The position numbers were made by a program, and so were the translations under genes. Positions 1-38,244 of a stretch of DNA of 38,244 bases are shown here, in pieces (position 1 is the first letter of the stretch; every line of letters starts with the position of its first letter). The notes below the pieces were generated by a model that saw only the letters and a list, made by a program, of their open reading frames with translations, searched no databases and had not been told where the DNA came from. The stretch comes from Clostridiales bacterium (GTDB lineage: Bacteria; Bacillota_A; Clostridia; Saccharofermentanales; Saccharofermentanaceae), in NCBI GenBank assembly GCA_017649745.1, contig JAGCGE010000356.1, positions 1-38,244 on the forward strand, read 5' to 3'.

Positions 1-246
1 AAGATTGACTATTAAAGTAGGTCCGAAGATCCTCATCATAAGAAGAGCCTTCTCCTCTACTGTAACATCAACACCTGCAGTTACGATCCTAACAGATGAA
101 TTCTTGTACTTAAGCTTCAATTCATCGCACTCAGCCTTGTCTTTTGAAGCGATACAGATCTCATCAGCCATGCCCCTGTTCGCACAGATAATCGGTACTA
201 ATACTCTTGTGATATCCGTGCAGCCGATAATAAGTATTTTCGCCAT
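1..246 (-). CDS. Saccharopine dehydrogenase-like NAD(P)-binding protein, N-terminal part (runs off left edge)
   Basis: The first 82 codons are present and the rest lies left of the window. The start is the ATG at 244-246, preceded by an AGGGTGG ribosome site. The N-terminus is a Rossmann beta strand (MAKILIIG), followed about 20 residues later by EICIASKDKAECDELK, which matches the second beta strand and the IASR-K-KCD region of the saccharopine dehydrogenase/carboxynorspermidine dehydrogenase family. These enzymes reduce or oxidise an imine between an amino acid or polyamine and a carbonyl partner in the cytoplasm. The nucleotide-binding loop is unusual: the expected GxGGVG reads GCTDIT. With only the N-terminus visible the substrate cannot be assigned. 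It has its own promoter at 279-307. Confidence 0.6.
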   Translation of the reverse strand, partial: MAKILIIGCTDITRVLVPIICANRGMADEICIASKDKAECDELKLKYKNSSVRIVTAGVDVTVEEKALLMMRIFGPTLIVNL

Positions 247-278
247 GCTGCCACCCTAATTCTTGTAGTTCAAATAAT

Positions 279-307
279 ATTGTACTTATTTTAATAATAT
301 ATATCAA
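279..307 (-). promoter_or_regulatory. Promoter of the saccharopine dehydrogenase-like gene
   Basis: On the minus strand a -35 box TTGATA (302-307) is followed by exactly 17 nt and a -10 box TACAAT (279-284). This is a good sigma-A match. The spacer is AT-rich. It would give a leader of about 25-30 nt ahead of the ATG at 246. Confidence 0.65.
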
Positions 308-330
308 ATGGTTTTTGGGGTTTCTTACCA

Positions 331-379
331 AAATAATTGAGGCTGTCATCGACAGCCTCATAGGTTATCTCAATTATTT
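331..379 (-). terminator. Rho-independent terminator after the uracil permease
   Basis: A perfect 9-bp stem with a 3-nt loop (339-359, arms GAGGCTGTC and GACAGCCTC) is followed on the minus strand by a T-rich run (ATTATTTTGG). It sits inside a larger inverted repeat: AAATAATTGAG (331-341) pairs with CTCAATTATTT (369-379), which begins at the permease stop codon. The outer and inner stems share a few bases, so they can form an extended or competing structure. Confidence 0.7.
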
Positions 380-1827
380 CACTTTTTGTGTTTTTTCTTC
401 TTTGGATCAGGCCTTTTTACACTTGATGGAACAGCCACCGTTTCCTTCACATTTTCCTTTTCGGAAGGAAGGATCGCATTAAGAACGATACCAACAAATG
501 CACCTACTGCAAGACCAGTAAGAGGGATCGAAACTGACTTGATAGTTACCGTTACACAACCGGTTGCATCATAGTACTTGATACCTACTGAAAGACCAAG
601 GATAAGGGCAGCGATTATTACGTTTCTTACCTTTGTGAAATCGATCTTACTTTCAACAACATTTCTTACACCAACTGCAGAGATCATGCCGTAAAGAACG
701 AGTGAGATACCACCCATTACAGGTGTAGGAATTGCAGCGATGCAAGCTGCGAACTTAGGCGAGAATGAGAAAGCGATAGCAAATATAGCTGCCAGTCTTA
801 TTACTCTCGGATCATATACCTTAGTAAGTGAAAGAACACCTGTGTTCTCACCGTATGTTGTATTAGCAGGAGCACCGAAAAGTGATGCTACGATAGTTGC
901 AAGACCATCACCTGTAAGTGTTCTGTGGATACCAGGATCCTGAACGTAGTTAACACCTGTTGTGGAAGAGATGGCAGAGATGTCACCGATATGCTCAACG
1001 ATAGTTGCAATAGCGATCGGAACGATAGTAGCGATAGCTGAAATGATCATCGCCTTATCAGGGTTAGAGAAGATGGAGAATACTGTCTCACTTCCCTTGA
1101 TAGGAAGTCCGATCCATGCTGCAGTTTTGATAGCTTCAATCTTATCAACATCAAAGAGCTGCAATGAACCGCTGCCTGCGATCGCATATACAAGATGAGG
1201 CTCTTCTGCTGTTCCTACATCGATCTGTACGCCTGTCGTGAGCGCAAGTACTACTGCGAGAGCACACGCACTGATTACACCAATGATGATAGGTACGATC
1301 TTGATCATTCCCTTACCGCACACGTTACATAGAACGAGTATGGCGATACCGAACACCGCGATAGGCCAGTTAGCCGAACAGCTGGTAACTGCTGTTCCTG
1401 CAAGAGTAAGACCGATAGCGATGATGATCGGACCTGTTACGATAGGAGGAAAGAATTTCATTACTCTCTCAGTACCGAAAGCCTTGATAAGACCTGCCAG
1501 TATGAGATACAGAATACCCGCGCAAACAACGCCTAAACAAGCATAAGGAAGAAGTTCCTTCTCACCTTTTGGAGCGATTGTCCAGTAGCCCGTGAGAAAC
1601 GCAAATGAAGAACCGAGAAAAGCCGGAACCTTGCGCTTTGTCAATAAGTGGAAAAGAAGTGTTCCAAGTCCCGCGAAAAGGAGCGTAGCCGATACGCTTA
1701 GTCCTGTCAGAGCAGGAACGAGAACCGTTGCGCCGAACATGGCAAACATGTGCTGTGCACCAAGAATTATCATCTTGGGATAGCCTAGTTTCCTGGCATC
1801 ATAAATGCCGCCGTCATTAGAGCTCAT
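379..1827 (-). CDS. uraA: Uracil/xanthine permease of the NCS2 (nucleobase-cation symporter-2) family
   Basis: This 482-residue integral membrane protein is expected to import uracil, or possibly xanthine, with protons. Family marks are visible: GAQHMFAMFGATVLVPALTG in the first membrane helix, the conserved EHIGD segment in the middle, and the NCS2 signature TTYGENTGVLSLTKVYDPRV. About a dozen hydrophobic helices follow the 14-helix NCS2 plan. The start codon ATG at 1825-1827 has a GGGAGGA site 8 nt upstream. The C-terminus carries an unusually basic tail (RPDPKKKKHKK) that makes it longer than the usual 430-residue uracil permeases. It is flanked by a terminator and is probably monocistronic. 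No PyrR-type attenuator is evident in the upstream 117 nt. Uracil specificity is inferred from the QH and ENTGVLSLTK motifs. Confidence 0.88.
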   Translation of the reverse strand: MSSNDGGIYDARKLGYPKMIILGAQHMFAMFGATVLVPALTGLSVSATLLFAGLGTLLFHLLTKRKVPAFLGSSFAFLTGYWTIAPKGEKELLPYACLGVVCAGILYLILAGLIKAFGTERVMKFFPPIVTGPIIIAIGLTLAGTAVTSCSANWPIAVFGIAILVLCNVCGKGMIKIVPIIIGVISACALAVVLALTTGVQIDVGTAEEPHLVYAIAGSGSLQLFDVDKIEAIKTAAWIGLPIKGSETVFSIFSNPDKAMIISAIATIVPIAIATIVEHIGDISAISSTTGVNYVQDPGIHRTLTGDGLATIVASLFGAPANTTYGENTGVLSLTKVYDPRVIRLAAIFAIAFSFSPKFAACIAAIPTPVMGGISLVLYGMISAVGVRNVVESKIDFTKVRNVIIAALILGLSVGIKYYDATGCVTVTIKSVSIPLTGLAVGAFVGIVLNAILPSEKENVKETVAVPSSVKRPDPKKKKHKK

Positions 1828-1944
1828 ATATAACGTCCTCCCAATAGATTTTAGGTAAAAACAACCTCTATAATCGATATTAGCACAACGATCGATAAAT
1901 GGTATCGGGAACGTTTATTCTTAAATAAATTTGTCGGGGTAATG

Positions 1945-2493
1945 TCACTTTTCTGACGCCTTCAAAGCCTCGTCATAACTCTCCAGAAAATCCTCGCCCT
2001 TCTGCACTTCAGTAAGTGACAGATCAGGATAATCGAGCTGGCGCATACACTCATAGATAGCGATAGCTGCCGCGTTGGAAAGATTAAGGCTTCTGCAGTC
2101 TTTGTGCATAGGGATCCTGAAGCAATTATCGAGATGTTTTTTCAGGATGTCATAAGGAACACCGGTACTCTCTTTTCCAAAAATAAGATAGATATTTGTA
2201 TCCTCAGGAACACCTGCAAAATCAATGGAAGAATGCGGCTTTTTGCCGTATCTTGTCATGAAGAAATAAGCGCCTTTGTTCTTAGCTTCGAACTCGTCGA
2301 AACTCTCATAATAATCATAATCAGCCCATGTGATGTGATTAGTCGTAGCCCTCTTAAACTTCTTGTTGTTGATATCAAAACCGAGAGGTCCGATCAGGTG
2401 CAAAGAACAATCCGTAGCTACGCATGTTCTCATGATATTACCTGTATTCTGTGGTATCTCCGGCTCGAAAAGAACTACGTTAACGCGTCCCAT
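1945..2493 (-). CDS. trmL: tRNA (cytidine(34)-2'-O)-methyltransferase, SPOUT family
   Basis: This 182-residue enzyme is TrmL-like. It uses S-adenosylmethionine to 2'-O-methylate the wobble nucleotide of tRNA-Leu isoacceptors. The typical features are all present: NVVLFEPEIPQNTGNIMRTC at the N-terminus, LIGPLGF, the cofactor-knot segment YLIFGKESTGVPYDIL, then FRIPMHKDCRSLNLSNAAAI with the SLNLSN motif of SPOUT methyltransferases. The length equals the short, domain-less TrmL class. Its ATG shares one base with the TGA of the preceding cotransporter gene (TGATG), so translation is probably coupled, although the two functions have no obvious link. Confidence 0.9.
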   Translation of the reverse strand: MGRVNVVLFEPEIPQNTGNIMRTCVATDCSLHLIGPLGFDINNKKFKRATTNHITWADYDYYESFDEFEAKNKGAYFFMTRYGKKPHSSIDFAGVPEDTNIYLIFGKESTGVPYDILKKHLDNCFRIPMHKDCRSLNLSNAAAIAIYECMRQLDYPDLSLTEVQKGEDFLESYDEALKASEK

Positions 2494-4148
2494 CAGGATA
2501 CACCTTTAACAGCTTCGGAACGGAAAGATGAAATATCATTTTCCGTTGTTGCCTCGGCAATATTAAGAAGGTGATCGCCAAGTCTCTCGAAATCAGTAAG
2601 CATCTCAGAATAGATAACGCATGCTTCACCTGAACATTCGCCTGTTGTCATACGAGTGATCTGATTCTTACGGAACATAGCTGTCATATCGTCGATCTTC
2701 TGCTCAGCTTTTGCTACATTAACATGTAGATTCTTCTGCTTAGGATCGAAGAACATATAAGTTGTATCGTTAAGTACCTGGATCATCTGCTGAACTTCGA
2801 AAGTTGCCTTCTCGGAAAGCTTATAGCCCTTATCCTGAAGAAGGTTCGCATAACCTGCGATGTTCGTTGCATGGTCACCCATTCTCTCGACATTACCCGT
2901 GATCTTAAACAGAGCACTGAGGACAACTGCATCATCTTCTGATGATACTTTAGCCAAACTGTGAGAGATATAATATGAAATCTCTTTATTAAGGAAGTCG
3001 ATGTATTCCTCAGCTTCGTTGATCTCTACCTGAACAGTTTCACTGTTATTGATTACCGCATTAAGGCTTCTTGTTACGTTCTTGCTTGCCATGTCGTACA
3101 TACGCGCGATCTCATTACGAGCTGAAGCGATGATTACCGCACTGTTCGTATCAGTTCTAAGCATCGAAGGTGACAGATAAAGAAGCTTCTGAGCATTCAC
3201 TACATCAACCTTCTTATCAGGAACTACTGCATTAACGAACTTGACGATAAATGTTCCGAATGGAAGGAGCAATACGGTTGTTATGAGAGCAAAGAGCAAG
3301 TGAGCATTAGCTATCTGTCTCATAGGAGAATCCGTTAACTTTCTCATGATATCAGTGATAGGTAATGTAAGTGTAAGACCTGTCATGATGCATGCACCGA
3401 TAAGGTTGAACATGAGGTGCATCATAGCGGTACGAAGAGCATTTCTGTTGGAACCCACTGAAGAAAGGATCGCAGTTACACAAGTACCTACGTGCATACC
3501 ATAAAGGATGAATATTGCCTGATCAAGTTCGATAACACCTGAAGCTGCGAGAGTCTGAAGTACTGCAACACCGGCTGCGGAACTCTGGATGATAGCAACG
3601 AAAACTACACCTACAAGAATACCGAGGAACGGATTATCCATTCCGGTAAGGAATTCCCTAAAAGAAGGATTATCCTTAACAGGCTCCATAGCATTACTCA
3701 TAAGGCTCGTACTAATGAAGATAAATCCAAGACCGGTTACGATCTGACCAATAGCCGCATATTTTTTCTTATGAGTGAAAAGAAGAATGAGAACACCGAT
3801 GATCGCAATGATCGGAGCGATCTCGCTGAACTTAAAAGCAACGAGCTGTGATGTGATGTTGGTACCGATATTGGCACCCATTATTACCCACAACGCCTGA
3901 GTAAGATTAAGAAGGTTCGCATTAACGAATCCTACGACCATTACTGTTGTGGTTGAAGAAGACTGAACAAGTCCTGCAATTACTATACCTACGAGAAGTC
4001 CCAGGAACCTGTTAGACGTGAGTTTCTCAAGAATACCCTGAAGTTTGCTACCTGCTGCAGCCTCCAAGCCGCCGCTGAGCATCTTCATACTGTAAAGGAA
4101 GATCGCAAGTCCTCCTATCATAGTTACTATACAAGTAAATATTTCCAT
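2493..4148 (-). CDS. Na/Pi cotransporter family protein with C-terminal PhoU-like domain
   Basis: This 551-residue protein has an N-terminal membrane part made of two homologous Na/Pi-cotransport repeats. The repeat hallmarks are GLVQSSSTTTVMVVGFV (about residues 59-75) and VAIIQSSAAGVAVLQTLA (about 184-201). These QSS motifs form the substrate/sodium site in the NptA/YjbB family. Residues from about 345 onward are predicted soluble helices with two PhoU-like three-helix repeats, each with an E/D-rich, metal-binding type segment (NVERMGDHATNIA and DFERLGDHLLNIA). The likely role is sodium-driven phosphate transport, or phosphate export as in E. coli YjbB, with the PhoU domain sensing cytoplasmic phosphate state. 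A strong promoter lies at 4180-4208. No Pho box was recognised. Confidence 0.85.
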   Translation of the reverse strand: MEIFTCIVTMIGGLAIFLYSMKMLSGGLEAAAGSKLQGILEKLTSNRFLGLLVGIVIAGLVQSSSTTTVMVVGFVNANLLNLTQALWVIMGANIGTNITSQLVAFKFSEIAPIIAIIGVLILLFTHKKKYAAIGQIVTGLGFIFISTSLMSNAMEPVKDNPSFREFLTGMDNPFLGILVGVVFVAIIQSSAAGVAVLQTLAASGVIELDQAIFILYGMHVGTCVTAILSSVGSNRNALRTAMMHLMFNLIGACIMTGLTLTLPITDIMRKLTDSPMRQIANAHLLFALITTVLLLPFGTFIVKFVNAVVPDKKVDVVNAQKLLYLSPSMLRTDTNSAVIIASARNEIARMYDMASKNVTRSLNAVINNSETVQVEINEAEEYIDFLNKEISYYISHSLAKVSSEDDAVVLSALFKITGNVERMGDHATNIAGYANLLQDKGYKLSEKATFEVQQMIQVLNDTTYMFFDPKQKNLHVNVAKAEQKIDDMTAMFRKNQITRMTTGECSGEACVIYSEMLTDFERLGDHLLNIAEATTENDISSFRSEAVKGVS

Positions 4149-4179
4149 ACCTTAGCTATATGCCTCCACTTCACTAATA

Positions 4180-4208
4180 ATTTTAGTAAGGTAAGAGAGA
4201 TTAGTCAA
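4180..4208 (-). promoter_or_regulatory. Promoter of the Na/Pi cotransporter-trmL operon
   Basis: On the minus strand TTGACT (4203-4208) is followed by 17 nt and TAAAAT (4180-4185). Transcription would start near 4173, leaving a leader of about 25 nt that contains a GGAGG and, closer to the ATG, an AAGG. Confidence 0.65.
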
Positions 4209-4431
4209 AGGATTTTTGCTCCGCCGCAGAATACATTCACCATTTTCTATATATAGGATATGCATCATTTTGAAGAAATGACATTATCGAGAATAAGAAC
4301 ACTCGACACGCTCATCAGATTCGCTTGTAAAAGGCTAATATTGCCGTGGTATCCTAAACCACTCCGCACAACACATAGACGAGTTTCTATATATTCGGTA
4401 TGATTTGTTTTACATTTTCAAACACTAAAAT
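4209..4431. other. Intergenic stretch between the aro operon end and the cotransporter promoter
   Basis: No gene or RNA was recognised here. Two short repeats are visible: TTTCTATATAT occurs at about 4236 and again at about 4384 with similar downstream bases, and TTTACATTTT occurs twice near 4409-4440, next to the aroQ stop. A weak GTGGT...ACCAC inverted repeat lies near 4347-4363. It has no U-tract, so no convincing terminator for the long aro operon is visible. Confidence 0.4.
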
Positions 4432-4866
4432 TTACATTTTTAATGAGCAGAGGTGATCGACCGCTTCGATATAGCCGTCAAAGCCCTTACCGGTGATAGT
4501 CTTGCACGCAAAATAAGAAATGTATGAGATCTGTCTGAACGGCTCTCTTTCAGATACTTCCGAGATATGAACCTCGACAGTCGGAATATTTACAGCCTTA
4601 AGCGCATCCAAGATAGCAACAGACGTATGAGTATATCCGCCCGGATTAAAAACGATACCGTCGATTCCGTCGAAATATGCCTGCTGAATGATGTCGATGA
4701 GTCCGCCTTCAGAATTGTTCTGTCTGAAGACAGCTTCCACGCCCTTCTTGTAGCAGTGATCGCTTATATAATTTACAAGGTCATCATATGTCTTGGCACC
4801 GTAGATATCAGGCTCCCTGATGCCGAGCATGTTAAGGTTAGGTCCGTTGAGAACAAGTATCTTCAT
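4432..4866 (-). CDS. aroQ: 3-dehydroquinate dehydratase, type II
   Basis: This 144-residue cytoplasmic enzyme dehydrates 3-dehydroquinate to 3-dehydroshikimate, step 3 of the shikimate pathway. It is a type II enzyme, seen from ILVLNGPNLNMLGIREPDIYG (with the catalytic-loop Arg and Tyr), RQNNSEGGLID, FNPGGYTHTSVA (substrate-binding Asn) and VEVHIS (catalytic His). The usual IHAREEFR segment reads VSEREPFRQ, a minor variation. The start is the ATG at 4864-4866, with AAGGAGC 8 nt upstream and one base after the stop of the fused aroE-aroK gene. A longer in-frame start near 4911 would lie inside the neighbouring gene and adds 15 residues unlike the family. It is the last gene of the aro operon. 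Confidence 0.93.
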   Translation of the reverse strand: MKILVLNGPNLNMLGIREPDIYGAKTYDDLVNYISDHCYKKGVEAVFRQNNSEGGLIDIIQQAYFDGIDGIVFNPGGYTHTSVAILDALKAVNIPTVEVHISEVSEREPFRQISYISYFACKTITGKGFDGYIEAVDHLCSLKM

Positions 4867-4867
4867 A

Positions 4868-6118
4868 TTACAGCTCCTTGATAAGTTGATCGACGATCGC
4901 ATCTTCTTCACTGAAATCAGGAAGATCCCAGATTATATCGCTCACCTTCTCATAAAGAGGCGCGCGCTTATTCAGAAGATCCTCAATACTGTTATTCTTG
5001 CTTATAGGACGGTTCTTAGTGTCCTGCTTAAGAAGAGTAGGAAGAGGTCTCTTAATGTAGATGACCCTGGAATTACACTTAAGAAGGAAGTGGTTCTCCT
5101 CACGAGTCACGATTCCTCCGCCTGTCGATATAACGAGCCCCGACTTCGGAAGTATCTTATCTGCAAGAAGAGTCTCCATCCTGCGGAATTCGTTCTCACC
5201 CTTTTCGGAGATGACAGCAGAAGGCTTAATGCCGTATTCCTGCTCGAAAAGGATATCCAGATCAACGAATTCTCTTCCGAGAACAGAAGCGATCTTTCTT
5301 CCGAGAGTTGTCTTTCCTGATCCAGGCATTCCTACCAAAGTAATATTTCGCATTTCGTTTTCGAGTTCAGTGGTAACCTCATCGATCTCAGGAACATCGT
5401 AGTTATCGTAATCGGATATCTCGCCCCTGAAGATCCTGCTGGCCTTATGAGCCTGAGCTACGAGCATCGTAAGTCCGCCTGCAGTCTTAAGTCCGAGTTT
5501 TCGAGCTTCAGTAAGGAGCTTCGTTCCTGACGGATTATAGATGATGTCTGCAACGGCACAAAGGCTCTTGAACTTACTTATATCGATCGGCTGAGCATCC
5601 ACATCAGGATACATTCCGACAGGTGTTGTATTGATAATGACTTCCACATTAGGAAGTACTGTATAAACATTCTCGTAATTGATATCTCCTGTCCTGGAGC
5701 AGAACTCGACTATCGCACCCATCTTCTTAAGAGCATAGCTGCAAGCTGCGCTCGCGCCACCCGTTCCGAGGATAAGACATGACTTGGTAAGCACATTGAT
5801 GCCGGCTTTCTTAAGCATATAAGTGAATCCGTACACATCGGTATTGTATCCCTTGAAGTAACCTTCTTCTGTCTTAACGACCGTGTTGACTGCGCCCGCA
5901 TCGTGAGCTGCCTCCGACACTTCATCGCAATAAGAGAGGGCGAGCTTCTTATAAGGGATCGTTACGTTAAATCCCTTAAGATCTTCCTTCCCTTCGAAAA
6001 TATCTCTTACCTCAGATTCAGTTCTCTCGAGGATGCCGTATTCGTAATCCGCGAATGCTTTATGGATCCTCGGCGAATATGTATGTGGTAATGACTTTCC
6101 AAGTACACCGTAATTCAT
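4868..6118 (-). CDS. aroE-aroK: Fused shikimate dehydrogenase-shikimate kinase
   Basis: This single 416-residue protein covers two steps: NADPH reduction of 3-dehydroshikimate, then ATP phosphorylation of shikimate. Residues 1 to about 250 are AroE: YSPRIH near the N-terminus, NVTIPYK with the catalytic Lys, YNTDVYG with the catalytic Asp, the NADP loop GTGGASAACS, and NTTPVGMYP. From residue 256 an AroK domain follows: P-loop GMPGSGKTT, FVDLD (shikimate-binding Asp), FRRMET (Arg), STGGGIV and the lid NRPIS. All key residues of both halves are present, so both activities are expected. The ATG at 6116-6118 (AAGGAA, 10 nt after the pheA stop) is preferred over an upstream TTG at 6136. These enzymes are more often encoded by separate genes. 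Confidence 0.92.
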   Translation of the reverse strand: MNYGVLGKSLPHTYSPRIHKAFADYEYGILERTESEVRDIFEGKEDLKGFNVTIPYKKLALSYCDEVSEAAHDAGAVNTVVKTEEGYFKGYNTDVYGFTYMLKKAGINVLTKSCLILGTGGASAACSYALKKMGAIVEFCSRTGDINYENVYTVLPNVEVIINTTPVGMYPDVDAQPIDISKFKSLCAVADIIYNPSGTKLLTEARKLGLKTAGGLTMLVAQAHKASRIFRGEISDYDNYDVPEIDEVTTELENEMRNITLVGMPGSGKTTLGRKIASVLGREFVDLDILFEQEYGIKPSAVISEKGENEFRRMETLLADKILPKSGLVISTGGGIVTREENHFLLKCNSRVIYIKRPLPTLLKQDTKNRPISKNNSIEDLLNKRAPLYEKVSDIIWDLPDFSEEDAIVDQLIKEL

Positions 6119-6128
6119 ATTAATTTCC

Positions 6129-7280
6129 TTAAACAATTTCGTTATATGAGCCGAGATATCGAAGTTCAGACGTCATAGCCTTAAGTTCCGACATCATCTC
6201 AGCGAATCCTTCATTATAGATAGACGTCTCGAGATCAAAGTAGAACATGAATTCGAAGTCTCTACCCGGAAGAGGTCTTGACTCTATCTTAACAAGATTC
6301 ACGCCTCGTGCATAGAAGTAAGCGAGGATCTTATAAAGAGCACCCGGTTCATGCTTAAGGATCATCATCATAGATGTCCTGTTAGCACCGGGATAGATCT
6401 CTATCTTCTTTGAGATAACGATAAATCTCGTATAGTTATTTCCTGAATCCTGAACTGACGACTTGATCAGGTCAAGATCATAGAGTTCACCGCACTTGAT
6501 CGATGACAGACAGCAGATATCATTTCTTCCTGACTCAGCAACATACTTAGCAGCTTCAGCTGTGTTGCTGTAGTATGTGACCTTAACATCAGGTCCAAGG
6601 CTCTTTACGAATTCCTTGCACTGGTTGATAGCCTGCTCGTGAGAGATAACTTCCTTGATATCGCTCAGCTTACCGCCTTTTCGCATAAAGCAGTTATGGT
6701 CTACCTTGACCCTTACGGATCTTACGATCTTGAAGCTGTTCTTGATCATGAGATCATAAACAGCTGATACAGTTCCTGCATTGGAGTTTTCGACAGGAAG
6801 AACGCCATAATTACATAGACCTGCGTCTATTGCTTGGAATACCTGTGCGAAAGTCCTCATGAACATGATGTTCGGAATATTAAAAAGTCTCTCGCATGCT
6901 ACCTGTGAGAAAGCGCCTTCAACACCCTGGCATGCTACGTTTGCTCTTACAGGGAAAGGCTTAGAGTTCATCTCGTCGATCGCATCACGGATGATCTTCG
7001 TCTCGTCATCTTCGTGAGATACTACCTTAGTCTGAAGCCCTCTTGAAGCCTCGAAGAGCATCGTGTAGATAGGAGAGATATAAGGCTTTGTTCTGTCATC
7101 TGCCATATCATAGATCGCGGACATCTTCTCTCTTTCTCTTTGTCCGTCGTAGATCGCCTTACCGGAACCCTTCTTAAATTCACCGATCTTCTCGGCAACT
7201 TCCATTCTTTTCTGGAGGGCTGCAAGAAGGTCCTTATCGGCCTTGTCCATTTCGATCCTTAATTCATCAAGATTTGCCAT
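6129..7280 (-). CDS. pheA: Bifunctional chorismate mutase/prephenate dehydratase (P-protein)
   Basis: This 383-residue protein converts chorismate to prephenate and then to phenylpyruvate, the committed route to Phe. Residues 1-90 are an AroQ-type chorismate mutase (LDELRIEMDKADKDLLAALQ, with Arg and Lys of the usual helix and RMEVAEKIGEFK). Residues about 110-285 are prephenate dehydratase (ACQGVEGAFSQVACERLF, PVENSNAGTV, and TRFIVIS near the end). Residues about 298-380 are an ACT domain with the ESRPLPGRDFEF motif that binds Phe in feedback inhibition. AAGGAGA lies 8 nt before the ATG. It is the only chorismate mutase in the operon and so also supplies prephenate for tyrA. Confidence 0.94.
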   Translation of the reverse strand: MANLDELRIEMDKADKDLLAALQKRMEVAEKIGEFKKGSGKAIYDGQREREKMSAIYDMADDRTKPYISPIYTMLFEASRGLQTKVVSHEDDETKIIRDAIDEMNSKPFPVRANVACQGVEGAFSQVACERLFNIPNIMFMRTFAQVFQAIDAGLCNYGVLPVENSNAGTVSAVYDLMIKNSFKIVRSVRVKVDHNCFMRKGGKLSDIKEVISHEQAINQCKEFVKSLGPDVKVTYYSNTAEAAKYVAESGRNDICCLSSIKCGELYDLDLIKSSVQDSGNNYTRFIVISKKIEIYPGANRTSMMMILKHEPGALYKILAYFYARGVNLVKIESRPLPGRDFEFMFYFDLETSIYNEGFAEMMSELKAMTSELRYLGSYNEIV

Positions 7281-7292
7281 TTATATTCTCCT

Positions 7293-8363
7293 TCAGATCA
7301 TGTCGTATATAGCAAGTGCGGCTACGGCTTCGTATACGGGAACTGCCCTTGGTACGATACAAGGATCGTGTCTTCCCTTCGCACCGAGCTTAACGTTCTC
7401 ACGTGTAACAAGATCGACTGTATCCTGTTCCTTGCTTACCGTAGGTGTAGGCTTTACCGCAACATCGAAAACAATAGGTGCGATGCCGGTCGATATTCCG
7501 CCTAATATACCGCCACAGTTATTTGTCTTAAGCTTAAGCTTGTTCTCTTCGAAAACAAAATTATCGTTGTTCTCAGATCCTCTAAGCGTTGTTGCACCAA
7601 ATCCGTTACCGAACTCGACGCCCTTACAAGCAGGAACTGCAAAACACAATTGAGCGATCTTAGCTTCGATACCTTCGAAGATCGGTCCTCCGATACCGCC
7701 CGGAACTCCTTCGATAACTACTTCGATAACTCCGCCTACAGAATCTTCATCCTGTCTTGCGCTCTCGATAACAGCTTTCATGAGCTCGCCCTTCTCATCA
7801 GAGATTACAGGGAATTCCTTGTCTCTTACATCATGGAGCTTAGTAAGAAACTCCTGCTCATCTAAGTTCGCATATGAATCGTCAGATACATCTCCGATGC
7901 TCTTAACGTGAGCTGAGATCTCGATACCCTTCTCGCGAAGCTTGCTTAATGCGAGGAATCCGGCGATACAAATAGGTGCCGTAAGTCTTCCCGAGAAAGC
8001 TCCTCCGCCTGATGAATTGAATGTCTCACCATACTTAACGCCTGCTGTGTAGTCAGCATGTCCAGGCCTTGGGGTTCTCAGCAGTCCCGAGTAATCATGA
8101 GGCTTGATGTTGGTATTAAGGATATGAGCTTCGAACTCGTCGCCGTCAAATCTCTCGATAACAACTTCGTCAGCTTCCTTACGAGGCGTTGACCAGGCAT
8201 TTTGACCAGGTGCACGCCTCTTCATAAATCGGGAGAGACCTTCAGTATCGACGTCGAACTTATCGATACCCGTAACCTTTACACCGATCTGCTCACTATG
8301 GGATTCACCATAGATCCCGACGCTTATCTTGTTTCCTCGAAACCAGTTAAACTCTTTATTCAT
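7293..8363 (-). CDS. aroC: Chorismate synthase
   Basis: This 356-residue enzyme performs the last common step, elimination of phosphate from EPSP to give chorismate, with reduced FMN. Visible signatures are IYGESHSEQIGV near the N-terminus, RRAPGQNAWSTPRKE, RPGHADYTAGVKYG, SSGGGAFSGRLTAP and the SARQDEDSVGGVIE stretch, followed by FGNGFG. Clostridial chorismate synthases share the GGG-FSGRLTAP form. The chosen ATG (8361-8363) overlaps the aroA stop as ATGA and has a GGAGGAAAG site; an upstream ATG at 8417 would add 18 residues inside aroA. No flavin reductase domain is fused. Confidence 0.94.
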   Translation of the reverse strand: MNKEFNWFRGNKISVGIYGESHSEQIGVKVTGIDKFDVDTEGLSRFMKRRAPGQNAWSTPRKEADEVVIERFDGDEFEAHILNTNIKPHDYSGLLRTPRPGHADYTAGVKYGETFNSSGGGAFSGRLTAPICIAGFLALSKLREKGIEISAHVKSIGDVSDDSYANLDEQEFLTKLHDVRDKEFPVISDEKGELMKAVIESARQDEDSVGGVIEVVIEGVPGGIGGPIFEGIEAKIAQLCFAVPACKGVEFGNGFGATTLRGSENNDNFVFEENKLKLKTNNCGGILGGISTGIAPIVFDVAVKPTPTVSKEQDTVDLVTRENVKLGAKGRHDPCIVPRAVPVYEAVAALAIYDMI

Positions 8364-9625
8364 GAGGCGCTTTCCTCCAACAGTTCCCACAATCCCGGAA
8401 AGGACTTGGAAACACATTCATCATTATCTATATTTATGACCTTGCCCGTCCATGCAGCGATGAGGCAAGCTGTCTGTGCCATCCTGTGATCACCATAAGT
8501 TACGAACGGATCATTCTTTGTCTTATCTTTTATACCGTCACCGATAAAGAGACTGCCATTCTCATATCTGCAGGATACTCCGACACCTTCGAGCGCCTTT
8601 ATAGTCGCTTCGATCCTGTCGCACTCCTTATACCTGAGTCTCTCGACATTGATGATCTGTGTGCCGTCCTTGAATGCTGCAGCAAGTACTGCGATATAAG
8701 GAACGATATCAGGGTAGTCACATGCATCTAAGACAAGTCGTCCTGCGGACTTTCTCTTTTCCTTGATCGTTACTGTATCACCAGCTGTCTCGAGCGAGAT
8801 ACCCATCTCAGCAAGGATATACATTATGAACTTATCTTTCTGGAAAGACTTAAAGTTAAGTCCGCGTAAAGTCATCTTACTATCCTTGCATAATGCTCCG
8901 AGACTTAAAAGGAATGCTGCAGTTGACCAGTCACCTTCCGCCTCAAGATCTACGTCGAGCTTTTTCGAAGAGATGTCGACAAAATAGATGCCTTCATCTT
9001 CATCGACTAAAACGCCCTTATTATTCAGTGCACCGATAGTAAGTTCGAAGTAGCCTTTTGACTCGAGTTCACCGACAAGTCTTACCTTGCTTTCAGGAAG
9101 AAGGATAAGAGACATCAGAAGTCCTGAGATGTACTGTGAAGAAATGTTGCCTTCGATATCGAAGGTTCCTTCCTTAAGATCACCTGAAACGATTATCTCT
9201 TCTTTATCGAAGTCCTTCTCGACTCGGATTCCGTGACGATAGAGGCACTCTGTAAGCTGATCTATCGGGCGTTCCAGGAGCTTACCCTTAGGCTTAAAGA
9301 CGAGCCTTCCGCCCATGCCTTTGTGATAGAGATAAGCTATGCCGCAGCTGATCATAAATCTCAATGTGGAACCGCTCTCGTTACATGGCATGATTACATC
9401 TCCGCCGTTACTGCTAAGCAATGCTTCGATGCATCCTTTTGTCGCGATTATATCCTTGTTGTCGGACTCAAGCGGGGTAGTAAGCTTCTTTATGAGTTCT
9501 TCGTCGTTAATGTTTTCGAGCGTAAGAAGGAGAAAGCTTATGATAAGTTCCCTGTGAAGGACCGACTTGGATGCCGGAACCTTGAAATCCATATCGAGTT
9601 TTTTGATCATTATGTCTCGACTCAT
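8360..9625 (-). CDS. aroA: 3-phosphoshikimate 1-carboxyvinyltransferase (EPSP synthase)
   Basis: This 421-residue enzyme joins shikimate-3-phosphate and phosphoenolpyruvate, step 6 of the pathway. The N-terminal substrate loop reads VPASKSVLHREL, the PEP-binding loop NESGSTLRFMIS, followed by QYISGLLMSL, then RYKECDRIEATIKAL and TYGDHRMAQTACLIA near the C-terminus; these are the usual catalytic and binding segments. The ESGSTLRF form of the PEP loop is common in Clostridia and differs from the NAGTAMR of the plant and E. coli type. Start and stop both overlap the neighbours by 4 nt (ATGA), which implies coupled translation. Confidence 0.93.
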   Translation of the reverse strand: MSRDIMIKKLDMDFKVPASKSVLHRELIISFLLLTLENINDEELIKKLTTPLESDNKDIIATKGCIEALLSSNGGDVIMPCNESGSTLRFMISCGIAYLYHKGMGGRLVFKPKGKLLERPIDQLTECLYRHGIRVEKDFDKEEIIVSGDLKEGTFDIEGNISSQYISGLLMSLILLPESKVRLVGELESKGYFELTIGALNNKGVLVDEDEGIYFVDISSKKLDVDLEAEGDWSTAAFLLSLGALCKDSKMTLRGLNFKSFQKDKFIMYILAEMGISLETAGDTVTIKEKRKSAGRLVLDACDYPDIVPYIAVLAAAFKDGTQIINVERLRYKECDRIEATIKALEGVGVSCRYENGSLFIGDGIKDKTKNDPFVTYGDHRMAQTACLIAAWTGKVINIDNDECVSKSFPGLWELLEESAS

Positions 9626-10647
9626 AGATACCTCTTCAATTCTTCAAGGTCCATGGTCCTTAACTCGCATTTACCTATCTCACTTACGTAAGCGATCGTG
9701 ATCTTGTCGCCGCGCTTCTTCTTGTCATTCATGATGCCGCTCGTCAAAGACTCGACAGGATCATTATTCTCGTAAGGAAGATCGTAGAGCTTCAACATGT
9801 TGATAAGATCGTTATATATGGAACTGTTCTTGCTGATCCTTGCCATACCCATCGCTACGGCATTTCCGTGCGAGATCGTGAAGTTGCTGTCGCGCTCGAT
9901 GGCATGGCCGATCGTGTGGCCGAAGTTAAGAGTCTGACGAAGACCGTTGTCATGCTCGTCCTGCTCTACAACGTATGCCTTAAGCTCGACACATCTAGCG
10001 ACTATATCGACAAGATCGTGTGATGTCTTGGTAAGCTTATTCTGGAGCTTGATATACAGATCCTTATCACTTATGAAAGCATACTTAATGACTTCTGCCA
10101 TTCCCTCTGCGAAAAGCTCATCGCTCAATGTCGACAGGAGATCAACATCGCAGATAACAAGCGAAGGCTGATGGAATGCACCGACAAGGTTCTTTCCTTC
10201 CTTAAGATCTACTCCCGTCTTTCCTCCGACAGATGCATCGACCTGTGCGAGAAGTGTCGTCGCGATCTGGATGACCTTGATACCTCTAAGGTAGATGGAG
10301 GCTGCGAAGCCTGCCATATCTGTTGTGACACCACCGCCTAATGCGACTACGGCATCTGTTCTTGTGAAACTGTTTGATGCGAGAACCGAGAGGATCTTCA
10401 TGACCTCATCCATGTTCTTGTGCTGCTCGCCTGCTTCATATATGTAAGTGAGCACTTCGTATCCTGCACTCTCGAGGTATTCCTTTGTCCTGTCGAGATA
10501 CAGTGGTGCGACATTTGTCTCGCTTACCAGGAGGATCTTAGCGATCCTTGAATCTGTGATCTTAATATATGTTCCGATATCCTTCAGGATGTCATTTCCA
10601 ACGAAGACTTCATAACCGTTTCTGACTTTAACCTTGATCCTTCTCAT
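9622..10647 (-). CDS. aroB: 3-dehydroquinate synthase
   Basis: This 341-residue NAD- and metal-dependent enzyme cyclises DAHP to 3-dehydroquinate, step 2. The sequence shows EAGEQHKN, ALGGGVTTDMAGFAAS, the long conserved block from TTLLAQVDASVGGKTG to KNLVGAFHQP, EGMAEVIKYA, and the metal-binding His residues in LNFGHTIGHAIE and SHGNAVAMGM. The length is typical of AroB. The ATG overlaps the tyrA stop by 4 nt and the stop overlaps the aroA start by 4 nt, so this gene is the middle of a translationally coupled trio. Confidence 0.94.
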   Translation of the reverse strand: MRRIKVKVRNGYEVFVGNDILKDIGTYIKITDSRIAKILLVSETNVAPLYLDRTKEYLESAGYEVLTYIYEAGEQHKNMDEVMKILSVLASNSFTRTDAVVALGGGVTTDMAGFAASIYLRGIKVIQIATTLLAQVDASVGGKTGVDLKEGKNLVGAFHQPSLVICDVDLLSTLSDELFAEGMAEVIKYAFISDKDLYIKLQNKLTKTSHDLVDIVARCVELKAYVVEQDEHDNGLRQTLNFGHTIGHAIERDSNFTISHGNAVAMGMARISKNSSIYNDLINMLKLYDLPYENNDPVESLTSGIMNDKKKRGDKITIAYVSEIGKCELRTMDLEELKRYL

Positions 10648-11489
10648 GTTGACCTCTTAGAGCCGTCGAGCTCTTCCTTTCTGTCTCTGCCTTCCTCGAG
10701 AAGTGTCTTCAATGTCTCGAGGTCGTCCTCCTCCATTGCCTTCTTGTACTTATTGAGTTCATCAGTAAGATGTTCTATCTCTTTAATAAGATTATCCTTG
10801 TTCTCCATAAACAGCTCAGACCACATCGTCGGGTTGAGCCATGCCACCCTCGTCATATCCTTATAGCTTCCAGCGGAGAATCCGTGGTGCTCAGTAGCCG
10901 TAGGGCTCTTAACATATGCATTCGATACAAGGTGCGCCATCTGTGATGTGAAAGCGATCATCTCGTCGTGCTTGTCTGCATGAGACAGGCAGAATGATCC
11001 GAACTTACATGGCTCCAGAGCTTCCTTAACTCTGTCAATAAGCTGCATATCATCGAAAACAGGCGGTACCAGGACGATCGGAGCACCATTAAAGAGAGTT
11101 GCTCTCGAATGCTTAAGTCCTGAATATTTGTTACCTGCCATCGGGTGAGTTCCGACAAAGATGAATCCGTTCTTCTTTGCTATCTTGAATGCGCTCTCGC
11201 AGACAACTCTCTTGTTACCGCAAGCGTCGACTACAAGTCCGTCTTTTCGAAAATACTTGCCATTGTCCTTAAGATATTTAACAGCTGCTTCAGGATACAG
11301 ACAGATGACGACAAGATCCATGTCTTTAAGGTTATCCTTGTTAAGCTCGCCGTCTACGAAACCTGCGAGCTTACCCATGATGACGGCAGAGGAATCTATA
11401 TCGAACACATAGACCTCGTGCGAAGACTCTTTATATGCCTTCGCGAAAGATGCTCCGATAAGACCTAAGCCTACGATTCCTACCTTCAC
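10644..11489 (-). CDS. tyrA: Prephenate dehydrogenase
   Basis: This 281-residue NAD-dependent enzyme turns prephenate into 4-hydroxyphenylpyruvate for Tyr. The N-terminal Rossmann motif is VGIVGLGLIGASFAKAY. The active-site segment THPMAGNKYSGLKHS and the helical dimerisation part with FTSQMAHLVSNA and DMTRVAWLNPTMW follow the family. There is no chorismate mutase or ACT domain, so Tyr feedback probably acts elsewhere, for example on DAHP synthase. The start is a GTG at 11487-11489, one base after the aroF stop, with GAGGTGAT upstream inside aroF; the next Met is far inside the fold. Confidence 0.93.
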   Translation of the reverse strand: MKVGIVGLGLIGASFAKAYKESSHEVYVFDIDSSAVIMGKLAGFVDGELNKDNLKDMDLVVICLYPEAAVKYLKDNGKYFRKDGLVVDACGNKRVVCESAFKIAKKNGFIFVGTHPMAGNKYSGLKHSRATLFNGAPIVLVPPVFDDMQLIDRVKEALEPCKFGSFCLSHADKHDEMIAFTSQMAHLVSNAYVKSPTATEHHGFSAGSYKDMTRVAWLNPTMWSELFMENKDNLIKEIEHLTDELNKYKKAMEEDDLETLKTLLEEGRDRKEELDGSKRST

Positions 11490-11490
11490 G

Positions 11491-12489
11491 TCAGATCACC
11501 TCGCGAATCTTCAAAACACGTTTTGCAACATCATCAAACTGTTCAGGTGTAAGTGATTGTGCGCCGTCACAAAGAGCATTCTTCGGATCGTTATGGACTT
11601 CGATCATGAGTCCGTCAGCTCCGCATGCTGCTGCGGCCATTGCCATTGGCTTAACCATTCTCGCGATACCTGTCGCATGTGACGGATCGACGATGACAGG
11701 GAGATGAGAAAGTTCCTTGAGCATCGGTACTGCCGACAGGTCAAGAGTATTTCTCGTATATGTCTCATAAGTTCTTATACCGCGCTCGCAAAGAATGACC
11801 TTCTCGTTACCGCCTGCCATGATGTACTCGGCGCTCATGAGGAATTCCTTCATCGTGTTCGCGAGACCGCGCTTAAGAAGTATTGGTTTATCTATCTTGC
11901 CGAGAGCCTTAAGAAGCTCGAAGTTCTGCATGTTCCTTGCACCGACCTGAATGAGATCTACATTCTCGAAAAGCGAAAGATGCTCGGCACTCATTATCTC
12001 TGTTACTATAGGCATTCCCGTTGCTTCCTTAGCCTTAAGGAGAAGCTCGATGCCGTCTGCCTTAAGTCCCTGGAAATCATATGGTGATGTCCTAGGCTTA
12101 AATGCGCCGCCTCTGAGAAGTGATGCGCCTGAAGCCTTGACCTCTTTAGCTATATCGATTATCTGGGATTCGCTTTCTACTGAGCATGGACCTGCGATAA
12201 ATGCGAAGTTGCCTCCGCCGATCTTAACGCCGTTTACGTCGATAACGGAGTCGTCAGGATGGAACTTCCTGTTAGCATTCTTAAACGGCTCACTTATCCT
12301 CGTAACCGACTCGATGATATCAAGTCCGCTCAAAAGATCGATGTCGACCTTTGTTGTGTCACCGATAAGTCCGATGACCTTTCTGAATTCGCCTTCGGAG
12401 ATGTGTACGCGAAGACCCTGCGATTTAAACCAATCTACCAGATTGTTAAGTTGCTCCTCGCTTACTCCGGGTTTAATAACTGCGATCAT
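11491..12489 (-). CDS. aroF: 3-deoxy-7-phosphoheptulonate (DAHP) synthase, type I-beta with N-terminal ferredoxin-like regulatory domain
   Basis: This 332-residue enzyme condenses PEP and erythrose-4-phosphate, the first step of the pathway. Residues 1-70 form the ferredoxin-like (ACT-like) domain known from Thermotoga maritima DAHP synthase, where Tyr and Phe bind. The TIM barrel from about residue 90 shows IAGPCSVES, GGAFKPRTSPYDFQG, LLKRGLANT, ILCERGIRTYETYTRNTLDL and VDPSHATG, which hold the PEP, metal and substrate residues. The ATG at 12487-12489 has AGAGGT 8 nt upstream. It is the first gene of the aro operon, about 45 nt downstream of the attenuator terminator, so its expression should follow Phe/Tyr-tRNA charging. 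Confidence 0.94.
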   Translation of the reverse strand: MIAVIKPGVSEEQLNNLVDWFKSQGLRVHISEGEFRKVIGLIGDTTKVDIDLLSGLDIIESVTRISEPFKNANRKFHPDDSVIDVNGVKIGGGNFAFIAGPCSVESESQIIDIAKEVKASGASLLRGGAFKPRTSPYDFQGLKADGIELLLKAKEATGMPIVTEIMSAEHLSLFENVDLIQVGARNMQNFELLKALGKIDKPILLKRGLANTMKEFLMSAEYIMAGGNEKVILCERGIRTYETYTRNTLDLSAVPMLKELSHLPVIVDPSHATGIARMVKPMAMAAAACGADGLMIEVHNDPKNALCDGAQSLTPEQFDDVAKRVLKIREVI

Positions 12490-12534
12490 TGTTTGTTACC
12501 TCTTTCCTACAAATACTACGATTGGGGAGTCTTT

Positions 12535-12567
12535 AATCAAAAAACCGCCCGGATGTGATCCGTGCGG
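12535..12567 (-). terminator. Attenuator terminator (segments 3:4) of the aro operon leader
   Basis: On the minus strand CCGCACGGAT (12558-12567) pairs with ATCCGGGCGG (12545-12554), a 10-bp stem with one A-G mismatch and a CAC loop. It is followed directly by six T (12539-12544) and then GATTAAAG. It lies between the leader peptide and aroF, so it must be bypassed for operon expression. Confidence 0.85.
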
Positions 12568-12653
12568 CGTTTATCTTCAACAATATCGTCTATTTTTGCA
12601 CAAATCACATCAAGCCTTGCTGTCTGCAAAGTAGCTAAAAAAGTAATATGTGC
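12552..12653 (-). promoter_or_regulatory. Antiterminator and anti-antiterminator pairings of the aro leader RNA
   Basis: Segment 2, GATGTGATTTGTGC (12598-12611), begins inside the leader-peptide stop codon. It is complementary over all 14 positions (two G-U pairs) to segment 3, GCACGGATCACATC (12552-12565). Forming 2:3 removes the left arm and loop of the terminator. Segment 1, GCACATATTAC (12643-12653), spans the Gly-Thr-Tyr-Tyr codons of the leader peptide and pairs with segment 2 over 10 of 11 positions. The arrangement is the classic three-way switch: a stall at Tyr/Phe codons covers segment 1 and frees 2:3; a ribosome at the stop covers segment 2 and lets the terminator form. The pairings were found by eye, not by folding software. 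Confidence 0.8.
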
Positions 12654-12675
12654 CAAAATAAAAGTTCTTGTTCAT
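12610..12675 (-). CDS. Phe/Tyr-rich attenuation leader peptide of the aro operon
   Basis: This is a 21-codon reading frame starting ATG AAC AAG AAC, with GGAGAG 7 nt upstream and a TGA stop at 12610-12612. Residues 5-16 read FYFGTYYFFSYF. In total 5 Phe and 4 Tyr make up 9 of 21 residues, and there is no Trp. The codons sit exactly at regulatory segment 1, and the stop lies at the edge of segment 2. Its role would be to sense charging of tRNA-Phe and tRNA-Tyr through ribosome stalling, as in the pheA leader of enterobacteria, not to act as a protein. It is preceded by a consensus promoter about 30 nt upstream. Confidence 0.85.
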   Translation of the reverse strand: MNKNFYFGTYYFFSYFADSKA

Positions 12676-12704
12676 TTAAATTCTCTCCAAAAAACTACGG
12701 AAGT

Positions 12705-12733
12705 ATTACATCACGTTTGAACATCAATGTCAA
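12705..12733 (-). promoter_or_regulatory. Promoter of the aro operon
   Basis: On the minus strand a perfect TTGACA (12728-12733) is followed by 17 nt and TGTAAT (12705-12710), five of six consensus bases. Transcription should begin near 12698, about 23 nt before the leader-peptide ATG. The -35 box starts only 14 bp after the stop codon of the upstream polymerase gene. Confidence 0.85.
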
Positions 12734-12747
12734 CACTTTTTAACAGG

Positions 12748-14376
12748 TCATCCCAAAGAATCAACGACTTCCTGATACTCGTCCGGAAGATCAAGTTCAG
12801 GTACGTCTTTTATCTTATATGCAAGAGATGACGTTCCGTTCTTGACGCGGTCCAGCATGAGCGGGACTTCCTTGATCTTATCAACACAATACTTAGCGCT
12901 CTCACTGTCGCCTGCTTCGATATAAAGATTAGTGCTGACAAAGAGCATATCAAGGTAGTCGACATACTCATTGATATCATACTTATTTCTGTCGATCGCC
13001 TTGTTCTTATATTCGATCATCTTAAGCACATCGCCTTCCGAAAAGCTTGCTTTCGCCTTGGCTGAATAAGCAACAGATACAGAGTCGTTATTCTTGAGTA
13101 TCTTATCCGCTATCTCGTTCATCTTCTCAGGCGTATCGGCTTTGCTCAAGAGCTTGATATGAGAAGCCGTATACCATGGGGCAATCTTCACCGCCTGTTC
13201 GTCTTTTCGAATATAGGAAAGGAATGAAGGGATCGCAAGGTAAAGACTTAACAAGACTACGCAGGAAGCGGCGATGTTAAAGTGTGTTTTCTTAAGCTCG
13301 AGCTTCTTGCCGTCATGATCGTAGAGCAGCACGAAAAAGATGATAAGGATCGATACGAACTGCATGTCAAAATCGAAAAGAAGATGAAGGACCATCAGAG
13401 CAATGGTCACCTTATATCTCATATCGACCTTAAGAAATCTCCTGACTGTTGCGTAGCAGATGAGGCCTGCAGGGATCCAGCCGATATCGATAAGGATCTG
13501 AAGAAGATCATTATGGACATGAACGACAGTATAAACACCTGTCTGGAAGGAAGTCTGGGAATAGAAATATCCCATATAACCAAGTCCCAGCGGATGCTTC
13601 AGTATCTGAGGAAGAACGTCCTTATAGTAGAGGAATCTTCCGACAAACGTGCTCGACGTAAATGAAGTCGTAAGAAATCTTCCGGCAGTTTCCTTGTTTC
13701 CCGTTACAAGAACGTAGACACCCGCAAGGATGATGACACCTGCTGCAAAAGCCAGAGCACCGATCTTAAACTTCTTGTTCTTCGATACGATCACGAAAAC
13801 AATAAGGAACAGTATAAGAAGTACAAATACCGTTCGGCTTCCCGACAGGATGATACCTATGAGAAGTATCGGCGCACAGATAAGATCGAGTTTCTTCTGC
13901 TTATCCTTAAGGAGAAGAAGTGACAGAGAAATAAGAAGAAAGAGTGCAAACGTATTCGGATACTGGAAGAAACCTGCCAGACGTCCGCTTACGAGAAACA
14001 TTCCTTCTTTCGGGAAAATGAGACCCAGTAAAAACGATGTGACCGTCATAACCGCGCCCGACAACGGAAGATACTTAAACGGGTCTTCGATCCGTTCAGA
14101 ATTACGAAGAAGGATAAGGACAAGAGGGATCGGAAGAAACTTTGTAAATCCCAACAATGTCATTCCTTTATCGGTAGCCCACAGAGGGCTTATGAGGAAC
14201 ATAACGGGGATGATGACAGCTGTTAAGAACAGAACATCCTTAGGAAGAAAGAACTTCTTGTTGTCCTTCGCTTTAATGATTATAAACGCGAGAAGGACCA
14301 CGGAAAGAATTCCCGCGGTCCACTCGTGAAATATTCCTAATGCAAAAGGCAATAATGCTATAAGGATTTCTGTCAT
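12748..14376 (-). CDS. O-antigen ligase/polymerase (Wzy/WaaL-like) family membrane protein
   Basis: This 542-residue protein has about ten to twelve predicted membrane helices over residues 1-385 and a soluble helical tail. Marks of the O-antigen ligase family are SGRLAGFFQYPNTFALF, a GSRTVF motif at the start of a helix, the extracytoplasmic loop GRFLYYKDVLPQILKHPLG and VVHVHNDLLQILIDIGW, whose His is part of the conserved H-x-H-N motif. It likely transfers or polymerises a lipid-linked glycan at the outer face of the membrane. The C-terminal 150 residues (with repeated Ala/Tyr-rich helices) resemble TPR-like tails seen in some members. The gene begins 15 nt after the LRR/DUF4214 gene, so the two are probably co-transcribed. 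The ribosome site (GAGAAGAAAG) is modest. Confidence 0.78.
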   Translation of the reverse strand: MTEILIALLPFALGIFHEWTAGILSVVLLAFIIIKAKDNKKFFLPKDVLFLTAVIIPVMFLISPLWATDKGMTLLGFTKFLPIPLVLILLRNSERIEDPFKYLPLSGAVMTVTSFLLGLIFPKEGMFLVSGRLAGFFQYPNTFALFLLISLSLLLLKDKQKKLDLICAPILLIGIILSGSRTVFVLLILFLIVFVIVSKNKKFKIGALAFAAGVIILAGVYVLVTGNKETAGRFLTTSFTSSTFVGRFLYYKDVLPQILKHPLGLGYMGYFYSQTSFQTGVYTVVHVHNDLLQILIDIGWIPAGLICYATVRRFLKVDMRYKVTIALMVLHLLFDFDMQFVSILIIFFVLLYDHDGKKLELKKTHFNIAASCVVLLSLYLAIPSFLSYIRKDEQAVKIAPWYTASHIKLLSKADTPEKMNEIADKILKNNDSVSVAYSAKAKASFSEGDVLKMIEYKNKAIDRNKYDINEYVDYLDMLFVSTNLYIEAGDSESAKYCVDKIKEVPLMLDRVKNGTSSLAYKIKDVPELDLPDEYQEVVDSLG

Positions 14377-14391
14377 CTAATCTTTCTTCTC

Positions 14392-17139
14392 TCAGTAAGG
14401 TTTAATTCCTGATGCTTCACAAAGACTAACAAATTCCTCACTCTTTGAGAAGCAGTCGATGACGCTTTCTCTTGTAGCGTTCTTGTCAAGGAGATCTACC
14501 CAATAAGCTAAACCTGCTTCATCAGGTGTTCTATCCATAAATGTCTTGTAAAGACGATCTACGAATTCAGTGTTGGACAAATTGTATCCCTTGAACTCTG
14601 CACTTGTGAAGAACAACAATGCAATATCCCTACCTGTAAGGCGGAAGTTAGCAAGTTCGCCACACCAGTACTTAAGTCCCTCATCATCAGGCTGACGATT
14701 AAGCGCACATGCATAAAGTCTCGTAACGAAAGCCTTAAGTTCTTCAGTAGGCTCTACTGTTGCGTCAGGCTTCGTATCACTACCTGAGTAGATACCGTAC
14801 TCGGCACATGTATTAGCCCACTCAACTGAGAAGATAAATCCTCTTGCAACTTCTTCTCTAGATGCACCTGCATCGAGGAGACCTACCCAGTATTCCTTAC
14901 CCTCCTTATCAGCCTCACGTCCAAAGAATGCGATATAGAGGATGTCAACAAACTGACTGTTAGTGAGTTTCTTATCCTTCAGCTCTTTCGAGAAGAGGAA
15001 TTCTTTCGCAACATCAGCACCCGTGCATTCGAATCTGGATACTCTGTCGATCCAGTACTTCTCGCCTGACGGATCGGATTCTCTTCCAAGAACGTCCTTA
15101 TATAATCTCTTTACAAAATCATTGATAAGTTCGTTTCTAGGCTTTCTCGTTTTGCCGCTATTATTATCATTTCCGCCAGGATTATTATCGTTTCCGCCAG
15201 GATTATCATCGCCACCTGAAGGATTTGTTATTACATCGTCTTCCTTGAAGTGGATAGTAACTTCTTTTTTAGTAGAGAGCTTATCTGTTGCCTCACTATT
15301 CTGATTCTTAATGATCGCTACTTTATCCCAGTCGGCCTTGTAACCGTCATAGTAGATATCAGTAAATGATTCATTATTTGCAAAAGCTGTATCGTGGATC
15401 GTCTTGATGCTTCCCGGCATATTGATGCTCTTAAGGCTCTTACAGTTGCTGAATGACAGATATTCAATAGTTTCCAATGTATCAGGAAGCTTAACATCTG
15501 CGAGTGAATCGCTCATTGCAAGGCCAGGGCACTTGATGGTCTTTATACCGTCAGCAAACTCAGCATTCTTAACTGCTTTTGCATCAGCAAAATGGAATGC
15601 GACATTGTCGTAGCATTTAGGAACAACAAGATCCTCTTTATCATATGTTCCGAGATCGATACGTGCATATTCCGCATAATTCGAGCCTATTTCAGGCATC
15701 TTGTTATCCACATGATTAAGGCCTAAAAAGATATATTTATTCTCGCCGAAGCTGACCTTGTTGACATTAGTCAGGAACGGAAGATAGACGTTACCGTCAA
15801 ATCCGGCACTGACTTCAATATCCATTTGCTTATCGACCATCTCATAAGCGCCAAACTTAAGCTCGATCCAATCATCGATCTCAACCTCAGAAGCAAGACA
15901 GAGAGTTGAAGCTTCACTCAGTTTTTGTGTAAATCCAAGTGTTGTCGAAAAATCGAAATCATTTCTGTTCTCGCCAACGATAACATGCATGGCACCTTTA
16001 TCGAGATACCACATAAAGCCAGGGATAGAGGATCCCATCGGACAATATCCGCTGTCACCTACAGGGACCTCATCACTTCTGGTCTTAACAGGAAGGATGA
16101 CGTTTGTAGAATCTTTTAAACAATGAACTGTGATCTCATGATCTGTGAGAATACCTTCAAGGGTTGCATATACGGCAGTCTGTCCGTCAGGATTTGTTGT
16201 AAAATCAAATTCCATCTTCTTTATCTTATTCCATTCATCCTGAGTTCCGTTAAAGTAGATATCAGTTATCTTAGAACCAATGAAAGCATCCGGCTTGATC
16301 TCCTTGACGGAGTTAGGCATCTCCAACTCCTGAAGACTCTTGGTATTCATGAATGCACTGTATTCGATGATCGAAACAGTTTCAGGTATATTAACGGTCG
16401 TAAGCGCCGTATCTCCCAAAAAAGCATAGTTATCGATATTATCGAGTCCGTTAGGAAGAACTATTTCCTGAATCTTATCACTATTATTTATCCTGAGATC
16501 AACTTTGGCATAACTCTCAGGAACAAAGACCAGCCTGCTGTCGATCTTTTGGAATTCAAGAGTCAGATCACTGCTGTCGTTGCGCTTGATCTCCGGAAGA
16601 GTGATATAGTCATTCGATTCTCTTGTAGAATAATTACGGAAAACAGCATAGAAAGGACTTACCGTATCAACCTTGAGATATCTCAGTGCATCGACCTCTT
16701 CCATGAAGAATACGCCTCTCATACTCTGACCGAATTCAAAATCATATGTGGTACTTGTCATCGGATCAAAATAGATAAGAGGTCTCTCTTCTGTTCCGCC
16801 ATAATCAAGATAAACATATTTTTCATCAGGACATGTTACATAAGATCCGAGAAAACACTCGTTAAACGTCGGGATTGCTTGTTCTAAAGACACCTGTTCC
16901 GAACGATATTGGGATTCTACAGGAGAAAAATTGACCTTCATACAGATCGGCGTATCGTTGTAGTATTCAAAATCTAAACCTGCACGAGAATATCCGCTTG
17001 TATCACCATAGTCATACTCCACTCCGGAAGGACAATAACCCGTATTCATCGGGTCAGTATCTGCGTTCACTGAGGCGAACATCGACATGACCATAGTCGA
17101 AGCTAACAAGACGCTCGTCGCCTTCTGAAATTTGTTCAT
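14392..17139 (-). CDS. Secreted BspA-like leucine-rich-repeat protein with four C-terminal DUF4214 units
   Basis: This is a 915-residue exported protein. The signal peptide is residues 1 to about 26 (basic MNKFQK start, hydrophobic core, likely cut after VNA). Two similar modules follow, each opening with GYCP(S/M)G near residues 35 and 365, and each ending in LRR_5/BspA-type repeats (about 215-310 and 535-620, with IDNYAFLGDTALTTVNIPET and TIEYLSFSNCKSLKSINMPG). The LRR ends also match (ITDIYFNG...EWNKI and FTDIYYDG...DWDKV). A Gly/Asn linker (about 639-665) leads to four DUF4214 repeats, e.g. VKRLYKDVLGRESDPSGEKY. There is no LPxTG or membrane anchor. The role is probably at the cell surface. 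The ATG at 17137-17139 is chosen because GGAGGTG precedes it; a longer frame starts 4 codons earlier. Confidence 0.83.
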   Translation of the reverse strand: MNKFQKATSVLLASTMVMSMFASVNADTDPMNTGYCPSGVEYDYGDTSGYSRAGLDFEYYNDTPICMKVNFSPVESQYRSEQVSLEQAIPTFNECFLGSYVTCPDEKYVYLDYGGTEERPLIYFDPMTSTTYDFEFGQSMRGVFFMEEVDALRYLKVDTVSPFYAVFRNYSTRESNDYITLPEIKRNDSSDLTLEFQKIDSRLVFVPESYAKVDLRINNSDKIQEIVLPNGLDNIDNYAFLGDTALTTVNIPETVSIIEYSAFMNTKSLQELEMPNSVKEIKPDAFIGSKITDIYFNGTQDEWNKIKKMEFDFTTNPDGQTAVYATLEGILTDHEITVHCLKDSTNVILPVKTRSDEVPVGDSGYCPMGSSIPGFMWYLDKGAMHVIVGENRNDFDFSTTLGFTQKLSEASTLCLASEVEIDDWIELKFGAYEMVDKQMDIEVSAGFDGNVYLPFLTNVNKVSFGENKYIFLGLNHVDNKMPEIGSNYAEYARIDLGTYDKEDLVVPKCYDNVAFHFADAKAVKNAEFADGIKTIKCPGLAMSDSLADVKLPDTLETIEYLSFSNCKSLKSINMPGSIKTIHDTAFANNESFTDIYYDGYKADWDKVAIIKNQNSEATDKLSTKKEVTIHFKEDDVITNPSGGDDNPGGNDNNPGGNDNNSGKTRKPRNELINDFVKRLYKDVLGRESDPSGEKYWIDRVSRFECTGADVAKEFLFSKELKDKKLTNSQFVDILYIAFFGREADKEGKEYWVGLLDAGASREEVARGFIFSVEWANTCAEYGIYSGSDTKPDATVEPTEELKAFVTRLYACALNRQPDDEGLKYWCGELANFRLTGRDIALLFFTSAEFKGYNLSNTEFVDRLYKTFMDRTPDEAGLAYWVDLLDKNATRESVIDCFSKSEEFVSLCEASGIKPY
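15160..15222. repeat. Three tandem 21-bp units in the Gly/Asn linker of the surface protein
   Basis: Units at 15160-15180 and 15181-15201 differ at one base, and the third (15202-15222) is diverged. They encode the seven-residue repeat PGGNDNN. Being a multiple of 3 bp, the tract could gain or lose units without breaking the frame. Confidence 0.8.
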
Positions 17140-17175
17140 AAGCACCTCCATTCATACACATCAAAATAAAATGAC

Positions 17176-17181
17176 ATTATA
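17176..17181 (-). promoter_or_regulatory. Possible -10 box of the surface-protein gene
   Basis: A perfect TATAAT on the minus strand lies about 37 nt before the LRR/DUF4214 start, in the 91-nt gap after the histidine kinase. No good -35 box stands at 16-18 nt, so this is weak evidence for a separate promoter. Confidence 0.3.
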
Positions 17182-17230
17182 TATTTTAAAGGGCAGACGA
17201 ACTATTATCAATCATCCGAAAGGATGAAAA

Positions 17231-19015
17231 TCAAAATTTGATCACAGCTTTGAACGTGTTGCCTTCCATGGATATTTCGAGCTTATGACCGGCTGCCTCA
17301 AGAGAGCTTTCCGCGATTGCAAGACCCAGACCGGTTCCTTCTATCGAACCTCTCTCAGAAGTTCCCTTAACAAATGGATCCTTGATATGCTTGAGGTCAG
17401 TTATCTTCTCGTCAGTCAGATCAGTTATCGCAAGCTCTTGGGCATCGATAGAGATATCAACCGCACTGCCTTCCCTGGCGAACTTCGCAGCATTTCCGAG
17501 CAGATTCCTGAGCGCCTGTCTCATGAGGTTCTCATCGGTCTTCACCTTAACATTATCGCCTTTGACAGTGATCTTGATATCATTCTTCTTGAAAAGTTCC
17601 GATATCTTCTCGATCTCATTTTCGACAATACTCTTGATCATGATCTCCTTCATCACGACATTGACCGCGCCTGTCTCACTTTTCGAGAAGTCAAGGATGC
17701 TCTCTATCATATGATTCATCGCCTGAGTATTCTCACGTATCTTCGCGGAATAATATGAGCGTTTGTCGGAATTGATATTTTCCTCAAGATTCTCTGCATA
17801 TGCCGATATCGCAGCAAGAGGCGTCTTGAGATCATGTGCCATGTTATTGGTCACGTTCTTTCTGTATTCAACGATCTCGTAAACTGACTTACGGCTTAAA
17901 TACTTGATATATGAAATTACAAGAGCAAGAACACCTGCGAGCAGGAACCAAAAGATAAAGTTCAAGACAACGACTCTCGGAGCGCATTCGAAAAAGCTCT
18001 CATATTCCGGTGTAGCGATCCACAAAGTCCACTCGTCGAATGTTATATCTTCATCGTCTTCCGACTTGTTCATATCTTCGATCCTAAGAGTACGCGTACC
18101 ATCTGTTATCTTCGAGACATCAGCTGCCGTCAGCATATTCTCCGGCTCATAGAAAACTACCATCGTACTCTTACCAACCTCACGGGAGTCGCTCAGCAGA
18201 TAATCCGAGAAAAACATGTAGCCGCCATCTGAAGCATCTCCGGTTGTCGGGATCTCATCAGTAAGTTCCCATGTTTCTCTGATATACTCTCCTGTCTCGT
18301 CATCCCCACTAAATGCAAAAGTTACCGGTATGAATTTCAGATCGTCATAATCAACATAAATATCTGTTATCGGACAAAGCTTGTACGGATATCCCTGAAC
18401 GTCATCAGGATCGTAAGCGATTTCCTGGAAATGCCAAAACGGATATCCGAGATCATTATCAACACTTTGTACTCTGTCAAGCCCGTTTAAAACTTTCAGA
18501 TCAGCACTGCTAATCCTATCATTCGCATCAAAGCTTCTTCCCTCACCTTCACAACTGAAAGAAAGATCGGGTAGCGAAACATCACAACTCATGATCGTAC
18601 TGTAATCTGTTGACATTCCCTGACGCCAGATAAGAAAGGCGTTCATCCCGTTAATATACTCAGGAGGTGTAACTACCTGATCTTCTACATGGAGTTCAGC
18701 GTAAATACCCGTTCTTTGAGCGGCCATTTGCATTTCTAACAAGAGATGTTGACGAGCCTTTTCGAGGTTCCACTTATATTCGGAAGTGTATCCGAACGTG
18801 TCGCAGTATCTATATGCGTCATAGTACTTTTCGCATTCTTCTTGAAGTGTCTTGATATAAGTATTCTCCAACTCTTCTTTATGCCTCTTTGCCTTAATAT
18901 CAGTCAGCACATACAAATACGCGCCAAGAAGAGCGGTGATCACCCAAAAGATCGCTAATCTGATCAGAAATATCTTAATGAAAACGGGCTTTTTTATTGT
19001 CTTTTTCTTTCTCAT
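17231..19015 (-). CDS. Sensor histidine kinase, membrane-bound
   Basis: This 594-residue kinase has a first membrane helix at about 12-37, a large extracytoplasmic sensor region (about 38-344) without a recognised domain, a second helix at about 345-367, and a cytoplasmic kinase core. The phosphoacceptor motif is AHDLKTPLAAISAY with His394. The N box is NLLGNAAKFA and the G2 box GTGLGLAIAE. The G1 box (DxGxG) is not recognisable: the equivalent stretch is ITDLTDEKITDLKHIKDPF, which may alter ATP binding. No HAMP domain is clear. The ATG at 19013-19015 lies 7 nt after GGAGG; an ATG two codons upstream is too close to that site. It follows the response regulator by 13 nt and is its partner. Confidence 0.88.
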   Translation of the reverse strand: MRKKKTIKKPVFIKIFLIRLAIFWVITALLGAYLYVLTDIKAKRHKEELENTYIKTLQEECEKYYDAYRYCDTFGYTSEYKWNLEKARQHLLLEMQMAAQRTGIYAELHVEDQVVTPPEYINGMNAFLIWRQGMSTDYSTIMSCDVSLPDLSFSCEGEGRSFDANDRISSADLKVLNGLDRVQSVDNDLGYPFWHFQEIAYDPDDVQGYPYKLCPITDIYVDYDDLKFIPVTFAFSGDDETGEYIRETWELTDEIPTTGDASDGGYMFFSDYLLSDSREVGKSTMVVFYEPENMLTAADVSKITDGTRTLRIEDMNKSEDDEDITFDEWTLWIATPEYESFFECAPRVVVLNFIFWFLLAGVLALVISYIKYLSRKSVYEIVEYRKNVTNNMAHDLKTPLAAISAYAENLEENINSDKRSYYSAKIRENTQAMNHMIESILDFSKSETGAVNVVMKEIMIKSIVENEIEKISELFKKNDIKITVKGDNVKVKTDENLMRQALRNLLGNAAKFAREGSAVDISIDAQELAITDLTDEKITDLKHIKDPFVKGTSERGSIEGTGLGLAIAESSLEAAGHKLEISMEGNTFKAVIKF

Positions 19016-19028
19016 ATCCATTCCTCCG

Positions 19029-19700
19029 TCAGGTGATCTTATAACCTCCGCCGATCACCGTCTTAATGATGCTTCCCGCGGTTCCGAGCTTATGACGGAT
19101 CTTCTTTACGTGACTGTCGACAACTCTGTCACTGCCGTCAAAACCCATACCCCATACGAGATCCAATAATCTCTGCCTTCCGAGAACGTGGCCTTTGTTT
19201 TCGAGAAGGACCTTAAGGAGGAAATATTCTTTAGGCGCAAGTTCGATCTCATTATCGTTTACGAACACCTGCATCCTGGATGGAAATACCTTAACGTCGC
19301 CTGCTGAGAGGACCTTGTCGGTATCAACCCTCTCACTCCTGTTAAGAAGCGCCAGGCACTTGGCATACAAGACCTTGAGAGAGAATGGCTTTACCATATA
19401 CTCATCTGCTCCAAGCTCGTATCCTTTAAGGATATTGTCTTCCGTTCCGAGCGCGGTCAGGAACACGATCGGGCAATTGCTTCTCTCACGAAGCTTCTTG
19501 CAGATCATGAATCCGGAAGGCCCCGGAAGCATGATGTCCAGGATCACAAGATCGTAGGAATTATCCGTAACAGCTCTCATTCCATCTTCGCCGTTAGCAG
19601 CCGTATCTATCGTGAATACGCCTTCTCCCTTTTGCTCGAAAAAGTCCACAACAGCTTCTCTTATCTGAAACGAATCTTCAACGATCAGTAACCTTGCCAT
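19029..19700 (-). CDS. Response regulator, OmpR/PhoB family
   Basis: This 223-residue regulator has a receiver domain with acidic pocket E8-D9, phosphoacceptor D55 (VILDIMLPGPSGF), the conserved Thr in VFLTALG and the Lys in YMVKPFS. A winged-helix DNA-binding domain follows (LAPKEYFLLKVLLEN, VVDSHVKKIRHKLG, IKTVIGGGYKI). It is expected to control transcription when phosphorylated by the adjacent kinase, possibly of the surface-protein/polymerase genes downstream, though no binding site was identified. The ATG at 19698-19700 is chosen; a TTG one codon upstream has slightly better spacing to GGAGG and is a possible alternative. An extended -10 promoter lies at 19779-19787. Confidence 0.92.
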   Translation of the reverse strand: MARLLIVEDSFQIREAVVDFFEQKGEGVFTIDTAANGEDGMRAVTDNSYDLVILDIMLPGPSGFMICKKLRERSNCPIVFLTALGTEDNILKGYELGADEYMVKPFSLKVLYAKCLALLNRSERVDTDKVLSAGDVKVFPSRMQVFVNDNEIELAPKEYFLLKVLLENKGHVLGRQRLLDLVWGMGFDGSDRVVDSHVKKIRHKLGTAGSIIKTVIGGGYKIT

Positions 19701-19778
19701 CAAATATCAACCTCCATGCTCAGATGATAAAAGCGCCGTGTGTCCTTTGTATGCCCAATGAGAAAAATATTTACTCAG

Positions 19779-19787
19779 ATTATACCA
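19779..19787 (-). promoter_or_regulatory. Extended -10 promoter of the two-component operon
   Basis: On the minus strand TGGTATAAT gives a perfect -10 hexamer with the TGn extension. No strong -35 is seen, as is usual for extended -10 promoters. The leader to the response regulator would be about 70 nt. Confidence 0.5.
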
Positions 19788-19850
19788 AACACATCAGACT
19801 ACAATTCCCCGCTTTTTCGATATAGAATAGTCTCAGGAGGTACAGAAAAG

Positions 19851-20027
19851 ATGAGCATACCTAAAGATCCTGTAATGCTCTTGAGCTTCGTTAACACTCA
19901 GCTTCGCGATAATTACCCGTCACTTGAGGAATTCGCTTCATCCTACGGGATCTCCGCCAAGGAGATAGAAGACAAGCTTAAGGCTATAGACTATTCATAT
20001 GACAAAGAAAACAATCGCTTCGTCTGA
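19851..20027 (+). CDS. Small DUF4250-domain protein
   Basis: This 58-residue protein begins MSIPKDPVMLLSFVNTQLRD and continues with YPSLEEFA and KLKAIDYSYDKENNRFV. This is the pattern of the DUF4250 family, small conserved proteins of Clostridia and other Firmicutes with no known function. An AGGAGG box stands 10 nt before the ATG; the frame is open further upstream but the family begins here. The protein is soluble and probably helical. The stop codon lies in the loop region of a strong terminator, so the gene is monocistronic. The gene points away from the two-component operon. Confidence 0.87.
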   Translation: MSIPKDPVMLLSFVNTQLRDNYPSLEEFASSYGISAKEIEDKLKAIDYSYDKENNRFV

Positions 20028-20042
20028 AGCGGTTGTTTTTTT
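20010..20042 (+). terminator. Terminator of the DUF4250 gene
   Basis: AACAATCGCTTC (20010-20021) pairs with GAAGCGGTTGTT (20026-20037), 12 bp with one G-T pair and a GTCT loop, running into seven T. The stem includes the last codons of the gene. Confidence 0.9.
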
Positions 20043-20056
20043 GTAAGGAAATCTTG

Positions 20057-20085
20057 TTGAACTTCAAGATCTTATCCTTTACAAT
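20057..20085 (+). promoter_or_regulatory. Promoter of gpmI
   Basis: TTGAAC (20057-20062), a 17-nt spacer and TACAAT (20080-20085). Transcription would begin near 20092, giving a leader of about 49 nt with AAGGAGA before the ATG. Confidence 0.75.
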
Positions 20086-20140
20086 CATTGTGGCATTTAA
20101 AGTGTTTATAAAATTTATATATATAAGGAGACCATAGATT

Positions 20141-21733
20141 ATGAGTCAAAAACCTGTAGTATTAATGGTCCTCGACGGTTACGGAATCACCGATCACGAA
20201 GAGGGCAATGCGATCAAGATGGCTAAAACACCTGTTATGGACAAGCTTATGGCTGAGTGCCCTTACCAGCTCGGTTATGCATCAGGTCTTTCCGTTGGAC
20301 TTCCTGACGGTCAGATGGGTAACTCTGAGGTAGGTCACATGAACATCGGTTCAGGCCGTATCATCTACCAGGATCTTACACTTATCACTAAGTACATCGA
20401 AGACGGCGTTTTCTTCAAGAATGAGGAACTCCTCCGCGCTATCGAGAACTGCAAGAAGAACAATTCAGACCTCCACATCTGGGGTCTTCTCTCAGACGGC
20501 GGCGTACACAGCCACAACACACACCTCTACGCTATCATCGAGATGTGTAAGAAGAACGGTCTTGAGAACGTTTATGTTCACCCATTCTTCGACGGACGTG
20601 ATACACCTCCTGCTTCCGGTAAGGATTACCTCCAGGCATTAGTTGACAAGATGAACGAGATCGGTTGCGGTAAGGTTGCTTCCATGTCCGGTCGTTACTA
20701 CGCAATGGACAGAGATAACAACTGGGATCGTATCCAGAAGGCATACGACGCACTCGTACTCGGCGAAGGCGTTAGGGCTACTGACTGCGTAGAAGCTATG
20801 CAGAAGTCTTACGACGAAGGCGTAACAGATGAGTTCGTACTCCCTACAGTTATCACAGATGCTGACGGTAAGCCACTTTCAGTTGTTAAGCCTAACGACT
20901 CCGTTATCTTCTTCAACTTCCGTCCTGACCGTGCTCGTGAGATCACTAAGGCATTCTGCTTCACAGATGAGGATGTTGCAGCTCAGGATGGTAACGCAGA
21001 TGATCCTAAGTGCATCAAGTTCCTTAAGAGAGCTAACGGATACATGCCTCTTACATATGTCTGCTTCAAGGACTACGACGAGACAATCCCTAACAAGTTC
21101 GTTGCTTTCAAGAAGGAAGAGATCACAAACACTCTCGGTGAGTACCTCGCTAAGAACGGCTTGAAGCAGCTCCGTCTTGCTGAGACAGAGAAGTATGCTC
21201 ACGTAACATTCTTCTTCAACGGTGGTATCGAGGAGCCTAACAAGGACGAGGATCGTACACTTGTTAATTCACCTAAGGTTGCTACATATGACCTTAAGCC
21301 TGAGATGAGCGCTCCTGAGGTTTCTGAGAAGCTCGACGCAGCTATCACATCCGGTAACTATGACGTTATCATCATCAACTTCGCTAACCCTGACATGGTT
21401 GGTCATACAGGTGTTATCGAGGCAGCTGTTAAGGCTGTTGAGAGAATCGACCAGTGCGTAGGCGCTGCTGTTGAGGCAGTTAAGAAGGTTGATGGCGTTA
21501 TGTTCATCTGTGCAGACCACGGTAACGCAGAGCAGATGATCAACTATGAGACAGGCGATCCGCACACAGCTCATACAACAAACCCTGTTCCATTCATCCT
21601 CGTTAACTACGATCCAGCTTACACACTTGCAGAAGGCGGAAGACTTTGCGATATCGCACCTACACTTCTCGAAGTTATGGGTCTCCCACAGCCTGCTGAG
21701 ATGACAGGTAAGTCACTTCTCGTTAAGAAGTGA
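20141..21733 (+). CDS. gpmI: 2,3-bisphosphoglycerate-independent phosphoglycerate mutase
   Basis: This 530-residue, Mn-dependent enzyme interconverts 3- and 2-phosphoglycerate in glycolysis. It belongs to the alkaline phosphatase superfamily: VLMVLDGYG holds a metal-binding Asp, GQMGNSEVGHMNIGSGR contains the phosphorylated Ser62, and FDGRDTPPASGK, NFRPDRARE, FADHGNAEQM-like (ICADHGNAEQM) and DPHTAHTTNPVPF carry the remaining metal and substrate residues. The codon usage is visibly more biased than in neighbours (CGT for Arg, AAG for Lys, CTC/CTT for Leu), as expected for a highly expressed glycolytic gene. It has its own promoter and terminator, so it is monocistronic. Confidence 0.96.
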   Translation: MSQKPVVLMVLDGYGITDHEEGNAIKMAKTPVMDKLMAECPYQLGYASGLSVGLPDGQMGNSEVGHMNIGSGRIIYQDLTLITKYIEDGVFFKNEELLRAIENCKKNNSDLHIWGLLSDGGVHSHNTHLYAIIEMCKKNGLENVYVHPFFDGRDTPPASGKDYLQALVDKMNEIGCGKVASMSGRYYAMDRDNNWDRIQKAYDALVLGEGVRATDCVEAMQKSYDEGVTDEFVLPTVITDADGKPLSVVKPNDSVIFFNFRPDRAREITKAFCFTDEDVAAQDGNADDPKCIKFLKRANGYMPLTYVCFKDYDETIPNKFVAFKKEEITNTLGEYLAKNGLKQLRLAETEKYAHVTFFFNGGIEEPNKDEDRTLVNSPKVATYDLKPEMSAPEVSEKLDAAITSGNYDVIIINFANPDMVGHTGVIEAAVKAVERIDQCVGAAVEAVKKVDGVMFICADHGNAEQMINYETGDPHTAHTTNPVPFILVNYDPAYTLAEGGRLCDIAPTLLEVMGLPQPAEMTGKSLLVKK

Positions 21734-21753
21734 TCTAAATCACGATTAAACTG

Positions 21754-21791
21754 CGGAGCATTCTCTCATTAGGGTGAATGCTCCGTTTTTT
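21754..21791 (+). terminator. Terminator of gpmI
   Basis: CGGAGCATTC (21754-21763) and GAATGCTCCG (21776-21785) form a perfect 10-bp stem with a 12-nt loop, followed by six T. Confidence 0.92.
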
Positions 21792-21804
21792 GTTGGTTTT
21801 ATTT

Positions 21805-21813
21805 TGTTATACT
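21805..21813 (+). promoter_or_regulatory. Extended -10 promoter of the 447-residue membrane protein gene
   Basis: TGTTATACT contains a TGn extension and a five-of-six -10 hexamer, right after the gpmI terminator. The predicted leader is about 19 nt. Confidence 0.5.
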
Positions 21814-21838
21814 TAAAATAAAAAAGGGCAAAATCGAA

Positions 21839-23182
21839 ATGAAGTTTGATGAGAATGATCCAAAATATTTTGTGAGCAACAAATCAATGTTGATGAATTC
21901 AGAGACCCAGCAATTACTTTTCGAGCACAAAGAAAGAGCCAGAGAGCAATTAAATGCACTCGTAAACGACGCTAAGAATAAGTTTCTCGGTAATGACGAT
22001 TCATATATTGATGAGGTCCTTCATCCTGAAAAGGTAAAACCAAAGGAAAAGGGTTCATTCAAGGGTCTCGTGCCACTACTTATCTTCGGAGTCGGAGTGA
22101 TATCTGTGCTCATGATCGCCAAGACAAGAAACTTCATTGGTGTAATGGCAGCATTCTTCTCGATAATACTCGCTTTAGGAATCTATATTCTCGTAACAGG
22201 AAATGCAAAGGTCAAGACTTACTCAGGATATACATCTAACACTAAGGGTGGCGGCATATTCCTTATAATCCTTGGCATTCTTGGAATCACTCCTGCATTG
22301 ATCGGAAACAGATTCGCACTGGGAAGCACTCCTTTGCTTCTCGGTATTCTTCTGTTCGGAGCGATCGGACTATATATGCTCGTAATGTTCATCATGTCTC
22401 TTCCTTTCATTCCTAGCAGATACAAAGTAACAGTAGATGCCTCATGTGTGGGATTCGCAAGATGGGTCGAATCAGAGGATAACAGAGAAGTTCTCTATAC
22501 TTCACCGATCTTCGTTTACGAATATGAAGGCAGCGAATATGTAAGCCTTTATGATAATCCGATCAAGGGTTCAGCGGCTGATACATTGATGGGAAATAGT
22601 CAGATAACTATCGATCCTAAGTTTCCGAATGATATAAGACGAGGACGTCGTTCGACTGATTTTCAGGCTTTGCTCATTTCACTCCTTCTTCTTCTCATGG
22701 CAGGAGTGTTAGTATACTTCTTGTTCGCAAACAATCTGATATTGGATGAAGTTGATAACAACACTCAGAGCTTTTCATCAATCATATCCACACTGATGGA
22801 TAAAAACACCTCTAACGATGAGAAAGCAGATAAGCTCGAGAGACTCATTTCAGGATCAGGAACAATAACCGATAAAAATATCGATAAGAAGTGTCCTAAG
22901 GGAAAGACATGGTATGTTGAGGAAGTATATCTCGATGATGAAAAGATAGTGGCGGGAGAAAAAGAAATCATCCTGTACGTCAAGGATGACGACGCATTTG
23001 CTCCTTATACGATCAATGCGAATTCAAGCCACAGAGTAGCCGAATTGTACGAAAAGAACTTTTTCTTCTATACGATCGACGAAGAAGCATTAGCTAACGG
23101 TAAGCCTTACAAGATCGTGTTCTTCTCACGTAATGCTAAGACATACACCTACGAAGGCGATCATACGGCTTATGTGAAATGA
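21839..23182 (+). CDS. Hypothetical multi-pass membrane protein
   Basis: This 447-residue protein matches no family I recognise. Residues 1-75 are charged and probably cytoplasmic. Four membrane helices follow between about 78 and 200 (LVPLLIFGVGVISVLMIA, FIGVMAAFFSIILALGIYIL, GIFLIILGILGITPALIG, LLLGILLFGAIGLYMLVMF). Next is a soluble stretch (about 200-275) like a DUF3592-type loop (EYEGSEYVSLYDNPI), then one more helix (ALLISLLLLLMAGVLVYFLF). An outer domain of about 140 residues at the C-terminus is rich in Asp, Lys and Tyr. The ribosome site is poor (AGGGC). Its end lies 2 nt from the end of the convergent ABC permease gene with no terminator between. The function is unknown. Confidence 0.7.
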   Translation: MKFDENDPKYFVSNKSMLMNSETQQLLFEHKERAREQLNALVNDAKNKFLGNDDSYIDEVLHPEKVKPKEKGSFKGLVPLLIFGVGVISVLMIAKTRNFIGVMAAFFSIILALGIYILVTGNAKVKTYSGYTSNTKGGGIFLIILGILGITPALIGNRFALGSTPLLLGILLFGAIGLYMLVMFIMSLPFIPSRYKVTVDASCVGFARWVESEDNREVLYTSPIFVYEYEGSEYVSLYDNPIKGSAADTLMGNSQITIDPKFPNDIRRGRRSTDFQALLISLLLLLMAGVLVYFLFANNLILDEVDNNTQSFSSIISTLMDKNTSNDEKADKLERLISGSGTITDKNIDKKCPKGKTWYVEEVYLDDEKIVAGEKEIILYVKDDDAFAPYTINANSSHRVAELYEKNFFFYTIDEEALANGKPYKIVFFSRNAKTYTYEGDHTAYVK

Positions 23183-23184
23183 TC

Positions 23185-24837
23185 TTATGACTTGATCCTC
23201 CAGGTCTTTGGTGCAAGCTTAAAGACCAATTTACGCATGAAGAAGAGGAATGCTGCCGAAAGGACCGTAAGTATTCCTGCAAGAACAGCAGAATGAGCAG
23301 GTACCCATATGATTATCGTTAAGATCGTTCCTATGATGATCCTAACGACTGCATATAATCCGCTCTTTACTTTTACTGTTGTCGTAAATGGCTGGAAAAG
23401 ATAATACAGCACGAGCCAGCTGCTTGAGTAGATAAGTGTGATCAGCATAGGGATGAGAAGTGTCACAAGATAATGTAACGGATAATCCTGCCCGCCTGTG
23501 AAAAACAGGATAAGATCAGCGAATAATCCACAAGCAATACCAGGGCCGATATTGATCTTCAATAGTTGCTTTATCCTGATGTCGAATAACTTGATTATCT
23601 TTTCAGGTTGCTTGAAAAAACTGAATGTCATCAGACTGTTATCACAGTTGATGTACATTGCCTGTGTGCACTTAAACGAATTGTCAGCTAATGAGATCGG
23701 TACTAGTAATCCCAGAAGATGGAACTGAACCGCCCATCTTAAGAATTCACCAAGAGTCGAAGTCGCAGACATGAAAGCCGGATTCTTAATGCGTTCGTAG
23801 ATCGTTAATCCAAAGATAATCGCAATGATCAAAGTGAATATGAAAGGCTTTAACATGAGCATGCTCCTGTGTCTCCTGACAAACAGAGCATTAAGATATT
23901 CGAATCCTTTTTTGTCGCCCTTTACCGTACCTGCAGCACTTATCTTCTTAAAGTTCTTAGTGGTATCAGGTTCCCTATATTTCTCGATCTCTTCTCTTGC
24001 GATATTGTCGTGCAAAGCTCTTCTGTGGATAAACGGATCGAGATTCTTGAGTTCAAAGAATCCCCAAACTCCAAGCAGCATAAGAACTGAAACAACAGCA
24101 AGAATGATCGGGAACGGAATGATCATTCCTCCGATAACGAAAATCACTACCAACGGGCACAAAAGGATAACGCCGATAACCCTGATCAAGAATGCAACGT
24201 AACTATTCTTAAGTGACTTATTCCTTTTCCTTTTCAGCTTGTAACCGAATGCCTGAACACCTGTACCAAATAACTTGATGAATACAGCGAGCACAGGTAT
24301 GAAAAGACAGAGCCAGATAGGTGCTCCGCAGATAAGTCCGATAACACCTGCGATAAGATAACCGATCACGAGCTTAATGATGTCATAGATGAACAACGTA
24401 TTATTGAGTTTTCGAGCATTCATCCTGAGCATGAATACGAGATATTCCTTCTCTGTAGAACATCTGAATACAGAGCGATTGACAAGGACTCCGCCTAAGG
24501 CATACACAAGGAAGAGAAACAGTGCGATATCCGCATATAGAACAGCTCCTGACATTTCTGTTTCCAGCCCAAGTCCCATATACTCCGACTTAAGAAGGAA
24601 CGTGATAAGATAGATCGCTCCCAGTCCTGCGATCTTACCTATGAAAAGAAGGAAGATCTCCTTAATTATACGGAAGAACCAGTAAACGAACTTAAGCTCT
24701 TTGGTGGCATATAATCTGTCAGGAATAAGCGAGCCGATCAGAGGAGTTTTTTTCAATGCGAAGACAAGGCCGTTATAGCCTACGATACTCCTTAAGCTTA
24801 TTACCTGAAGTAATGTATTCAGAAATTCTTTAATCAT
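23185..24837 (-). CDS. ABC transporter permease-like membrane protein
   Basis: This 550-residue protein has about ten to twelve predicted membrane helices, starting after a short segment with FALKKTPLIGSLIPDRLY, a pattern I associate with clostridial membrane proteins that pair with an ABC ATPase. The middle (about 295-345) is a charged cytoplasmic loop (RREALH-like HRRALHDNIAREEIEKY). It contains no ATPase and no solute-binding motif. The start overlaps the ATPase gene by 8 nt, so both are translated together and very probably form one exporter. Substrate not predictable. Gene end faces the plus-strand hypothetical gene at 2 nt distance. Confidence 0.7.
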   Translation of the reverse strand: MIKEFLNTLLQVISLRSIVGYNGLVFALKKTPLIGSLIPDRLYATKELKFVYWFFRIIKEIFLLFIGKIAGLGAIYLITFLLKSEYMGLGLETEMSGAVLYADIALFLFLVYALGGVLVNRSVFRCSTEKEYLVFMLRMNARKLNNTLFIYDIIKLVIGYLIAGVIGLICGAPIWLCLFIPVLAVFIKLFGTGVQAFGYKLKRKRNKSLKNSYVAFLIRVIGVILLCPLVVIFVIGGMIIPFPIILAVVSVLMLLGVWGFFELKNLDPFIHRRALHDNIAREEIEKYREPDTTKNFKKISAAGTVKGDKKGFEYLNALFVRRHRSMLMLKPFIFTLIIAIIFGLTIYERIKNPAFMSATSTLGEFLRWAVQFHLLGLLVPISLADNSFKCTQAMYINCDNSLMTFSFFKQPEKIIKLFDIRIKQLLKINIGPGIACGLFADLILFFTGGQDYPLHYLVTLLIPMLITLIYSSSWLVLYYLFQPFTTTVKVKSGLYAVVRIIIGTILTIIIWVPAHSAVLAGILTVLSAAFLFFMRKLVFKLAPKTWRIKS

Positions 24838-25534
24838 CGTCCTGATCCTTCAACGCAGCAATTATCTTGTCCTTAAAATCGCTATCATTCAGATCGCTTT
24901 TATCGATAGCTTCAAGCTTGCCATGATTAAGCAGGACTATCGCATCACAAAGGTCTAAGGCAACGTCCAGAAGATGCGTTGAAAAGATCGTGATCTTTCC
25001 CTGCTTCTGATTCCTTATGACATTCTTCATCTCTTCTGCGATGATAACGTCGAGTGTGGTCAAAGGTTCGTCGAGAAGAACAAGTCGAGGTGATGCGATG
25101 ATGTTAAGCAGCATCTGCATCTTGTTCTTCGTGCCGTGTGAATAATCTTTAAGAAGTCTGTCTCTGTCATCTTCAGGGATCATCATATAATCGAAATATT
25201 CATCGATAGTCTTATCAGGTTTGATCTCCTCATGCACATCAATGAAAAACTTGAGGAACTCCCTTCCCGTCATAAACTCAGGAACAGTCGGAGTAGAAAC
25301 GAGATAACCGATATCTTCAGGAAGAAGCGCGATCTCCTTTTCACCATCACGAAGAAAGTACGATCCGGAATTGATATCAATATCACCATTGATGCAGTTG
25401 AAGAATGTTGTCTTACCTGAGCCGTTACGTCCAAGAAGTCCGTATATCTTTCCCTCTTCGAAAACAAAATCGATATCCTTGAGCACCTGTTTGGAGCCAT
25501 AGCTCTTAGCAAGGTGGCTTATTACAAATTCCAT
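24830..25534 (-). CDS. ABC transporter ATP-binding protein
   Basis: This 234-residue ATPase has Walker A LLGRNGSGKTTFFN, Walker B VLLDEPLTTLD and the switch His in STHLLD. The signature motif is YSHGTKNKMQML in place of LSGGQ, as often seen in two-component exporters of the ABC-2 type. The ATG at 25532-25534 is used because GGAGG stands 5 nt upstream; an in-frame ATG four codons earlier overlaps that site. It is the first gene of a two-gene operon with the following membrane protein. It should provide ATP hydrolysis for export of an unknown compound (peptide, lipid or drug). Confidence 0.9.
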   Translation of the reverse strand: MEFVISHLAKSYGSKQVLKDIDFVFEEGKIYGLLGRNGSGKTTFFNCINGDIDINSGSYFLRDGEKEIALLPEDIGYLVSTPTVPEFMTGREFLKFFIDVHEEIKPDKTIDEYFDYMMIPEDDRDRLLKDYSHGTKNKMQMLLNIIASPRLVLLDEPLTTLDVIIAEEMKNVIRNQKQGKITIFSTHLLDVALDLCDAIVLLNHGKLEAIDKSDLNDSDFKDKIIAALKDQDDD

Positions 25535-25564
25535 ATGATCCTCCATGTCAGTTTTTCCGAAAAG

Positions 25565-25573
25565 ATTATATCA
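25565..25573 (-). promoter_or_regulatory. Extended -10 promoter of the ABC transporter operon
   Basis: On the minus strand TGATATAAT is a perfect -10 with TGn extension, about 30 nt before the ATPase start. It lies back to back with the plus-strand promoter at 25582-25610. Confidence 0.55.
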
Positions 25574-25581
25574 GATTAGAC

Positions 25582-25610
25582 TCGACTTATTTATGTTTCA
25601 ATAATATAAT
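25582..25610 (+). promoter_or_regulatory. Promoter of the HAD phosphatase gene
   Basis: TCGACT (25582-25587), a 17-nt spacer and a perfect TATAAT (25605-25610). The leader to the ATG at 25647 would be about 30 nt and includes AAGGAGC. Confidence 0.6.
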
Positions 25611-25646
25611 CGGTTGGAATTATTTTCGAAAAGGAGCAGGCCCAAG

Positions 25647-26447
25647 ATGACTAAGTTGTTGTTCTTTGATATAGACGGCACATTATTCGAGGAGAAATAT
25701 CATTCCTTGCCGCCGACGGTCAAGCCGTCACTGATCAAAGCCAGAGAAAACGATTGCCGTATTTTCATCAATACGGGACGTACTTTGTGCAACATTGATT
25801 CTCACCTCAAAGAACTACCTATCGACGGTTGGAGCTTCGGCTGCGGAACAAGAGTCATCATTGAAGATGAGACGATCCGCGCGCTCGAGTATTCGCTCGA
25901 AGATTCTATCAAGCTTCTTGAGATATACAGGTCTCTTAAGATCCCTACAGTATATGAATGTGATACTGCTCTTTATTTCGATCCGAAAACTTCAGATCAT
26001 CCAATGATCCCTGCTTTCAGAATATATGCAGAAGGCATGAAGATCGCTCGCGATATAAAGATCGGCGATGAGGAATTCAGAGCAGTTAAGATGTTCTGTT
26101 TTATCTATTCAGAAAAAGACCTCAACAATCTTTTAAGTACACTTAAGGAAGCAGGCTTTCCGTTCTATGCGATCGACCGCGGCAACAACGGATTCGAGAT
26201 GGTTCCTGAAGGCTGTTCGAAAGCTCTCGGAATAGACATAATAAGAGAAAGATATGGCGCTTCACTTGAAGATTGTTATGTATTCGGCGACAGCAGAAAT
26301 GATCTTTCTATGCTCACTCACGTGCCTAACAGCATATGCATGGGACATGCAACAGATGATGTAAAGAGCGTATGCAGATACGTTACTGATCTTCCTGAAA
26401 ATGACGGCATAAAGAAAGCTCTTATCACATTAGATCTTATCGATTAA
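25647..26447 (+). CDS. Cof-type HAD-superfamily phosphatase
   Basis: This 266-residue hydrolase has motif I FFDIDGTLFEE (nucleophile Asp and acid/base Asp), motif II FINTGRTLCN, the Lys of motif III in EGCSKALGI, and motif IV VFGDSRNDLSML. The C2-type cap between motifs II and III places it in the Cof/YidA group, which dephosphorylate sugar phosphates, flavin or PLP precursors. The exact substrate is not predictable. The ATG at 25647 with AAGGAGC upstream is preferred to an earlier frame start at 25614, since the family begins with the DxDGT strand. Its last 11 bp overlap the end of the convergent kinase gene. Confidence 0.9.
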   Translation: MTKLLFFDIDGTLFEEKYHSLPPTVKPSLIKARENDCRIFINTGRTLCNIDSHLKELPIDGWSFGCGTRVIIEDETIRALEYSLEDSIKLLEIYRSLKIPTVYECDTALYFDPKTSDHPMIPAFRIYAEGMKIARDIKIGDEEFRAVKMFCFIYSEKDLNNLLSTLKEAGFPFYAIDRGNNGFEMVPEGCSKALGIDIIRERYGASLEDCYVFGDSRNDLSMLTHVPNSICMGHATDDVKSVCRYVTDLPENDGIKKALITLDLID

Positions 26448-27450
26448 GCCAAACTTCCTGCGCCGTGTGGTTAATGATATTGATCAGGATGATCTGGATT
26501 ATTATCATAACAATTCCGGTAATAATGAACACTGCAGTATTCTTCTTTCGGAATGAAAAGATATGCCTCTCGAAAAAGCCCGTCCAACCGAAGAAAATAT
26601 CAACCGGAATAGCAAAAGTTATGCAATTCTCGATGTCGTAGAAGATCTGTTTCTTTAACGTCCAATCATCAAAGTTTCTTACAGCTAATCCTATAATGAA
26701 ATAGGCCGCAATACACCAATATAATATCGCGATCAATATATGCCACCATACTCTTCGCCTAAATCCAGGCGGTGGCCACAGTGTCGGCTTTGGATGAAGG
26801 AGAGCGTACTTCATTTCATCAATATTCTTGTAACGATTTTTCGGATCCATCTGCGTTGCTTTCTTGGCAATATTCAGAAGATTCGGTTCATTTGTTATCT
26901 GCTCAATTATCTTTCCGAGTGCATATATATCAGTTCTCGGATCGGACTGGGAAAAACCGTACTGTTCAGGTGCTGCGTAATCGTAAGTTCCAAGAAGCGT
27001 AGTATCCCTGTCCTGACCTCGCTTATAGACTTTTGCAATATCGTAATCAATGATCTTCGCTATACCGTCATTCGTTATGATTATATTCTGAGGTTTAAGA
27101 TCCCTGTGGATGATCGGACGTGATGCGATATGCAGGAAGTGAAGTCCGTCGCAGATCTGTACGAGGATATCTCTTTTTTTCTCTTCGCTGAGCACATTCT
27201 TCAAGAGAAGATCATGAAAAGTTTCTCCGCTTATATATTCCTCAAAAACGTATAATCTACCATCCCTCTCCTCGTAATCACAGATACGAACAACATGCTC
27301 GTTCTTGAACCTTCTTAAGTATTCGAAAACAGGGATCTCATAGTGATCGAGTATCTTAAGATAGCACACGACACCACTGGCCTCGTCACGGACGAGGTAA
27401 TGCTCGTCGGAGAATTTCTCCATCACTTTGTAACGTTCGATAATGCCCAT
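26437..27450 (-). CDS. Membrane-anchored serine/threonine protein kinase
   Basis: This 337-residue protein is an N-terminal Hanks-type kinase (about residues 5-245) with a short hydrophobic tail. It has a Lys in the VCYLKIL strand, the catalytic loop IIHRDLKPQNIII, IIDYDIAKVY at the DFG position (reads DYD), an APE-type YAAPEQYG, and TDIYALGKII. The Gly-rich nucleotide loop is missing: the N-terminus reads YKVMEKFSDEHYLVRDE. Two to three membrane helices follow near 265-290 and 310-335 (VFIITGIVMIIIQIILINII). There are no PASTA repeats. The ATG at 27448-27450 has no ribosome site and lies 6 bp from a TATAAT box, which suggests a leaderless mRNA. It is divergent from a sensor-like membrane protein and two HTH genes. 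Confidence 0.85.
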   Translation of the reverse strand: MGIIERYKVMEKFSDEHYLVRDEASGVVCYLKILDHYEIPVFEYLRRFKNEHVVRICDYEERDGRLYVFEEYISGETFHDLLLKNVLSEEKKRDILVQICDGLHFLHIASRPIIHRDLKPQNIIITNDGIAKIIDYDIAKVYKRGQDRDTTLLGTYDYAAPEQYGFSQSDPRTDIYALGKIIEQITNEPNLLNIAKKATQMDPKNRYKNIDEMKYALLHPKPTLWPPPGFRRRVWWHILIAILYWCIAAYFIIGLAVRNFDDWTLKKQIFYDIENCITFAIPVDIFFGWTGFFERHIFSFRKKNTAVFIITGIVMIIIQIILINIINHTAQEVWLNR

Positions 27451-27456
27451 ATGTCG

Positions 27457-27462
27457 ATTATA
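27457..27462 (-). promoter_or_regulatory. -10 box for a possible leaderless transcript of the kinase
   Basis: A perfect TATAAT on the minus strand is separated from the kinase ATG by only CGACAT. With the usual 6-7 nt spacing, transcription would start at or next to the A of the ATG. No consensus -35 box is found at 16-18 nt. Confidence 0.45.
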
Positions 27463-27493
27463 CAACGTCAATGTTAATAATCCTTGAACAATT

Positions 27494-27516
27494 AAAAAAG
27501 TGTGCTGACAGCACAC
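27494..27516 (-). terminator. Palindrome with U-tract upstream of the kinase
   Basis: GTGTGCTG-A-CAGCACAC (27500-27516) is a near-perfect palindrome. On the minus strand it is followed by six T, the form of a rho-independent terminator, yet it sits upstream of the kinase promoter with no minus-strand gene before it. It could block antisense transcripts, act as an attenuator of a longer kinase transcript, or be an operator shared by the divergent genes. Confidence 0.5.
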
Positions 27517-27596
27517 CAATTGACTATTTCCATTCATTAAACTTTTCTTATCAGTTAATGAACAATACATTTTCTATTTTGTGGGGAGGTGAATTT

Positions 27597-28739
27597 ATGG
27601 AACAGATCGAGAAAAAGATTAAAACTTTAAATCTTGTTGCTATGATCTTAGGTCTATCCGGAGCAGGAGCATTGGTATTATCCATTTTTACAGATGCATA
27701 CTCGATTAAAACAGGACTCGGTAATATTTCTGTCAGCATGACATCCTATATGAGCGGTTTAATCGGATTCATTTTCTTGGTAGCGGGATGCAGTATTGCA
27801 TTTTCACTTCTGAAACTTGCTGTTCCTGAAATAATTACTGGATCAGTAACTACACTTCTTGCTTTATTCATGTGTTGGCATATAAAGAGTAAAGAAGGAA
27901 ATGGACTTGTCCGATTAAATATCAGTTTTGGACCAGGAGCGTTTTTGTTCGTATTGGGAGCAGGCGTTATCCTCGCTTCAGGAATCCTCTATGCAGTATC
28001 AAAGAGTAATGCTTCTAAAGCAGGTATCGTTGACGAAAACGAGGCAAAGAGAAAGAAGATCGGAAAGATCATAGGCATCTGTGTAGGCGCGTTGGCTGCA
28101 TTATGCATTGTTGTAGTGCTTTTATCTGCAGTGAACAAGAGCAATCAGAAGAAAGAAGCAAAGAATACTGTTCAAGCATTCATGAAAGCAGCTATTGAAT
28201 ATGACGTTGATTCAATGGAGAAATATCTTGCTTCAGACGTAAAAGATAAGAATGGTCTTATGGAAGCATATACTCCTGATATCATGAGCAACGCATACCT
28301 GACAGCATTCGGAATGACACTCGATGATCTGAGCGATGAAGATAAAGCAACAATAACCGAGACATCAGTTTATTTCGGTAAGAGTTATCTAAAGAAATGT
28401 AATGTCGAAGACGTAACTGTTAACGATGACGGAACTTATACGGTAAAGGTCCCTGCAACAATTATCGATATGAGTAATACAGATAAACAGATTCAAAACG
28501 CTGCTGAGGATATCACTGCCAAATTAACTGAAGAGAAAGCAGCTGAGATCTATAAGATCTATCTCAACTACCCTACTGACGAAGCAAACAAGATGCTCAT
28601 GAACATGCTCATGCCAGATTTCTGTTCGATCCTGAATGATGCGATCAGTAGTTCAACTGAGAAAGAAACAGAGTTTACCATCGTTGTCAGCAAGATAGAT
28701 GGTGAATACAAAATACCAGAACTTGATTACAAGGATTGA
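27597..28739 (+). CDS. Hypothetical membrane protein with extracytoplasmic C-terminal domain
   Basis: This 380-residue protein has five predicted membrane helices in residues 12-180 (e.g. LVAMILGLSGAGALVLSIF, GFIFLVAGCSIAFSLLKLAV, IGICVGALAALCIVVVLLSA). A C-terminal domain of about 190 residues, beginning KNTVQAFMKAAIEYDVDSMEKYL, resembles NTF2/DUF4878-like folds seen in lipoproteins. That similarity is by eye and loose. GGGGAGGT lies 6 nt before the ATG. It is divergent from the kinase and 6 nt upstream of the first HTH gene, so a kinase-coupled sensing role is a guess. The earlier part of the open frame (from 27471) lies across the promoter region and was not used. Confidence 0.72.
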   Translation: MEQIEKKIKTLNLVAMILGLSGAGALVLSIFTDAYSIKTGLGNISVSMTSYMSGLIGFIFLVAGCSIAFSLLKLAVPEIITGSVTTLLALFMCWHIKSKEGNGLVRLNISFGPGAFLFVLGAGVILASGILYAVSKSNASKAGIVDENEAKRKKIGKIIGICVGALAALCIVVVLLSAVNKSNQKKEAKNTVQAFMKAAIEYDVDSMEKYLASDVKDKNGLMEAYTPDIMSNAYLTAFGMTLDDLSDEDKATITETSVYFGKSYLKKCNVEDVTVNDDGTYTVKVPATIIDMSNTDKQIQNAAEDITAKLTEEKAAEIYKIYLNYPTDEANKMLMNMLMPDFCSILNDAISSSTEKETEFTIVVSKIDGEYKIPELDYKD

Positions 28740-28745
28740 TAGGAA

Positions 28746-29171
28746 ATGGAAGAAAGAAATGATCTTTTGAAAAGACTTCAGAACTCTAAAGATCTGGCTG
28801 AGTTGTCAAACTATATATGCAATATCGACGGCAGCAGTTCTGATTCATTAAGTGAACACTTAAAACAGTTGATGAAGGAAAAGAACATCAACGCATCTGA
28901 GCTTATTAAAAGAAGTCGAATCGAAAGAACATATTGTTACCAGATTCTAAACGGTCGCAAGAAACAGGGGCGAGACAAGATCATCGCAATAGCTCTTGCA
29001 CTAAGTCTAAGTGTTGATGAAACACAAAGAGTTTTACGAATAGCTAAAGAAGGAGATCTTTACGCCAAAGACAAGAGAGATTGTATATTGATATTTGCAT
29101 TGAATCACAAATACAATCTGCTCGACACCAATCAACTCCTGACTCATTATGATGAAGAAGAACTAAGATAA
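28746..29171 (+). CDS. Helix-turn-helix (XRE-like) protein, first tandem paralogue
   Basis: This 141-residue protein has a central XRE-type helix-turn-helix (about residues 37-90: LKQLMKEKNINASELIKRSR, YCYQILNGRKKQGRDKIIAI). The N-terminal 30 residues (LLKRLQNSKDLAELSNYI) and the C-terminal 50 (DLYAKDKRDCILIFALNHKY) are extra helices outside the HTH. It begins 6 nt after the upstream membrane-protein stop and is probably co-transcribed. It has the same length as the next gene and about 60 of 141 residues identical without gaps, a tandem duplication. Such HTH proteins sit next to Hanks kinases in several Clostridia (my recollection). A kinase-HTH partnership is therefore plausible but not shown. 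Confidence 0.8.
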   Translation: MEERNDLLKRLQNSKDLAELSNYICNIDGSSSDSLSEHLKQLMKEKNINASELIKRSRIERTYCYQILNGRKKQGRDKIIAIALALSLSVDETQRVLRIAKEGDLYAKDKRDCILIFALNHKYNLLDTNQLLTHYDEEELR

Positions 29172-29182
29172 CCCGCTTAAAT

Positions 29183-29225
29183 AAATACTCCTCGGAATGA
29201 TCAAATATTCCGGGGAGTATTTTCG
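29183..29225 (+). terminator. Terminator after the first HTH gene
   Basis: A 16-bp stem (29183-29198 with 29207-29222; one G-T pair, 8-nt loop) runs into TTTTCG. It ends the membrane-protein/HTH unit. The reverse arm also starts with AAA, so weak bidirectional action is possible. Confidence 0.8.
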
Positions 29226-29226
29226 A

Positions 29227-29235
29227 TGTTATAAT
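29227..29235 (+). promoter_or_regulatory. Extended -10 promoter of the second HTH gene
   Basis: TGTTATAAT: TGn extension and perfect -10 hexamer immediately after the terminator. The leader is about 23 nt and contains the GGGGGG ribosome site. The second paralogue is thus expressed separately from the first. Confidence 0.55.
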
Positions 29236-29264
29236 CAAGGTAAATGAATAAGGGGGGCATCATC

Positions 29265-29690
29265 ATGAAGGAAACGGGCGATCTTTTATCCAGGCTTAAT
29301 AATACCAAAGATGACAAAGCTCTCGATAACTATATCGGTGAGATCAACGGCAAGTATAAGCTGAGGTTCTATGAGTATTTAAGTGTCCTGATGAGAGAAC
29401 GCAACTTGACATCAACCGATCTCATAAGTGCAAGTAAGATCGATCGTTCCTATTGGTATCAGATAGAGAAAGGCGACAAGACCCCCGGCCGCGAGAAGGT
29501 CATTATGATTGCTTTGGGGCTTAAGGCAAGTCTTGAAGAGACACAGAAGATGTTGGGCCTTGCCGGACAGAATCAGCTCTATTCCAAGGATGTCAGAGAC
29601 AGCCTTATCATTTACGCTATCAACAAGAATATGACCATAATGGATGCTAATGCCATGCTCAATAAGTATGGAGTTGCTGAACTTAAATAA
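29265..29690 (+). CDS. Helix-turn-helix (XRE-like) protein, second tandem paralogue
   Basis: This 141-residue protein is collinear with the preceding HTH protein without gaps (conserved DLL-RL-N-KD, NYI, R-YWYQI--G-K--GR-K, EETQ-ML, LYSKDVRDSLIIYA). The HTH is at about 37-90 (LSVLMRERNLTSTDLISASK, WYQIEKGDKTPGREKVI). The ATG at 29265 is chosen because AAGGGGGG stands 7 nt upstream; a start at 29244 lies ahead of that site. The gene has its own promoter and is followed directly by the Fur-family promoter, whose -35 starts at the first base after this stop codon. Different regulation of the two copies suggests divergent targets. Confidence 0.8.
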   Translation: MKETGDLLSRLNNTKDDKALDNYIGEINGKYKLRFYEYLSVLMRERNLTSTDLISASKIDRSYWYQIEKGDKTPGREKVIMIALGLKASLEETQKMLGLAGQNQLYSKDVRDSLIIYAINKNMTIMDANAMLNKYGVAELK

Positions 29691-29718
29691 TTGACATATC
29701 GATACTCCGTGCTACAAT
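29691..29718 (+). promoter_or_regulatory. Promoter of the Fur-family regulator gene
   Basis: A perfect TTGACA (29691-29696), a 16-nt spacer and TACAAT (29713-29718). The -35 begins directly after the stop codon of the HTH gene. The start point falls inside the palindrome at 29718-29734. Confidence 0.8.
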
Positions 29719-29734
29719 TGGGAACGATTCCCAA
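29718..29734 (+). promoter_or_regulatory. Palindromic operator at the Fur-family promoter
   Basis: TTGGGAA-CGA-TTCCCAA is a perfect 7-bp inverted repeat with a 3-bp centre. It begins at the last base of the -10 box and covers the expected start of transcription. This is the usual place for an autorepressor. The symmetry and spacing fit Fur-family sites, although the bases differ from the A/T-rich Fur, PerR and Zur boxes of Bacillus. Confidence 0.7.
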
Positions 29735-29753
29735 ATTTGAGATGAGTAGTGAT

Positions 29754-30155
29754 ATGAGTTATCAGACAAAACAGAAAGAAATACTGCTGGATTACTTAAG
29801 GTCCGTCGAAGGTAAGCACCTGACGGCCGGTGATGTGTGCGAGTATTTCAAGAGCATGGGACTTCCCATAGGTAAATCCACTGTCTATAGACGACTCGAG
29901 AATCTGGTGTCAGAAGGCATCGTCAAAAAGTATACCGTTGACGGTTCCGGCAGTGCCTGCTTCGAATATGTCGGCGAGGATAAACATGTATCACACGAGT
30001 CTTGTTATCACCTTAAATGTGAGAAGTGCGGTAAGCTCTTTCACCTGCACTGTGAAGAGATAGAAGCCCTTACTCTTCACATCGGAAAAGAGCATGATTT
30101 TGTGATCGATCCTATCAGGACCGTCTTCTACGGCCTGTGTAAAGACTGCAGATGA
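29754..30155 (+). CDS. Fur-family metal-responsive repressor (Zur-like)
   Basis: This 133-residue regulator has an N-terminal winged helix (TKQKEILLDYLRSVEGKHLT, VCEYFKSMGLPIGKSTVYRR, LENLVSEGIVKKY) typical of Fur proteins. The metal-binding C-terminal half shows HVSHESCYHLKCEKCGKLFHLHCEE and a final CKDC, giving two CxxC pairs for structural zinc. His/Cys-rich sensor residues fit zinc sensing better than iron or peroxide sensing. That is an inference, not proof. The start is uncertain: ATG at 29754 fits the family N-terminus, ATG at 29742 is four codons earlier, and neither has a clear ribosome site. The stop codon overlaps or precedes the next small gene, so both form one unit under a palindromic operator. 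Confidence 0.87.
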   Translation: MSYQTKQKEILLDYLRSVEGKHLTAGDVCEYFKSMGLPIGKSTVYRRLENLVSEGIVKKYTVDGSGSACFEYVGEDKHVSHESCYHLKCEKCGKLFHLHCEEIEALTLHIGKEHDFVIDPIRTVFYGLCKDCR

Positions 30156-30163
30156 GGATAGCG

Positions 30164-30466
30164 ATGAGCGAGAACAGGAAAAGACAACTGATAGCTGTGA
30201 TCCTTGGTATTACGATGTTTGTAACATTGTTATACTCTTCTTTGTTTGTCGCAAAAGAGCTGGATCACGACTGTGAGGGCGAACATTGCTCGATCTGTCT
30301 TAGCATCGAACTCTGTGTTGATCTTATGAAAGCTGCATGCGGTGCAGTTGTCATTTCTTTCGTTTTTTCGATGAGGTTCAAACCTGTAAATGACAGGGTG
30401 ATACTTTTCGAAAAGAAGGAGATATATCTGTCTCCCGTTGATCTCAAGATAAGGATGAATAATTGA
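30164..30466 (+). CDS. Small membrane protein with Cys/His-rich motif, co-transcribed with the Fur-family gene
   Basis: This 100-residue protein has a first membrane helix at about 9-28 (LIAVILGITMFVTLLYSSLF), then an extracytoplasmic segment ELDHDCEGEHCSICLSIELC, a second helix (CGAVVISFVFSMRF), and a basic/acidic tail. The HDCxGExC-x2-C cluster could bind zinc or another soft metal. Together with the Fur-family neighbour this suggests a role in metal handling. No transporter gene follows. The ATG at 30164 has GAGG 6 nt upstream; another ATG at 30152 overlaps the regulator stop as ATGA and lacks a good site, so the start is uncertain. Confidence 0.75.
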   Translation: MSENRKRQLIAVILGITMFVTLLYSSLFVAKELDHDCEGEHCSICLSIELCVDLMKAACGAVVISFVFSMRFKPVNDRVILFEKKEIYLSPVDLKIRMNN

Positions 30467-30514
30467 TACTTGACAGACAACAAGGACCTTAGAGATCAGT
30501 CAGTTGGGAATCGC

Positions 30515-31036
30515 TCACATTATCTTTTTGGCTGTGGAAGTAGCTAACTCATTGATTACAAGGATCTTGTCACCCACACGCGCATCATCATAATCTTCAG
30601 GCTCAGCATGGACCACACATAAAGTCTTATCCATATCATCGACCTCGATCACCAGCCAAATGTGAGTCATTCTTGTATTTCTGCTAACAGATCCACTGGT
30701 AGCTCTGTCCTTTTTAAGAAGCGTTCCGGTTGCAACCAGATCTGCTCCGCTGGCCTGACTCTTCTTGATAAAACCGGCCCCAATAATTAATCCTCCGAAT
30801 GGCACCAAGGCCAGACCTCCTAATTGTCTGAAGACCACTACCAAAACTCCAAGACCAATGATCACACCACCAATGATAAACAATGTCCTGGCTTCTTTTC
30901 TCAGATTTTTTACCAATGATGCTGCGGTCCTTCGTTCAGCATCATTCTGAGCCTGTCTGAAGTTAAGATTACCGGGTTCGATTATCCTGTACTCTCTGTA
31001 TTCATCACTTAATCCCGCATAAACGTCATACAACAT
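30515..31036 (-). CDS. Hypothetical small membrane protein
   Basis: This 173-residue protein has a hydrophilic N-terminal part of about 45 residues (REYRIIEPGNLNF, AERRTAASLVKNLRKEARTL), two adjoining membrane helices (LFIIGGVIIGLGVLVVVF and LALVPFGGLIIGAGFI), and a soluble beta-rich tail (LVATGTLLKKDRATSG, HIWLVIEVDDMDKTL) like OB/DUF-type cytosolic domains. I do not recognise a family. AGGAGG lies 6 nt before the ATG at 31034-31036; an earlier ATG at 31054 has this ribosome site inside its frame. Its end is 48 bp from that of the convergent Fur operon, with no clear terminator. Confidence 0.65.
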   Translation of the reverse strand: MLYDVYAGLSDEYREYRIIEPGNLNFRQAQNDAERRTAASLVKNLRKEARTLFIIGGVIIGLGVLVVVFRQLGGLALVPFGGLIIGAGFIKKSQASGADLVATGTLLKKDRATSGSVSRNTRMTHIWLVIEVDDMDKTLCVVHAEPEDYDDARVGDKILVINELATSTAKKIM

Positions 31037-31243
31037 ACCCTGCCTCCTATCCATTCCGTGTTATTAAACACATTGAAAATCTATCACAATTAACCACTGC
31101 TATCAATTAACCGAACGGCAGAATAGGACGTTCTTATTCTTCGTTTTCAAGTATGACTTGAATCGTTTCCGGGATATTCAACCTGTACTCGCTTATTAAA
31201 TCAGGCAACATCTCGTATCCTATAAGTGACGGAGGTGATAGAT
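31037..31243. other. Intergenic region between divergent hypothetical genes
   Basis: This 207-bp stretch separates divergent genes. TTCAAG-N5-CTTGAA (31146-31162) is a small inverted repeat. On the minus strand an ATG at 31209-31211 with AGGA upstream opens a 25-codon frame ending at 31134, MLPDLISEYRLN... in sequence. It could be a small peptide or the relic of a longer gene, but nothing independent supports it. Confidence 0.25.
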
Positions 31244-31516
31244 ATGAAAAAGAACATAGATATCCTTATTGCTAAGTGGAAAGCCGACATCATCAAAGAG
31301 AAAGAAGAATGGGAGAAGGAGCCCGGATGGCCTGCTAAACTGGTCGAAACAGAGTTTATCCTTGACGGGACAAAGTATGTCATAAGACCAGCAGATATCG
31401 GTCTGACGGATGATTGCTGGGATCAGGGACTCATGGAACACTTTCAAGGCACGATGAAAAAAGACCTTGAAGAATATGGTGCGACTGACATATACAACAG
31501 CGGTTTTATCGACTAG
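31244..31516 (+). CDS. Small hypothetical protein
   Basis: This 90-residue soluble protein has an N-terminal charged helix (ILIAKWKADIIKEKEEWEKE) and a C-terminal segment YVIRPADIGLTDDCWDQGLM with the ending DIYNSGFID. No family could be named, but the ordered pattern, the GGAGGTG site 6 nt before the ATG and typical codon use argue for a real gene. The end lies 12 bp before the first 26-bp repeat of the ORF6N cassette. Confidence 0.65.
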   Translation: MKKNIDILIAKWKADIIKEKEEWEKEPGWPAKLVETEFILDGTKYVIRPADIGLTDDCWDQGLMEHFQGTMKKDLEEYGATDIYNSGFID

Positions 31517-31528
31517 CCTCACATCATA

Positions 31529-31554
31529 AGTTGAGTCCTCCTCAACAGCACGTT
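31529..31554 (+). repeat. 26-bp direct repeat, left copy
   Basis: The left of two identical 26-bp copies (31529-31554 and 32372-32397). It contains GTTGAG-TCCTC-CTCAAC, a 6-bp inverted repeat with a 5-nt centre, and then AGCACGTT. It spans the start of the truncated ORF6N reading frame. Confidence 0.9.
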
Positions 31555-32370
31555 TGCGGGATTATTATATCTTTTCATGCATTCTTTAGAATTCGTGATG
31601 ACTTGAGGTCAAAAAATTTGACCTCAAGTTGGGGTGGCTCACGTTATCTTCCATATGCATTTACAGAACAGGGAATCTATATGCTGATGAGCGTGCTTAA
31701 AGGCGATCTGGCCACAAGCCAAAGCATAACACTTATCCGTCTATTCAAGTCGATGAAGGATTATCTTATCGAGAATCAGCCATTCCTAACACACAAAGAC
31801 TACTTCGAACTTGTTGATAAAGTCGAAAAGAATACTCGGAAAATAGAGGCAATACAGGAGTCTATGGTTACAAAAGCGGATCTGTCAGACATCATGAAAC
31901 TATTTGATCAAAGCTTGAGCAATGAAGAGATACTCATACTAAATGGTAAGCCTTTTAAAGCAGATGAAGCATATCAGAGGATCTACAAGAGTGCTAAGAG
32001 CAAGATAATAATCATCGACGATTATATCGGAACTAAAACACTTCACCACTTGGCCCATTCCAAGAAAAACATAAAGATCAAGATAATCAGTGACAATACG
32101 GCAAGACCAAAACTCAGACTTACCGAGTACAACGACTTCATTACAGAGAATCCCGGCAGATCAATATCATTGCGTCGATCTATGCATCGTGTGCATGACA
32201 GATATATTGTGTTGGATGAAGGAACAAAGGATATGAAAGTTTATCATTGCGGAACGTCCAGTAAAGACGCCGGCAAGAGAATAACGACCATAACAAGGAT
32301 TATGGATATCGATGACTATAAGGTGATGATCAAAGCGATGTTAAAGAATCCGGTGCTTACTTTAAGATAA
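31531..32370 (+). pseudogene. 5'-truncated ORF6N-PLD-like protein gene
   Basis: The frame encodes the second half of an ORF6N domain (LRSKNLTSSWGGSRYLPYAF, TEQGIYMLMSVLKGDLATSQ), a helical linker (about residues 85-135) and an intact-looking C-terminal domain with phospholipase D-like segments (SKIIIIDDYIGTKTL, HDRYIVLDEGTKDMKVYHCG, SSKDAGKR). ORF6N proteins normally have about 70 more N-terminal residues with a basic DNA-binding start. Here they are replaced by sequence from the 26-bp repeat and a short AT-rich stretch. The only possible start is a TTG inside the repeat with no ribosome site. The stop TAA lies 1 bp before the right repeat. It is probably a silent fragment or donor cassette of a prophage-type gene; if translated, it would be a C-terminal domain only. 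Confidence 0.7.
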
Positions 32371-32371
32371 G

Positions 32372-32397
32372 AGTTGAGTCCTCCTCAACAGCACGTT
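32372..32397 (+). repeat. 26-bp direct repeat, right copy
   Basis: Identical to the copy at 31529-31554, 843 bp away. It starts one base after the stop codon of the truncated ORF6N gene. Both copies follow an ATAAG-like sequence. Confidence 0.9.
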
Positions 32398-32469
32398 GTT
32401 TGAAAAAATAGCCAAACAGAAATACCATATACTCAGATGCATGCACGAATACTTATAAGGAGCATTTAT

Positions 32470-33516
32470 ATGGGAAAGACAATAGGCAACAACATAAAGA
32501 TATACCGCAAGAACAAGGGATTTACACAAGAAGAACTCGCAGATCTTTTAAGCGTTACTCCACAGGCAGTAAGTAAGTGGGAATCAGGATCGGGACTTCC
32601 TGATACGTCAATGCTGATCCCGATCGCTCAGATCTTGGGAGTAAGCACAGATGCACTTCTGGGTTATGATTCACTTTCAGAGAACGAAGAGATAATCTCT
32701 CGCGTAAGAGAAACTATGCAGAACATTGGTAAGAGCGAAGAAGGCAGAGCCGAGAAGTCTCTCAAGATCGCCGAATACCTCATGACCGAGACAACTCTTA
32801 ATCCAGGATGCTTCGAGATAATCAGAGACTATGTCGATCAGACCGCTAACCTCAGTATGTATGCTGATCCTGTTCTCGAAAACTGTTTCCCTGATGAGAC
32901 AGAGCGTATCGGAAAGATCTATAAAGATGCGATCCGTAAAGGTGCTTATCTGATTGGTCACTGCAACGACAGACTGCTCGTTGAAAAGACTCATTACGCT
33001 ATCGCTTGGATCTATATCCACATGAAAGATTTCGACAATGCAAGAGCACATATCGATGTCCTCCCAAGCATCAACACAGGCAGGGTAAAAGAGCGACTCA
33101 ATATGGAACTTACTTTTTTCGAAAGCGGATTCGAAAAGATGAAACTGAGTTTTTCCGACTATTCAGTCATGCTGTTTGAACTGATAGCTAGTTCAATATG
33201 TTCCATTGCTGAGAATTTTGCCTGGTGGGGCGAGAAAGATGAAGCACTCGAAATATGCGACTGGTGCGAGAACATCCTCAAGACATATGCATCAAGAAAA
33301 GAAGCGATCAACATGACTCACTACCTGAGAGTTAGAAGAAGCCTTGCTTTCTTTAAACTCGTTGCTGTGAAGAAATCAGGCGACGATCAGGGTGCTATCG
33401 ATCTGTACAACAAGATCATAGAAGATATCAATAAGGAAGATCTTACTGATGAACAGAAGAAGACAATGATAGATCTTTTAAACAACGATATCGCACATTA
33501 CGGAAAATACGCCTGA
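32470..33516 (+). CDS. XRE-family transcriptional regulator with C-terminal helical repeat domain
   Basis: This 348-residue protein has an N-terminal helix-turn-helix (IGNNIKIYRKNKGFTQEELA, LLSVTPQAVSKWESG, LPIAQILGVSTDALLGY-like spacing) typical of clostridial XRE regulators. The remaining 270 residues are mostly alpha-helical with TPR-like character (SLKIAEYLMTETTLNPG, TRGWDNARAHI-type pairs such as MKDFDNARAHIDVLP, WWGEKDEALEICDWCENIL). It may bind a peptide or protein signal. The ATG at 32470 has AAGGAGC 7 nt upstream; the longer frame from 32437 precedes that site. It may regulate nearby membrane genes or itself, but the target is not evident. Confidence 0.87.
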   Translation: MGKTIGNNIKIYRKNKGFTQEELADLLSVTPQAVSKWESGSGLPDTSMLIPIAQILGVSTDALLGYDSLSENEEIISRVRETMQNIGKSEEGRAEKSLKIAEYLMTETTLNPGCFEIIRDYVDQTANLSMYADPVLENCFPDETERIGKIYKDAIRKGAYLIGHCNDRLLVEKTHYAIAWIYIHMKDFDNARAHIDVLPSINTGRVKERLNMELTFFESGFEKMKLSFSDYSVMLFELIASSICSIAENFAWWGEKDEALEICDWCENILKTYASRKEAINMTHYLRVRRSLAFFKLVAVKKSGDDQGAIDLYNKIIEDINKEDLTDEQKKTMIDLLNNDIAHYGKYA

Positions 33517-33537
33517 ATAATAACCATTGACCCTACG

Positions 33538-33575
33538 ATCTTGCCGTGAATGACTTAGCTTATTGACGGCAAGAT
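33538..33575. repeat. Inverted repeat between convergent genes
   Basis: ATCTTGCCGT (33538-33547) and ACGGCAAGAT (33566-33575) form a perfect 10-bp stem with an 18-nt loop that contains the stop codon of the minus-strand membrane-protein gene. There is no U-tract on either side, so it may be a weak terminator for both convergent genes or an RNA 3'-end stabiliser. Confidence 0.55.
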
Positions 33576-33968
33576 TACGCTTAGGATCATAATTACTACT
33601 AATGCTAAACAGCTCAATATGATGTTGATCAGAGCCCATACGCTCTTGCGATTGAGTATTTTCGCAACGATAGCCGTAGCCAGGAAGAGTGGTCCGAAAT
33701 AAACAAACAGCATTGCTGAATATGATAAGCTGGCCTCGACCGTCAGATTAACAGCACCCATGTTTATATAAGTTACTACACTCCAGAAAACGCAAAAAGC
33801 AAACAGCAACACGCTAGATACTATACAAAGTACCAATGAAGTTATTCGCTTGCCCTTGGATATGCCGGTATTTACTACTCCCGGCTGAGCGATATATTCA
33901 TCATAATCAAACGTATACGGATTGTTTGGAATATTAACTCCTGAATGATTCTCTTTATTCTGTTCCAT
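33555..33968 (-). CDS. Hypothetical small membrane protein, DUF4190-like
   Basis: This 137-residue protein has a 40-residue hydrophilic N-terminus (NIPNNPYTFDYDEYIAQPG), a KGKRITSL stretch and three membrane helices (LVLCIVSSVLLFAFCVFWSV, MLFVYFGPLFLATAIVAKIL, LINIILSCLALVVIMILSVI). The layout resembles the short DUF4190-type membrane proteins, which is a weak match. The ATG at 33966-33968 with GAGGG 8 nt upstream is chosen; a longer start at 34049 adds 27 residues without a good site. Confidence 0.6.
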   Translation of the reverse strand: MEQNKENHSGVNIPNNPYTFDYDEYIAQPGVVNTGISKGKRITSLVLCIVSSVLLFAFCVFWSVVTYINMGAVNLTVEASLSYSAMLFVYFGPLFLATAIVAKILNRKSVWALINIILSCLALVVIMILSVILPSIS

Positions 33969-34100
33969 TCTGCCTGCCCTCTTATTCACTCCTAAATGCC
34001 CTAACATTTGCAATATCATTATACTATTTTTCCGCATATTATTATCCAAGAGCTAACAGATTTGTTAATATATATTTAGGTTTTGAAGGGGGGAAAGAAA

Positions 34101-35168
34101 ATGGCTGAGAACAAAAAACTCATTAGAAGCATAAATGTTACAAGTACGGATATCAGTTGTCCTGGGTGCGGTGCTACGAACATTCAGTTCGATCCTGCTA
34201 CCACTACTTTATCATGTCCTTTCTGTGGTCAGTCATCACCGCTCCCGACACCACAGACCGGTGCGATCGCCAACGAACTTGATTTCAACTCAGCTTTGCA
34301 ACGTGCAAATGTGGAGTGGGGCAAAACGAAGAAACTTATCGTGTGTTCAAACTGCGGCGGCGAGTCGCTCTACGATTCTGAGCAGGTCACAGGCTTCTGT
34401 CCTTTCTGTGGTTCTTCAAGCGTTACTCCGGCGGCTGATACTAATCAGATCATGGAACCGAATGCCGTCATTCCATTTTCAGTCAGCAGGGACCAATTGC
34501 AGGATCTTTTCATTAACTTTTTGCATAAGAAATCTCTGGTTAACAAGAAAGTCTTTAATTGTAAACTGGAACAGATCGTCGGCATATATCTTCCTTTCTG
34601 GACATACGATACTTTCACCGCTTCGTATTATAACGCAATCCGTTACAATGGTGTGGGCAATAACCTTGACGAGGTCAACGGAGACTGGTACGAAAACATT
34701 GATGATGTCTTGATCTTTGCTTCTGACAGGGTTCGTCATCCGTTCATAAAAAATATTTTGGACTATGACTGCGCGACAGCTGTCCCTTATTCGGCCGAAT
34801 ATCTTGCAGGTATTCCTGCCGAACGATATACGCTTGGACTAAATAGTGGTTGGGAGCAGGCCAAGAATAAGATAAAGGAAAAGTTGAAGAAAGATGTGCA
34901 TCGTTATAACCGCAATCTTAGAGTCACGGATATCGAAACATTTTATTACAACGTAAAATTCAGATGTCTTTTGGCTCCGATGTATCTTGCAAAATACAGA
35001 TACGGCAAAGATACTTTCCTTGTAGCCATCAATGGACAGACGGGTAAGACTTACTGTGATGCACCTACGATACTCAAGAAGATAATAGGTCTGACGGTAT
35101 TAGGTGTTTTTGTTGCTTCTGCTATCGAAGTCGCAGCCATACTCTTGTATGCTATGTATTTCAGATGA
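34101..35168 (+). CDS. Zinc-ribbon membrane-associated protein
   Basis: This 355-residue protein has two tandem TFIIB-like zinc ribbons: SCPGCGATNIQF with SCPFCGQSS (about residues 18-42), and IVCSNCGGESLY with FCPFCGSSS (about 75-105). Each has two CxxC pairs able to hold one Zn. A soluble domain rich in aromatic residues follows (about 110-315: VGIYLPFWTYDTFTASYYN and YYNVKFRCLLAPMYLAKY), and one C-terminal membrane helix (LTVLGVFVASAIEVAAILLY). The arrangement is common among uncharacterised Firmicutes proteins. The ATG at 34101 has GGGGGG 8 nt upstream. The gene ends 8 bp inside the convergent DUF998 gene. Confidence 0.8.
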   Translation: MAENKKLIRSINVTSTDISCPGCGATNIQFDPATTTLSCPFCGQSSPLPTPQTGAIANELDFNSALQRANVEWGKTKKLIVCSNCGGESLYDSEQVTGFCPFCGSSSVTPAADTNQIMEPNAVIPFSVSRDQLQDLFINFLHKKSLVNKKVFNCKLEQIVGIYLPFWTYDTFTASYYNAIRYNGVGNNLDEVNGDWYENIDDVLIFASDRVRHPFIKNILDYDCATAVPYSAEYLAGIPAERYTLGLNSGWEQAKNKIKEKLKKDVHRYNRNLRVTDIETFYYNVKFRCLLAPMYLAKYRYGKDTFLVAINGQTGKTYCDAPTILKKIIGLTVLGVFVASAIEVAAILLYAMYFR

Positions 35169-35790
35169 TCTTTCTTATTGAAGTGATCGCCAGCGGCAGA
35201 TACATGAATAAAAGGTTGAGTCTTTGCCACAGTCCTTCGTTATTGACAAATGAATCCTTGAATTCAGGCTTGTCCGACATTACGAACAGCGTGAAGAAAA
35301 CGAGTGCTGCGACAAAACTGATCACGCTTATGATTCCCATGGTCTTATCCTGACCTTTGAACGACAGGATCGATATAAGCAACGGAACAAATAGGAACAG
35401 CATAAATCCGATGACTGATCCTGCTCCATGGATCTTTGAAGCAAGCGTAACGACATCCTTTGATTCGTTGACGCTAAAGAAGCAGGTTAGCACACACGAA
35501 CCAATGGCAAAGGCTGCAACAAATATGATGAGCGTGATCGTGATCCCACCTGATATCTCATGATAAAGCTTGTAGATCGCAGGGATCGCAAGAAGGAATA
35601 GAATACCTTCAACCAGCATCCATATATTAAACGGGATCCTGACCGGACTAGCCGGATTTCCGAGTGCGCTAATGGACATTTTAAGATTGCTGTACTCGCT
35701 GTAAAAGAGCGAGAGGATAAATGATATAAGCAGGTCTCCTGCCATCGCGATAAGTAGAAATATCCATCCGAAAGAATTTAAACGTTCCAT
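35161..35790 (-). CDS. DUF998-family membrane protein
   Basis: This 209-residue protein has six predicted membrane helices, the plan of the DUF998 family: helix 1 GWIFLLIAMAGDLLISFILS, the loop YSNLKMSISALGNPASPVR, and later helices GSVIGFMLFLFVPLLIS and MGIISVISFVAALVFFTLF. The conserved SxLG motif in the first loop (ISALGNP) supports the family call. The function is unknown. The ATG at 35788-35790 has GAGGAT 6 nt upstream. Its end overlaps that of the zinc-ribbon gene by 8 bp. Confidence 0.75.
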   Translation of the reverse strand: MERLNSFGWIFLLIAMAGDLLISFILSLFYSEYSNLKMSISALGNPASPVRIPFNIWMLVEGILFLLAIPAIYKLYHEISGGITITLIIFVAAFAIGSCVLTCFFSVNESKDVVTLASKIHGAGSVIGFMLFLFVPLLISILSFKGQDKTMGIISVISFVAALVFFTLFVMSDKPEFKDSFVNNEGLWQRLNLLFMYLPLAITSIRKII

Positions 35791-35815
35791 ATCTATCCTC
35801 AACCCGTTTTCCAAG

Positions 35816-35824
35816 ATTATACCA
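35816..35824 (-). promoter_or_regulatory. Extended -10 promoter of the DUF998 gene
   Basis: On the minus strand TGGTATAAT gives a perfect -10 with TGn extension, directly after the ABC-transporter terminator. The leader would be about 20 nt. Confidence 0.55.
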
Positions 35825-35832
35825 TTTCTTCG

Positions 35833-35862
35833 CAATAATTAAGGCGGTTCGATTGAACCGCC
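35833..35862 (-). terminator. Terminator of the MacB/FtsX-type ABC operon
   Basis: GGCGGTTC (35843-35850) and GAACCGCC (35855-35862) form a perfect 8-bp stem with a 4-nt loop. On the minus strand it is followed by TTAATTATTG, a moderately U-rich tail. It lies 9 bp after the ATPase stop. Confidence 0.75.
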
Positions 35863-35871
35863 CTACTTCTA

Positions 35872-36627
35872 TTACCAACCCAGATCCATCAACCAGTTGT
35901 TCAAACTTCTTTCTCTGGTCTTCTCATCCGCATTCGGATCACTTTGGAATTCGCCCTTGATGTTTCCGTCAACGATGAAGAGAACTCTCGTGCACTTTGA
36001 CGCAACCTTCGCATCGTGCGTAACCATTATGATCGTAGTTCCTTCGTTATTGAGCTTGACGAGCTCATCCATGACCTCATTCGAAGAAGTTCTGTTCAAA
36101 GCTCCTGTGGGCTCATCTGCAAAGAGGATCGCAGGAGAGTTGATCATACCTCTGCAGATGCATGCCCTCTGGAGCTGTCCGCCCGATACCTCATTGATAT
36201 CGTTATCGGCCACATCGATTATTCCGAGTTTCCTCATCAGTTCTTCACCCTTTTTGATCTTCTCGTCACGGGTACCGCCGTTTTTACTCTCGAAAGCAGG
36301 AAGGAGAATATTATCGAGGATCGTAAGGTTCTTCATCATATACATCTGCTGGAAGATGAATCCCATCTTTTCCAGACGCATCTCAGCAAGCTCATTGCCT
36401 CTCATTTTCGAGATGTCCTTGTCTCCGAATCTGACAAGGCCGCTTGTAGGCTGATCCATACCGGAGATGGAGTAAAGGAGCGTCGATTTACCTGAACCTG
36501 ATGGTCCCATGATCGCCACCATCTCGCCCTCGTCGACCTTAAGGTTAACGTTCTTCAGTACGTTGATCTGTCTTTTATCTACAACATATGTCTTGCAAAG
36601 ATCTTTAATTTCCATTACTGTAGCCAT
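35872..36627 (-). CDS. ABC transporter ATP-binding protein, MacB/LolD type
   Basis: This 251-residue ATPase has Walker A IMGPSGSGKSTLLYSISG, the Q loop FIFQQMYMM, a classic signature VSGGQLQRACICRGM, Walker B ILFADEPTGALN and the switch His in MVTHDA. The ADEPTGALN variant and the short, N-terminal MEIKDLCKTY are typical of ATPases that work with FtsX/MacB-type permeases, which do mechanical work or export antimicrobial peptides instead of importing solutes. The ATG at 36625-36627 has AAGGAG 9 nt upstream; an earlier ATG at 36654 overlaps the permease stop. It is second in an operon with that permease. Confidence 0.92.
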   Translation of the reverse strand: MATVMEIKDLCKTYVVDKRQINVLKNVNLKVDEGEMVAIMGPSGSGKSTLLYSISGMDQPTSGLVRFGDKDISKMRGNELAEMRLEKMGFIFQQMYMMKNLTILDNILLPAFESKNGGTRDEKIKKGEELMRKLGIIDVADNDINEVSGGQLQRACICRGMINSPAILFADEPTGALNRTSSNEVMDELVKLNNEGTTIIMVTHDAKVASKCTRVLFIVDGNIKGEFQSDPNADEKTRERSLNNWLMDLGW

Positions 36628-36653
36628 TTTGTTTTTTCTCCTTTTCGAAAACA

Positions 36654-38244
36654 TTATTCAATACTTGCCGTATCCTTACACTGGATCTTCTTGGTGTAAA
36701 GAGCAGTGATGAAAGCAGTGATGACAGTTGTCGCAAGAACGATCGCCGGGTATGTCATAAAGCTTCCTAAGAGGTCATATTTATAATCGATCTCAGATGC
36801 ACCCATCATTCCGAATATCGGGCTGATAGTAAGATTTGTTATCGGGATCGAGAGGCCCGCTGCGATGATCATTGAGATAAATGCAACGATCAGGAATCTG
36901 AATACATGCCACCTTATTACAACGGAATCCTTAAAACCGACTGCCTTGGTTATGGCGATCTCATTCTTCTCATCTGATATGAACGATCTTTCCATAAGGA
37001 CTGTGATGAGGATGACAACGAACATCACGATCAGAAGGAGCAGTTTAGCAACCGCATTCATTATGTCGTATACCTTTACGCAATCTCTGCAGTATTCCGC
37101 TGCATTCATGATCTTGTCATTTCCTGACATGTCCTTCATCTTTTGAATTCTCTCATCGATCGTTTTCTGATTGGGATCATCAGTGAAAGTGAACTTATAC
37201 TGCATGATCGATTTAAGGTGCGAGAAGTCAGTCGGAACATCATTGCGAAGGAGAATGATCTGACCAAGATCGTTCATCGACTGGAACTTAGCCGTGATCA
37301 GCATCTCTTCAGGTCCGTTGCCGAAATCCACCATCACGCTGTCACCAATGTTGGCTCCTGCGATCTCCGTGAACTGTTCTGTTATGGCGATCTCGTTTTT
37401 GTTAGCAGGAGCAACACCCTCGCTAAATCTGAAGTCATCCATCGTACTGTTCAGATCCTGCTCGAAAGCGTAGCTATAGCTCTCGCCTTCATACACGACC
37501 TCATATGTGTAGATCAAAGCAACACTTCCGGTACAAGGCATTCCGGCATCAGTATATTCCTTCGCCATCTCATCAACGTGTTCCTTTAATGCAGCACTGT
37601 CTTTCTCATTCATATAAGTCATGACATCTGCTGTATCAGTTACATATACGTCAGCTTCTGTTCCGAAAAGATACAGCAGCTTATCACTGTTCATAGTATT
37701 TGTCGTGTTAACGATGACCAGTACAAGAAGTGTACAAAGTGAGAAAGTGATTATTACCGTTACAAATCTTTTCGGACTGCTTAAGATATCATTAATAGCC
37801 AGGAAAAGTGACGGACGGACTTTGCTTCTTGAGATCCTGATACCGCCCTTCTTCTTGAATCTCTCACCTGTCTGACCGGATCTTATCGCATCGATCGGAG
37901 TAAGCTTCTTGACCTTGCCCGTGAGCAGATAAGCCAGAAGGATTACCATAGCCATTACACAAACCGAACCGATCACATTCCATACGATACCAAGTTCAGA
38001 TCCAAGGATCATATCACCGCTGACTGAATCCAAAAGGAGCTTACCGAACGTGATACTGATAAAAAGACCAACCAGGGATCCGACAACTGAGATCACTGCA
38101 TACTTCGCAAGATAGAGTGATCTTATTTTCTTATTCCTTATACCGATAGCCTTCATGACACCGATCTCACGGAAGTCATCACTGATTGAGAAGTTGATCG
38201 TAAAGCGAAGTACCAGGAATGATACGATCATGAGACATACGCTT
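36654..38244 (-). CDS. FtsX-like ABC transporter permease (5' end off right edge)
   Basis: The frame is open to the window edge, so at least 530 residues are present and the N-terminus is missing. It contains the second part of a two-FtsX-domain permease. A first FtsX segment follows FREIGVMKAIGIRNKKIR (the helix pattern at the cytoplasmic ends), then a large extracytoplasmic insert of about 230 residues (VYEGESYSYAFEQDLN, VDFGNGPEEMLITAK). A second membrane part has IAITKAVGFKDSVVIRWH and a final helix near YPAIVLATTVITAFITAL. The double FtsX/MacB_PCD layout is common in Firmicutes exporters. It partners with the downstream ATPase. No sensor kinase of the Bce type is adjacent within the window. 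Confidence 0.88.
   Translation of the reverse strand, partial: SVCLMIVSFLVLRFTINFSISDDFREIGVMKAIGIRNKKIRSLYLAKYAVISVVGSLVGLFISITFGKLLLDSVSGDMILGSELGIVWNVIGSVCVMAMVILLAYLLTGKVKKLTPIDAIRSGQTGERFKKKGGIRISRSKVRPSLFLAINDILSSPKRFVTVIITFSLCTLLVLVIVNTTNTMNSDKLLYLFGTEADVYVTDTADVMTYMNEKDSAALKEHVDEMAKEYTDAGMPCTGSVALIYTYEVVYEGESYSYAFEQDLNSTMDDFRFSEGVAPANKNEIAITEQFTEIAGANIGDSVMVDFGNGPEEMLITAKFQSMNDLGQIILLRNDVPTDFSHLKSIMQYKFTFTDDPNQKTIDERIQKMKDMSGNDKIMNAAEYCRDCVKVYDIMNAVAKLLLLIVMFVVILITVLMERSFISDEKNEIAITKAVGFKDSVVIRWHVFRFLIVAFISMIIAAGLSIPITNLTISPIFGMMGASEIDYKYDLLGSFMTYPAIVLATTVITAFITALYTKKIQCKDTASIE

Follow-up and report, generated by a model that had tools for sequence, protein, structure and literature searches.

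Ribosome-mediated transcription attenuation of the Yanofsky type has long been known, and the Phe leader (RF01859) is a classical example that attenuates pheA-type operons of proteobacteria; in Firmicutes, T-boxes sense tRNA charging and control the terminators of amino-acid genes. The usual account, as given in an excerpt of PMC2965389, credits proteobacteria with leader-peptide attenuation and Firmicutes with T-boxes, and the same excerpt reports a His leader of hisS/hisZ in bacilli where ordinary leader-peptide attenuation takes the place of a T-box. Upstream open reading frames (uORFs) ahead of aromatic genes have also been noted: the entry for uORFC-13-1 in PMC8632094 describes an aroF uORF of Acholeplasma and environmental sequences, with 24 representatives, for which attenuation was proposed, and the Fig. 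6b legend of PMC6429828, a survey of five genomes including Clostridium novyi, mentions two Phe- and Tyr-encoding uORFs upstream of shikimate genes.

Here, we analyzed a 38,244-nt stretch of DNA from a Clostridiales bacterium (contig JAGCGE010000356.1; hereafter, the window) and found an element ahead of aroF that is, with high confidence, a classical ribosome-mediated transcription attenuator, read by way of Phe and Tyr codons and standing in front of the whole aro operon. Like RF01859, it combines a short leader bearing control codons with mutually exclusive hairpins and a terminator before the first gene; unlike RF01859, its leader reads both Phe and Tyr, it precedes a whole shikimate operon, and its host is a Clostridia-type bacterium. 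It also differs from the T-box, an RNA that binds tRNA directly and has no leader peptide. The His leader of hisS/hisZ, to judge from the excerpt (PMC2965389), is likewise a Firmicutes leader-peptide attenuator, for another amino acid and other genes. Compared by its description only, uORFC-13-1 is similar in being a uORF ahead of an aroF terminator, with a Phe-coding U run (PMC8632094), and the two Phe/Tyr uORFs of PMC6429828, compared by a single legend line, may belong to the same family as the Clostridia aroF leader. In the literature searched (subscription papers and preprints being outside its scope), we found no description of this leader, nor is it described in the parts covered of PMC11109978, on the trpB motif, or of PMC1262725, a survey of actinobacteria. 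The mechanism is a known one; what is new is a family without a matching Rfam entry here, possibly glimpsed before.

The attenuator occupies 12733-12539 of the minus strand, from promoter to U6 (Table 1), and the parts that a preliminary description of this DNA had read from it are present: a TTGACA-N17-TGTAAT promoter, a 21-codon Phe/Tyr leader (7 F/Y within 10 residues) with GGAGAG upstream, and a segment 2 fully complementary to segment 3 (14/14 pairs, two G-U; -20.2 kcal/mol for the duplex). The terminator with its U6 lies ahead of aroF as described, at a distance of 49 nt from the end of the U run to the aroF ATG (12489), not the 45 nt first given. A consensus promoter scan omits this promoter, as its rule requires the second base of the -10 element to be A. 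Downstream, the eight genes from aroF to aroQ are close-packed or overlapping; upstream, a Wzy_C (O-antigen-ligase-like) gene ends at 12748. No trp genes were found among the 19 window ORFs scanned against Pfam (ORFs up to 25.6 kb). Elsewhere in the window, 14392-17151 of the minus strand encodes a 919-aa protein that has both BspA-type leucine-rich and DUF4214 repeats and adjoins an O-antigen-ligase-like gene, and two long ORFs (21839-23182, plus strand; 23185-24837, minus strand) beside an ABC transporter ATPase gene have no match in Pfam or NCBIfam.

Table 1. Parts of the attenuator and genes of the aro operon in the window.
Feature	Position	Strand	Basis
Promoter: -35 TTGACA, 17-nt spacer, -10 TGTAAT	-35 12733-12728; -10 12710-12705	minus	read from sequence
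Shine-Dalgarno GGAGAG of leader	12688-12683	minus	read from sequence
Leader ORF, MNKNFYFGTYYFFSYFADSKA + TGA, 21 codons	12675-12610 (ATG 12675, stop 12612-12610)	minus	sequence and family conservation
Control codons (leader codons 5-16)		minus	sequence
Segment 1, GCACATATTAC, spanning codons 8-11 (GTYY); partner of segment 2	12653-12643	minus	folding and relatives
Segment 2, GATGTGATTTGTGC; first base inside leader stop codon	12611-12598	minus	sequence and folding
Segment 3, GCACGGATCACATC; 5' arm and loop of terminator; 14/14 pairs with segment 2	12565-12552	minus	folding and relatives
Segment 4, ATCCGGGCGG; 3' arm of terminator; pairs with 12567-12558	12554-12545	minus	folding
U6 of intrinsic terminator	12544-12539	minus	read from sequence
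aroF, DAHP synthase with ferredoxin-like N domain	11491..12489	minus	domain search
tyrA, prephenate dehydrogenase	10644..11489	minus	domain search
aroB, 3-dehydroquinate synthase	9622..10647	minus	domain search
aroA, EPSP synthase	8360..9625	minus	domain search
aroC, chorismate synthase; coordinates of listed ORF, gene may start further in	7293..8417	minus	ORF list and domain search
pheA, chorismate mutase-prephenate dehydratase	6129..7280	minus	domain search
aroE-aroK fusion	4868..6136	minus	domain search
aroQ, type II dehydroquinase; coordinates of listed ORF, gene may start further in	4432..4911	minus	ORF list and domain search

All three pairings of the proposed switch are predicted when the window leader is folded. 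The full leader RNA adopts 1:2 plus 3:4 (-40.8 kcal/mol, z -3.78; 0/200 shuffles as low), the 1:2 hairpin having an energy of -16.3 kcal/mol (-19.9 with flanks) and the 3:4 hairpin alone one of -12.5 kcal/mol; the energy of 2:3 is equalled in 1% of 200 spacer shuffles and that of 1:2 in 1.5%. We then moved the front edge of a ribosome along the window RNA. The predicted probability of the terminator is 0.96 without a ribosome; it falls to 0.001-0.08, with P(2:3) at 0.90-0.975, when the front edge lies at 12640-12614 (the later F/Y codons), and it is back at 0.96 once the edge is beyond 12606, that is, with the ribosome at the stop codon. The geometry claimed for this leader, in which a stalled ribosome frees segment 2 and one at the stop covers it, is the one by which the predicted fold switches, as in a textbook attenuator.

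For the cell itself, we infer stalling, the tRNAs that are sensed and readthrough of the terminator, as follows. A ribosome would trail RNA polymerase as the leader is transcribed. If charged tRNA-Phe or tRNA-Tyr ran short, it would stall within codons 5-16 and mask segment 1, leaving segment 2 free to form 2:3, so that the terminator would be blocked and the aro operon transcribed. If both tRNAs were plentiful, the ribosome would reach the stop and cover segment 2, or leave so that 1:2 forms; with segment 2 occupied, 3:4 would form and transcription would stop before aroF.

We assessed whether the leader is conserved using aroF relatives picked by aroF similarity alone, namely the best 80 of at least 580 confirmed candidates. 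Frequencies were counted over 80 loci (the window and 79 relatives with enough upstream sequence, oriented by tblastn); they are quoted from these 80 because the wider sets (132 loci, 95 leaders) include loci fetched by the covariance model R1 described below. Seven duplicate loci and one locus with a short upstream region (L068) were dropped from the comparison of upstream regions as a whole. Within this set drawn from the best 80 of at least 580, and with the window included, at least 7 F/Y in 10 residues occur at 56/80 loci, as against 0.3% of dinucleotide-shuffled 300-nt upstream regions, and at least 5 F/Y in 10 at 68/80 loci, as against 8.8% of shuffles. The F/Y leader ahead of aroF is not due to chance, and the Phe/Tyr frame is conserved in relatives of the window. 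Twelve of the 80 similar loci, again from the best 80 of at least 580, have no such leader; they include L012, whose genome is, of 10 compared, the nearest to the window as judged by iPGM. Upstream of aroF, L012 has a hairpin of ~23 pairs where the leader would be.

The layout recurs along with the frame. Many relatives have, downstream of the codons, a block resembling GTAAAAGTGATTTGTGCTGC and, ahead of aroF, a terminator resembling GCAGTGAAATCACTGC, and a terminator is present in 90 of the 95 loci with leaders (window included). Complementarity between the Tyr/Phe codons (TATTACTTTTACTTT) and GTAAAAGTGAT lets the sensor codons act as segment 1 as well; in relatives, GTGATTTGTGCTGC pairs with the terminator over its 5' arm and loop. 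This bears on the idea that the nascent peptide itself, sensing free Phe, Tyr or a chorismate product, arrests in the exit tunnel. A FAAEYYFYF-like core, extending beyond bare F/Y, is common to many relatives, as might be expected of an arrest peptide; however, the window is without the AAEY core, the peptides differ greatly in length and spacing, and, with the codon run being segment 1 of 1:2, constraint at the RNA level may explain much of the conservation. We regard such peptide arrest as highly improbable.

R1, a covariance model of 1:2 plus 3:4 built on 24 seeds, matches 55 of the 80 aroF loci (best 80 of at least 580) on the sense strand at E ≤0.01, 24 of these 55 being its own seeds. 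At default filters, R1 does not recover the window up to E 1, and with filters off it scores the window at 15.7 bits (E 0.014 in 2 kb), which would make the window a divergent member; the Treponema loci L001, L002 and L040 score 34.5-34.9 bits (E about 6e-4). Rfam accounts for the leader neither in the window nor in the loci of 20 relatives: its scan found no family at threshold in the window and, in those 20 loci, only a tRNA. The Phe leader RF01859 reaches 16.3 bits on the window against a threshold of 55 (E 3.1), and T-box RF00230 has no match there. A T-box, riboswitch or protein-bound leader working without translation could draw on the T-boxes that precede aroF in L086 and trpE in L189 and L193, and on the best sub-threshold Rfam match in the window, the trpB motif RF04312 (24.8 bits against 59, E 0.2), which gave no match at E ≤1 in 20 loci found by R1. 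Against it stand the lack of any Rfam family at threshold in the window and the nature of the conserved element, a translatable F/Y frame with a Shine-Dalgarno site, and we give a translation-free leader next to no credence.

Do the alternative pairings fit one another within each locus? In an alignment-free test, segments were swapped between 54 non-redundant loci (2000 permutations; 15 of 69 loci were dropped for a motif score <9 or as near-copies), with segment 2 placed by a consensus chosen after the alignments had been viewed. Matched segments paired more stably than swapped ones for 2:3 (-14.8 vs. -10.3 kcal/mol, sd 0.36; 0/2000 permutations as low) and for 1:2 (-9.7 vs. -7.1 kcal/mol, sd 0.29; 0/2000), and the control pairing 1:3 gave -5.6 vs. 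-5.3 (sd 0.24; 225/2000). A second control, segment 2 against itself (2:2), also gave 0/2000 and was set aside because a segment's own palindromes are counted twice. Segments suit their own locus better than swapped partners. Individual loci give a weaker signal: 2:3 reaches the 5% level of spacer shuffles in 30/69 loci and the 0.5% level in 11/69, and 1:2 reaches the 5% level in 30/69. As a bare count, segment 2 starts 10-28 nt past the last control codon in 61/69 loci.

Covariation, which the preliminary description had proposed as a check in all three stems, appears for 1:2 plus 3:4 in alignment A1 (24 loci): 70 cells are changed on both sides vs. 28.1 (sd 4.7) in shuffled alignments, the covariation score is 0.346 vs. 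0.194 (0/500 shuffles), and 82.3% of cells are paired vs. 74.4% shuffled and 38-50% when slid. Both-side changes fall in 9 of the 12 terminator pairs and in only 5 of the 15 pairs of 1:2. On the MAFFT columns of A1, 2:3 shows no covariation (76.7% paired vs. 75.1%, score 0.097 vs. 0.091), which we put down to loop indels; for this stem we rely on the swap test, which preceded the column-based one. Paired changes in 2:3 can be read among the closest kin of the window (GATGTGAT/ATCACATC in the window, AAGTAAT/ATTACTT in L002 and AAGTGAT/ATCACTT in L040), and the 2:3 helix is bulged in L001, L140 and L142.

Folding across the family was less uniform. For 90 loci (five of 95, without a terminator, were left out), equilibrium folds with a ribosome at the stall position keep the terminator in 81 and release it in nine, the window being one of these nine; in the 81, a switch would have to be kinetic. 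Because attenuators decide during RNA synthesis, we folded half-made transcripts ending just after segment 3, a proxy chosen after the equilibrium test had failed. In these, 13.6 segment-3 bases are paired upstream when the ribosome is stalled, compared with 8.9 without a ribosome and 8.6 with a shuffled spacer; 56/90 loci go up by at least 2 and one goes down, and 53/90 beat their own shuffles at 0.05. In this folding model, the result fits kinetic control.

The codons themselves differ with the gene that follows. Leaders ahead of aroF contain 477 F and 427 Y, both residues occurring in 95/95, whereas those ahead of free-standing pheA contain 219 F and 6 Y over 28 rows, with no Y in 24; a few pheA leaders contain a Trp codon. 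The pheA set comprises 32 rows, best matches within one family and so non-independent, of which 28 have at least 5 F/Y in 10; L182 and L224 are one locus and L223 looks spurious. No leader was found in four of the 32 (L207, L216, L220 and L221), the starts being poorly placed in the last three. Among 27 pheA loci of a 30-genome set, a Phe leader precedes each of the four that are free-standing, and the 23 adjoining aroC lack a leader of their own (L174 showing two overlapping chance ORFs at the aroC end). The three pheA leaders that R1 found in class genomes contain Phe and no Tyr when read from their likely starts. As far as sequences can tell, the control codons are suited to the product of the operon, and this codon specificity is the best evidence that they would be read as such.

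Leaders of the erm type act as general sensors of stalling and antibiotics. A uORF ahead of hflX has been proposed to act as such a general sensor, according to the passage on it in PMC8632094. The aro leader might similarly sense translation speed or antibiotics, any slow ribosome opening the operon and the F/Y run being a convenient slow stretch, and the same RNA logic would indeed answer any stall in codons 5-16; but codon content tracks the gene product, Phe plus Tyr for aroF and almost only Phe for free-standing pheA, and we think a general sensor very unlikely, if less so than peptide arrest. The attenuator mechanism put forward for the window thus draws support from the conserved F/Y leader, the within-locus fit of the pairings and gene-appropriate codons.

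Two leaders lie ahead of other genes. On the reverse strand of L158 (about 1508-1727), R1 matches the leader LNTLFVSAAILLTVIAGLLTSDSGYLRCLQTD ahead of a leuA-like gene, by eye a 2-isopropylmalate synthase; these bacteria may thus also possess a branched-chain leader with a comparable layout. In L137 (1483-1578), the leader MFLSVLFVFICLYFYFFAFLFCKSKSVLCCG, with a similar antiterminator layout, precedes an AMP-binding (AMP-binding_C_2) gene, perhaps phenylacetate-CoA ligase-like.

We then asked where Trp stands in these genomes. The 30-genome set holds 29 genomes with an R1 match (G227 ahead of pheA only) and G009 without one; pheA is found in 27, the TrpE N-domain in seven and TrpC in eight. 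The TrpE and TrpC family searches were positive in 14/14 control genomes, and pheA in 27/30 speaks against mere missing data as the cause of so few trpE and trpC. Most leader carriers in this set look like Trp auxotrophs. The single Phe/Tyr leader over the whole aro operon stands as first described; the further suggestion that it sets the supply of Trp precursors is weak and, with trpE in 7/30 and trpC in 8/30, probably moot in most carriers. Where trpE is present, a T-box lies above the Rfam threshold upstream of two of the seven genes (L189, L193), a T-box-like GGTGGCACCGCG core is seen by eye upstream of four more (L190, L191, L192, L194), and the seventh (L195) has no T-box by Rfam or by eye. 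In these genomes, a leader peptide thus seems to serve as the sensor for Phe and Tyr, and mostly a T-box for Trp, where Trp is made. A T-box also takes the place of the leader ahead of aroF in L086 (by Rfam) and L089 (by motif only), so related aroF genes use different sensing devices. The leader is no lone exception within Firmicutes: among the related Clostridia aroF genes, such leaders are common.

Across 291 genomes of the class, R1 matched at least 26 genomes at 29 or more places under strict filters; of 29 such places, 21 lie ahead of aroF, three ahead of pheA and one ahead of the AMP-binding gene, and four, probably false, have no related gene. Across 398 genomes of the phylum, under the same filters, at least eight had matches, at 10 or more places, six of them ahead of aroF. 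Given the strict filters, and given that R1 misses the window at default, both genome counts are lower bounds. On an aroF tree (FastTree, 132 rows), the leader label requires 18 changes, compared with 32.3 on shuffling, and starred branches force at least 10 of the 18; the leader is therefore clustered but has often been lost or gained.

On the same tree, the window falls in a clade with five rows (support 97), three of them (L001, L002, L040) named Treponema or Treponemataceae and two (L140, L142) from the genus of L001's genome, and this clade sits among rows named mostly as Clostridia. The window does not look Treponema-like, since its iPGM shares 71% identity with the iPGM of G009, which is a MAG named Lachnospiraceae, and about 40% with those of the Treponema MAGs. 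The L001 contig does look Treponema-like: it carries PBP2, mreB, rpoD and dnaG upstream of the aro genes, and its PBP2 shares 64-84% identity with PBP2 from the other six genomes in its genus, 58% and 30% with PBP2 from the other two Treponema MAGs, and no more than 35% with PBP2 from three Clostridia-side genomes. A Treponema-like contig bearing an aroF of this clade indicates that the aro operon crossed into Treponema together with its leader, the direction being suggested by the aroF tree. Other aroF genes from the genus of L001 (L143-L146; about 60% identical) score with different F/Y-rich leaders, L145 having the leader MNTVRVADYKNHFFSKQVFYYFYYYGYSCAMRKSKKQCF and a terminator; these leaders are perhaps older or of separate origin. 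F/Y leaders also occur in MAGs named Bacteroidales (L019) and Coriobacteriales (L061), perhaps through transfer or misbinning.

Taken together, and with somewhat more conviction than doubt, we read these loci as one Phe/Tyr attenuator family, with control codons that are at the same time segment 1, serving as the main aromatic regulator in a large set of gut and rumen Clostridia delimited by their aroF. The family would read Phe and Tyr only because most carriers have lost Trp synthesis, would split into a Phe-plus-Tyr form (aroF) and a Phe-only form (pheA) when pheA leaves the operon, would share genomes with trpE T-boxes, and would have moved with the operon into Treponema. With leaders at 56/80 aroF loci (from the best 80 of at least 580) and T-boxes in some of the same genomes, the family offers a natural test bed for the evolution of attenuator specificity, and it indicates how gut and rumen bacteria are likely to respond to amino-acid supply.
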